Assembly: GCA_023374045.1 (NCBI GenBank)
Contig: CM041777.1
Location: 111,007,588 to 111,071,587, forward strand
Direction: 5' to 3'
Length of the DNA: 64,000 nucleotides
Source of the DNA: Limonium bicolor
Lineage: Eukaryota > Streptophyta > Magnoliopsida > Caryophyllales > Plumbaginaceae
The notes below the pieces were generated by a model. It was not told the DNA's origin. It ran no database searches and was given only the letters and a program-made list of their open reading frames with translations. A program made the translations under genes and the position numbers. Of the stretch, positions 1-64,000 are shown piece by piece (the first letter of the stretch is position 1; every line of letters begins with the position of its first letter).

Positions 1-209
1 GGTTGTATATAGGAACCGCCGAAAATGATCACGTTTTTTCGGTGGTTTCCTGTATACAACCGCCGAAAATGATGTTTTTTTAAAAAAAACACGTTTTTCG
101 GCGGTTCCTGTATACAACCGCCGAAATGACCTACCCGACACTCTTATTCGGCCAAAATGTTAAAACCTCGCGAAATTGGGGGCCGAAAAAGGCCTTTTTT
201 CTACTAGTG
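1..209. mobile_element. CACTA transposon, terminal fragment
   Basis: The segment holds three inverted-repeat blocks built on CGGCGGTT and AACCGCCGAAA with the spacer CCTGTATACAAC, a layout typical of CACTA subterminal repeats. It ends in ctactagtg at 201-209, whose complement CACTAGTAGAAAAAAGGCC is a standard CACTA terminal inverted repeat. The other end lies outside the window, so the target duplication cannot be tested. This family differs from the CACTA at 22682-33202, which has another TIR and other subterminal motifs. Confidence 0.8.
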
Positions 210-211
210 CA

Positions 212-346
212 TTTTCCATCTGCACAAGTAAGCAATAGAGAGGACACATTATAATTCTAGTAATATTTTACATGTACTTTCTTGTTATTTTTTTTTAATT
301 TAGGGGGGCCCAAGCCCACCCAATCTGCATGTGGCTCCGCCACTGC
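212..346. repeat. Decayed hAT-like repeat end
   Basis: The reverse complement of 328-345 reads CAGTGGCGGAGCCACATG, and a run of Cs and Gs lies beside it at 302-310. This resembles the ends of common plant hAT-type non-autonomous repeats (GCGGAGCCA family), like the complete copy at 59978-60658. Only one end is visible, abutting the CACTA end at 209, so the limits are approximate. 347-830 shows only low-complexity pyrimidine-rich sequence and no gene. Confidence 0.35.
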
Positions 347-834
347 CCATAAGGTTTCATCGTGCTGATGTTCTTTTCTCTTCCACTTTCAAACACTTTA
401 TTTTTTCTACCCCCTTTTTGGTTTCCCTCTGTCTCTTTCTTTTCCCCTCCACCTTTTCGAACTTCTTCGGTAAGATTTCATTTGCATGACGGTCTTAAGG
501 ACTAAGGGCATCAACAATAACAAAAGTGGATTCCCTCACCACAAATATTGTTTTTTTATTTCCCTCGCACAATCTCTCTCTTGCTTACCTTGGTTTCTCT
601 AAAAAGAGAGTGTCTTAGTTAAGAATCCCTCTCACATCCTCTCTCCTCCACGCATCATTTTCTTTTTTCTCTTTTATCATATGAGTGGAATCCACACCAT
701 TGTGGATGCCCTAACCTTGATGATTTAGTTTGTCGATATGTGGGGCTAGTTGTTACAGTTAAAGGGGGGGGGGGGATACATGAAGGTTGGTGACCTTGTT
801 GAGTCATCTTCTTTGCGTACTTTTGAGCAATGTT

Positions 835-2290
835 TAATTGGGAGCTCTTCACGGCCCAAGTGTGGATCTTAAGCTATAGAGCAAACTTGAGTAAAGTTTG
901 GCAATCTGACGATGAGCTTAAAGTTTGTAATCTTGACTCGGGTTATTCTTGTTTAAGTTTGGGGATGAGGATCGCATGCATGCAGCCCTTGGTCGAGGGT
1001 CTCGTGGATTTTTGACCATTTTGTTGGTGTTGATGGAGGTTGATGATCAGTCAAAGGTACCAAAGGACCATGTTTTCCAATGGACTCCCTTTTGGTTTCA
1101 TGTCCATGACCTCCCCTTTTGGTTAGGGATGACAATGGGTGACAGGTACCCGTTTCACCCGACCACCCGACCCGCTAAAATAGTGAAAATCCACAAACAA
1201 CGGGTGAAATCCACAAAAAATGGGTGTTTAACAGGTGACGAGTGAAACGGGTGCAGGTGACAGGTCGGGTGAATATTTTCCACCCAGTCACCAGATCCGT
1301 TCACCCGACCAGTCACCCGCATGTACGTGTTGTTGAACAAATATATGTGTTTTTATAGTTTTGTGTTGGTTAATACTCTATGTTTTGAGTATGTTATTGA
1401 CATTTATTGATGTATTTATATTATTGAACAAATATGTGTGAATTTTTATTTTTAAAAAGAAGTTTATATAGGTGATAAATGCTAAAAATGCTAGTTGGAA
1501 AAAAAAAAAGATTGATGGGGTCCCACTCGTTTCACCCGCGGGTGACGGGTGAACGGGTAAAGGGTGATGAATTTACGGGTGAAGGGTCGGGTCGGGTGAT
1601 GCGGGTGACGGGTCGGGTGGAGCGTCACCCAACTTGAACCCGACCCATTGTCACCCTACTTTTGGTTCATGTGTAATTAATGTGCAAAAAGGATTGGTGA
1701 TCGTGTGGGAAGGTTTATAGACTTTCAGGAAAATGATCGCAGTTTAGTGGGGGTTTCGAGCGTATCAATGTTGGGTGACTCACTCGCTCCCTTATTAGGT
1801 TTTTCACAATTTCCATTGATGAACATTCGATGGTGCTTCGCTTAACCTACACCTACGTAGCCTTTCATTGTTGTATGTTTTTCTCATGGATCCTGAGACT
1901 GTCCTCACCGTACTGACACTACAAGCGATGATCATCCTTATGGTGTATGGCTACGAGCTGGTACACTTGGGGGAGGGAGACTTCGTTTGGGTAGTAAGAT
2001 GGTGGTTTGGAGCCTCAATTCCCCTATGATGGGGGCAAGGAATTGGAGGTCAGGCTTCTTCAAGGAGTAATGTTGTAGAGATTCAGGTTGAATGAAGCAA
2101 GTTTTACCCAAGAAGGTATCTTAGAGAACGGGGAGATCTCAGCTATGAGGTTGTTTTACTTCAAACAGATGGGGAGGCTCCTGAGCGTTAGGGTGAAAGA
2201 GGAAGATGGATGTGGTGGTTTTACTCCACTTTGAAAGATTATTTTGCTAGGAAGGAGTTAGAGAAGGCGGTTGTGAGCTCAGGTTTTTCC
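835..2290 (+). pseudogene. LINE ORF1-like DUF4283/zinc-knuckle pseudogene
   Basis: At about 949-1123 the plus strand encodes a DUF4283-like stretch: FKFGDEDRMHAAL, then FWFHVHDLPFW, the fW..hdLP motif of plant non-LTR ORF1/gag-like proteins. The frame stops at a MITE (1124-1658). It resumes in broken pieces at about 1667-1790 (IGDRVGRFIDFQEND, compare the IG..G.fi..d motif) and at about 1925-1975 (YGVWLRAG), the usual sequence downstream of the zinc knuckle. Stops and frameshifts are frequent, so it cannot be functional. A host gag-like protein fragment is the alternative. I see no matching RT nearby on this strand. Confidence 0.6.
1124..1658. mobile_element. hAT-type MITE with 8-bp target duplication
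   Basis: The element starts TAGGGATGACAATGGGT and ends in the complement of TAGGGTGACAATGGGTCGGG. It is flanked by the perfect 8-bp duplication CTTTTGGT (1116-1123 and 1659-1666). The interior is rich in GGGTGA/TCACCC repeats and has no coding capacity. An 8-bp duplication and a TAGGG start are standard for hAT superfamily MITEs. It interrupts the DUF4283-like pseudogene. Confidence 0.92.
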
Positions 2291-3004
2291 AACCTATCCT
2301 ATGCGGTCTAGCATCTAGGATTAATTCAGGTTCTAGTGCACCTATAACCTACGTTTAAAAATATAAGATAAACATTAATCTTTATAACCTAAGGTTAGTC
2401 AACTAGAACCATAATTGAGTCGGCACCAATTTTAACCAAATTAAACTAGGAAAGGTTAAAGATCGTGTCGATGCTTTGTAATATAGCTTTTTTCCGGTTC
2501 AATTACTTTCACTACCCTTCGAAGCTATTTTTCCTTACTAATGTCATTTTTAGACTTATTGAATTTTATTAACCTAAGTGAGGCATCTTCTATATTTTTA
2601 ACATTTTTTTTTTGACATTTTTTTACCAAAAGTAAATAGGTAAATTAAACTAACCAAACTAGGGTTTTGAAAGTCAATTTGACCGCCGTTTGTGACCATG
2701 GGCCTAGTGTTCGTGACCAATACCTAAATTTGTTTTTTGTTTTTTTATATCAGGGGGCTACTCATGTAGCTAGGTTCAACGTTACAAGGTTTCAACAGCA
2801 TAGGAATCTGCCTGGCCAAAATGTAAGAAAGAAAGAACAGGACAAAACAAAAAATCGAGCGACAGCCAAGGCCACACTCCCTTGCACTTAAGCGGTATGT
2901 ACTTGCTAAACGCTGCTGCCTCATAGAACTTCTTTCAGCTTTGGAGACGGTATCTAGAAAGCCAATCAACCTTGCAGTGGGCGATCATTTTTAATCCATT
3001 CCGT
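2291..3004. other. No gene seen
   Basis: This is AT-rich sequence with homopolymer runs. Short frames at 2667-2969 on both strands have no recognisable domain. It could be the decayed tail of the LINE upstream. Confidence 0.5.
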
Positions 3005-5484
3005 TAGGGGAGAGCATTTGATAATTCGGTTAACCGAAATCCAAATTACTGAAAAAAATTTGGATTTCGGCCGAATTTTAGTCAAAACCGAATTAGCTGT
3101 TATCCGATTATCCATAACCGAATTTTTTTTTAGATTAAAAACCGAACTGAAATCCAAATTTTCATCATTCGGATTTCGGTTAACCGAAATTTTAAAAAAA
3201 ACCGATATTTGAATTTTTTTTGGTTTTTCAATTAACCACCGGTTGGTACAACATGAAACAACTTTTTAGATAGATCAGCCACCTGAAAATGACAACTCCA
3301 TGCACTACTTGTCGATCACACTTCGCAATGTACCCATCCAAAATATAGTCACCAGATCAGCTTAGCTTCCTTCCAACAAGTTGTTAAGTGCCATTAGTTT
3401 TCACATACCCACAGATACAAGAAGACAGAAGCATCACATGCACAACGAATTCCAAAACCATGGCATCCTAGAATATCTTCAGTCCAAATCTATTATCTAT
3501 ACACAAACCATGACCGATGATGGATAGTATCACAGGGTACCTAGAAAACAGCCTAGCAGAAACAAAAAATCTGGACCACAACCAGCAGTAAACAAGCTTC
3601 GATTCACCATTCCTCAGCAGCAAGGAAAACTTCCTTCCTACTCGCTAGTTAATATCCATGGGATAGTATTTCCACATCCCAATCTGTGAAGAAGGAAAGA
3701 ATGATGGTAATCAAATAAAGATGTCAACAGAGGGTATAAACAGAGATCAAACAACACATATGTCGCAAAAGAAACTGTTGTGACAGATTGTTTATTGCTC
3801 AGCTGAATGCAGACCAGACAACATACATATTTCAGCTTATAAACAGAGTTAAAGAGTGAAAAAAATTGAAGTAATAAAGACTCTTTTATAAGCAGTAGCA
3901 GCTAACACACGTATTGTTTTTGAGTGATAAAAATTGAAGTAATAAAGACTAGATTCATATTCACACTGAAGTAATAAAAACTAAACTGCTGTGACAGATT
4001 GTTTATACTCAGCAGATAGTAATAAAAACCGAACTGTTGTGACAGATGTTTAAACATCAAGAAAAGAGCAATGAAGAAACATACCCATAGTTTAAACACT
4101 TCCAACACTTAACTGCGCACTGTGAAATACTCTTACACATGTTCTAGTATACATTTTTTACTTCTGCTCTGCCACCAAGAGCGCTATCAGAAAGGCAAGT
4201 TCTAAACAGAGGGAAGTAACTAAGCTAGTAGAGAGCAAAAGTTCAGACAATGGGTGGAGATTAACCTCCTAGTTTCTTCCAACTTTTCATGGGCTCTATT
4301 TTCTACTTAGCGGTAGATTGAAGTCACAGCTAATTTAATAAACAATTGACTATCATATCGTACCATAGGAAAATTTGTATAGTTTAATCTAGGCATCTGA
4401 GTCAATTCCCTAGCCAAGACTATTTCAAGGGTGACATTTCTACTAAGCCGATTACGATTTTCCAAAATCTTAGCTATCCTCCTTTGCAATCTGATCATTA
4501 GACCTCACTGAATAGGTAATTAGATAAGCAACCAACTACCAGAGAACGGGAGGGAGAGGTGTGTGCTGCGTAAATAGGAAATGAGAAAGTACTCCTACTC
4601 TCGCACTATAACCTAGCCAACACCCCCAGGTTAATGAAAATGGAGTCCAATTATGTGACCAGAAACGGCATAACAAATCAGAAAATATATAAGAAACAAA
4701 TCCAGAAGTACAAGAAACAGGCTCTAGTAGCTGTATACATCTTAACATATTCAGTTAGTCCATAGAGATAAACCGTAAATGACCAGAAAAGCAATGAATT
4801 GTCATCCAGAAGCAAACCAGTTGCCGGCGACTAAAATGGAGAACCACGCAGGCGCATCCGCCGAAGGAAGAGAAAACCAGCCGCCACCAGCCAGTCGATT
4901 GTCTGCCGCCGTCCGTCTCAGTTCGCCATCTGCCGACGCTGCTCTGGCCTCTGTGATTGAGATTGCGTCCTCGTTTTTTTTAGTGAATCAGAGTCGGAGA
5001 TAAGGAAGGACGAAGGAGGAAGGATAACTGGGTAAAGAAGGTCGAATCGTAGTCGAAGTGGAGAACTCAGAACTGGAGAATTGAGATGGAGATTGAGATG
5101 GAGAAGAACAGTGAAGACTGAAGCGGCGTGAAAATTGAAATCGTGAAAGAGTGACGTGCGTGGTGGCCTGGTGTGAGGAGGAAGGGGAATGCCGGAATGG
5201 GAATGGGGGGATAGTTATTAGATTTAGGTTTTGTTATGCAGTACTAAAGTGCGGCGCCTAAACTAAATAAAAATCAAAAGGTGTTTCTTTTTTTAAAAAA
5301 ATTGGATATTTTGGTTACCGAATTTCTGAAAGCCAAACCGAAAACCGAACTGAATTATAATTCGGATAACCGAATAACCGAAATTTTAAATTCAGTTTTA
5401 AAATTCGGTTAAAAATCCAAAAAAAAATTGGTTAATTTGGATTTCGGATAAATCCGAATTATCCGAACTGAATGCTCACCCCTA
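3005..5484. mobile_element. hAT-like element with gene-like cargo
   Basis: The left end TAGGGGAGAGCATTTGATAATTCGG and right end (complement) TAGGGGTGAGCATTCAGTTCGG are imperfect inverted repeats, described here from positions 3005 and 5484. About 230 bp at the left (3005-3235) and 190 bp at the right (5290-5484) are AACCGAA/TTCGGTT-rich, as in plant TAGGGGTGAGCA hAT MITEs. Flanks ATTCCGTT (2998-3005) and ATTCCAAT (5485-5492) match at 6 of 8 bases, so the duplication is decayed. The 2-kb middle is unlike the ends and gene-like. Confidence 0.65.
3250..5230 (-). other. Possible captured gene segment in hAT element
   Basis: Read on the minus strand, 5230-4780 is GC- and CT-rich and resembles a plant 5' UTR/first exon, with purine-poor runs and a short ATG frame. 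An AT-rich intron-like stretch follows. Near 3690-3650, TTCTTCACAG precedes a short frame ending IGMWKYYPMDIN-stop, which resembles a 3' splice site and last exon, followed by UTR-like sequence. The motifs aaactgttgtgacagattg and aaaaattgaagtaataaagact recur two to three times at 3772-4050. I do not recognise the protein. Confidence 0.3.
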
Positions 5485-5529
5485 ATTCCAATACCTGAAA
5501 TTTGGTAGTCAATAACTATAACTTTGCTT

Positions 5530-5985
5530 TGCATTCTTTCAATATGGACCTCGCATCATAATCAGATCGTAGAACGATTTGATCAGATCCTTTAGATTTA
5601 AAGCTGAGATCAGTGCGCTCCCAGGACCAAAAGTCGAATTATCCTTTTTTACACCACTCCAGGGACTGAATCTTGGTAGATGTCACCACTTTTTCCCAAT
5701 TCAACTCCAGCTGATTGAAGATAATATGATTGCGGGTGCACCAGCATTTATATATTGAAACCGTGTAGGTAGCCTTCCAAGTTTACTACATTTGGCAGAT
5801 GGACCCTGCGTACACACCACGCTCCAAGTTTTCCTCAAAGCCAACATTCATACTGAGAGCCATCCCCCACCAGTCAATCTGTTCCCAGATTTTACTTCTA
5901 GGAGAGCAGGATAAATTCCAACAGAATAAGCAACCAAAGCTATCAGAGAAACGCATCAGGCAAAAGGCAGCCGACTACATGTGAG
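5530..5985 (-). pseudogene. LINE ORF2 C-terminal remnant
   Basis: Minus-strand frames with several stops contain a RIWEQIDWWG stretch and, further on, a CWCTRNHIIFNQ segment. These resemble the C-terminal zinc-binding region of plant LINE reverse transcriptases (zf-RVT: ...W...RN..iF...). No RT core or endonuclease is visible next to it. It may be the tail of the LINE whose ORF1 remnants lie at 6380-6754 and 52476-53900, with most of ORF2 lost. The assignment is by eye. Confidence 0.4.
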
Positions 5986-6379
5986 CTTTAAAATTAATAG
6001 TTGATATCAAGGCACTCTAGGATCCCTGCGACGTTCCTTCTTGCTTACACCATTCCTCACTCGAAGTTTCGTGGAGGTATCCTCAGAATCTCAATTAAGA
6101 TTTTCTTGATTAATATGATACGATTTCTAATATGTTAAATAATGTAAACGAATAACAGAAAAGTTGCACTCCCTGATTTCCTCCCTCTTATGCTCGGTTC
6201 ATTTGCATACCAGAGGGAGTAGCTATCTTCAATACTTTCTCAGATTTTTTGATTTACCGCGTTGTCTTAGGATTCGATCCAGATTTGCTAACGACTTACT
6301 TGGGCAGGGGTAGCTCACGCGAAGTCTTTGCTCGTATTTTCAGCACTTACGTGCTTCTGTGGAGGGACGTTTGATTGCC
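5986..6379. other. No gene seen
   Basis: Mixed AT-rich sequence lies between two LINE-like remnants. No coding signal is readable on either strand. It may be decayed LINE sequence. Confidence 0.4.
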
Positions 6380-6754
6380 TGTTGTTTCTTCGTTGGTAAG
6401 GGCTATTGGGTGGGTGTGTCTGGCGAACTTGGTGTTGATATCTTCGGGGATAGTACTACTTGTAAAACGATTCCTGGAAATGTACCTGTATCAACTAGAG
6501 TGGGTCTACCGTTGTTGGGGATAATCGGTGAGCCAACATTTATCTCTGTTGGTTCCTCCTCTTGACTCAAATTCGAATTGATTTCATACTCCTACTCTTC
6601 CCGGAATTCTTGGGTCTTCTCATTTAATTCATAACTTTCTCTGGGCTTCGATAAGCACTCGCACCATTTTCCAACAATAGTATCATCTATGGGCCACATT
6701 TCTCGAGTCTTCGTAGGGCTGGAACAATTACACTCTTTTAATCCCTGGCCTGTT
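6380..6754 (-). pseudogene. Decayed ORF, LINE ORF1-like, distal part
   Basis: One minus-strand frame runs from the Tekay LTR border leftward for about 120 codons with a single internal stop. It includes a Cys-containing stretch (GKWCECLSKPRES) and a Glu-rich/Pro-rich linker (QEEEPTEINVGSP). It ends abruptly at 6755, where the Tekay element begins, and the same strand continues with ORF1-like sequence at 52476. I infer that both are parts of one LINE ORF1 split by the insertion. Confidence 0.4.
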
Positions 6755-7277
6755 TGTAACACCCCCGATTAACCACACCGTAGTCCGAACGATGTGCCAA
6801 ACGATGATACAACAAGTCTAAAAAGCGGAGTCACAGTTCCAACCAGGTGTCACAGACGCCAACCACCCACGTGGTTGACACAACAACACCATCAATACTA
6901 AGCTGCGGTCTGAATGACTGGAATTAAAACCATAACCAAATCCAAGTACAAACGGGAAATACAAACCAAGTACCGAGAGTCTACATCATAAGTTCTTACT
7001 GAAATTACACAAACCGAAACATACAACCAGGGGTTTAGTGTTACATTGTCTCAACCCATACATTAAAACATACTACATAAGAGTCTTGCCCATATGGACT
7101 ACCCCTATGGTAGTCACCCTGTCTACTCTCCGCCTGCTTCCAGTTTCATACCTGTAAAAATAAAGGACTCAGCAAAACTATGCTGAGTATGAACGTGTGT
7201 ATCCCGCATGTTACCGGGCCACACGACTACTTGGTCGAATATGATTAAGTCCAATTTGCATGCTGTAATAAAGCAAT

Positions 7278-7345
7278 AACACCCAACATACAACATCAAC
7301 ATAGCAACACCCAATATACAACATCAACATAGCAACACCCAACAT
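7278..7345. repeat. 28-bp tandem repeat in LTR
   Basis: Units of the form ACACCCAACATACAACATCA plus ACATAGCA occur twice, with a third partial unit ending ACACCCAACATATTGGG. The same array is present in the other LTR at about 47292-47360. Confidence 0.85.
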
Positions 7346-7639
7346 ATTGGGCATAGAGTTAACAACAAGCACTACAAGCTTGTAAAACAAGTCGAGCTTA
7401 TAAGAGAATTTGAATAATGATGATCCTCACAGTGGGATCATTCAACGTGGAGTGTTTTCATTTCTTTTTCCTTTGTTTCCATCATGTGTACTTCTCTTTC
7501 TCTTTCTCGCACCAGGTCTGGGGATGTAGGTTAGTTCCCGTGACCATATAGTATAGGTGCTTATCTTTTCTTACTTCTTTATGGATTAAATGTGAGTTCT
7601 CTTACCACCGCACGTTAGAGGACGTCTCCTCCATAGCTT

Positions 7640-7865
7640 ATTCCTCCATTCCCGGCGTCGTACGTCAAGAAAGAGGGGTCATATTTAGACCCCAGGTTAT
7701 GCTCTCCAATTAGCTGATCCTCCAATCCCGATGTCATGTCGAGAAAGAGGGGTCATCTCTAGACAACAGGTCATGCTTCCCAAATTGCCAATCTTCCAAT
7801 CCCGGCGTCGTACGTCGAGAGAGAGGGGTCACCTCGGGACCCCAAGATGTGCTCCACATTAGTCG
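7640..7865. repeat. 75-80-bp tandem repeat in LTR, three units
   Basis: Three diverged units each carry CCAATCCCGGCGTCGTACGT-like sequence, then GAGAGAGGGGTCA and GACCCCAGG. The second LTR has the same array at about 47655-47885, with a small deletion in unit one (about 47690). Confidence 0.8.
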
Positions 7866-10800
7866 GTCGAAGGATCTGATGCAGATACCAACTCCCGAGC
7901 ATTTCATACCGCGTGGCCCGAGGTGTTGTCTTCCCGGGTTGTTCTCATGTTTTCCCCAGTTGATATTTGCTCTTCATTATCATTAATGGATAGACACCAT
8001 AGTGGGTGTCATGGTACGTCCTCAATGGTTAGAGAGGAGTTCCCCTTAATGGAATTTTCTTTGTTTTCATAGTTCACATTGTCTCATCTCAAATTCCATA
8101 AACGAGAAGGGACTAAACTACTGTGTGCGCGCAAAAATATGCAACAATGATATAGCAAGCATATAACACGATAAGCAAGCAATCCAATTTCATGCTTTAG
8201 TCTTATGGTCTTTTTCACACAGAGCACACAGCAAACAAGCCGTGTAACACGGCAACATACGAACCACACATGTCCATACCTTTTTCGCAAGTACGGGTTG
8301 CCTCACACACGGGGTTTCCGGTCGGAGTTCGCTACAGCCCTAGCGTTAATTAGAAACAATGTGTCAATTTATTATTTCATGTGATGACACTTAATATCGT
8401 ATGTTATTCCCTAAGTATGTTGTTAAATGTTAAGTTTATATTAACCCTTAAAACTTCACGTGTATTAGTTCTAGGCTTATCTTACTCCTAGGACATTCAT
8501 ATCTTTGTTTTACACGTTGACTAAGTCTTTTTTCCTTAGTTATGTTTTAGAGCATCTTAAGCGTTATTTATGTAACAAGTTTATATAAGATAGATATAAC
8601 TTGTCTAATGTGTATTCCTCCTTAGCTAAATAGGTGAGCAATGTTTTAACCCTTGTATAATGATAATGTAGACCATATAATACCCCTAACACCCATTTAT
8701 ACAGAAGTCCCAAGTTTATAAAACCGCAACATAAGTTTAGTGATTAATCTTACTTAACCTCTCCTTTAGTATGTCAACCCATGTTTATTTTGCCTAAACG
8801 TTTCTTCACACACAATCAGGTGAATTAGGTTTGTTTTGGGTTCATTGATAAACTAACATCTCACTCATAATATTCCTGTAACCTAGCTATACAGAACAAC
8901 AATAATATTGGAAACCGAGACAACCAACTCCATGTTTCGTTGTGTTTCTTGTTCCTAGTTAATTCAGCTGAGGTATAAAACTTGCCCACAGTTTCTACCC
9001 CACTAGATATGGGTGTTATCAAGGTTTTAAACTCAAGATTAAATCAATAAAGCACTCACTAACCTCTGTACTCAATTATACAGAACAACAGCTGTTGCAA
9101 AAACTGAAACCGAAAACAGTGCAGTACACCTCTATTCCCTCCCTTGTGTCAGTAGTTAATTGATTCCTAAATTCTCAAGTGAATTTGCCAACTTAGTTTA
9201 CCTCTCAAATAATGTTCTGTGTTCATACCTACGACACTATAACACTTCTACTGCCTCAGAAAACCTGTTACACAGAAACAGAAAACTGAAACACAAAGTG
9301 GGTATTCTTCTTTTCTATCTTTCTTTCTTTCCTGTGCATTTACGCCTCTGTCTTCCAAAACTCTCCCAAAGTGCTTACTTAATTTGTTATGTGTTTTTAG
9401 CAAGGTCTCTAACTCATGACCGACCCACAACAACGAGGGTCACTCCTATGAAAAAGAAACTCCTCACACAGAACCTGGAATGTTGCAGAAACAGAAAAGG
9501 CTGATACCGACTTACTATCCTCTATTCTTCTCTTTGTTTACATAATGTCTTCCATTTCTCCCAAACTCATTTTAGCCACTCTGTTGAACATCTCAGTATT
9601 TTTGTTTTTCTTTTAAACTTCAGACAACTCAAGACAACAAGTAACACTACTGATAATGCTCCTCACCAGTAATGAAAAGAAATCGAGAACAGAAACTGGA
9701 AGAAGAGACATAAACCACCAGATGTGAGCTGTTGCATTTACTTACTGTTGTTTTTCTTCCCCGATTATTAACATGGCCTCCAACCTCTTCCTAAATTACT
9801 AACTCTCGTAGTCTGGTGTATGCTCAAGTTTTAGGTGCCTCACAGCCCCAAGGTAACAACCCTGATAATAGTCCTTTATTTTCACAGAACAGAAACTGAT
9901 ATCTTCTGTTTCCTTCTGTTAATTTGCTTCGGTTACCTAGTCTATATCTTAGTTTTCCTTAACTGTTTTAGTTACCTAATTGCGTATTCTATTACAGTTC
10001 TAGCTCTAAGACAACCCAAGACACCAAGTCAAGGTTACAGAAAACCATCCATACTGAACTCAGAGTTCTAAAAAAACTAACCCATCTGAAACAGAAAACT
10101 GGTATTGATCTTTCCTTCCTCTCTTATTTTCCCTCATTGTTCTTTAACCAGGCTTTCACTTCTACCTAAACATTTCCCCGCCTACTAAAAGTTTCATCAG
10201 GAGTTTAGGTGCAAAGCTAATCCACAACAACAAAACTACACCCAGAGAAGTTAATATGCAGAAAGCACAGATTTTCAGAAACTGGAGTTAATGTATCTTT
10301 TCTGTTATCGATCTCTTCGGTTTCTTTTAATTTGATTTCTGGTTTGCTCACTTAGTTTCGGGTTATATTAACATTTTAACCCCAACAATAGCTGTCACAC
10401 CCCTGAGAAGTTCATATACATAAAACATATATTTCTTTCAGAAATTGAACTGATGTATCTCTTCTGTTACTGCTTCTTCTGCTCTTTTATTGTAATGTAT
10501 GTTTCTGTTTTCTTTTCTGTTTTCTTTTCTTCTTTCACATTCTCACGCCTAAGTCCTCAGTCAGGAGCATTTATAAGTTTGCATTTGTACTAGCCACTCA
10601 AAACAGGCCCAACACAACCTGTCACAATACTGAAACTCTCCTTTACTGAGATGGGGAATTTCAGAAGCTAATCCTATTGATATACTCTCTTTGCTTGCTT
10701 ACAGATTGGTTTCACTCTTTTTCCTAATATGGCTAGGACTTAACTAGATGCATTAGTAATCTATCAGTTTCATCATTAAGTCAGTAGGATTCTGATAACA

Positions 10801-12060
10801 GTGCTGAAGCTTAATTACACAGGAACAAAGTCTTAGAGAGTTATATAACTGAAGCAACAGAACTCAATATGTTGATGTTGTGTTTTTTTTCTTTTCGAAG
10901 CATTAGTCTAGTAGAGCTCACCAGTGAGTGTCTAGGCAGTTTCTCTTGGACTAATCCTTTATTGCCCCCAAGACTTCAACTCCTTGATCACTCTACACTG
11001 CTGAGAAAGTTTTTCTCAAGTAGCCAGGCCGATTTAAATCAGATAGACAGATCATGGAACTGGTAAGAGGTTTACCTGGTTTTGCGATGTGTTTAGAAAC
11101 AGAAATGGGATTTTCCCCCTGGAGAGTCTTGGCACTATCCTTGAGTTGTTTCACAAGTATTGTCACGCAAGCAATGAGGAGGGAAATGGTTAGACAGTAG
11201 AGAACCTCAGATACTAAAGGAAGAGAATAAAAGAACTGGAAATCCCACAATATTTATTTTTCTTTCTCTCTGAACCCATAGCCTCACCTTAGCAGCTCCT
11301 CGAGGAGAATTTGCTTTTAGAAGTTTCCCAGGACCCCAGCAGTGATGGCTTGCAGGGGCTTGCGTGAGACAGAAAAGGATTAGAGAAGTTCATGTTGGTA
11401 TTATCGGGCAAGGAAAAACATTCAAACGGAGAGGAATGCATTACAACAACTCTTACCTTGTGTGCTAGAATCAGAGATGGTGAAAGAAGTTCCTGCCCAT
11501 GCAGAAACGATACACAGCAGGAGAGTGGAGGAGATGGTCTATGGGTTTTTGAATAAAATGGCACAAAGCACGGGAGACCAATGCAGTGTGTGGGAGTTTG
11601 TAAAACATGGTTCTGGTGCATAAAATTTTGAAACCAGAAACAGACCTTGCCTGTCTACTGCAACCATGACGCTACTGAGAGTGGGAGTGGAGAGTGGGAA
11701 ATAATTACTAGATATGAGATGTTGGTTTCAGGTTACACAGATTTGTGTGGGGAATTCCCTGGAGAGCATAAGCTTGTCATCAGTTTTTTTTATTCCCACG
11801 CATTACAGAGGGACTGAGAGAGTGGAAGATTTAGGAGGGGACAAAAATTGAGTGTTCTCAAGTTACAAGAGGCATGGGCGTTAGAAATAAAATAGAAACT
11901 GTCGCCTCAGTTTTCCTCTGGTTCCTAGTTTTATTTTGTTCGATTAGTAGCTACACCGAGGAAGGAAACGGTGCTACAGAGGTATGTTTGTTTCATCTCT
12001 TTTTTTTGTAGTTACTTAGTTAATTGATACTAGTTTTAATTCGTGGGTATCATTACCGAA

Positions 12061-12154
12061 TTCGAGCATAGCTCAACCGGTTAAGACGTTCACTAGGCAT
12101 ACGAGAGGTACGGGGTTCGAACCTCAGCGGGAGCGTATCTGCTCCTTTTTTTTT
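12061..12154 (+). other. tRNA-like Pol III unit in LTR, left copy
   Basis: An A-box-like TAGCTCAACCGG lies at 12069-12080 and a B-box GGTTCGAACC at 12114-12123, with tRNA-like spacing. GGAGC-GTATCT-GCTCC can form a hairpin, followed by nine Ts at 12146-12154, a normal Pol III terminator. The segment resembles a tRNA gene or SINE head, but the D and anticodon stems pair poorly, so it is not called a functional tRNA. It is on the plus strand, antisense to the minus-strand retrotransposon, about 300-390 bp inside the U3 end. Confidence 0.7.
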
Positions 12155-12455
12155 CTTTTATAAGCTATGCACATGTTCATTTTTATATATGTACGACTAT
12201 ATATTATATCGTGTTATTATTATATTTTTTTTGTAACGAGGTTATGCGAGGGTATTGTTACTTATTTACAACGTTACAATATCGTAACATTACGTGCATG
12301 TATTTTTGTACAAGTACGTGACTATATTGATATATAACGTCGTCACGCGTTCGGACATGTATATATACTATATTTAATTTTTTGTACATTATTTTATGTC
12401 CGAATTATAAAACGCGTTATGATTTTATGCGTTTCAATGTTCAGGGGTGTTTCAA

Positions 12456-12474
12456 CTTACCCCCCTTAAAAGAG
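12456..12474 (-). promoter_or_regulatory. Tekay polypurine tract
   Basis: On the minus strand this reads CTCTTTTAAGGGGGGTAAG, one base from the start (TGAAACACC) of the 3' LTR. This is the expected position and composition for plus-strand priming. Confidence 0.85.
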
Positions 12475-12842
12475 ACTTCGTCCCGAAGTCTTACTTCCTT
12501 AACTTGTATTTTTCCACTCCTGGTAATCTCAGGGATCAAGTCCCGAAATTAAAATTCTCAGTGCTTCTAAGCACCATGCCACATCAGTGGCTTCACACAA
12601 GTTCTCATAGTAGTCCAAGAAGCTAGCAATATGTATAACATGCTAAGGTGTAAGCCAAGGCACACAACATTCATTCAGAGCGTATAACATGCTAAAGTGC
12701 AAACCATGGCACACAACATTCATTCATACAGAGCGCACATGTACGTGCATAACATTTTCACACACAAGTCTACCAACCATCAACGTGTTGGTTGTAGGAT
12801 TACAACACAGTGACACACGCAAAACATCCAAAACAAAACACG

Positions 12843-12861
12843 CTTACCCCCCTTAAAAGAG
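12843..12861 (-). promoter_or_regulatory. Second, identical PPT-like copy
   Basis: The same 19 bases as the PPT (CTCTTTTAAGGGGGGTAAG on the minus strand) recur 387 bp upstream, just after the stop of the pol ORF. It could be an extra priming site or a duplication. Between the two copies, at about 12630-12735, a roughly 58-bp segment with GGCACACAACATTCATTCA is tandemly duplicated. Confidence 0.6.
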
Positions 12862-12883
12862 GGGTACACCCTTGTACCCTACA

Positions 12884-13971
12884 CTAAACCGAAGTATTGG
12901 TGAAAAGATGGGGGTACATATCTCTCATCTTATCTTCTAGCTCCCATGTGGCTTCTTCCATATCTTGGTTTGACCATAACACCTTCACTAGTCTTATTGA
13001 CTTGTTCCGGGTCTCCCGGGTCTTAGTATCTAGAATTCTTTGAGGTGTCTCCACTGATCTCAATGTGGGCTCTAGGACTAGCCTCTCGGGCTGTAGTACA
13101 TGTGAGGGATCAGGCACGTATTTCTGTAGCTGAGAGACGTGGAATATATCATGAACTCGTCCCAACTCTGAGGGTAGATCAAGTCGATAAGCAACTGGGC
13201 CCACACGCTCCCTAATGCTGTAGGGCCTACGAATTTCGGGCTCAACTTCCCTTTTTGCCCAAATATGAAAATTCCTTTCATCGGCGACACTCGCAAGAAC
13301 ACCTGGTCGCCCACGGCAAACTCCAGGTCTCGACGTCTGTTATCTGCGTATGCTTTCTGTCTATCATGTGCGGCCTTTATGTTCTTTCTGATCTGCTGAA
13401 CCTCCGCCTGGACCTGCTGCAAATAGTCTGGGCCTATGATAAAAGCTTCACTGGACTCGTCCCAGCACAACGGTGTACGACAAGGTCTATCATATAACGC
13501 CTGAAAAGGTGGCATCTTGATTGAGGTGTGGTAACTGTTATTATATGCAAACTCAATGAGGTGCAATTTATCCGACAAACTGCCCTGGAAGTCTAGGGCA
13601 CATGCTCTAAGCATGTCCTCTAGGGTTTGAATGGTTCTCTCCGTCTGACCATCGGTCTGCGGGTGAAAGGCTGTGCTGAGCTTCAGCTCGATGCCTAACG
13701 CTTCTCGTGAAGCCCTCCAATATCTAGAAAGGAATCTCGTGTCCCTATCCGACACTATGGTCTTTGGCACTCCATGGTGTCTTAAAATCTTCTTATCAAA
13801 AAGCTCGGCTAGTTTCGACACCTTCCATGTGTCCTTCATTGGAATGAATCGTGCTACCTTAGTAAGGCGATCAACAATTACCCATATCATATTCAATCTT
13901 CCTCTGGTTAGTGGCAGTCCAACTACAAAATCCATCGATAGATCATAGAATTTCCACTCTGGGATAGGCAT
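12884..13971 (-). pseudogene. Tekay integrase and chromodomain-like tail
   Basis: The frame from 13971 carries the integrase catalytic core: MDFVVGLP, the D..TKVARFIP region, HHGVPKTIVSDRDTRF and HPQTDGQTERT, so the three catalytic acidic positions of the DDE core appear present. It continues through the GPY/F region (LSPKFVGP). A one-base loss near 13224 shifts the frame. The C-terminal part (13204-12884) then has YRLDLP, HDIFHVSQL and a tail with VKVLW and EATWE, which I read as a chromodomain of the Tekay/Del type. Such tails are thought to steer integration to marked chromatin. The part is otherwise well preserved compared with the RT. Confidence 0.9.
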
Positions 13972-14775
13972 TGGTTGTACTGTGCCTCCAGGTTTTCATG
14001 TTCGAATTTTATCTTCTGACAGGTGAGGCATCTGATAACGAAGTTCAAGACGTCGTTCTTCATGCAAACCCACCAAAAATATCGCTTCATGTCCTTGTAC
14101 ATTTTTGAAGCTCCAGGGTGAATAGAGGTAGTAGAAGAATGAGACTCTCTCATAATGCGCTCCTTGAGCTCTACGCTCTCGTGGGGAATACATAATCTGC
14201 CATTCACACGAATCAGGCCATCCTCGTGAAGCTGGTAGTCGTATTTCTTCTTATCTAGTGTGCCATCCATTAACTTCCATCTAATATCTGCCATCACTCT
14301 GTCCTTCTGCTGAGCATTATGTATTTCCTCAACTAGACTGGTGCCTGCTATGAGTGTATGCAATGAGTGAGCTCGGCGGCTAAGTGCATCCGCAACTACA
14401 TTGGCTTTGCCTTCCTTATACTGGAGGTTAATATCATAATCTTTGAGGAACTTCATCCATCTGCGCTGTCTCATATTCAGTTCTTTTTGATGAACACATA
14501 CTTTAAGCTTTTGTGGTCGGAGTAGATTGTGATCTGTGAACCATAGAGATAATGGCGCCAAATTTTGAGTGCAAACACGACTGCTCCAAGCTCAAGATCG
14601 TGTGTGGGGTAGTGCTCTCCGTGCTTCTTCAGCTGGCGGGAGGCATAGGTGACAACTTTCCCGTGCTGCAAGGGGACACATCCCATACCCATACCGGATG
14701 CATCACAGTAGACTTCATATCCATCAGTACCTTCGGGAATCGTGAGGATGGGGCTGAGGTCAAGCGTCTTTCAAC
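13923..14775 (-). pseudogene. Tekay RNase H and integrase zinc-finger region
   Basis: 14692-14477 encodes the RNase H fold ([19 protein letters not shown], then YSDHKSLKY). 14561-13923 continues with RRWMKFLKDYD, the NVVADALSRR motif that ends RNase H, and an integrase HHCC finger (HPGASKMYKD ... CLTCQKIK). The two frames overlap and differ by a frameshift near 14485. A further shift near 13970 separates this region from the integrase core. Confidence 0.88.
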
Positions 14776-15638
14776 TTCTGAAATGCTGCCTCACAACCTC
14801 TCCGTCCATTGAACGAGGGTATCTTCTTTCTTGATGAGGTTTGTCATTGGTTTTGTGATGCGGGAAGAAGTCCGCTTAACAAACCGTCGTAGTAGCCTGC
14901 TAGACCAAGGAAACTTCGTATATCTGTCACAAACTTCGGTCTCGCCATGTACGTACTGCCTCCACTTTAGCCGATCAACTGCTATCCCGGCAACATAAAT
15001 TATGTCCAAGGAATGCTACGTGATCTAACCAAACCACTTAAAAAATTTGGCGTACAACTGGTTTTTCTAAAATCTCGAGTACCTGCCTGGATGGTGATGA
15101 TGCTCTTCCATGGTTCTCGAATATACCAGTATATCATCAATAAATACCAGACTTCTTGTCCAAACTGATCTCTGAAACTCGGTGCATCAAGTCCATGAAC
15201 TTTGCTGGGGCTTAGTCCGTCCAAACGGCATAACAGTGAATTCATAGTGGCCGTATCGGGTCCTAAATGCGTCTTTTTGATATCGCTCTCCTTCACTGGG
15301 ATCTGATGGTATCCTGATTCTGAGGTCGATCTTCGAAAATACTGTCGCTCCTCTGAGCTGGTCGAAACAGATCATCTATGCGTGGTAAAGGGTAGCGGTT
15401 CTTCACCTGCACTGCATTCAGCTCTCGATAATCAATGCATAACCGGATCTGCCGTCTTCTTCTTGACAATAATATGGGTGCGCCCCAAGGATACGCTCGG
15501 CGTATGAATCCCTTATCCAATAAATCCTTCAATTGCTCCTTCAACTCCATCATCATTGCCGGGGCCATTCTGTACGGGGCTTTGGCAATAGGTCCTGTCC
15601 CGGGTACTAGGTCAATAGTGAACTTGACTTCTCGGGGG
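14776..15638 (-). pseudogene. Tekay reverse transcriptase, heavily frameshifted
   Basis: 15607-15293 encodes the start of the [18 protein letters not shown], then [12 protein letters not shown] and [11 protein letters not shown]. The palm continues in pieces across all three frames: FSKIDL at about 15330, RYGHYEF at about 15250, and DDILVYSR of the catalytic box at about 15130-15105. At least six small indels occur in under 800 bp, so this copy makes no RT. The right edge, at 15638, is the Athila insertion site. The upstream protease lies 28 kb away at 43560. Confidence 0.9.
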
Positions 15639-17010
15639 TGATAAGTGGTGAAATAGTGTGCTCTCCCAGGTCTTTATTCACCGTCATTTTATTTGGCGCT
15701 TGACTTATTTCACCACTTTATGAAGTATTTTGTTTATTAGTGATCTTATACTTTGGCATGTTCGAATAGGTAATTACTCAGGATGCATAGTGATCTTACA
15801 TTTTGAGAGCTTAATATGAGGATGCATCAATGTTCGAGCACCTCGGGAAGGATGCCTAGCCAACGGGAAGCATCGGGAGAATTCCGGCACAGGAAAAATG
15901 ACATTCTGGGGCTGACCGACCTTGCGACCGAACTTGCAAGGTCGGTCCGGCTCTGTTCAAGCCGTCCCAAAACTCACTGGAATCGACCGAACTTGCGACC
16001 GAACTTGCAAGTTCGGTCGAGCTTTAAAACCCGTCACGTGTTTCCGCCTAAAACAGTCCGACCGGACTTGTGACCGGACTTGCAAGGTCGGTCGGACGGG
16101 AATTTTTGCCCAGAAATTGCTGTTAAAAGACTACATTTTGGGGCTTCCTTCCCCATTATCAAACACCCACGACTTCAACCCTAAACAGACGAGAGAGAGG
16201 CGAAAATAGAGGAGAAAAGAAGAGAAGAAAGGAGGAAGAAGTAAGTGAAGATTTCTCCCTCCATTGAAGCTTGGGAGCTCCTCTAATGGCTAATTCTGCC
16301 TTCTCCTTGCTCTTTCCTTTAGCTATGTCTGAGTAGTTCCATTTGTATCCTAGGATGAGGGTTTGAACCCATTTTGCTCATTGAATGCTAGAAACCTAAC
16401 TCATTAATTACTCTCGTTTTATTCCCTTCAATATCATTTAATGCACTAAACTGATCTCTTATTGCATTTATGGTGTTCCATTCAATATTTGAGCTTGAGT
16501 TTGGAACTAGACCAAGAAGGGAGTAAACCCTAACTTTTGCTTTCTTGATTTTGGGAGTAAATGCTTAGGGCTGTTAATTAAGAGTGCTTGCTTATTGCTA
16601 TTTGATGACTTGAACCTCCTTTAAATAAGGGGTTTGATTATTTGGGTAAGAATTGGATTTCCCATGATTTGGGGATTCATGAGCTAAACTCTAACAGGCA
16701 CTGAGATGATGAGTTATGGTTTTGAGGTTCTTTGAGTGAATTGGGTGATTCCCACTATCCTAGGGTACTCTCCCCATCCATTCCATTCACAAACACTTAC
16801 TGTTTTTGTTGCATTTCAATTAACAAACAACCGAGCTTGCCTCTGGCTAAACCCCCATTTTATTGTTTATTCGCACTTAACTATTATACCGAAACTCGGG
16901 ATTTAGAAACCAATTTCCTTGTGGATACGACACTTGTTTTATTGCAACGAATTGGGTGCACTTGCCCACTTTAGCTAGGTTCAATTACTATGTATGTAAT
17001 TTTCTCAACA
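15639..17010 (+). repeat. Athila 5' LTR (1,372 bp)
   Basis: This is near-identical to 42184-43559. At 15912-16095 it holds three units of a roughly 70-bp repeat built on CTTGCGACCGAACTTGCAAG and GGTCGGTC, each able to fold on itself. The remainder is noncoding. Confidence 0.95.
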
Positions 17011-17016
17011 AGTTTA

Positions 17017-17034
17017 TGGCGCCGTTGCCGGGGA
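17017..17034 (+). promoter_or_regulatory. Athila primer binding site
   Basis: TGGCGCCGTTGCCGGGGA starts six bases after the 5' LTR. This sequence is the usual Athila-type PBS, as I recall complementary to a tRNA-Asp 3' end. Confidence 0.9.
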
Positions 17035-17215
17035 AATTGATTATTCAATTTCCCTTGGTTCGGTACTTTAGTTTTTGTGCGTTTAGTACTTTTATCTGTT
17101 TTATTGCATTCTTTGGTATTTGTGTTTTTAGTTGTTGTCTATATTTTTACATTTCCTTCTACTTAAGAGCATTTGGTGTTGGTGCAGTTTAGGTACCTTC
17201 TATTTTTCTCGGTGT

Positions 17216-18451
17216 ATGCCAAACACTCGAGCCAAAGGATCTCCACTTGCTAGTCCGAGACCCGAGCTCGAGCGTTCACTGTTGAGAGCTATCCGAACTG
17301 TGAAAAATTCAATCATGAATGATCAAGACCCACCGGTGATTGAAGACAACGGTAACCAACAACAAATGGCTCTCAAAGACTACAACCAGCCGGACACCGA
17401 AGGGAGACCTTCAGCCATAGTCCTACCGGTGTTGACACCTCAAGAGGCCGGACAGGTATTCAAGACTCACTACATCACTGCTGTTCGGGACTTAGGAAAA
17501 TTCAGTGGAGAAAATCCCGATGAAGCTCCCAACCACCTAAGTCAATTCCTCGACTTTTGCAACTCTTTTGGTAGAACTGGAAATGTTGGTGAGAGGATAC
17601 GCCTGCAGCTCTTCCCTCACTCACTGTCTGACGTTGCATCAAGATGGTACAAGAGCTTACCGTCAAAATCAATCAATACTTGGGCACAAATGGCTCAAAA
17701 ATTTCTTGCCAAGTATTACCCCACCAGTAGAACGAGGCAATTGATTGGAGAGATCAATACCTTTTGCCAAGAGCCGGGAGAGACGTTATACGATGCATGG
17801 GATAGATTCAAGGACATGTTGATGAATTGTTCCCACCACGGCTTGGATGACCAATCACTTTGTCTATCATTTTTCAACGGTCTTGACGACTCTAATAGAC
17901 TACTTGTGAACTCCTCAGCTGGAGGAAGCTTTATGACTAAGTCACCTCAAGAGGGGATGGAACTCCTAGAGTTGATGACTAGTAACATAAGGCAACGGTC
18001 TAGGCAAAAGGGGAGAGCACCAAGAGCAACTGGTCTCTTACATGTTGAACCCACCGACCACCTTTCCGCTCAACTATCTTCACTCACCAAGATGGTGGAA
18101 AAGCTAGCTATAGCTCAAAAAGAAACAACGAAATCTATAGCTTCTTCATCATCACCCTCTCCATCTACTTCTACTTCAATCCAAGAGGGGTGTGCAATTT
18201 GCGCGGGTCCTCACGAGACCCACTTTTGCGAAGGCAAAGTTTATGCCGATCCACACGAGGATGTAAACTTTGTAGGCAATCGCCCCGGATATAACTACAA
18301 CCAACAAAACGCCCCATGGAAGAACCATCCAAACTTCTCATGGAGAAATAATGACCAAACCCAAGGGGGAGCTAGCAATGCTTCCAACAATCCCATGGGC
18401 TACCGGTCACAAGGGTCGACTCAAATGTCCAACCCACAAATGGGTTACTGA
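17216..18451 (+). pseudogene. Athila gag, 5' part
   Basis: The ATG at 17216 opens a protein with a basic N-terminus (MPNTRAKG) and a retrotransposon gag core (FSGENPDEAPNHLSQF, ASRWYKSLP, W..MAQKFLAKYYP). A Ser-rich linker and a zinc-knuckle-like CAIC-AGPH-ETHFC follow. The frame ends at a stop (18449-18451) six bases before an inserted Tekay-like LTR at 18457, so the C-terminal gag and gag-pro junction are missing. The remaining 410 codons have no internal stop, so this part is better kept than the pol region. Confidence 0.88.
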
Positions 18452-18456
18452 CCACA

Positions 18457-21400
18457 TGAAATACCCCTAAATTAATTTAAATTAATTTAGGGGATTTCTT
18501 TTATTAAACCTTTAATAATATTATTAAGTATTAAATTATTATATGGAATGAGGAATATTAAATTATTATATGGAATTATGAATATTAAATTAATATAAGG
18601 GGTTGTGAAATTTATTTAGGGGTTTTCTCCTAATTATTATATTATTGTATAGTATTATGATTTAATAATAAGATTTATAAGTCAATAAATCTTGGGAAAA
18701 TTATTAAACACTCCAAATATATATAAAGATTTTAGGAAGTGTTGGAACATTGTTTTGAAATATAAAAGTCAATATAAAATTCTAGAAACCTTAAGCTTAT
18801 TAAGCCTTGCTAGAGTTGACTTTTTGAGAATGGTCAAACCAGGCCATGAAACCTATACCAATAAATAGGTTATGGAAAACCATGAAGATCGATAAAAAGA
18901 ACGTCAAAAACGGATCATCCTAGCCAAAGTTATGATAGATTGAAGTTTAGAGCCAAAATTTTAAGAGATGCCACGTGTCAGTCAATCACAGGCCGCCCAA
19001 CACTTAGTCGAATTCTCCTTGTTTTTCGCCAACAGAAATCAGTTTGTTGCCCTATCTTGCGACCTCCATAACTTTCCCCTCGTTTGGAAATTTTGAGTGC
19101 CGTCTTTTGCATTCTCTTCTCCTTAATCTCCTCTTTCCAAACATAACTCATAAATCTTCTAACTCATCCTACATTGACGGGAATATTGATCCAAAGTTGC
19201 CACCTTGCGAATCCGTAACCCAGAATTCTGGTTTTCTCTGAAATCAGGTAAACTTAGTCTTGCCATAACTTCTTCGTTTCTCAGCCAAATTTCGTGTTCT
19301 TTAGCTCGTTTTGAAGAGCTCTAATCCCTCTAAACTTTCATGTTTACGACCAAGGCTAATTCTCAATCATATGGAAGATATAGGCGTCTAAAGTTCCGAC
19401 CTTGATCTGGTCGCGTTTTGCCCAGATTTTTCCAGAAACGATATGGTAAACTCAGATATTTCGGGATCCATAACTTTCTCCCTAGTTCTTCGTTTTCAAT
19501 GATTCTTTCACCAATGTTTAGAGTTACATGTATACTTTAACATGTGGTAGGTTTTGTGGATTGAACCCTTCTCAATTAGTGCGAGTTGGTCCGTGAAGTA
19601 GGCAACTCGAACTGCATATAAAATACCAATTTTCCAGCAAAACGAATTCGTTTCTCCTCGTTGGCGCAATTCCGGTGAGTTTTTGATCAATTCCTCCGAC
19701 AATGTCATTCGTTTTTGTATTCCCGTTCATACCCCTCTATCAATTTCATCTATTATGCATTAGATTGAGAGAAATTGTTAGAATCGAGTTCGGAAACCGT
19801 TTAGAACCCTAACATTCGAACTGAACTCGAGTTCCATCGTATAGTGCATTATAATTGGGGAAATTGGTATCATTAGAACCGTAATTGAATTTCGAAACCA
19901 TAGAAACAAGAATCACTCAATTTGGTTCTGTAGATTGGGAGATATCGTCGATTTAGTACTCGACTTCAATTTTGAATTCGATGAAGAACTGGGGCTTCAG
20001 CATCCGTCCGATCTGGACTTAAGGAAATGGATGGCCAAGATTAGATCTGGTGGTTATAAGTTGTTTAAGTTCTATAAAAAAAACCAGTAAATAGTCTTAA
20101 CTTGTTGGGTTAATTTAAATATCTTCCCGAAGGTATTTTGACTTGAAATTTTAACCATAGATTCCTTATTTTATGTAGTTTATTTTGATGTAAATTATTA
20201 TGGTTTTGGAGTTTTTAACGTAAGTTATGATTTTTACAAGTTACGGGTTTTCTGGAATTATTTGGCTAAATTAAAAAGATATTTTATGAAACAAAATTTT
20301 TATAATATGTCTAAAATGTTATAGTTACTGTATATTAAATTTGGGAATTTTTGGGCAATGGTAAAAGGTTTTAAAAATTGTGTTTATGAGTTTTTCATAA
20401 GAATAACGTATAATATAAGGTTTTTAATGTAATCAAAAATTAAAGTGTAGTTGATTAATGAACTTTATAGGTTGGGGAAAATATAATAAGACTAATTAAC
20501 ATTTAATACAGTATGTTTATAAATATTTTGGGTATTAACTTTAAGTGAAGTAAAAATTGTTACATATATTTATATATATATTTATATGAGAGAAATAAAA
20601 TAGAAACTTATATTAAATCAAGGAATTTAACTAAACTACATTTTATTTATTATATAATATGGAAGCTAATATGTTTAACTAAAACTAAGGGAAATACATT
20701 ATTTTATAAACCATAAATCAGTTGTGGATATGTCTAAAAGATATTAAATATAATTAAATACAATAGAATTTCTTAAAGAATGTTCTGGATAAATCTTAAT
20801 ATATGTAGATATATATATATTTATATATATATAAATACAATAAAAATAGATAAAGGAAATAGCATTCCTTGTGAGAAATATAATAGGAAGGATATATATA
20901 TATATACGATAAATTAATAAATAAAAGGAATAAAATACCTTATAGAAAATGTAATATGAAGGAATTAATAAGTTAAACTAAATCTCTACATAATACTAAT
21001 AATAGAATACTATATGAGGTGGTATTATTTTATGGTTATGAATTGAGTTTTTAGTTACCTTTGAATTTCTAGGATTTATATAAACAGTATTAAAATACAT
21101 GTATATATTTAGTCAATGTCCACAATGTAAATCTATAATTGGGTTAAGAAATTAATAAGTTGAAATTTAGGAATATTTGTAATTAGTTTACATAAAGGGT
21201 TACACAAATAGATCTTATTATATAATTGATAATAAAATGAATGAAATACTTTTACATTTAAATGTTCTTATTATATAAACAATAATAAAGTAAATGAGTT
21301 ACTTTTACATCTAAATGTGAAGAGGATAAATAAGTCTAGATTTAATCATTTCTTAATATTTATAGTATTGAGTAATAACTTGATTTTTTTGAGATAAAAT

Positions 21401-22681
21401 CATTAAAAGGATTATGGTAAAAACTATATTAAACTATGATTAGGAAATTACTCTAAATAATAATCCTTAAGTTTCTTAGAATTAGTTAGCCATATAGAAT
21501 ACATTTATTACTAATATTCAAGATGTGAGTTTATAAATAAGTGTTGTACATAATAGTTAAAGATTTACTGAAAGGTTTGTAAATAGAAATTAGATACATA
21601 AACCTTTGAACCTTTATTTAGAGGAACTAAGTTACATAAGAGGCTATAAGGATTTACCTTTTGACACGGGAAATATTAATGTGTCATTTGAATATAAGGT
21701 ATGGGGATTTTTCATAATAGATTATCTTATTAAATAATTAACAATTTCACTTACGAACCAGAATTTAATTCTTGGATAAATTCTACTTTATGTAGATATA
21801 TTGTCCATCCTAAATACAATAAAGGAAATTAATTTATTAAGTTGTTCCTTTGAAACCTTTGGTCTTGTAAGTAATATAAAATGTATTTAAGACTTGAGTT
21901 TAACGAAGTTTAATATAAAGGGTTTATACATAGCCTATGGAGGGAATGTGTGTAAAAATAGAACATTTAGGAAATTAAATGTAAGTAAGGATACATAAGA
22001 GGTTATCTTAAAACACCTTATTATATAGTTATGATAAAGTAAGTAATATACCCTGTGGATACTAAATGTAAGAGTTCTATGAGTCTAAGTTAATTATAAT
22101 ATGGTTATTTCAAGATGAAAAGTAATTTAACATCTTATGACAAGATTTTTAGATGGTTGTAATTAAAGTTATTCTGAACTAAAGATAAGATAAATGAGTT
22201 TAGTAATTCGATTAAGTTATAATAAAATGCGTCTACAACACTATGATTCCAATATACAAGATGTAGGTCTTAATTAAGTTAAGGGAAAGACTTAATCATA
22301 ATGGGTTGTCTAGTAGAAATTGTTTAAATACATAATCTTTACTTTGTGAGATAATAGTATAGTATTCTGAGATGAACTCATCATAGGTCATAATACAATG
22401 TTTATTCTGAATTAAGAATAAAGGTATTGAGCTTAAGTTTACTATTGGAATTCTTAGATTTAATTATATAACATAAACACATTAATGATATAGAGGTCTC
22501 AAGAGTCTTAAATGGGTGAATTATGGTTAAGTATGAGTGAAGTGGATAAGAGTGGAACAATTAACAAGTGTTAATAAAATACGTTCCTTGGTCTTACCAC
22601 CTTGGGCTATACAACGTTCTCAGATAACACAAAGATTATACATAACATTTAAGTGAGGGGTTAAAAGATAATTGAGACTTT
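18457..22681 (+). repeat. Tekay-like LTR, left part
   Basis: Long AT-rich noncoding DNA starts with a short palindrome (CTAAATTAATTTAAATTAATTTAG area at 18467). Several TATATA runs lie at 20560-20910. No ORF longer than 80 codons has a recognisable domain. Confidence 0.75.
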
Positions 22682-23070
22682 CACTACTAAAAAAAACGGA
22701 TTTAGAGACGGACGATTCCGTCTCTATTCCGTCTCTAAAGAGGTTTAGAGACGGAATAGAGACGGAATCGTTCCGTCTCGATACGGGTCGTCGCAAATTT
22801 AAATGGAGACGGAATCTTCACTTCCGTCTTAAACGGAGTCGGAATGGAGACGACTTATTCCGTCTCTATTTAATAAATAGAGACGGAATGGAGACGGAAT
22901 AATTTCGACTCTAATAGAGTCGGAATTCTACAACCCCGCCCAGAGTTTCGAGACGGAATTATCCGTCTCTATTCCGTCTCAATTGGAGAAAGAATAAAAT
23001 CCGTCTCAAATCCTATATCCAGAATCAACATTAGAGACGGAATTTCTTTCTCAATTCCGTCTCTAATATG
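22682..23070. repeat. CACTA subterminal repeat array, left
   Basis: About 20 copies of GAGACGGAAT or its complement ATTCCGTCTC lie in mixed orientation, several as head-to-head pairs (TTCCGTCTCTATTCCGTCTC). Such arrays bind TnpA in En/Spm-type elements. 23071-23579 is AT-rich with no gene. Confidence 0.88.
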
Positions 23071-23579
23071 TTTTTATTTATTTCATAGATATTATAATTA
23101 TTTCATATTGTAATATATCATTCTTATTCGACTAAATACCTATAATTATTATCATTATCAATACATATAAATTTTTATATTTATATATACCAAAATGAAA
23201 TAACGAGATTAAATGTCTAAATAGGATAATATATGTATATATATATATATAACAAATTTGAACTTATAGAATTTGTCACAAGCTTCAGAAGTTCAACCCA
23301 AGCACAAAAGTTATAACATCACCACAATCATAGATAACATAGGATCGTGCTCAAAGATCCATTACATCAGTTAGTATCTTAGTACCCCAAAAACAACCAA
23401 CATCAGCTCCTACCCCTTTCCTAGCCAAATGGTGAGCTCCAAAATTTTCACCCCTATCTACATAATCAAAATGAGTGGCACAACCTCAGCATTCTACCAA
23501 AAAATTATCTAGCAAAGAAGTTTCATGATCTAAACACCCCACACCATCATTCAAATAGTCTACTAAAGACGACACAAGA

Positions 23580-25483
23580 CTAGCTACCAGAGTTTGCATC
23601 CTGCGTTTGATTGCAGTTACCTGAGCCACCACGCAATATCAGTGCTAATTGCTCCTGAACTATTCTCTGCACATTCTCCGTCATCTTCTCTTCGTAGTCC
23701 CGGCAGGCCTGATCAAATTTCTGAGTCATCTCTGCCTCTATATCAGATCTCATCTTCTCATACACGGCTTGATCAATGCCAGCTGTACGGTTCCTAGCAG
23801 AGCTTTTACAGGAGTCAGGATAATACAGTGAAGCGCAGTCACCCAATCCGTAGACTCTTTTTTTAGCCGATTTACCCTTTACTGCATCATAAAAAATCTT
23901 TGCATGATCAACTTGTGCATTCTCAGATGTGCCTTCTTCTGTGTTATTCTCTATAGCCTGAGTAGCAGTTTCGAGCAGTTGTTCATATGTCTCCTACATC
24001 AGTCATAACAAATAATTAGTTAGAACTTCTATTTATGAAATTTTAGATGCCAGTTAAAATAAAATACTTACGGAATAGTCTCTGGCTTTCTGACAAACAG
24101 GCACAATCTGACCACGCTCGTCCTTCGTGGAGTGAGTGTATACAAAAAGCTCATAGGGTGTAGGTTCCACCCCACCATTCTTTTGAGTCTGTATAGTATA
24201 AATTAAACAGTCAACAAACCAATGTCACGCAAAATGTTATAATTAAACACATAGACATGTTGGAGTCAAGTTAGACTCTTGGAAAATTTCGGCAGCATCT
24301 CCTCTGTTTTTTTAATCCACAACTCCCAAGTTTCTAATCCACAATTCCCTGCTTTCAAGTTTCCTAATAAACAATTTCAATCCACAATTTCAATCACAAT
24401 TCCACTCAAAGGTGGACAACACATTGTTCCACAACAAATATCCATAGAATGATTAACACTTACAACACTATTGAACTAATATTCATCTCAAATGACAAGT
24501 CTACCAAACATTAAGGAACTTACCAAATCAGCTTTGTGATCAAAAATAGAACGTGAGCCACACGCATGGTTAGACATGCCAGCCCCAGGTGCATGCTCTG
24601 ACCTGCGGTTCTTGGAGTTTGTCTCACTAATCATTTTGTACTTGGGAGTACGCCACATTTCCTCCCAACTTCGATAGATCTCAGGGCTCACAGTTCTTCT
24701 TGGTTTATTGTTTCGCTTCATTTTGTTGAGTGTATCCGAGTACCTTTTTGAAGCAAGTGTACAAAAGTTATTGTACACAATCGTCTCATCTTCTGGATCC
24801 CAACGAAATAGCTTCTGCAACATATTATTAAGACACATTAAAATACCAATTTCTATTTATTATTTACAAAAAAAAGAATAAACACCTACACAAATAAAGT
24901 ACCTTAAATTCATCAAAGTAATGACGTTTTTGAGCTTCAGTCAAAGTTTTCCAGCTATAACCCTCAGTAAACCACTTTGTCTCAAAGCAGTGTAAGAACG
25001 ATTGACCGACATCATGACAAGGTAGCAAATGTCTAATATTTTACAAGTGAACATAACAAGAATCATTATAATGCAACAAAATTAAAATTGTGCACATACT
25101 AAAACATTAAATATAATTAGAAATGCGTACTCTCCACTAACGGTGACATAAGTGCGGCGGTCTCCACATCCGCTACCACTAGCATCGTGTGAAGCATTGA
25201 GGGTGGTGTGATTTGTCGTAGCAGAGGCACTTCTTCCAGTAGGAGTCAAAGAAGTGCTAGTGTTATTAGTATCTTCCTCCAATGTTTGGGTCTCTGGGAC
25301 TTGAGTAGACTCTATGGGCGCTCTCATCAGTCTCTGAGTTGAACCCCCTTGTGAGGCTTGTGATGGGGACCTTCCGATTTCCTCGTCAAGAGGGTCATGA
25401 GGAGAAGAGTTACCCCCTGTAGCCGGCCCCCTGCCTTTATCTACCCTTGATCCTGCTCTCCAAAAACTCCTACCTCCAACCAT
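23580..25483 (-). CDS. tnpA-like: TnpA-like protein (Ptta/En/Spm transposase family)
   Basis: Minus-strand exons can be followed from an ATG at 25483 (MVGGRSFWRAGSR). The first exon is Ser/Thr/Pro-rich to about 25129. An exon at about 25040-24903 contains CFETKWFTEGYSW and KRHYFDEFK before a GT donor. An exon at about 24814-24530 holds FRWDPEDETIV and SRSIFDHKADLV. An exon at about 24190-24070 has PYELFVYTH, and the last at about 23995-23580 has KRVYGLGDCASLY and a Glu-rich coiled-coil-like end. This order matches the plant transposase Ptta/En/Spm family, whose members bind subterminal repeats. Exact exon edges are estimated. Confidence 0.8.
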
Positions 25484-25593
25484 GACTACAAAATTAAAAA
25501 AGAAAACACAAACAATTATTATATGCACAATGACACATAATCATTGGAATTTATCAATAAAATAAGGTAACAAACAATCATACATCAAAACAG

Positions 25594-28500
25594 TTACTCC
25601 AAATCATGAATTAAAGTATTTTCAACATTTATAGTGTCCACCAAGTCAATGGGCCCATCATCATCATCCACAGAATTCTGAATCCGATTGGCAGTTTCAA
25701 CATCATCTTGCAGTGGTTGTACATCGTCTTCGTATGTTGTTGACTCGGGCATGTCCAAGCCACTCCTTGGTTTTATCTTAGTGACAACCCACCAATCATT
25801 TCTGTCTCTTTTTTTTGAGGGATATGAGCAATAGTAGACCTGTTGCACTTGGTTCGCCAACACAAATGGTTCATACCTGTCAAACTTTCGTGTCTTGTTA
25901 ACATCAACCAATTTATATTTTGGATGTTTTTGAACTCCTCTTTTTTCTACTGGATCAAACCAATGACATTTGAACAAGACAACTTTCTTCACAGGCAAAG
26001 CAGGATACTCCATTTCAATTACTTCATCCAACACCCCATAATAATCATACTCCGACTCGGCGTAGTTTGACCCAGAAATGCAAACCCCACTATTAGTTGT
26101 TGGACGACCTTCGGAGTGCGATTTTGTATGAAATTTGTAACCATTCACAAAGTACCCCTTGTACGATGTGGCCACATTAAGTGGACCCTGTGCCAAGCTA
26201 CAAATAAATGGATTGAGGGTGGTATGATGAGTTCCATATGATGAGTTTACATAAGAGGGGAACCAATCGACAAACTCCTTATCCATACGTTCGTTGATGG
26301 TGTTATCACTAATTGTTGGGTCGGCCTGACGAAGTTGCTGTGCATACATTCTAGCACTGTAACAACAAAAGGGCATACTTGTGAGAACACGGTTGTTTAT
26401 GCTAATAAATGTGCACAAATTAATGTTACAAGTGCAACTTACTCGAAATATGGCTCTAGCTCAGGGCAATTCAGGAGAACATATGATTGTGCAGCAGCTA
26501 ATTCACGACTTGTCATCTCTCTTCTAGTCCCTTTCCCAATCGGTTTCCCACAGGTTTTGAAAATTGAAAGTCTTTGAGGGTTGTCATCAACATCATCAAC
26601 AATCACTTCATTGCGGCCAAGCTTGTAAGAGTATGTCGGTTCCCCATCAGCAAAGTAAAATTTGGAGAATTTGGTGATCTCTTGTAAAAGATATCCATTA
26701 GCAATCGAGCCCTCGACCTTGTTCTTGTTTCTAATGTGCCTTTTCAACTTCCCCAAGTACCTAAAAATTTGTACACATCCTTTTAGTTTTACAGGTAGTT
26801 AATACCATAATAATAGATATAGAAAAACCGATATAGTTAACTATATACCTCTCAAAGGGATACATCCACCTGTATTGAACTGGACCTCCTAAGCTTGCTT
26901 CGTGAGCTAGATGAATAGGAAGATGTTCCATAGAATCAAATAGACTGGGGGGGAATATTCGCTCCAACTTACATAGAATAAGTGCAATGTCTTCATTCAT
27001 TTGTTGAAGGTTAGAACCCACAAGTGATGTGGATGTCAAGTCTTTGAAGAAGATACATAGCTCAGTAATTGGTTGCCATACTTTCTCGTCAAGTAAATGT
27101 CGGAAAGCTATGGGCATCAACCTTTGCATAAAGACGTGACAATCGTGACTTTTCATTCCGAACATTTTCCTATTTGCCATATCCACACATCTCCCAATAT
27201 TAGATGCGTAACCATCTGGGAACTTCAAGTCTTTCACCCAATCACACAAGATTTTTATCGACTCTCTATCCAAAACATACTTAGCTTTTGGATAGGTGTT
27301 TGTACTTAAATCAAGTGCCAATTCTGGACGGTGACAATAGTCATTCAGCTCTTCTCGTGACTTGATGGTGTCTTTGGTTTTCCCTTTAACATTCAAAACT
27401 GTGTTGAATATGTTTTCAAAGACATTCTTCTCAATATGCATGACATCTAGGTTGTGTCTGATTAGCAAATCTTTCCAATACGATAAATCCCAAAATATAC
27501 TCCTTTTAGTCCAACCACAACCAAAAGTCTTAACAATCTGAGCATTCACTACATCCGAACCAACCTCAGTTACTTTCTTCAAACCTAAACGATCCAACTC
27601 TGACAATATCTCTTCACCACTTCTACTAGGTGGAGCTAGCTTGATCACCCTATGACCTTTTTTAAAAGATTTTTTGTCAGCACGGAACTTATGACCCAAT
27701 GGGAGAAACTTTCTAGCATTGTCAAACCATGACTGCTTCCTACTACAACGTAGAGTGAAAGCATCACTATCATCCATACATTGTGGACATGCCAACCTTC
27801 CTGCAGTACTCCACCCAGATAGCATTGCATATGCAGGGAAGTCATTAATTGTCCAAAGCAATGCTGCTCGCATCTGAAAGTTCTTCTTGCGTGACACATC
27901 GTAAGTAGGGACACCATTCCACAACTCCTTCAGTTCATCTATCAAGGGTTGCAAGAAGACATCAATTTTTCCTTTCGGGTTTTTTGGTCCAGGAACTAAC
28001 ACCGTAAGAAAGAAAAATTCATCCTTCATACACATCCCTGGGGGTAGATTGTATGGTGTGACTATGACCGGCCAACAAGAGTATTGTTTACCCGAAGCTG
28101 TGAAAGGTTGAAAGCCATCAGTACATAATCCAAGTCTGACATTTCTGGCCTCAGAAGAAAAATCAGGATATACACTATCAAAATGTTTCCACGCCTTAGA
28201 GTCAGATGGATGACACATTTTGTCTTCTTCCATCTTGTGTTCTGCGTGCCATCTCATCTCACTGGCGGTTGCAGGAGAAGCATAAAGCCTTTTAAGCCTA
28301 GGAATGAGAGGGAAGTAGTGCATCTTCTTGTACGGAACATTAGATTTCCTTCGCTTTGTCCCCTCACGTACCGGCTTATATCTTGGGTGGTTACAAAACT
28401 TGCATTTATCAAGCTCAATATCTTCACCCCAGTATATCATGCAAAGTTCTTCGCAACAATGTATTTCCTCAACCGGCAATCCCAACCCACGCACAATTTT

Positions 28501-29140
28501 CTTAGCCTCATAAAAGCTTTTAGGGATGTTGTTGTTTTCGGGAAAAAGGTCATGATATGTCTGACAAAATCGATCAATCAACCCTTGCTGTGCATTGAAG
28601 TCAGTTTTGATCTTCAACAACTCAATGGTAATTGATAACAAGGTATGGTTTCCATTGAACAACTTCTTTCTAGCAGATTCCATTAGCTCATAGAATTGCT
28701 TAGCTTCGGGGTTTGGTGTGTCATCTACTTCCTCATCAGTCTCTATCACAACATCCAGTTCATTTGACATCTCCTCTGGATTCACCCCAATAGCATCAAT
28801 AATCATTCTCTCATAAGTGTCAATGTCATCCAAACTAGTAGTTTCAACTGTAGGTGTGAAATCATCTGCACTTGCAAATATCTTCGCCATGAAACTTCCA
28901 GTGAAAGTATCCAAACATGAACCCTTTCTGAGCAAGATGGAGTTTAACAGTCTCCGGATCAAGATATTGTTTGTTCATGCACTTCTTCATTATGCAAGGG
29001 CACTTAATTTTGCCATTGACTATGCACTCTGGATGTTGAAGGGCAAAATCAACGAACCCTTCCATCTTTCTCAACCATTGTCGACTTACTTTACCATTCT
29101 CCACTCTTCCCTCATACATCCACTTTCTTTCAGTCTGCAT
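25594..29140 (-). CDS. tnpD-like: TnpD-like CACTA transposase
   Basis: The order of domains is that of plant CACTA transposases. An N-terminal transposase-associated domain (29140-28880, WMYEGR, GFVDFAL, CPCIMKKC) is followed by the Transposase_21/tnp2 core in a long frame to 26849 (RWHAEH, SDSKAWKHFD, GLCTDGFQPF, LLIRHNLDVMHIEKNV). A DUF4218 region (CKLERIFPPSLFDSMEHL, WMYPFER) follows. Two GT-AG introns, 26761-26848 (88 bp) and 26357-26442 (86 bp), keep the frame into a last exon with a DUF4216-like region (FKCHWFDP). The N-terminal domain and core are in different frames near 28860-28890, so there is either a frameshift mutation or an unrecognised intron. Confidence 0.9.
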
Positions 29141-31919
29141 ATCTAGACTAATTATAATAACCATATCAATATCAAACTGTAAAAGGCAACCACCATTCTC
29201 TCTCATCAACTAATCAAATTCAAATAGAAGTAAGTCAATATCAAATTATATAAGTTTACATAATGACGCCTTATACACCTACATTATCTCAAATTGTTAG
29301 TTGTTGTTTACGAGCTGATCGTGCAGCAGCTTGTTATTGCTAGCTGCTAGGTGGTGAGTTGGCAAGAATAAAAGTAAGTTAAGAGTCAGTGGCAAGATTT
29401 ATAAATATTAACAAAACTTGTTTGTCGTATTTGTAAGAACTCATCAAATAACTCAATAACTTATTTTTCAGCAGCTTGACTAGTTCAGCGGCAACTTATG
29501 CGCTGCCACAAAATTCGTTAATATGCCAAAGCTATCCCACTATTACAACCACATCTGGTACTATTTACTTATTACTCTGGGTAGGTGTGTATAATATTTG
29601 TTTCCACTACTATGGAGTAGTATATATTTTGTGTTTTTCATTGTGGTGGTGAATGACAAAAACAGCACTAACGACAAAAACCGAACATCAGTACTATATT
29701 CAGTAGGGCTTGAAGTAGTAGGGAAATTGGCACAAGGATGTGAAATAAGGAAATGTAGTTCAAAACCCTTCCCACATATTCACTAAAGATATAACCGAAA
29801 CATCATAACCCTGCCCAAGGTATAAGTTTATCTATATTTAAGTTAATCCTCCTGATTACAGAAGAGAAACAATAGTCAAATAGGAAGTGCAACTGTACTA
29901 AATAATCCCAGTCAAATTAAAAGAACTCGAGTCCCATAAACTTCCACGATTTAGAATTACAAAACAAGACTCCCAAACTATTTAACACCTTTTCCCTTTT
30001 CAGCCTCTATTCCTAAATGAAATTGGGTTCTAATCAGTTTGTGTTCAAGTATAATATACAATTGAATTTTCAAAGAATCTATTGCCTCTGTATAGTTTTA
30101 TAATTTATTTTGAGCAGACAGAGTTTTTTTAACTTGGTTTTGAACCCATATCGTAAGGATATATAGAGAATTGAGTAAGAAAGAATCAAACAGAAACATT
30201 TGAGTTGTGAACATTTTGCTTGTTGTATGCTAGTTAGGGTAGCAAAATTACCGTCAATATGTTCCTGATATCGCCAGTTAGAGTAGCAAAGTGAAAATTC
30301 CCTTCTTTTTCTTTGCAGTCAGGAGTGCAAAATTAACATGTACTGCAGTCACCCAATTCACTAGTTAGAATTACAAAATTAGCGTTAGTAAAATCAAGAA
30401 GGTATCACTAGTTAGGGTAGCAAGATTACCGTGAGAATGTTCCTGGTATCGCCAGTTAGGATAGCATAATTAGCACGCTTGAAAATTCTCCTGCAAAACA
30501 AAAGTAACAGTTGCCATAAATCACCCCAAACAAAAAGCGTAATCAGCAAAGAATGAATGATGGCATAGCAGGAAATGGGTAGAAAACCGCAAAGTTATTC
30601 TAACTGGTCATGTTGTGTTGTATGTATCTAAGTGACTCTGGGCTCAATTTATGTGGGGATGAAAACAGGAAATGGCCGAAATCAGATCAGATATTCAACT
30701 GGGTCATTCATTTGCTAGCATAATCTACAGAAAATCTAATGGATCGTTGCTGAATCTGAGGGGATGCACAACACACATTGATTTTCATCACCAATCGTGA
30801 TGTTTCTTTTCTTAATCTATCAATTAATCTCTGGAATTCTCATTCAGATGCGCATTCAATTCCATTTTTCCTTTATGAAATGGCGGGCAGCGTGGACTCA
30901 CTACCATATAGGGTCCGATTCCATTATTCCTATCATAAAGCATCAAAGCTAGTTAGAAAAAAATTTCAAATTGGTTTTAAGGACGGAACAGAATCATATA
31001 AATAAAAATATTAGTTTATTGCTAGCCTAAAAGTCAAGAAAATATTCTTGTAATGGAAAAGCGGGAAGCATGGTGTTATGAACAAGATGGGGAAAGTAGT
31101 ATTTAAACAACACATGGGTTAGATTATGCCTCTTTCTTTGTTTTACCACCACCACAATACTAATATTTACAACATTATTATTATACTTGAAGATTCCTGC
31201 TATAACCCATACTAGCTTCATTAATTTTCCCCTCTTGATATTCTATCTTTTCTGTTGGAGGACAAGACAGGCTGAGATGGCTAGTTGGCTGATTCATGTT
31301 CCACTTTTGATCTGTAACATGTTGCTATGCCTCTGTCTGTCCTTCCACTACTGCTGCTACTACTGGTAAAATTAACCGCTCTTAGTTTGTCTCCTTTACA
31401 TATCATCATTACAGTAATACGTACACCTCTAATATTTTGTTTGAATCTTTAGATGGACCATCATGAATAATTAAACCATAGTAGGATATAATATTATATC
31501 ATATCATCTGGTCCATACAATTACAAAGAACCTCTCTCATAGTAATACTAAATGTCACCATCTCTACCGACTACTATCTATCTAAATATAATACTCTTTT
31601 TGTTCTAATGTTCGTCGAAGAATCTTCTGATTCTAGGTTTGCTTCTTATCGCTATCAGATCTAATTCGAGAAATAATAATAAAATCTAATTCACATAAGT
31701 TCTAACTTCTTATTATAATCGATAAGATTCGAGGAGGGGAGGTGAAATGTAGCCAATTATCTATCTATTGAAGACTTGATTACTAGTCATATTGCCCCCA
31801 AAAGTCTAACTTAACATATAAAAACAAAAGCGTCAAGTCTCCAATACATTTTTCACTTCCCTTTTGCTGTGTGATTCAATAATAATAAAAAAAGTTATCA
31901 GAATTGACGTGAGTTCTTC

Positions 31920-32830
31920 ATCGCCATTCAAGGGTTGCAAAATTACAGTGGAATGCGTAAATTACCATGACTGTAGCGAACTTACCGTGAGTATGTTTCT
32001 TCTTTGCCAGTTAGGGGTTGCAAAATTCTAATGGATTGCAGAATTGCTGTGACTGCAGCAAATTACCGTGAGTGTTTCATCTTCGCCAGTCAGTGGTTGC
32101 AAAATTACCCTGTCAAAGCGAGAAGATCGAGTACTTAGTCAGTGAGTTTGATTTTGGTTGCGAGGGATACAATAAACTAATAAATTCTCTCATGGCAGAA
32201 GAAGACTACTACTCATCATCATCCGCCCACAGCTTCCCAGCTTGGACCTCCAAATCCGCATCAATGGCCGCCAAACCTTCTTTCTCAATCAGGTGTAAAA
32301 GGATTGCAGATTACCGTGACTGTAGCGAGCTTACCGTGAGTCTGTTTCCTCTTCGCCAGTTGGGGTTGCAAATTCCAATGGATGCAGAATTACCGTGACT
32401 GCAGCAAAATTACCGTGAGTGTTTCATCTTCGCCAGTCAGGGGTTGCAAAATTACAGAGGATTGCAGAATTACGTGACTGTAGTGAGTTAGGATTGACAC
32501 ATTACCGTGAGTGTAGTTTTCGATCTTCAGTCAGGACAGAGCAAGTATGTTCCTTCAATGGCTGGCGCAGAGAAACCGGTTGTTGTCCTCCAGTTAACAC
32601 TGCAAAATTACAGTTAGTGAAGATTGAGAACTTGAATCATATCAAGAAGTAACAACAACAAAGACTACCGTGAGTGAAGACAGATGTTCTTGTTCACCAG
32701 GTACCGCGAGTGAAGACAGTAATCACGCACAAATTCAGGAGTGAAGATGGTGAGCTATTACCGTGAGTGAAGATGAGTTCGCCAGCGAACCATTGCAAAA
32801 ATTACCGTAAGTGAAGATGGAAAGATAGAG
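31920..32830. repeat. Degenerate repeat array, TTACCGTGAGT / GGTTGCAAAATTA
   Basis: At least eight occurrences of TTACCGTGAGT and several of GCCAGTYAGGGGTTGCAAAA alternate at about 80-110-bp spacing, interrupted at about 32110-32300 by unrelated sequence. It lies internal to the right GAGACGG array of the CACTA. Confidence 0.75.
32110..32300 (+). other. Possible captured gene fragment
   Basis: Between repeat units lies a non-repetitive stretch with a plausible start (CTCATGGCAGAAG at about 32190) and a Ser-rich N-terminus (MAEEDYYSSSS, then FPAWTSKSASMAAK). I do not recognise it. CACTA elements often carry host exons, but chance remains possible. Confidence 0.25.
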
Positions 32831-32874
32831 TGGTGTAATGTTAGAGTTAGGGTTATAATTTAGCGACAAAATAG

Positions 32875-33202
32875 TCGTCTCCAAATAGAGTCGCATTTAA
32901 CATTCCGTCGCTATTTGAGAGGAAATTTAATTCCGTCTCCATTTGAGACAGTAATATTCCGTCTCTATTTTTTTCTAATATAGAGACAATATTTTCGTCT
33001 CTATTTCGTCTCTATATTCAGTGTAAAATATGAAAACAGCCCGCGTTCTGATTCCCGCATTAATCCGTCTCCATTCTAACTCATTCCGTCTCAATTATTT
33101 TAATCTTTATTTCGTCTCTAATCCGTCTCTATTCCGTCTCATACAGAGACGGAAAAATTTCCGTCTCAATTTCCGTCTCTAAATGGCTGTTTTTTAGTAG
33201 TG
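32875..33202. repeat. CACTA subterminal repeat array, right
   Basis: CCGTCTCTATT and GAGACGG motifs occur in both orientations, ending in the TIR. It matches the left array in motif but not in order. Confidence 0.85.
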
Positions 33203-34545
33203 TTTGAGATAAGAGTAAGGAGTTTATTCAAGCGTAACATAGGCTACAAGTGATTGATGGTAGATTATCTTTAATTTCTTCAGAGTACTGTTGATTGTTT
33301 GCGCAAGTTGATTAGAACTGCTACAACGTTACCCAGGTACGATTTCTCGTACTCAGCTTGATGTTTTGGACTTTATGGAATGTGTTGTACGATTTCTCGT
33401 ACTCCGATATTTTTAATGGTTGACTTGTGGAATGTTTTGGAAACGCTAACTGACTTTAAGAGGATTTTCTAAGAAAAAAATTGGTTGTGTGACTGACTCA
33501 GCTTGTGTGACTAACTGAGCCTTGGATGTGGAACTCACTTGGGTATTGGTTTCTTCTACTTGGTTGCCCGTTAGACATTGGCTGCTTAGGGTTTACGCTT
33601 CTGCACTCTGTAGGACTGAGTGTTTTGGTATTGCTCTGGGTAGTTGGTGATCTGGCGGGATTTTTGGAAAAGGGTCAATCTTGGAAATCTTTCTTTCGAC
33701 GTGCGCGCGTCTTTAATGGTAACAGTAGGGGGCTGTATATCCCTCGCCCATAGGGGCATTGATATTTGACAGTGAGGGGCTGTATATCCCCAGTCCTTAG
33801 TGGACGTGATAGACAGTGAGGGGCTGTATATCCCCTGTCCTTAGTGGACGTGATAAACAGTGAGGGGCTGTATATCCCCTGTCCTAAAAGGACGTGATTG
33901 GCGGTGGGGGCCATCTCTCCCAGTTGAATTATTCCACTCTCGAGTTCTTGTTCTTGGATCTACTTTATCATTCCTAGTCCTTTGTGGCTATCTGGGTTTT
34001 TCCACTCCTAACGGGAATTGGTTCTAACATCAACAATGGATGCTTGCTAACTATTGGTGTGACTACTTAAGTGGATGACTTGGTTTGGAAGTTCTTTATC
34101 TTTGTCTTGTTTTCCTTTCTCTTTAAACTTGATTGTTTTGAAGTGCTTTGTCTCTGTTTTACTTTTAAGAGTTTGTTTTCATGTTACTGTTTTTTTGAAG
34201 AGTTATGTTTTATAAATTGTTTTTGGAGAATTGTACCAGTTCCATTCCAGGGAACTGACTCACCCCTCTCGGGGTGGGCTGCTTGGTTTCATCTTGCAGG
34301 TACGAATTGATTTACAGGTGGCCACGAAGAGAATGAGCGTTTGGGATGGGACTAGGTTTTGTGGAGAGTTAATGTGTTAAATTTCTATTATGTTTGTGTT
34401 AAGTTTTTCTCGAGTTCAGACCGTAGCTTTTGTAGATTGTAAGTTGTAATTGGTGAGGTTTGGTGCCGGGTGTTTGGAACCCGATGGTCTGTAATCGCCT
34501 TAGAGTTTTATTTCCGCTGTATTTATGGTTAATAGGGGCGTTACA
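33203..34545 (+). repeat. Tekay-like LTR, right part
   Basis: This continues the LTR after the CACTA. At 33727-33912 it carries about four tandem units of 43-46 bp with GGGGCTGTATATCCCC and TTAGTGGACGTGAT. Its end GGGGCGTTACA abuts the primer site. Confidence 0.78.
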
Positions 34546-34550
34546 GAAAG

Positions 34551-34563
34551 TGGTATCAGAGCG
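34551..34563 (+). promoter_or_regulatory. Primer binding site of orphan Tekay-like element
   Basis: TGGTATCAGAGCG five bases after the LTR matches the initiator-Met tRNA primer sequence used by Tekay/Del elements. It is the same as in the outer element. Confidence 0.85.
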
Positions 34564-34749
34564 TAGTTACGCTCTGAACCCGAGAAAACAAGCAGAGTGA
34601 AATACCTAGATTATAGGTGCACTTAAAACTGGGGAACTGGGGGTTAGAATTGGGAAGGAGGACTCCAGTAAGGCACGACAACCCTTTTTGGAATGTGAAC
34701 GATTCCTTACACTTTCTTTTGTGAATGTCTGTTGAGTGTGATGTGTTGT

Positions 34750-35105
34750 TATACCGGTTTACCTATTGTTCCTTGCTTTATTGGTGAAATTGACTGCGGT
34801 AGTGGGTTATGTGATCTAGGTGCTAGTATAATATTATGCCTCTCTCAACTTTAATAAGCTTGGAATTGGTAAATGCCCCCACTCCCATTCAATTGCAATT
34901 AGCGGATAGATCTTTAGTTGTCCCTAAAGGAAGGTAGAGGACTTGGTAGTAACTATTGGTACATTTGTTTTCCTAGCTAATTTCATTATGATAGATATGG
35001 AAGAAGACCAGAGAGTGCCACTAATTTTGGGCAGACCTTTCATGAGAAATGCTAGAGCCCTTATAGATGTGGAGAAAGGCAAATAATTCTGCGACTCATG
35101 ATGAA
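34750..35105 (+). pseudogene. Athila protease remnant
   Basis: The frame begins after the orphan leader with PIVPCFIGEIDCG and LCDLGASI, the Athila form of the aspartic protease active site (D-L-G-A-S). ADRSLVVPKG follows and, after frameshifts, VPLILGRPF. The N-terminal side was lost with the gag C-terminus. Confidence 0.82.
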
Positions 35106-36350
35106 AAATTAGGAATTTGACATGTCTAAAGTAGTGAAGAGACCGTCACAGGCTGAGGCTGTTTTTGCTATAGATGTCATAGATTCAATTGTGCAGGATC
35201 ACTCTCTCTCTTGTTAAATCTGATGCCCTTGAATTAGCTTTGTTTGAGTCTTGTTTTGAACAGGAATTTCACCCAGATATGATTGAAATGGTGGCTGAGT
35301 TGAACAACAGATTTTCTGGCTATAGACCACGTTATCCGCCACCCGAACCATTGGAACGAGCTGCTCAGAAGCCGCTGCCTTTGGTTGAGAAGCCTCCCAC
35401 TGTGAAGATGAAACCTCTACCCTCTCATCTTAAATATGCTTATTTGACAGATCCGTGCGTTCTACCTGTTATTATTTCTTCTTCCTTGACAGGTGCGCAA
35501 GAGGAAAGTCTGATGAAGGTGCTCTGAAACCATAAACGGGCTATCGGGTGGACTATAGCCGACATCAAAGGGATCAGCCCTCATTTCTGCACCCACCGGA
35601 TATTCATGGAAGATGACTACAACCCATTGGTCCAACCTCAGAGGAGGTTAAATCCCAATATGATGGAGGTTGTAAAAAAGGAAGTTTCTAAACTGTTAGA
35701 TGCGGGGATTATCTATGCCATCTCCGACAGCAAATGGGTCAGCCCGTGCAAGTGGTCCCAAAGAAAGGAGGCGTTACCGTCGTCCCAACGAAAAAGGTGA
35801 GCTGGTGCTCATAGGACTACCAATGGTTGGAGAGTCTGTATCGACTACCGGAAACTGAACACCGCCACCAGAAAAGACCACTTCCCTCTCCCGTCATTGA
35901 TCAAATGCTCAAGAGGTTGGCGGGCAAGACTATTACTGCTTTTTGGATGGATATTCGGGTATCTCCAAATCCCCATAGCTCCTGAGGACCAGGAGGACGA
36001 CTTTTACATGCCCATATGGGACGTTTGCCTACACCCGGATGCCTTTCGGACTTTGCAACGCCCCGGCCACATTTCAGAGATGTATGATGGCGATCTTCTC
36101 CGACTTCCTCGAAAAAAGTATTGAAGTCTTTATGGACGACTTCTCCGTTTTCGGCACCTCCTTCGACACTTGCTTGGACAACCTCGACGCTATTGATCCG
36201 GTGTGAAGAAACAAATCTTGTGCTCAATTGGGAAAAATGCCATTTATGGTAAAAGAAGGAATTGTCTTGGGGCCAAGATCTCTTCAGAAGGTATTGAGGT
36301 AGACAAAGCTAAAATTGAAGTAATTGAAAAGTACCTCCTCCAACATCAGT
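35106..36350 (+). pseudogene. Athila reverse transcriptase remnant
   Basis: Pieces in several frames include a linker (SLVKSDALELALFESCF), LKYAYLTD, RAIGWTIADIKGISP, the RT fingers (VVKKEVSKLLDAGIIY), RVCIDYRKLN at about 35830, and the catalytic box as FMDDFSVFG at about 36130. At least five indels or stops occur, so no RT can be made. Confidence 0.88.
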
Positions 36351-36910
36351 GAAAGACATTCGAAGCTTTCTGGGTCATGCCGTTTCTACAGAAGGTTCAT
36401 AAAGATTTCTCCAAAATCTCAAAACCCCTCTGCGACCTCTTGGCCAAGGATGTTAAATTCGAATTCACAGAAGAGTGCTTTAGTGCCTTCAACACCTCAA
36501 ACAGTGCCTTATATCTGCACCTATCGTGGTTTCCCCTGATTGGAGTTTACCGTTTGAGATCATGTGCGACGCCAGTGACTATGCGGTGGGGGCGGTCTTT
36601 GTCAAAGAAGGAAAAGATATTGAGGAGTATCTACGCTAGTAAACTCTCAATGACGCCAAAAGAATTACGACCCCCCCGAAAAGGAGCTGTTAGCTGTGGT
36701 TTTCGCCCTCGACAAATTCCGATCCTACTCTTGGGCAGTAAGGTTGTGGTGCACACAGACCACTCAGCAAAGTACTTGTTCAACAAAGGTGATGCGAAAC
36801 CTAGACTTCTCCGATGGATTTTACTTCCTGCAAGAATTCGAGATAGAGATCTGGGATAAACCGGGTGTGCAGAATGTAGTGGCTGATCATCTATCTCGAT
36901 GGAGGTCCCT
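36351..36910 (+). pseudogene. Athila RNase H remnant
   Basis: FEIMCDASDYAVGAVF at about 36545-36600 is the start of the RNase H fold. VVVHTDHSAKYLF and, after a shift, NVVADHLSR at about 36880 close it. Small indels separate the pieces. Confidence 0.87.
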
Positions 36911-38265
36911 GATGATGGTGTGCCAATCAACGAATTTTTCCCAGACGAGAGATCTACATGAGCCGAGACCGGAGACCCATGGTATGCGACTTTGCAAATT
37001 ATTTGGCAAGGGGAGTGGTCCCACCGGAGATGACATATCAACAAAGAAAGAAATTCTTCTCTGACGTCAAGAGGTATTTCTGGGAGGACCTTTCTTTTCA
37101 AAGTTTGTGCTGATGGGGTGATCCGGAGATGTGTGCCCATGAGTGAAGTGCAGGAAATTCTGATTCACTGTCATCGGTGTGAAGCCCGGGAGGACACCAC
37201 GGTCCGGCACGAACAGCAGCCAAGGTTCTTCAAGCCGGGTTTTTCTGGAAAACCCTTCATAAGGACTGCCACTCGTTCGTTGCCTCCTGTGACCAATGTC
37301 AGTGGCTTGGAAACACCTCACGCAAGCATGAGATGCCGCTCAAATAATGATAGAGGTTGAGCCGTTTGATTTGTGGGGTATCGATTTCATGGCCCTTCCC
37401 ATCTTCTTGCCAACTTGTTTATTCTTGTGGCGATCGATTATGTAACCAAGTGGGATGAAGCAATTGCAACCCCGACTAATGACGCCAAAGTTGTGATCAA
37501 ATTTCTAAAGAAAATATTTTCATCCGGTTCGGGGTACCGCGAGCATATTGAGTGATGGCGGGTCTCAATTTTGCAAAAACAATTTGAAGCGCTGATGAGT
37601 ATAATACGGAGTGAGGCACAAGGTTGCCCTTCCTTATCACCCTCAATGTAATGGCCAAGCTGAGGTCACCAACAGAGAGCTTAAATGGATCCTCCAAAAG
37701 ACTGTCAACTCCTCAAGGAAAGATTGGTCCATTATGCTTGATGATGCATTGTGGGCATATAGGACCGCCTACAAAACTCCAATCGGTATGTCCGTTCCGG
37801 CTTGTTTATGGGAAGTCTTGTCACTTGCCGGTTGAATTAGCGCATAAGTCATATTGGGCGGTGAAGGCCCTCAACTATGACCTCAAGAGCGCCGGTGACA
37901 AGAGACAGTTCCAATCGACCGAGTTAGAAGAGATTCGGGAGGAAGCCTACGAAAATAACCGCATCTATAAAGAAAAGGCCAAGAAATGGCATGATAAGAT
38001 GATTATGAAACGGGAGTTTCACGAAGGTGATCGGGTTCTCCTCTACAACTCAAGGTTGAAGTTATTCCCCGGGAAGTTAAAGTCTCATTGGGCTGACCCT
38101 TTTACTGTCACGAAGGTCACCCCCTATGGAGCTTATGAGCTGAAGAATGTCAAAGGGGAGACTTTCATGGTAAACGGTTCCCAGCTAAAGCATTATCATG
38201 GAGGAGACATCCAAAAAGTTGAAGCTCGGGCTCTTTACTTAAGAGACCCTCCAGGTTTCCTCTAA
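36911..38265 (+). pseudogene. Athila integrase remnant
   Basis: The zinc-finger end (ASCDQCQ at about 37290), LWGIDFM of the catalytic core at about 37370, and [18 protein letters not shown] at about 37637 are in different frames. From about 37790 an uninterrupted C-terminal stretch runs to the stop at 38265 ([13 protein letters not shown], then FHEGDRVLLYNSRLKLFPGK). Breaks in the core destroy function. Confidence 0.9.
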
Positions 38266-38489
38266 CCCTCACTATGGTCTAGCCAAAGACCTTAAAAAGA
38301 CGGGAAGCTTTCCGGGAGACAACCCGGACTATTGTCACTTTTACCTTGCATTATTTTCTCATTTGAGTTATGTTAGTTATTTGCTTATTCTATGCTTTAT
38401 TTATTGTTTGATTTGGTTGTTTCTGCATGTTGAATATGTTTTTGATTGATGATAAGTGTTGTGGGCAAGAAAACAAGCATTTTGGGGAG

Positions 38490-38695
38490 ATTCTGGTCTC
38501 GACCGAACTTGCGACCGGACTTGCAAGGTCGGTCGGGCCAAAATTTTGAAACCCGGACCCTCTGGAATGGACCGAACTTGCGACGGACTTGCAAGTCCGG
38601 TCAGGCTGAAAATTTCCAAAATCCAACCCTTCTGGAATGGACCAAACTTGCGACCAGACTTGCAAGTCCGGTCGGGCTAAAATTTTTGAAAAAAA
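38490..38695. repeat. Three units of the Athila LTR-type palindromic repeat
   Basis: Three roughly 65-70-bp units, each with CGAACTTGCGACCGGACTTG-like sequence followed by CAAGTCCGGTC or CAAGGTCGGTC, are separated by CTGGAATGGACC. The same unit type occurs three times in each LTR (15912-16095, 42448-42640). Confidence 0.85.
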
Positions 38696-39046
38696 ATAAG
38701 AATAACGCTGCGTTTTACAATTTTTTTTTACCTTCTCTTCTTCTTCCTCGCCTCGCCAGCCCCGACTCCCTCTCTCGCCATTACCACCTCTTTCCTCTCT
38801 CACTCGCGCAGCACCAACTCACCACCACCCACCACTTCCGCCACTCCGCGCGCCACCGCCACCGCCCCCGTCGTCCGCCGCTTCGCGCGCCTCCGCCGCA
38901 CCGCACGCCACGCCTCCGCATCAGTCGCACCGCAACCCCCACCAAATCGCAACCCTAAATCGCCCCAACCCCCAAATCGCCTTAATTTGCGATTTTCCAC
39001 CAAAATCTGTCATATTTTGCTCCCTAATCCCCTACAATACATCAAG

Positions 39047-39736
39047 GTATATTTTTCTAACAATATATTGTCCATTCTTGCACTTTTTGGCGAAGTTACA
39101 CTTTGGGCAAAATAAAAATCAAACCAAACGAGGCCTTAACTGGCAATTCGTGAATTTTGAACATTTAGTGATTGGGATAGCTCTGATTGTTACTTATGGG
39201 GTGTTTGTGCAAACTGAATTTGACCGTGTTGCAATTTGGTGGCTTTTGCGTGACTTTGGCCTTCATGCTCTACATTTAGTAAGGCTTTGTTTAGCGTTAT
39301 TTGCTTGGTTTAAAATTGTGTTATGACTTTGTTGGCCTACTTGGATAATGCGTGAGCGTAATTGAATCTCTATGCCTAGGGTACTGCATTAATGTTGAGA
39401 TTTGGAGTTAGCCAAAATGTGAAAATGGGTAGAGTGTGGATTTGCTTCTTCAGTGTGGATCTTATTGGATGACTTGGGGTACGGGGGTGCTTGAATATCG
39501 GAATGCGAACCGTTTGGTACTTTGTGGAGGTTCTTCGAACCGAGGAATGATAGAAAAACAGGGGGCTCTGGCAAAATTTTTCCAAACAACTATCGTTTCT
39601 TTTACTCTTTCCTGCGTTTCTTGCTACATTTTTCGCCACTTCTTTATAGTCATCTTAATTGGTTTTCTAACACTTCAATGGTTGTTATTTTTGTTGTTTC
39701 TATTTTGCATTTTCTTTTTCTTTATCTGTTTTGCAG
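39047..39736 (+). other. Putative leader intron before env-like ORF
   Basis: A donor CAAG-GTATAT at 39047 and an acceptor CTGTTTTGCAG ending at 39736 flank AT-rich, T-rich sequence. The ATG of the env-like ORF follows four bases later. Upstream, 38740-39000 is GC-rich and resembles a 5' UTR. This would allow the ORF to be made from a spliced or separately initiated RNA. Confidence 0.5.
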
Positions 39737-39739
39737 ACC

Positions 39740-40935
39740 ATGGCCCATCGACCCCGTCGTGCGAGGAGACAGGTGGCTGCCCCCGTACCAGAGCCAGAAT
39801 TTCCTAATGCACTTCTCGACGGCATCTTCGTCAGCGCAGATGCCCGAAGCTGGTTCAACTCTCCTAGACGGAGGGAGATAGTTCAGGAGCGCGCGGTGGA
39901 CCCGGCGCTCGAGGCGGACCTGCAGCTCCGGCCTTATCTTGAGGCCATCGGGTGGGGCTGCCTACTCACCATGGGAGGTCCCTACTACCCTCGCCACATC
40001 AAAGAATTTATGCCAACGCTACGGCCGATTGGAGGGTGCGCGAGGTCAGCTCCTTCGTCAATGGTGTGCCCATCTTCATTCGGAGGCTGGACGTCCTCAC
40101 ATTCTTCCATCTGCCACGGGACGACCTCCGGCACTCCAAGTGCATCCACCAGGCCGACCTTAATGCCAGCCGGCGTCACTACCTCAACACCCTCCCAGTT
40201 CAGACGCGTCACAAGAACCAGGACGGGACCGACGTTCGGCTCACTATGACCCCGGCGATGATCGAGGACCCTGTGCGACGCCTCATGCTTGCTCTGCTCC
40301 AACACAATCTTCTACCTCGGGATAGCAAGGACCTCAATGCCACCGACTGCTACCTGATGGACTACATGGTGGCACCGGACCCCGACAAGCCCCTCTCCCT
40401 CTCCGATCTTTTCATGGCCCACCTCTGCCACATCATTGAGAAGAAGGATTCCCACCACTTGGGGTTTCCACACGTTCTACAGCGGATGTTGGATCGCTTC
40501 GGAGTCGAGCCCCAAGCGGATGAGGTGGCGACCTTGCCTATGGACCCTATCTCAGCCACCACTCTGCGGAAGATGGGCTTTGTTCGCGAGGACGACGGGT
40601 GGCACTAGGCCATCGCTGAGCCTAGGCCGCGCCGAGGTGCATCATCCTCTTCCGGTGCCTCCTCCTCCACTTCTACACCCGGCCCGTTCCTCGCCCTGCC
40701 ACCTCCACTACCGACCGGAGCGGTGACCCCGGAGCAGCTAGAGGTGTTCGAGAGGCAGATGGCTGAGCACCGCCGTCTCATGGAGGAGCATCAGCGCCAG
40801 ATGGACGCACAGATGCAGTACCTTCGCGACCAGGAAGCGCGTGGTGGTGCTCCCCCCAGTAGCCATCTTCGGATCCCGGGATGCCCGGCCTTTGTTTCTC
40901 TGCTGCTTTCTTCTATCTTCAGCATTCTCTTTTAG
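39740..40935 (+). pseudogene. Athila env-like / plant transposon protein ORF
   Basis: The ATG at 39740 opens a basic N-terminus (RPRRARRQV). A conserved block (VREVSSFVNGVPI, then MDYMVAP) fits the putative plant transposon protein domain found downstream of integrase in Athila-type elements. A one-base loss near 40010 shifts the frame and a TAG at 40606-40608 interrupts it. Beyond this a Pro/Ser-rich linker, a Glu/Gln-rich coiled coil (QMAEHRRLMEEHQRQM) and a hydrophobic C-terminus (FVSLLLSSIFSILF) follow in the same frame. The role is unknown. It is called env-like by position and by the terminal hydrophobic segment. Confidence 0.75.
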
Positions 40936-42169
40936 GCTGTTAGACTTTGTTAAGATGTTGGCTATGCTTGTACTTTACACTTTCTTTACTTTCGTTTTCG
41001 TACTCTTACTTCAGAGCTATGGTGCCTTACGCACCTTATTGACTACTTCGCTCTGGGGCCCACCCCTTTTGATTATCTAACATTGGCATCAATGCGAATT
41101 CTCTGGAATCCATTTGCGCCTTGTTTCTTTTTGGTTTTGCATTGTAGATATATCCACTGAACTCGACAACACCCCGAAGTAAGTTAGGGGAAAATCAAGA
41201 CCACCTCTGGTCAATTTTTCCTAGGATCTTCGACTCTTCCTGTCGAAGCTAGCGCTTACATGCATATGCACAGTGGCAAGTGTGGGGGAAACCCAGCCAC
41301 CAACTCATTTTTATCCGGGGAGTACTAGTTCTCTAACCCTTCCAATTTTCGCAATGCAACACTCTTTTTAATTACTTCATGCCTAGTGCTCCCAGAAGGT
41401 CTTCTGTTTGTTTTTTCATGAACTTTTCATCAAACAATGAGGACATTGTCCCATTCAAGTGTGGGGGAAATGACCTTTTCTTGTTGATGCACTACTCAAT
41501 TTTCTCATATTTATCTATAGCTTCATGTAGGAGTTATGTTTTAAGTAAGCAAGTTTTTCTTTGAATTCTTGGAATTTTCCACCGAACTTTTTTTTTCAAA
41601 GGTTCTCTCTTGAGGAGCACTTATGTGCGGTGCAATCATAACTCCATTTCGTGATGAATTTTTATTGCTTAGGGGTTCCTTCTACCTTCTCATCTAGGGA
41701 TTGCTAAGGGGTGCTTCCTTGTAAAAAAAAAAGAGAAGACAAAAAGGACCTTGAGAGACACCATAGGTAACCAACAAATGAGAGTTGAGTGTTCATTGAA
41801 GCAAGGCAAAATGCCAATTTTCCTCTCCTCATCGCTTGTTGCAAAAGTGAATCAAATGCAAATCTCTATTTTTCCTTTTGTTTTCCCTCAATGCCCATTC
41901 TTGAGAGAAGTTGGCCATCGTAAAAGTTCTCCAAGTTTCATAATCTGTAGGAACTTGGAAGCACTCTAGATCATACCCCGAAACTCTACATTTTCATTTT
42001 CCCTAAGCGCACCCATGTCATCATGAGAAGGTTGGTTGCACTCCTCCTGAGGTTTTTCACAAATTTTGCTCACTCGAATTCAAGAACTCATCTAAACACT
42101 TGCTTGCTTTAAATGTTCCTTCTTTTCGTGGGTCCTTAGCTAATTTTGCTTGAGGACAAGCAAATAGAT
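40936..42169 (+). other. Athila 3' noncoding region with PPT-like copies
   Basis: No ORF is credible here. AAGTGTGGGGGAAA occurs at 41278-41291 and AAGTGTGGGGGAAATG at 41457-41472, each resembling the true PPT at 42170. GAGGACA precedes both the second copy and the PPT. Confidence 0.7.
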
Positions 42170-42183
42170 AAGTGTGGGGGAGT
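42170..42183 (+). promoter_or_regulatory. Athila polypurine tract
   Basis: AAGTGTGGGGGAGT directly abuts the TG of the 3' LTR at 42184. Confidence 0.9.
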
Positions 42184-43559
42184 TGATAAGTGGTGAATCA
42201 GTGCTCTCCCAAGGTCTTTATTCACCGTCATTTTATTTGGCGCTTGACTTATTTCACCACTTTATGAAGTATTTTTGTGTTTATTAGTGATCTTATACTT
42301 TTGGCATGTTCGAATAGGTAATTACTCATTTGAGTACATTTTGAGAGCTTAATATGGGGATGCATCAATGTTCGAGCACCTCGGGAATGATGCCTAGCCA
42401 ACGGGAAGCATCGGGAGAATTCCGGCATAGGAAAAATGACATTCTGGGGCCGACCGACCTTGCGACCGAACTTGCAAGGTCGGTCCGGCTCTGTTCAAGC
42501 CGTCCCAAAACTCACTGGAATCAACCGAACATGCGACTGAACTTGCAAGTTCGGTCGAGCTTTAAAACCCGTCACGTGTTTCCGCCTAAAAGAGTCCGAC
42601 CGGACTTGCGACCGGACTTGCAAGGTCGGTCGGACGGGAATTTTTGCCCAGAAATTGCTATTAAAAGACTACATTTTGGGGCTTCCTTCCCCATTATCAA
42701 ACACCCACTTTCAACCCTAAACAGACGAGAGGAGGCGAAAATAAGGAGAAAAGAAGAGGAGAAAAGAAGAGAAAAAAGGAGGAAGAAGAAAGTGAAGATT
42801 TCTACCTCCATTGAAGCTTGGGAGCTCCTCTAATGGCTAATTCTGCCTTCTCCTTGCTCTTTCCTTTAGCCATGTCTGAGTAGTTCCATTTGTATCCTAG
42901 GATGAGGGTTTGAACCCATTTTGCTCATTGAATGCTAGAAACCTAACTCATTAATTACTCTCGTTTTATTCCCTTCAATATCAATTAATGCACTAAACTG
43001 ATCTCTTATTGCATTTATGGTGGTTCCATTCAATATTTGAGCTTGAGTTTGGAACTAGACCAAGAAGGGAGTAAACCCTAACTTTTGCTTTCTTGATTTT
43101 GGGAGTAAATGCTTAGGGCTGTTAATTAAGAGTGCTTGCTTATTACTATTTGATGACTTGAACCTCCTTTAATTAAGGGGTTTGATTAATTGGGGTAAGA
43201 ATTGGATTTCCCATGATTTGGGGATTCATGAGCTAAACTCTAACTGGCACTGAGATGATGAGTTATGGTTTTGAGGTTCTTTGAGTGAATTGGGAGATTC
43301 CCACTATCCTAGGGTACTCTCCCCATCCATTCCATTCACAAACACTTACTGTTTTTGTTGCATTTCAATTAACAAACAACCAAGCTTGCCTCTGGCTAAA
43401 CCCCCATTTTACTGTTTATTCGCACTTAACTATTATACCGAAACTCGGGATTTAGAAACCAATTTCCTTGTGGATACGACACTTGTTTTATTGCAACGAA
43501 TTGGGTGCACTTGCCCACTTTAGCTAGGTTCAATTACTATGTATGTAATTTTCTCAACA
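42184..43559 (+). repeat. Athila 3' LTR (1,376 bp)
   Basis: It matches the 5' LTR with scattered substitutions and small indels. It includes the three palindromic units at 42448-42640. Confidence 0.95.
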
Positions 43560-44178
43560 GGTGGTGGCATACCGGGAAGCTCCTTAGGGAAGAGCTCTGG
43601 AAACTCCCCAACCACTGGTACATCTGAATTAAACTCCGGGTCTGGCTGAGTATCCTGTACATAACAGAGGTACACCTCCTGCTGCTTTTGAATCTCTTTG
43701 GCCATGGTCATGGCTGATATGACTTTCACAGACGGCTGTCGGGGGTTCTGGCGGTAGGACACTGTAACGCCAGACGGGCTCTTTAGTAGTAGTCTATGTT
43801 CGGCACACAAAATACGACCTCGGTGTTTCTCTAACCAATTCATGCCCACAATGACGTCGAATCCCATGCCTCTGAACTCTATTAGGTCCAACGGGAAATC
43901 CTCCTCTCTGATTCTGATGGTGGCTCCTCTGAAATACCGGGTACAACGAACTCTTTCTTTTGAAGGTAGTGTCACACGGAAATCTTCCAACTCCACGGGC
44001 TCAAGGTGCAACTGCTCGGCTAATGTCGGGGATACGAATGAGTGTGACGCCCCTGAGTCGAATAATACTGAGGCTGTAACTCCATTCACCGGGAAGGTGC
44101 CAGTGATAATGTGGCCGCTATCACCGGCCTGAGCCTGCGTGAGAATGCTCAGGGTACCCTCTGACCAGGGTCCAACAC
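43560..44178 (-). CDS. Tekay aspartic protease, 3' end cut by Athila
   Basis: The minus-strand frame contains LTQAQAG, then VLFDSGASHSFVS, the retroviral-type aspartic protease motif D-S-G (active Asp at about 44059-44057). FDVIVGMNWL, the flap-side conserved motif, follows, and ELFPKELPGMPP leads into the RT. It reads open to 43560, where the Athila LTR begins. The RT continues at 15638. The likely first base of this exon is 44178, after an acceptor AAATAG. There is no good ATG, as expected for an exon of a gag-pol polyprotein. Confidence 0.9.
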
Positions 44179-44316
44179 CTATTTCCAAAAATAACGTTTA
44201 TAAGTACAATTAGTGATGGTACGAGAAGAGTAGTAGATAATCAGCCTTTCTTTATTCATCTTTCCAACATTACATATTCGTTCCATTACACAACTTAATA
44301 CAAAAAGGTACAAGGC

Positions 44317-45046
44317 TTAATACTTCCTAAAGGTTAGGTTTAGTCGTCAGGCTTCATATGGGTAGCGTTTATCACTGTTGAGGGTGCTGTGTTCAGCTTG
44401 ATTCTCTTAATCCCGTGATATAGCATTCTCGATGGTCCGCCCATGATCAACACGTCACCGGATTTTAGCCAGATCTTCATAGCTCGGTCAATCCTCTTTT
44501 CTTCACCATAGAGGAACTCAGCATCATCTCCGATGGACACAGACACTATGGGTATCCCTTGATCTAGGGTCTCATGCATCTCGTCCTTGTCTTGGAGTAA
44601 TCCAAGTCGGCCTTACCTCTCGTAGAAGTTGATGATGCAGATGTCGGCTTGTAGGTCGGGTACTGGTTGTACTTCGCGTTGCTGTGCAACGCGTAGGGTT
44701 GCCGTAATTAGGGATAGAAAGTCCTCGGGAATTGGTGGTGCATGTGCTCCGTTGGTGGAGTAGCTCTTCGTATATGGGTTCCAAATCTTACCTAGGCACA
44801 TCATTCTGAGTTTCATCATCTTTCCTCCGGGGTATGTCGGTGTGTAGAACCCGCCTGGTCCCACTCCGAACTTACGACATCTTCGAATAATGGCTACTTG
44901 GGCTTCAGGTGTTAGGTATCCTGGTAGTAGAATCATCCCGGGCTGGATAACTTGGCAGTTTCCACTTGGGTAGTAGGGATTCTCAAGGCTGTACCCGTCG
45001 GGTTCGAGGTTTGGATTTATTGGGAAGCACATATCAAAGGTTTCTA
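44317..45046 (-). pseudogene. alkB-like: AlkB-type 2-oxoglutarate/Fe(II) dioxygenase inside retrotransposon
   Basis: The frame has IQPGMILLPGYLTPEAQ, GVGPGGFY, LRMMCLGK, DICIINFY, GRLGL-LQDKDE, SIGDDAEFLYGEE, SGDVLIMGG and LYHGI, then, one base out of frame, RLNLTFR before a stop at 44317. This is the ALKBH1-like AlkB fold in full order. AlkB enzymes use Fe(II) and 2-oxoglutarate to remove methyl groups from nucleic acids. Three lesions are visible: a TAA at 44613-44615, Leu (CTC) in place of the first iron-ligand His of HxD, and a one-base loss at about 44347 before the 2-oxoglutarate-binding Arg motif. It follows an AG acceptor (45047) in frame with the Gag zinc-knuckle exon. An AATAAA lies at 44251-44256. 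The product is a dead copy, but the domain identity is strong. Confidence 0.93.
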
Positions 45047-45172
45047 CTGCATTTAAGGGTAGTCTAGTTCTTTAGTGGTACTAGTAGTTTAGCAAATTTC
45101 ATGCATGGTCATACAGCTTGGCATACAAGAATTTAGACATGCTTTTCAACCATTTAGGGTTTCAAGGTTTAC
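45047..45172 (-). other. Putative intron C, Gag to AlkB
   Basis: Donor GCAG-GTAAAC at 45172 and acceptor TTAAATGCAG ending at 45047 bound 126 bp of AT-rich sequence. Joining leaves a phase-1 codon GTA and an open frame into the AlkB. The same donor could instead join to the acceptor ending at 44179. Confidence 0.65.
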
Positions 45173-45529
45173 CTGCAGCTGTGGGTGAGTCTGGTCCCTC
45201 GGTGCGGTCCATGATGTGCAAGACCGCCTTCCCTGGCCTCGGGGTAGATGTCTTCTGGGAGTCTCGGGATCCCGCTTCGTGCGTAGGCTGGGTGTGCTGG
45301 GCTCCACGCTGGCCTCCGGGTCCCAATCTCTGGTCACCTCTCGCACCATAGCCGGGCCTGTAATTCTTGCTCTGGGGATTCGCGAAGCACTCAAAGGCCC
45401 TGTGCCCGCTCTTCTTGCAGTAAAAGCACTCTATCTGGTTGCCCTGACAGTCAACTCCGGGGTGGTTCTTCGAGCATCGTCTACAGATATATCGGCGCTC
45501 AGTCCACTTGCTCGGACCGGCTCCAGTCC
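45173..45529 (-). CDS. Tekay gag exon 3, two zinc knuckles
   Basis: This exon begins GTGAGPSKW and holds a CRRC-SKNH-PGVDC knuckle and a canonical CFYC-KKSGH-RAFEC knuckle, the nucleocapsid part of Gag that binds RNA. A Gly/Gln-rich tail follows to the donor at 45172. Confidence 0.85.
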
Positions 45530-45610
45530 CTAAACAGGTTACTAGGTTAGTCAACAACAAGTCATAATAACTGTAAAGATATTTAAGTGCTAGAGTTTGT
45601 TTCATTTTAC
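45530..45610 (-). other. Putative intron B in gag
   Basis: Donor at 45610 (GGG-GTAAAATG) and acceptor CTGTTTAG ending at 45530 enclose 81 bp, AT-rich and without stops in frame. It can therefore be retained or removed without breaking the frame. The retained segment is hydrophobic and unlike its surroundings, which favours an intron. Confidence 0.6.
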
Positions 45611-45851
45611 CCCTAGGTGGGTATGAGCGGAACGGCTTAGTCGCAGTAGCTGGGTGGCTCAACTGAAGTCTCTCTGTAGGCTTATTCCCCTGGTATTTCG
45701 CTCGCTTCCTGGTCGGGTAGTACTTGTCCCTTCTCACGCCCTTCTGTGTGCGGTCCTCTGAGTCACCGTCCTTCACCTTCCTTTTCCTAGTGAATTCCTC
45801 ATCCCGCATCTAGATGGTGATCTCGACCTGCGACGCTGCATGATAGCAGTC
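45611..45851 (-). CDS. Tekay gag exon 2, basic linker
   Basis: The exon starts DCYHAASQVEI, the usual helix after the gag core, and continues with a Lys/Arg-rich linker (RKRKVKDGDSED). A TAG at 45810-45812 interrupts it early, so this copy is defective unless the stop is read through. Confidence 0.72.
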
Positions 45852-45922
45852 CTGTGCAAAATAGGGTTTAATAAACTCTTCACAATATAACATTTAATAC
45901 AAATTCATAGTTCAAGTTCAAC
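45852..45922 (-). other. Putative intron A in gag
   Basis: GT at 45922 and TTTTGCACAG ending at 45852 enclose 71 bp of AT-rich sequence with a stop in the unspliced frame. Splicing restores the reading from ATIQ to DCYHAAS, which reads as ordinary Gag. Confidence 0.7.
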
Positions 45923-46570
45923 CTGGATCGTGGCGTAACGACTGGGCCCCATGCCATATCTGATGCGGTGATTCAGTCCACCATAGAAACACTCCACTAA
46001 GATCTCATCTGAATATCCCAAGCCTGGAAGTACACGAAGTAGAGCAGTGAACGCCGAGTAGTATTTGTCTACGGTCATCCCCTCGGTCTGCCTTAGGGTG
46101 TCTAGCTCAACTCGCTTCTTGGTCCGGAGGTGGGCGGGGTAGTACTTATCCCTCAACAACGCAGTGTAAGCATCCCATCCAAATGTGTGGTCGGCTAGGT
46201 GAGCATCCTTCACAAGCTTCCACCAATCGCTCGTTGACTCTCGTAGGTAATAGGCTGCGAGTCTGACCTTAGCCTCAGCCGAAACATTCAAGGTGTCGAA
46301 GGCGGTCTCTAGGATGCTGATGTAGTTCTCTAAGTAGGTGGGGTCCGTCTCTCCTCGGAACTCAGCTGGTCGAAGGTCTGCTAAGCTCTTCACCCAGTTT
46401 GTCTCCCTAGGTGGGTGAGGCTGTGGTGGCGGTGGTGCCTGCTGGGCTCCTGGCTGGAAACCCATGTGACCTAGGGCCGCTGCTACTATCTTTGCTATGG
46501 TCTGCCCTGCAGCCATGCTATCTTGCTCCATGTGGCCACGGCCTCGTCCTCGACCTCGTCGTCCAGACAT
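45923..46570 (-). CDS. Tekay gag exon 1, capsid core
   Basis: The ATG at 46570 opens an Arg/Gly-rich start (MSGRRGRGRGRG), then the Retrotrans_gag core: PAEFRGETDPTYLENY, AAYYLRESTSDWWKLV, FTALLRVLPG and FYGGLNHRIRY. It ends at the intron A donor. The 180-bp leader to the primer site at 46763 precedes it. This exon has no stop. Confidence 0.88.
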
Positions 46571-46751
46571 CTGAAAATGTCGTTGTTAGTTTAGAACATT
46601 CACAAGAACTTACTGCAAGTTATTATTGCCCTTGCTAGCGGTTTAAATTGGTAAAGTCGTGCCTCACATTACTAACCCTTAACCCCGTTTCCCAAATTTA
46701 GGTTTTCCTATTCTCGGTACTTCTCTGTTCCAGCCATCAGAGGACAACTAC

Positions 46752-46763
46752 GCTCTGATACCA
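46752..46763 (-). promoter_or_regulatory. Tekay primer binding site
   Basis: On the minus strand, TGGTATCAGAGC lies five bases after the 5' LTR end (46769). It is complementary to the 3' end of plant initiator-Met tRNA. Confidence 0.92.
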
Positions 46764-46768
46764 CTTTC

Positions 46769-49700
46769 TGTAACACCCCCGATTAACCAAACCGTAGTCC
46801 GAACGATGCGCCAAACGATGATACAACAAGTCTAAACAGCGGAGTCACAGTTCCAACCGGGTGTCACAGGCGCCAACCACCCACGTGGTTGACACAACAA
46901 CACCATCAATACTAAGCTGCGGTCTGAATGACTGGAATTAAAACCATAACCAAATCCAAGTACAAACGGGAAATACAAACCAAGTACCGAGAGTCTACAT
47001 CATAAGTTCTTACTTAAATTACACAAACCGAAACATACAACCAGGGGTTTAGTGTTACATTATCTCAACCCATACATTAAAACATACTACATAAGAGTCT
47101 TGCCCATATGGACTACCCCTATGGTAGTCACCCTGCCTACTCTCCGCCTGCTTCCAGTTTCATACCTGTAAAAATAAAGGACTCAGCAAAACTATGCTGA
47201 GTATGAATTTGTGTAGCCCGCATGTTACCGGGCCACACGACTACTTGGTCGAATATGATTAAGTCCAATTTGCATGCTATAATAAAGCAATAACACCCAA
47301 CATACAACATCAACATAGCAACACCCAATATACAACATCAACATAGCAACACCCAACATATTGGGCATAGAGTTAACAACAAGCACTACACGCATGTAAA
47401 ACAAGTCGAGCTTATAAGAGAATTTGAATAATGATGATCCTCACAGTGGGATCATTCAACGTGGAGTGTTTTCATTTCTTTTTCCTTTGTTTCCATCATG
47501 TGTACTTCTCTTTCTCTTTCTTGCACCAGGTCTGGGGATGTAGGTTAGTTCCCGTGACCATATAGTATAGGTGCTTATCTTTTCTTACTTCTTTATGGAT
47601 TAATTGTGAGTTCTCTTACCACCGCACGTTAGAGGACGTCTCCTCCATAGCTTATTCCTCCATTCCCGGCGTCGTACGTCGAAAGGGGTCATCTTTAGAC
47701 CCCAGGTTATGCTCTCCAATTAGCGATCGATCCTCCAATCCCGACGTCATGTCGAGAAAGAGGGGTCATCTCTGGACCCCAGGTCATGCTTCCCAAATTG
47801 CAATCTTCCAATCCCGGCGTCATATGTCGAGAGAGAGGGGTCACCTCGGGACCCCAAGATGTGCTCCACATTAGTCGGTCGAAGGATCTAATGCAGATAC
47901 CAACTCCCGAGCATTTCATACCGCGCGGCCCGAGGTGTTGTCTTCCCGGGTTGTTCTCATGTTTTCACCAGTTGATATTTGCTCTTCATTATCATTAATG
48001 GATAGACACCATAGTGGGTGTCATGGTACGTCCTCAATGGTTAGAGAGGAGTTCCCCGTAATGGAATTTTCTTTGTTTTCATAGTTCACATTGTCTCATC
48101 TCAAATTCCATAAACGAGAAGGGACTAAACTACTGTGTGTGCGCAAATAATATGCAACAATGATATAGCAAGCATATAACACGATAAGCAAGCAATCTAA
48201 TTTCATGCTTTAGTCTTATGGTCTTTTTCACACATAGCACACAGCAAACAAGCCGCGTAACACGGCAACATACGAACCACACATGTCCATACCTTTTTCG
48301 CAAGTACGGGTTGCCTCACACACGGGGTTCCCGGTCGGAGTTCGCTACGGCCCTAGCGTTAATTAAAAACAATGTGTCAGTTTATTATTTCATGTGACGA
48401 CACTTAATATCGTATGTTATTCCCTAAGTATATTGTTAAATGTTTAGTTTATATTAACCCTTAAAACTTCACGTGTATTTGTTCTAGGCTTATCTTACTC
48501 CTAGGACATTCATATCTTTGTTTTACACGTTGACTAAGTCCTTTTTCCTTAGTTATGTTTTAGAGCATCTTAAGCGTTATTTATGTAACAAGTTTATATA
48601 AGATATATAACTTGTCTAATGTGTATTCCTCCTTATCTAAATAGGTGAGCAATGTTTTAACCCTTGTATAATGATAATGTAGACCATAGAATACCCCTAA
48701 CACCCATTTATACAGAAGTCCAAAGTTTATAAAACCGCAACATAAGTTTAGTGTTTAATCTTACTTAACCTCTCCTTTAGTATGTCAACCCATGTTTATT
48801 TTCCCTAAACGTTTCTTCACACACAATCAGGTGAATTAGGTTTGTTTTGGGTTCATTGATAAACTAACATCTCACTCATAATATTCCTGTAACCTAGCTA
48901 TACAGAACAACACTAATATTGGAAACCGAGACAACCAACTCCATGTTTCGTTGTGTTTCTTGTTCCTAGTTAATTCAGCCGAGGTTTAAAACTTGCCCAC
49001 AGTTTCTACCCCACTATATATGGGTGTTATCAAGGTTTTAAACTCAAGATTAAATCAATAAAGCACTCACTAACCTCTGTACTCAATTATACAGAACAGC
49101 AGCTGTTGCAAAAACTGAAACCGAAAACAGTGCAGTACACCTCTATTCCCTCCCTTGTGCCAGTAGTTAATTGATTCCTAAATTCTCAAGTGAATTTGCC
49201 AACTTAGTTTACCTCTCAAATAATGTTCCGTGTTCATACCTAAGACACTATAACACTTCTACTACCTCAGAAAACCTGTTACACAGAAACAGAAAACTGA
49301 AACACAAAGTGGGTATTCTTATTTTCTATCTTTCTTTCTTTCCTGTGCATTTACGTCTCTGTCTTCCAAAACTCTCCCAAAGTGCTTACTTAATTTGTTA
49401 CGTGTTTTTAGCAAGGTCTCTAACTTATGACAGACCCACAACAACGAGGGCCACTCCTCTGAAAAAGAAACTCCTCACACAGAACCTGGAATGTTGCAGA
49501 AACAGAAAAGGCTGATACCGACTTACTATCCTCTATTCTTCTCTTTGTTTACAGATTGTCTTCTATTTCTCCCAAACTCATTTTAGCCACTCTGTTAAAC
49601 ATCTCAGTATGTTTGTTTTTCTTTTAAACTTCAGACAACTCAAGACAACAAGTAACATAACTGATAATGCTCCTCACCAGTAATGAAAAGAAATCGAGTA

Positions 49701-52470
49701 CAGAAACTGGAAGAAGAGACAGAACCCACCAGATGTGAGCTGTTGCATTTACTTACTGTTGTTTTTCTTCCCCGATTATTAACATGGCCTCCAACCTCTT
49801 CCTAAATTATTAACTCTCGTAGTCTGGTGTATGCTCAAGTTTTAGGTGCCTCACAGCCCCAAGGTAACACAGACCACAACCCTGATAATAGTCCTTTTTT
49901 TTTCACAGAACAGAAACTGATATCTTCTGTTTCCTTCTGTTAATTTGCTTCGGTTACCTAGTCTATATCTTAGTTTTCCTTAACTATTTTAGTTACCTAA
50001 TTGTGTATTCTATTACAGTTCTAGCTCTAAGACAACCCAAGACACCAAGTCAAGGTTACAGAAAACCATCCATACTGAACTAAGAGTTCTAAAAAAACTA
50101 ACCCATCTGAAACAGAAAACTGGTATTGATCTTTCATTCCTCTCTTATTTTCCCTCATTGTTCTTTAACCAGGCTTTCACTTCTACCTAAACCTTTCCCC
50201 GCCTACTAAAAGTTTCATCAGGAGTTTAGGTCCAAAGCTAACCCACAACAACAAAACTACACCCAGAGAAGTTAATATGCAGAAAGCACAGATTTTCAGA
50301 AACTGAAGTTAATGTATTTTCTGTTATCGATCTCTCGGTTTCTTTTAATTTGATTTCTGGTTTGCTCACTTAGTTTCGGGTTCTATTAACATTTTAACCC
50401 CAACAATAGCAGTCACACCCCTAAGAAGTTCATATACAGAAAACATATATTTCTTTCAGAAATTGAACTGATATATCTCTTCTGTTACTGCTTCTTCTGC
50501 TCTTTTATTGTAATGTCTGTTTCTGTTTTCTTTTCTTTTCTGTTTTCTTTTCTTCTTTCACATTCTCAAGCCTAAGTACTCAGTCAGGAGCATTATAAGT
50601 TTGCATTTGTACTAGCCACTCAAAACAGGCCCAACACAACCTGTCACAATACTGAAACTCTCCTTTACTGAGATGGTGAATTTCAGAAGCTAATCCTATT
50701 GATATACTCTCTTTGCTTGCTTACAGATTGGTTTGACTCTTTTTCCTAATGTGGCTAGGACTTAAATAGGTGCATTAGTAATCTATCAGTTTCATCATTA
50801 AGTCAGTAGGATTCTGATAACAGTGCTGAAGCTTAATTACACAGGAACAAAGTCTTAGAGAGTTATATAACTGAAGCAACAGAACTCAATATGTTGATGT
50901 TGTGTTTTTTTTTTCGAAGCATTAGTTTAGTAGAGCTCACCAGTGAGTGTCTAGGCAGTTTCTCTTGGACTATTTCTTTGTTGCCCACAGGACTTCAACT
51001 CCTTGATCAGTCTACACAGCTGAGAAAGTTTTTATCAAGTAGTCAGGCCGATTCAAATCAGATAGACAGATCATGGAACTGGTAAGAGGTTTACCTGGTT
51101 TTATGATGTGTTTAGAAACATAAATGGGATTTTCCCCCTGGAGAGTCTTGGCACTATCCTTGAGTTATTTCACAAGTATTGTCACGCAAGCAATGAGGAG
51201 GGAAATGGTTAGACCTTAGAGAACCTCAGATACTAAAGGAAGAGAATAACAGAACTGGAAATCCCACGGTATTCATTTTCTTTCTCTCTGAACCCATAGC
51301 CTCACCTTAGCAGCTCCTCGAGGAGAATTTGCTTTTAGAAGTTTCCCAGGACTCCAGCAGTGAGTGAGGGTTGCCGGGCTTGCGTAAGACAGAAAAGGAT
51401 TAGAGAAGTTCATGTTGGTATTATCGGGCAAGAAAAACATTCACAAACGGAGAGGAATGCAGTACAGCAACTCTTACCTTGGGTGCTAGAATCAGAGAGG
51501 GTGAAAGAAGTTCCTGCCCATGCAGAACGATACACAGCAAGGAGAGTGGAGGAGATGGTCTATGGGTTTTGAATAAAATGGCACAAAGCACGGGAGACCA
51601 ATGCAGTGTGTGGGATTTGTAAAACATGGTTCTGGTGCATAAAATTTTGAAACTAGAAAAAACAGACCTTGTCTGTCTACTGCAACCACGACGCTACTGA
51701 GAGTGGGAGTGGGAGTGGGGGAAATAATTACTAGATATGAGAGGTGGTTTCAGGTTACACAGATAGCGTGGGGAATTCCCTGCAGAGCATAAGCTTGTCA
51801 TCGTTTTTTTATTCCCACGCATTACAGAGGGACTGAGAGGGCGGGAGATTTAGGAGGGGACAAGAATTGAGTGTTCTCAAGTTACAAGAGACATGGGCGT
51901 TAGAAATAAAATAGAAACTGTCGCCTGAGTTTTCCTCTGGTTCATAGTTATTTTGTTCGATCAGTAGCTACACCGAGGAAGGAGACGGTGTACAGAGGTA
52001 TGTTTGTTTCATCTCTTTTTGTTTTTGTAGTACTTAGTTAATTGATACTAGTTTTTATTTATGGGTATCATTACCGAATTCGAGCATAGCTCAACCGGTT
52101 AAGACGTTCACTAGGCATACGAGAGGTACGGGGTTTGAACCTCAGCGGGAGCGTATCTGCTCCTTTTTTTTTCTTTTATAAGCTATGCACATGTTCATTT
52201 GTATATATGTACGACTATATATTATATCGTGTTATTATTAGATTTTTTTTTCTAACGAAGTTATGCGACGGTATGTTTACTTATTTACAACGTTACAATA
52301 TCGTAATGTTACGTACAGTATTTTTGTACAAGTACGTGACTATATTGATATATAACGTCGTCACGCGTTCGGACATGTATATATACTAAATTAATTGTTC
52401 ATACATATTTTATGTCCGAATTATAAAACGCGTTATGTTTTTATGCGTTTCAATGTTCAGGGGTGTTTCA
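46769..52470 (-). repeat. Tekay 5' LTR (5,702 bp)
   Basis: This is the partner of 6755-12454 with the same ends, tandem repeats and tRNA-like unit. Differences are scattered substitutions and short indels. Short frames have no domain. Confidence 0.96.
52078..52172 (+). other. tRNA-like Pol III unit in LTR, right copy
   Basis: The A box at 52087-52098 is identical to the left copy. The B box has one change (GGTTTGAACC). The hairpin and nine-T terminator (52164-52172) are kept. Confidence 0.65.
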
Positions 52471-52475
52471 CTGTT

Positions 52476-53880
52476 CATCTTCCATCGTGCTCAAAAAGCG
52501 TACCCAACTTTAACGATTCCATAATGACCCCACCACACCTGAAGCCACACGTGCCCAGATAGAGTTTATGATCACACTGTTCCAGAGTTCCACATCAGCT
52601 TGGACATCCTGATAATTCCAGGGCGCTCTTTGCCACATCATCAGGCCATTTTTTGTCACAACTGCAATACAGCTGAGGGAATCCCATGAGACCGTAAGTG
52701 TGGGCCACTTTACGTTTTACTTTCCTTGACCGAATGTTTTGTGTCTCCTAGGTAGTGTTCCACCAAAAACTGTTTTTCTGTCTCAATTATTTCCTTCATA
52801 TTATGCCATGACGCATCATCTTCTCCGGGCTTTGCATCGTTTGGACTACGTCGCCTCTCGGACTAGGTTTAGTGCCGCCACACCTGCGCGGTTATCCCCC
52901 AGTCCTCCGACCAGATTTCGATAATTCCAATCTTGTACACTGTGTTGTCGAACATGCCATCACTTCTTCATTAATTATGTTCAACTTTCAGTTTCAATAG
53001 TTGCAAACACATCGAAAGTTATCGGGTAGGGCATTAAAATCTGTTTCGATTTTCCACCACTTTCCCAATTTGCAGTAGTATGTTTCTTGCGGTATTACAT
53101 TACCAAGCTTGAGGTGGGATTCCTCTGATGCAACACACGTTATTCGACTGGGATGACTGCTTCTTCCTTCCTCAATGTTATCTCCCAATTTCCTGCGTGC
53201 CTTTCCATGTTTGGATGAAAGTTTCCTTAACCATCTCATTGCAAAATATAACAAAAAATTCATATGCTGATCTGGCTACTACGTGCTCTATTCCATTATG
53301 ATGCGCTAGCATGTTCAGCATCTGCCTCCAAAGACAATTTCTGTTTCGTGCAAACAACAATGCTCAGATCAAGTCTTGGAATGAGGAGATCTGATGGTGT
53401 CAGCCTGGTCATGATTGGGGCGTTCTCCTTGCATGTTTGTGACACATCACCTGATGTCTACACCCATGCCATCCGTCTTGTTCAAATTGTCTGAGGAACG
53501 TCATGAGGTGTCTGTGCCATCGGCGGGGGGTGAGGCGGGGACGGTGATAGGGGAGGTCGATAGGTTGGCCTAAAGTGGTTATTCCTCTATCTTGAGCGGC
53601 CTTGCTATTTGGGTAAAGATTCTCATCCCATCGACCAGAGTCCGTTTGTCCCCAAGACAGCTCTCTCAACCAGTTCTTTGCGCCCATACCCATAACGCAT
53701 ATCTAGTGTTAGTCGCTATGCGTCTCTTAGTTGGCCCGTGGACTTTTATGATCATTCCAAACGGCTTGAATATCTTCCACAGAGTGCCTAAGGTAGTATC
53801 TCGGTGTAAATTGTATTGTTGCTCTGTCCTCTTCCTCCGAGTGAAACATTATGCGCTGTCTGATGGATTGAAGAGAAGGT
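52476..53880 (-). pseudogene. LINE ORF1-like remnant with RRM segment
   Basis: Minus-strand pieces include, at about 53820-53700, TLGTLWKIFKPFGMIIKVHG followed by TKRRIATNTRYA, which fits the first half of an RNA recognition motif. An RRM at the start of ORF1 is known in the BNR clade of plant L1 LINEs. Further pieces (KHGKARRKLGDN at about 53200, RAPWNYQDVQADVELWN at about 52630-52570) have many stops and no clear match. The Tekay element interrupts this sequence, and a frame continues at 6754. Confidence 0.5.
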
Positions 53881-54034
53881 ATATACAGCTGCTTGCTTTC
53901 TCTGGTATATTAACTATATTTATTCGTCAATGATTATTATATTGGCAATACACCTATGTATGTACATCTTCCACTCCAAATCACCTTCAATTTAACTTGT
54001 TTTATATTCGTCATATGCAACCTTATATGCCACG

Positions 54035-54217
54035 TCAAGTAATTGACATCCGAGCGGTGGAGGCTAGAGTAGGGGACGGAAGGTCCTGAATTCGAAACCT
54101 CTTGCAATCCACTTTGGTGTATTGCATGCGAACATGTCCGCGGATTATTCTTTGTGTGATTTACCCGGTTGGTATGTATTGCAAGCGAGCATGTCCGCCC
54201 GCCATTAAAAAAAAAAC
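54035..54217 (+). mobile_element. SINE-like repeat
   Basis: A tRNA-like head has an A-box-like GAGCGGTGGAGGC (about 54052) and a B-box-like GAATTCGAAACC (54088-54099). The body contains GCGAGCATGTCCGC-type sequence twice. The 3' end is a run of ten As at 54207-54216. I found no flanking duplication, so the limits are approximate. Confidence 0.45.
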
Positions 54218-55077
54218 TTGCAGCTAATAATGGGACTGAAATGTATGTACGTACTATGTTAGTTATGTATATCTATCGTATTAAAATTTATAAGCCAAAC
54301 ACACGTACGGCAGGCTTTCTATAGTAGTTAACCTTAAAGAAATCTTTTTTTTTGACATACTGTGTGTATCGAGATGAATATTTACTGTTGTATTGATTTC
54401 CTCAAATGTACAGCGGCATATTACAATACTATATATAATAGGGTTTTTGTACATATATAAAAATTGTGTTTAAGTTATTTCTGTTATGTGGACTGTCTTA
54501 TTTATGTGGGCTGGACCGACATCATTTTCGATTGGGCCTTGTGTCTTTTACTTCCTCGTTCAAAACTGGACTAAGTGTAAGTCACACCGCGTGCGAGGGA
54601 AAGACTTGGTCATAATGTCGGCAATTGGTTAGCGGTGTGAATGAAGGAGATTTTTAGGGTTTTGTTGAGGACTCTTTCACAAACAAAATAGAAATCAAGT
54701 TCGATATGTTTGCTCTCGAGTGGAGAACCGGATTGGCCGAGAGACATAGGACGCCCAGATTATCACAATGCAAGGTGGGCGGATGAGGAAGATGAAGCCC
54801 CAAATCATCCATGAGAATCTGGAGCCAAAGGAGCTTGCAAGTGGCATGCGCTAAGGAGCGAAACTCGGCCTCAGTGGTGGATCGAGCAACCGTCGGCTGC
54901 TTTTTGGATTGCCACGAGAAAGATTACTACCGAGAAAGATGCAGTACCCAGTGGTGGATCGACGGTCCTCATGGCTGCCTGCCCTATCGGCATCGTAAAT
55001 GCCTCAAGTTGCAGGAAGTGTCGGCGGAAATAAAAAAGGTATGTTCTTTAGTCGCATAAGATACCGTAGAACAGGTT

Positions 55078-57850
55078 TTAGGGCTTTCCAATGATAATCC
55101 CGTGGTGGTGAATGTATTGGCACAATCTGTTGGCAGTAAAATTGATATCAGGCCTGGTTAGGGATAGATATTGCAATCCCCTTAATAGACTGCGAAAACC
55201 TGTAACATCCTCAAACACGGGAGATGTAGTGTCACTGAGATCAACAGTCGAGCCCATAGGAGTAGTGACTGGGCGAGACTTAGATAGTTTATCCCGATCA
55301 ACAAGGTTGGTAATGTACTGAGCCTGAGAGATGTAAGCCATGTGGAGTTCTAGTGACCTGGACACCCAAAAAGTAGTGAAGGGGTCCAAGGTTTTTGACA
55401 AGGAAATAGGTTAGACAGTTTGGGGATGAACTTGTGTATCAAGGAAAGAGTGTTTGCTGTGATAACGAATCATCGACATAGATGACAACTAGGAGGATTT
55501 CAGGACCATTATGGTAGATAAATAGAGATGTATCAGCCTTAGATTCTCTGAATCCCATGGTGATGAGAGCATCATTTAACTTAGCAAACCAGACCCTAGG
55601 GGCATGTTTTAGGCCATAGAGAGATCTTTGTAGGCATCATACATGATTAGGATAAAGAGGATGAATAAAACCTGGAGGTTGTACCATATGTATGGTCTCA
55701 TGTAACTCACTCTGTAGAAAAGCATTACTAATATCGATCTAGTGAATGGGCCAGTTTTGAGTGATGGCTAGAGATAGAATTAGGCGAACAGTGCAGGGCT
55801 TAATAACAGGACTGAATGTCTCTGTAAAGTCAATTCCGGTTGTCTGAGTGTAACCCTTAGCCACTAGATGGGCTTTCCTCCTGTCTATACTCTCATCTGC
55901 TTTCCGTTTGGTTTTAAGGATCCATTTAACCCCTAGAGGGGTTATGTTAGGTGGTTTAGGAACAAGCTTCCAAGTCCTGTCTGTAGAAGAGCTTTGAACT
56001 CCTGAAGCATAGCTTCACGCCATTCTTGGTAATGTAAGGCTTGTTGAAAGGTGGGTCATCAGGTATATGGGCTGAGGTTAGGGTAGTGGAGTGAGCTTGT
56101 GGCCAGGGTATGGTTCCACCATGTCAAACAAGAGGTTTGGAGATATTGTCTTTGCACGGGTAACCATAGGATGGAGGTTTTGAGGAGGGGGTGGTTGTTG
56201 GCTGTGTTGGTGTATAGGAGAGGGGAGGTGGGGGTGGCTGTGGTGAGTGTGTAGGAGATACGGATGACTGATTTGATAATTGAAAGGGTATAGGAGAGGG
56301 TGGTGAGGAATGTGAAGGGGAGGGACTAGGTGCTTCAGTCATTGGGTTGAGGGGAGATTGTGAGTGTGTAGCTTCAGGTGATTATGAAGGTGGTACTGAG
56401 AGAAAAGTTATGGGCACAAAGGAAGAGGGAGGTGGGGTGTGTGGAGAGAGGATGGGCAAAGGGAAAAGATGTCTGTATCAAAAAGGACATCACGAGAGAT
56501 GTAAACTCTGTTTGCTTTAGGATCAAAACATATGTATCCAGTGTGATGTCTGCTGTAACCCAGAAAAAACACATTGAGTGGATCTATAACTCATCTTGTG
56601 AGTATTGTATGGCCTCAAGTTAGGCCAACAAGCGCAGCCAAAGACCCTAAGATGGGTGTAATCAGGTATAAATTTAAAAAGCTTCTCAAAGGGGGACTTG
56701 TTGTGCAAGGTGGAGGTTGGGGTGCGGTTGATGAGATAGACAACAGTGAGAAAAGTGGTCCCCAATAGGTGTAAGGTAAAGAGGAGTGAGATAGGAGAGC
56801 CAACCCCTTATCAACAATCTGTCTGTGCAGGTTTTTCCACTATGCCATTTTGAGGGTGTGAGTGTGGGCAAGATAGTCTATGCAGAAACCCTGGTCTTAA
56901 GGAATTTAGATAGGGGCTTGAACTCAGCTACCCATCACTCTGAACTGCCTTAAGTTTGTGATGAAACTGAGCATTGACATAAGCAAGAAACTCCATGAAA
57001 GCAATAGTAGCATCAGATTTGACAGGCAGAATATATATCCAACATATTTACTGCAAGCATCAATTATAGACATATAGTAGGGCCCACCCTGAGTGGTTAA
57101 AGTGGGAGCAGGTCCCCAAATATCAACAAAAACCAAGGCAAAAGGAGTATCATAAGTAGTATCACGTAAGGGATGTGGCAGGGAATGCATTTACCCTTAA
57201 AGCAATCCTCAAATTTAGATAGGTTCTGTAAAGAAGTAGACACAGGCAGTCTATACTGATTAATAGCTAGTTTAGTAACTCTTGGTGAGGGGTATCCCAA
57301 CCGATAATGCCATGTCTGTGATGGTGCCCTAAACTGACAGATAGGTGTGGTGGAGAGGCAGCAGCTATGAGATGATAATCCTATCTTTAACCCCTCCTCT
57401 GACGAGAGTTCTCTGAGTTTGTAGATCCTTGATCAAGAAAAATTAGGTGTGAAAACTCAAAGTAAACGTTGTTGTCTTTGGCAAACTGCCTGACTGACAG
57501 AAGATTTTTATTTAGGGATGGCACATAAAATAGCTTTGATAACTGATAAACATCATTAGATAACCTCGGAGTGCCTGAGCCATGACTTTAATAGAGAGAG
57601 AGAGCATTACCATTTCCCAGAACAACCTCCTCTGTGCCTGTGTATGTTTGACTGTCCAGATTTAGGTTGTTGAAGTTGTTTGTAAAGGTGTCTATTGCTG
57701 TAGTATCTGGGTACCAATTTGGGTTAGGGAGTTGAGGTGTGGAATAGTTTGTGTAGTTTGCATTGAAGGTGTTAGGTGGTGGTGCTTGATGGACATAATT
57801 AAACCTTTGTGAGCAATTTAAGGCTGTGTGGCCAGGTTGTTAAAGATTTG
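55078..57850 (-). pseudogene. Copia pol (integrase and RT) remnant
   Basis: Integrase pieces: FALVFVDIWGPAP at about 57130, INRTPTSTLHNKSPFE at about 56720 and LRVFGCACWPNLRPY at about 56650. A Pro/Ser-rich linker lies at 56342-56124. The RT/RNase H end at 55401-55078 contains SRPVTTPM and LQYLSLTRPDI. The RT core between is readable only in fragments at about 55990-55450. Stops and shifts are frequent. Confidence 0.88.
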
Positions 57851-57859
57851 ACATTAACC

Positions 57860-58753
57860 CTAGTGTCCTGTCTGCCAGAAAAGGTAGTAGTGTACTGAAC
57901 CACGGCCACCAGACCTACCACGCCTACCTCCACCTCTCTCACTGTAGGTGTTTCTTCCTTGTTTTGGTTTGTGTAGAATTTGAGTTGGTGGTAGTGGAAT
58001 TAGCACTCTTCGAAGCTGAGTGACAGCGGGGATTTGCATTGATTCATAGGATAGGAGTGCTCCATAGAGCTGGTGAGAGGTTAATGGGTCAGGTCGTATG
58101 GTTAAATTGGTCTGGATGCTCTCATACTCAGGACCAAGTCCTGAGATAACATAGGAACAGAATTGTGAGTCTGTCAAGGGCTCACCCGCAGCTGAAAGGG
58201 TTGTAGCAAACCCTCTCATTTTGGTGAAGTACTCACACATAGTGTTACTGCCCTTTCTTGTGTTGCCTAGTTGGACTCTTACCTGCATGGCTCTGACAGC
58301 AGGGTAGTGAACGTCTCTTAAGAGTGTTCCAGGTTTTAGCAGCAGTAAACTGCCAACTACATTTCCAATTATAGAATCAGATAGAGATGTATTAATAATG
58401 GACATTACCACTGATCATATTGTCACCAGGTGGCAAATTCAGCAGTGAGAGGACTTGGCATCTCCTTTGATCCATCAATCCAGCCAAACAAGCCATGGCC
58501 TCTAAGGTATGGCTCGATCTGAGTTTTCAGGTAGGATTAATTTTGAGGTTAGTTTTGTGAAATTTGAGATGGGTGATATTAATGATGGCATGGATATTGA
58601 CAGGGCTCCTTGAGTGGCAGAGCCAGACATGCCCGTAGAAGATGATTGAGTCGAAAACATCCCTGGCATAGTGAAGTTGTCTAATGACGCACTGGAGGAT
58701 GATGACATCGTGCTGCCTGATGAAGCACTAGAGGTCAAAGACATCTTGAGCAA
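57860..58753 (-). pseudogene. Copia gag remnant
   Basis: A Ser-rich start (58753) is followed after breaks by NTMCEYFTKMRGFA, GEPLTDSQFCSYVISGL and LLSYESMQI, the Copia gag core, then a Gly/Arg-rich segment (GGGRRGRSGGRG) before the zinc knuckle. There are several stops. Confidence 0.85.
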
Positions 58754-58771
58754 GAAGAAAGGCGCTCTTCA

Positions 58772-58783
58772 GCTCTGATACCA
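58772..58783 (-). promoter_or_regulatory. Copia primer binding site
   Basis: TGGTATCAGAGC on the minus strand is the initiator-Met primer sequence. It is 24 bases from the repeat edge at 58808, farther than usual, suggesting that the true 5' LTR end reaches about 58784 and the left LTR is shortened. Confidence 0.8.
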
Positions 58784-58992
58784 TACAAGAAAACAAGACT
58801 GAGATCGTGTGTGTATCGAGATGAATATTTACTGTTGTATTGATTTCCTTAAATGTACAGTGGCAGATTACAATACTATATATAGTAGGGTTTCTATACA
58901 TATGTAAAACGCTGTGTTTAAGTTATTTCTGTTATGACTGTCTTATTTATGTGGGCTGGACCGACATCATTTTCGATTGAGCCTTGTGTCTT

Positions 58993-59977
58993 ATTAGAAC
59001 AATCATTAATTTTTCTTTCTTGCTCAAAAGCTTTCAAAATATTTAACTTTACAATCATCAACCTCATAACTTGTTTAGATTAGGACTCAAAAGCTTTAAA
59101 AATATTAACTTTACAATCATTAATACTACTGTAGTCATTGACCAGAAGAAAAAAGACAAAAATACTCCTACTAGTTAACAAAATATTTTAAAGTTCATAA
59201 TATGTTCCTAAGTGTAAAAAATTTGCAAAAATTTGAAAATACTATACAAATATAAAAAACTTATCAAATAAAAAAAATATTATAAAACCATACATAGGTG
59301 GCCAGTACCTTCTCCAAATTAGAAAGAGAGAAAAATATTTGCACGTACGGTTACTGCAAAAATAACCCATGCATCCACGGAGGAATTGTATGTCATATGC
59401 AGAATTCAACCGCCCTTGGGCCTTTATCGATCAAGAGAGGAATTCCTAATTAATTGCCTAGCAATATAGGATTGCCTTCACACCACAACGACCTTATTGG
59501 GTAGCAGCAACTGAATGTTACCGACGGATAAGAGTAACTGCGACTATAACAGATCTTGTCATCAAATTTGATATCCCTGGTCAAGTTGAGCTCATGATCT
59601 ACCCTTGTATGATTATCCTCCATCAATCTATGATTATCCTCCATCAAGCATGCAATTTTTATTTCATTTTTCGTTTTTGTGTTTCAAGTTGACTTTATCT
59701 GCATGCTATTCTTTATTTTTATTGTTTGCTTGTACTTCGCAAGTTTCTTTCTACTGAAATTAAGTATAGCTGTAATTCATCTTTTCCTGATCTGTTTATA
59801 TATTCTGTCTTACGGGGGGGAACATTTTCCCTCTTCTGTTGTGTATTCTTCCTTGTCTTTTGATGTTCCGGTACACGAGTCTATCACTCGACTTATCTTG
59901 AGGTGGAGAAGTCAGATGTTATCTTATATATGAGCCTAGTAATTAGTCTCGCAATGACAGAATGAAGTAGGGACGAG
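58993..59977. other. No gene seen
   Basis: AT-rich sequence with short repeats, for example TATGATTATCCTCCATCAA twice at about 59607-59645. The small frames at 59450-59933 have no recognisable domain. Confidence 0.5.
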
Positions 59978-60658
59978 CAGGGGGGCGGAGCCAGAATATT
60001 AAGTATGTGGGGTCACTATTGTTTGAAGGAAAAAAATTTAGGGAAAATTCACGATACCCCTGTTTTCTTCGTAATTCACAATATACCCCTGTGATTTTTG
60101 TAATTCAACTTTAAACATGCTTAACGTTGTCCAAAATTGATGAAACTTACATGGACGATGCTAAAGTGTTATATTTTGGTCCAACGTCAAATTTGAAGTT
60201 TTTTAAGCTCACATGTGACCTGGGGACCCAATGAATATGTGACTGTTCATTGGGTCCCACAAGTCACATGTGAGCTTAAAAACTTCAAATATGATATTGG
60301 ACCAAAATATACACTTTAGCATCGTCCATGTAAAGTTTCAACAATTTTGGACAACATTTAAGCATGTTTAAAGTTGAATTACTAAAACCATAGGGGTATA
60401 TTGTGAATTACGAAAGAAAACAGGGGTATCTCGTGAATTTCCCAAAAATTTAACATATTTGCTCATAGTTGGGTTTGAACCTAGTATAATTTACTCAATA
60501 CTTCTACCCCTTACCACTACACCACCAAACAACTCTATGACACATGGGGTCACTATACTATATACATATAAATTCTAATTATTTTACATATAGGAATCTC
60601 TAAATTCTTGAAAAACGTGGGTCACGTGACCCACGTGTACCCCCTTGGATACGCCCTG
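59978..60658. mobile_element. hAT MITE with nested Mutator-type MITE
   Basis: The ends CAGGGGGGCGGAGCCAG and, on the complement, CAGGGCGTATCCAAGGGGG are flanked by the perfect 8-bp duplication GGGACGAG (59970-59977, 60659-60666). Removing the inner MITE leaves about 269 bp, noncoding. Confidence 0.93.
60041..60443. mobile_element. Mutator-type foldback MITE
   Basis: 403 bp that pairs with itself over nearly its whole length: GGGAAAATTCACGATACCCC at one end matches the complement of the other (GGGAAATTCACGAGATACCC), and CCAATGAATATGTGACTGTTCATTGG is near the centre. The 9-bp duplication AAAAATTTA lies at 60032-60040 and 60444-60452. A 9-bp duplication and long TIRs starting with G mark Mutator-like MITEs. 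Confidence 0.94.
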
Positions 60659-61133
60659 GGGACGAGCCAACCATCCGGCTATCATACAATCGGTTGTACG
60701 AAATTTATGTACATATTTGAATAATCTTTATATGATGATTGTTTGAACAATCAATACAAAAAACTTGAACAACTTTAAACTTAATATGAACGACTGTACG
60801 ACGCTCACCATACAACTTCTATAACTTCAAATATGCTGAGTCTCAACGTTCTGAATTGGTGGGTTCCAGTTTTGCGGTTCAAGCTTTGCGAGAAATGACA
60901 CACTACAAGTTCTACAACAACACAACCGAGCCTCATATATTGAGTTTGACTTTAAAAAACCTGATTATTAAGTTTACAAAATTTTCTACATATGTTGCAT
61001 ATACTATTCATCCATATTTTTTTATATTACACATTATATAGTATTATATAATAAAGGGAAAGAGGGAGGGGGTAAAGGAAAAAGCTAGCTATACTATAGA
61101 ATATTTTAAAACTATCGCACAAATTTTCTTATT

Positions 61134-63600
61134 TCAAATTCTTCTCTTATTTTTCCACTTCCTTCTATTGTCAAGAATGTTTTCAACCAGCGGACATGCA
61201 AGTCTCAATATCCATTGAGGAATCCATTTTAGAAAGAGAAAGTATCCTCCAACTAGTCCGATCATTATTCCACATCCTAATCCAAGCAAAACAGTCTCCA
61301 CTAGTAGCCAGCCCATGGGATTAGCGGATTCAACATTCTCTCTTCATCTATGAAAGGTACATTTCGCTTTGGCTTTTCTGCACTTGTTTGTCAAGTCCAC
61401 AAAGTCTTGGATTTCCAAGATACGATTTACATCAAAGGGTTGATGAATTGATTGCCTTGAGGAACCGCACCAGCCAAATGTTTTTGACACATTGAAAACC
61501 TCCAAAAAATGTAGTTCCCTCAACTAGTCTGGTATCTTTCCATCAAGTCTGTTAGAACTCAAGTCCATATTTTGTAACTGACTCAAGTTGGAAAGTGACG
61601 AGGGAATGGACCCGTGAAACAGTTATGGATAGATTTAGCGATGTTAAGGCAACTAGACTCCCAATAGCATCAGGTATATGTCCTCGGAATTGATTTTGTG
61701 AGGCGTGAAGACACAGTAGAAGACAAGACCTTGTTTTCTAGGTGTTGTTCAATCCCTTTAACCATTGCTCTAATAGATCCATAAACATACATAGGATCAT
61801 AAAATCATCTCTGCAAAATAAGTTAGGATGAATATTTATTTTTAGGAGTCATGCCTCTCAAGCTCCAAACAAAACTTTCAGGAAATGTACCATTAAGATG
61901 TTTCCGGAAATGTCTAAGAATCGAAGTTGTTGAAATAAATATTTTTGACCTGTGTTGGAAGCAAAGAACCATATAGTTGTTGGAACGTAAAGAGAGGATT
62001 TGCAGTTTTGGAAGAGTTCCCAACCACATAGGAAAAACGTCAGTAAGTTGATTATTCCCAAGATCAAGACTTAAAAGTTCACTACATGAAGCCAATGACC
62101 AAGGAATCTTTCCAATGAGATTGTTGTTGTCCAAAATAAGGAATTGTAGTTGGCTACAATCCTTGAAGAGGGTAGGAGAAATAGTACCACTCAATTGGTT
62201 ATGTTCTAAAATTTAAGTAAATTAGATTATGGTTACCAACAAAGTTTACAAAGCACTCTGGTAAATTGCCTGTGAAGTGGGTTATGTGACAAATCGAGGA
62301 CAGAAAGGAGGATAAGGTGCAAATTGATCGAGGGATTATCCATAGTCTCGAACTTTTGATATATTATTGTCATAGGATTTTTGAAATATGAAGTAGGAGG
62401 AGGATGCTCTCTTCCTAAGTGGTTTTGAAGAGATGTTAAGATAACTCAACGAGTCTCTATTTGCTTCTAATAACCATGTGGTACATCTCCATAGAGATTG
62501 TATTTAGATCCAAATATTTAAGGTTTCTTTGGCCTCTCAAAACACTAGGAAATTGGTCAAGGTGCATGATGACATACTTAGAATTTGAAATGATGGGAAT
62601 AGGATGACGAGGTAAACCCAGTGGTTGTGTAGTTGTGTTATTCATAATATCATCTATCAAAGACATATTATTTCCTGAGATACCAAGTTTTTTAGATTCG
62701 GGTAGGGTGAACCTGGAGAGCGGTATGACTCCAGTCAAGTAGTTCCATCCAAGGTATAGGGCTTTGAGGGTTTTAATTTCAAATACGAATGTTGGTACCT
62801 CTCCACCAATGTTATTACCTATGAGGGACAAATCCAAAGATTTTGTTGACCTTTCAAAAGACTTGGAAACGTTGTGAGATTGCAATGTGATAATCCTAAG
62901 TATTCAAACCGAGGATGTGAAGAGGTGTGATTATCAGTGTTATGGCATTATCAACCTCATGTAGATCAAAATAATTTCTTGATAGACCAAGATGTATTAC
63001 ATTCGGAAAGTGGTGGAGCAAGTGGTGAAGGGGATAGTAAAGCTCAAGTGGTTAGATGAAAGGTCAAGATGCTTGAGGCTTTTGAGTTTGAATAAAATAC
63101 ACGGGATAGGTCCTTCTATATCGTTGAAATGAACATCAAACGCTCGAGCGGACTAATTGGGAGGTTATCAGTTTGACCAATGGTCGTGAAAAGGTTTAGA
63201 GAAAGATTTACCTTAACAGTGCAGGAAATTCAAATAGCCAAGTTGGGATAGTTCTAGTGAGTTTGTTTCTGAAGAGATCAATGGTGGTTAATCGTGGAAG
63301 GGCGGATGAGTTAAGCTTAGAGGGCAGCTCCCCCTCAATGCCAACAGAGTATGCTGTTTTTGTTTTCGAGGTTAAGTGCAAGGACATGGCCTGTTGATGG
63401 GTTGCAAGTAACTCCTTGCCATAGGCAACAGTCTGTTCCTGGGATCCAGAGAGAGCCATTGTATTCAGATGAGGGTGTGAAATTGTGGAAGTTGAAGGCC
63501 CTGCTAAAGTTTAGCAGTGCATTTTTCTCATGTTGATGACAAAGGTTGAGTGACACTAATTGAAGGAGACGCTGCCCACAAATGAAACAGAAATTCGGAC
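61134..63600 (-). pseudogene. Receptor-like protein (Cf/RLP type) pseudogene
   Basis: From right to left on the minus strand: an LRR N-terminal cap with CHQHEKNALLNF and DCCLWQGVTCNPSTGHV (63540-63370), LRRs (IDLFRNKLTRTIPTW; LYLGWNYLTGVIPL; LILDNNNLIGKIPWSL; LDLGNNQLTDVFP), then a membrane segment LLGLGCGIMIGLVGGYFLF and a short basic tail (61316-61134). This is the layout of plant receptor-like proteins without kinase domain, cell-surface immune or developmental receptors. Frames break at about 63210, 62450 and 61820, and many repeats are missing, so it is not functional. No intact paralog is in the window. Confidence 0.9.
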
Positions 63601-64000
63601 AAGATGGTGATTAGTAGATGGATCGTCACACATCCTCTCATTTTTTGTGCAAATGTTGATATTCTCACTCTGTTTCTTTGTTATATGGAATAGAACTTAT
63701 ACGACCTAAGATTAGTTCATATATAGAGATAGGGCTGTGCGAGGAGGGCTTCCGTCAAGTTTCCTGGATTGATCTATTAGTATGTTTAGTTACTCTGTGT
63801 TGCGAATAGTGTGTGTCACTAATTAAGAGTGCAAAACTGACCCGGACAAGTCATCCATCATATCTCATAAAAAAAAAGGTTTTATATGATCCACACAAAA
63901 GATATATCGAGACCATGAGCAGATGACGTTGGTAATATTTCTTGGCTTTATATTATACAGCTGCTTTGCTTCTCTAGTATATTAAACTACATTTATTCGT

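Follow-up and report, generated by a model that had tools for sequence, protein, structure and literature searches.

AlkB-type demethylases have already been described in plant retrotransposons. Ogre-type elements of Phalaenopsis carry an ALKBH5-type demethylase that removes m6A from RNA in vitro, and in a screen of 121 plant genomes an AlkB domain was found in the retrotransposons of two Phalaenopsis orchids only, according to the available part of the report (PMC9289625). An earlier note on the DNA analyzed here had regarded AlkB as unknown in retrotransposons, a view contradicted by these orchid elements. Beyond the orchid case, no AlkB-carrying retrotransposon was found in the titles and abstract openings of the literature matches listed. 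The accessible sections of a Retand survey name a demethylase only where the orchid paper is cited (PMC11963269), and those of a 2025 review cite the orchid case together with ALKBH9B, which frees ONSEN RNA from stress granules (PMC12786077). A review of additional open reading frames contains no mention of AlkB, Tekay, chromovirus, oxygenase, or intron (PMC7264820).

AlkB domains are also carried by plant RNA viruses, namely flexiviruses and relatives (PMC9289625, available part). Likened by description alone, these viruses and the element analyzed here are mobile genetic elements with an AlkB of their own. In plant RNA viruses, AlkB is located in the replicase. For retrotransposons, the production of alternative products by splicing is documented in the sections at hand for EVADE (Ty1/copia), in which splicing coupled to premature polyadenylation gives a short Gag mRNA (PMC8892269), and for Ogre elements, the introns of which are removed from part of the transcripts (PMC6317226).

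The AlkB-carrying element of Limonium bicolor resembles the orchid element Gypsy_Pa_2799 in that both are multi-copy Ty3/gypsy elements with a captured, conserved plant AlkB that keeps its Fe and 2OG ligands. What is new here is the AlkB branch, the lineage of the element, and the position of the gene. As far as the orchid elements are characterized in the available text, Gypsy_Pa_2799 belongs to the Tat/Ogre lineage and is 25 kb long, whereas the Limonium element has a chromodomain and spans ~18 kb without its nested insert. Tat/Ogre elements are non-chromoviruses with a tRNA-Arg primer site, unlike the Limonium element with its primer site TGGTATCAGAGC. The orchid AlkB is of the ALKBH5 type, an m6A demethylase in vitro, and is encoded by a separate ORF2 beside the Gag-Pol ORF; the Limonium AlkB is a predicted enzyme of the ALKBH1 type, located between the gag and protease exons in 20/20 loci.

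The window, i.e., the whole 64-kb stretch of DNA that was analyzed, contains one copy of the element (Table 1). Its two 5.7-kb LTRs are 96.0% identical, have TG..CA ends, and differ by a K2P distance of 0.031 over 5671 sites; the target-site duplication CTGTT borders the element at 52471-52475 and 6750-6754. Assuming 1.3e-8 substitutions per site per year, the insertion is about 1.2 million years old. The primer-binding site is presumably of the initiator tRNA-Met (tRNA-iMet) type. The order Gag-protease-RT-RNase H-integrase was found inside one LTR pair, RT and RNase H being recognized in other copies: the RT piece at 15296-15637, the single one scanned in the window, had no Pfam match, and copy L014 has RVT_1 (130 bits) and a clear RNase H. 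In the pol of the window, Integrase_H2C2 scored 61.3 bits and rve 27.4, the latter below the cut-off of 32.6. A chromodomain at the integrase C-terminus (Chromo, PF00385; 25.7 bits, barely over the cut-off of 25.1) places the element among the chromoviruses; Tekay is the label of the earlier note.

The element is split in the protease region by a nested Athila-like element, the LTRs of which have a K2P distance of 0.031, about the same as that of the surrounding element, and the gag of which (17135-18448) matches PF03732. Within this insert, a DNA transposon of the CACTA/En-Spm type was found on the minus strand (~23583-28974), with the domains Transposase_21 (tnp2, 260.6 bits), DUF4218, and DUF4216, and with Transposase_24 (23583-23993) below the cut-off.

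Table 1. Features of the AlkB-carrying element and of its nested insert in the 64-kb window.
Feature	Position	Strand	Remarks
5' LTR of AlkB-carrying element	46769..52470	-	96.0% identical to 6755-12454
Primer-binding site TGGTATCAGAGC	46752..46763	-	5 bases past 5' LTR
gag exon 1 (capsid)	45923..46570	-	PF03732 51.5 bits, PF19259
Remaining gag including CCHC zinc knuckle	45173..45851	-	zf-CCHC 20.3 bits, slightly below cut-off of 20.8
Predicted intron 3, containing AlkB exon	44179..45172	-	splice sites, both phase 1
AlkB exon, ALKBH1-type 2OG-Fe(II) dioxygenase	44317..45046	-	broken in window copy
AATAAA 3' of AlkB stop	44251..44256	-	likely poly(A) signal of AlkB transcript
Protease exon	43563..44178	-	PF08284 96.8 bits; interrupted by nested Athila-like element
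Nested Athila-like LTR element	15639..43562	+	LTRs 15639-17013 and 42184-43562; name given by eye
Remaining pol: RT fragment, RNase H, integrase, chromodomain	12884..15638	-	Integrase_H2C2 61.3 bits, Chromo 25.7 bits
3' LTR of AlkB-carrying element	6755..12454	-	paired with 46769-52470

The earlier note had placed a complete, ALKBH1-like AlkB between Gag and protease, on the coding strand and within the LTRs. The location was recovered exact to the base (exon 45046..44317). Completeness holds for the exon and not for the gene in the window: its reading frame is interrupted by a stop codon following NFYER and shifts close to the C-terminus, and the first iron-ligand His is replaced by Leu; the full HxD...H and RxxxxxR set is absent from this copy. 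The exon of copy L013 is open and encodes 242 residues, herein referred to as P0001, which match the entire PF13532 profile (160 bits, 1-194/194) and contain the motifs LGLHQDKDE, YHG, and RLNLTFR. An open frame was found in 29 of the 64 aligned copies (20/40 + 9/24), L010 being partly out of frame. HxD and the second His, which bind iron, and RxxxxxR, which binds 2OG, are all kept in 23 of these 29 copies (16/20 + 7/9).

The best PDB sequence match of the L013 AlkB is rice OsALKBH1 (E 1.7e-69), and the PDB sequences with E<=1, 21 in total, belong without exception to the AlkB or ALKBH1 types. The AlphaFold model (pLDDT 81, pTM 0.84) predicts an AlkB fold with confidence. Its nearest structures are those of rice OsALKBH1 (5xoi/5xeg; 48-49% identity, TM 0.82/0.80 by query length), followed among PDB fold matches by E. 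coli AlkB; the first ALKBH5 stands at rank 46, with 17% identity, among the 50 fold matches listed. Judged by sequence and fold matches, the element AlkB is nearer to ALKBH1 than to ALKBH5/9/10, and the PDB sequence matches, the fold matches, and the tree described below all agree with the assignment given in the earlier note.

The splice sites around the AlkB exon are mutually compatible. The gag exon extends to 45173, where it is cut in phase 1 and borders on GTAAAC; the acceptor ATGCAG/TA at 45046 reads on in frame into AlkB, and the acceptor AATAG/GT at 44178 reads on in frame into protease, so that the gag donor and both acceptors are all of phase 1. Among the 64 aligned copies, the AG of the AlkB acceptor was found in 64 (63 truly reach it, L067 does not), the AG of the protease acceptor in 63 (39/40 + 24/24), the GT of the gag donor in 60 (39/40 + 21/24), and the AATAAA downstream of the AlkB stop in 56 (37/40 + 19/24). 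The simplest reading of these sites would be that AlkB is an alternative last exon: spliced onto Gag, with the transcript ending after AATAAA, it would give Gag-AlkB, and when skipped, Gag-protease-Pol. On these sequence grounds, production of Gag-AlkB by splicing appears rather likely. EVADE and Ogre, as described in the available texts, are similar to this model in using splicing (EVADE also early polyadenylation) for alternative products; they yield Gag alone or Gag-protease joined to Pol, whereas the alternative last exon of the Limonium element would add an enzyme. Counting against the splicing model, full-length genomic RNA would be at risk from a functional poly(A) signal within the element. 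In the best 120 of 448 matches to the AlkB part, Gag and AlkB domains were never found in one protein.

Alternatively, AlkB may be expressed alone, from an intronic transcript or an internal start, and act as a free enzyme instead of a Gag fusion. The separate ORF2 of the orchid AlkB (available part of the report) and the internal ATG codons of the exon (M5 and M37 of P0001) are in line with free expression. It is nevertheless rather improbable, given that the acceptor AG is kept in 63/63 copies reaching it and matches the gag donor in phase, and that the short open stretch upstream of the acceptor in the window has no ATG.

The gag region was aligned for 18 of 21 rows, L010, L017, and L026 being omitted for an interrupted or partial gag. 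Intron 1 (45922-45852) has an in-frame stop in 18/18 copies and the donor GT in 18/18, and is likely real. An 81-base stretch with splice-like ends (45610-45530, minus strand) is open in 17/18 copies; it may be a retained intron (intron 2) or plain coding sequence, its status as an intron being doubtful.

The module was found throughout the sampled family. With the AlkB exon as the query, a nucleotide search gave 4623 first-look places, of which 40 were scored; 40/40 matched. Besides the window, 20 loci were retrieved (19 of ~10 kb and one of 6.5 kb), and the order gag zinc-finger exon, AlkB, protease was found in 20/20. A further 19 loci, of 1.5 kb each, align from the gag donor through the protease acceptor. 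A second sample was blind to AlkB, with the protease exon alone as the query and 40 of 3405 places scored; 15 of the 40 were at already known loci and 25 were new, and for the latter the 1.2 kb preceding protease was examined. AlkB was present in 39 of the 40 protease-picked copies (24/25 of the new ones), L067 being partial. Altogether, the AlkB exon is in place in 63 of the 65 family copies examined, all sampled as those nearest to the window by AlkB or by protease; L067 has only its last third, and L059 has none and also lacks the gag exon there. A one-off insertion of a host gene, named in the earlier note as the finding that would speak against a module, is ruled out by the presence of AlkB in 39/40 protease-picked copies.

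Outside AlkB, a stop was found in gag exon 1 in 13/18 rows and in protease in 10/21. Most sampled copies are damaged outside AlkB, and hence none has been demonstrated to be wholly functional. Stops shared by at least two copies in the gag exons (45173-46570) and in protease (43563-44178) are mostly CGA->TGA or CAG->TAG, a pattern expected from deamination in methylated DNA or from spread by helper-dependent copies.

Distances between copies in AlkB are weakly correlated with those in gag (Mantel r 0.25, 57/2000 permutations as high) and in protease (r 0.26, 149/2000 permutations as high; 18 copies in both cases), which is too little to demonstrate strict vertical descent of AlkB with the element. 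The weakness of the correlation could be due to recombination among copies. Among the copies picked by AlkB, divergence is lowest in AlkB itself (0.038 vs. 0.071 in gag), an outcome favored by the selection of copies; in the protease-picked set, the divergence of AlkB is 0.092, vs. 0.120 and 0.087 in the two intron flanks.

Variation within AlkB depends on how widely a variant is shared. Relative to the neutral expectation, i.e., the N:S ratio derived from the mutation spectrum at 966 non-coding element sites of the first 21 copies (seven rows being omitted from the LTR part of this control), the N:S ratio among 64 copies was 269:97 for variants in single copies (1.17 of expectation, p 0.21), 101:68 for variants in 2-3 copies (0.63, p 0.003), and 38:66 for variants in at least 4 copies (0.24, p 1.2e-12), with a chi-square p of 1.7e-11 for the trend across classes; all these p values are overstated, the variants of related copies being non-independent. 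Wrong-frame controls gave 1.3-2.0. The 24 new protease-picked copies alone gave 232:102 for variants found once, 64:40 for those in 2-3 copies, and 15:32 for those in at least 4 copies. A codon model for AlkB of 40 copies (45 codons masked) gave an omega of 0.289. Elsewhere in the element, the N:S ratios of shared variants were 32:46 in gag exon 1, 28:23 in exon 2, 22:17 in exon 3, and 23:77 in protease; thus, a shared synonymous surplus was also found in protease and gag exon 1 and is not clear in gag exons 2 and 3. Neutral-like rare variants together with constrained shared ones are expected if AlkB is needed during replication and decays after insertion. By these substitution patterns, AlkB is under purifying selection in the replicating lineage.

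It could be argued that AlkB is a passenger, a piece of a host gene caught once in an intron and copied without function: the predicted intron is a tolerant location, the window copy is broken, and 35 of the 64 aligned copies have no open frame. This explanation is very improbable and already contradicted by the strong, frequency-dependent loss of non-synonymous change and the omega of 0.289, by the retention of all catalytic motifs in 23/29 open copies, and by relatives that at 55-71% identity keep most of the same residues (P0005 ends before RxxxxxR). As called for by the test proposed in the earlier note, multiple copies carry AlkB between gag and protease, with AlkB under purifying selection, and AlkB is almost certainly a fixed, selected module of a multi-copy family.

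The origin of the module was analyzed in a tree of 62 rows, comprising 54 host or host-like proteins, 4 element proteins, and the database proteins P0002-P0005, with no ALKBH5 row. The element rows and P0002-P0005 form one clade with a support of 100/100 and a long stem, and the closest host row is an Arabidopsis protein, placed there with a weak support of 90/67. Plant ALKBH1C/ALKBH1D and OsALKBH1 (5xoi/5xeg) are like the element AlkB in fold, as modeled, and in catalytic residues, and identity to named plant ALKBH1 proteins is 42-52% among the matches listed; host ALKBH1 genes differ in having a longer N-terminus and in lying outside the clade. P0002-P0005 are encoded on contigs of 1-27 kb, are 55-71% identical to the element AlkB, keep most of its catalytic residues (P0005 being the truncated one), and share with it, by eye, signature residues and a short linker, the latter also found in some legume host rows. 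They are possibly retrotransposon genes representing the same module in other plants.

No further protein with such identity and the clade signature was found in the best 120 of 7937, 549, and 448 matches. Four other candidates, the long and high-scoring proteins P0122, P0173, P0174, and P0175, were rejected as retrotransposon genes: their only Pfam match is PF13532, in 2-4 stretches, and they have no Gag. Viral contigs searched with P0001 patterns gave no match; among plasmid records, 50 matched these patterns, all at <60% identity, and the five listed are bacterial. The capture of AlkB was probably independent of the orchid case, the AlkB branch, the element lineage, and the position all being different from those of the orchid elements (available part of the orchid report), and probably old. 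We infer its age, since a long stem arises from fast evolution too.

As its most plausible function, the element AlkB may be a methyl eraser of nucleic acids acting on the RNA or cDNA of the element itself, a proposal for which we see an even chance. In the proposed mechanism, the Gag zinc knuckle would bring AlkB to the element RNA within particles, where N6- or N1-methyl-adenine would be erased; the RNA would thereby escape m6A-dependent sequestration, or blocks to reverse transcription would be cleared. The model as a whole, with an alternative exon spliced onto Gag and Gag-AlkB demethylating the RNA or cDNA of its own element, is slightly favored.

The substrate can be argued in two ways. 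The orchid precedent and ONSEN favor m6A in RNA. The ALKBH1 branch of the enzyme favors single-stranded DNA or m1A in tRNA (available parts of PMC10469495 and PMC7475180), and for the same reason the analogy with ALKBH9B and Onsen drawn in the earlier note is weaker than it appears. NbALKBH1L was rejected as support, being called an ALKBH9B homolog by its authors despite its name, in the part of the article at hand (PMC12736721).

It is accordingly conceivable, if somewhat unlikely, that the main substrate is DNA or the primer tRNA rather than m6A in RNA, i.e., 6mA/m1A in single-stranded cDNA and R-loops or m1A58 of tRNA-iMet. Besides the placement of the element AlkB in the ALKBH1 branch, this possibility is favored by the primer-binding site, which we take to be of the tRNA-iMet type. 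The fold match ranked next, E. coli AlkB, accepts DNA as well as RNA as a substrate, which weighs against a substrate restricted in this manner. According to the sections available, 6mA in single-stranded DNA and R-loops is erased by rice ALKBH1 (PMC10469495), and ALKBH1 is stated to erase m1A58 of tRNA (PMC7475180, introduction).

The product might also act on host nucleic acids or chromatin, loosening the silencing of the element, instead of acting on element RNA. Rice ALKBH1 associates with genes and opposes H3K27me3, according to the accessible part of the same study (PMC10469495); the predicted Gag fusion suggests particles, and a host target is quite unlikely.

In a broader and only tentative reading, methyl erasers belonging to different AlkB subfamilies were captured at least two times by unrelated Ty3/gypsy lineages. 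The eraser described here would be an ancient one of the ALKBH1 type, present beyond the genome of Limonium bicolor, fused to Gag by alternative splicing, and acting in particles on genomic RNA, first-strand cDNA, or primer tRNA.

The naturally open copies make the enzyme open to assay, and the in-frame alternative exon defines a precise, testable product, the predicted Gag-AlkB. If the enzyme prefers single-stranded DNA or m1A, this would point to reverse transcription after packaging and not to m6A in mRNA. The orchid case alone could have been a curiosity. With its predicted activity, the Limonium element would be a second example, probably independent of the first, of a retrotransposon equipped with its own methyl eraser, and capture from another AlkB branch in another lineage suggests that adenine methylation on the RNA, cDNA, or primer tRNA of plant retrotransposons is a real barrier, which has been repeatedly escaped.
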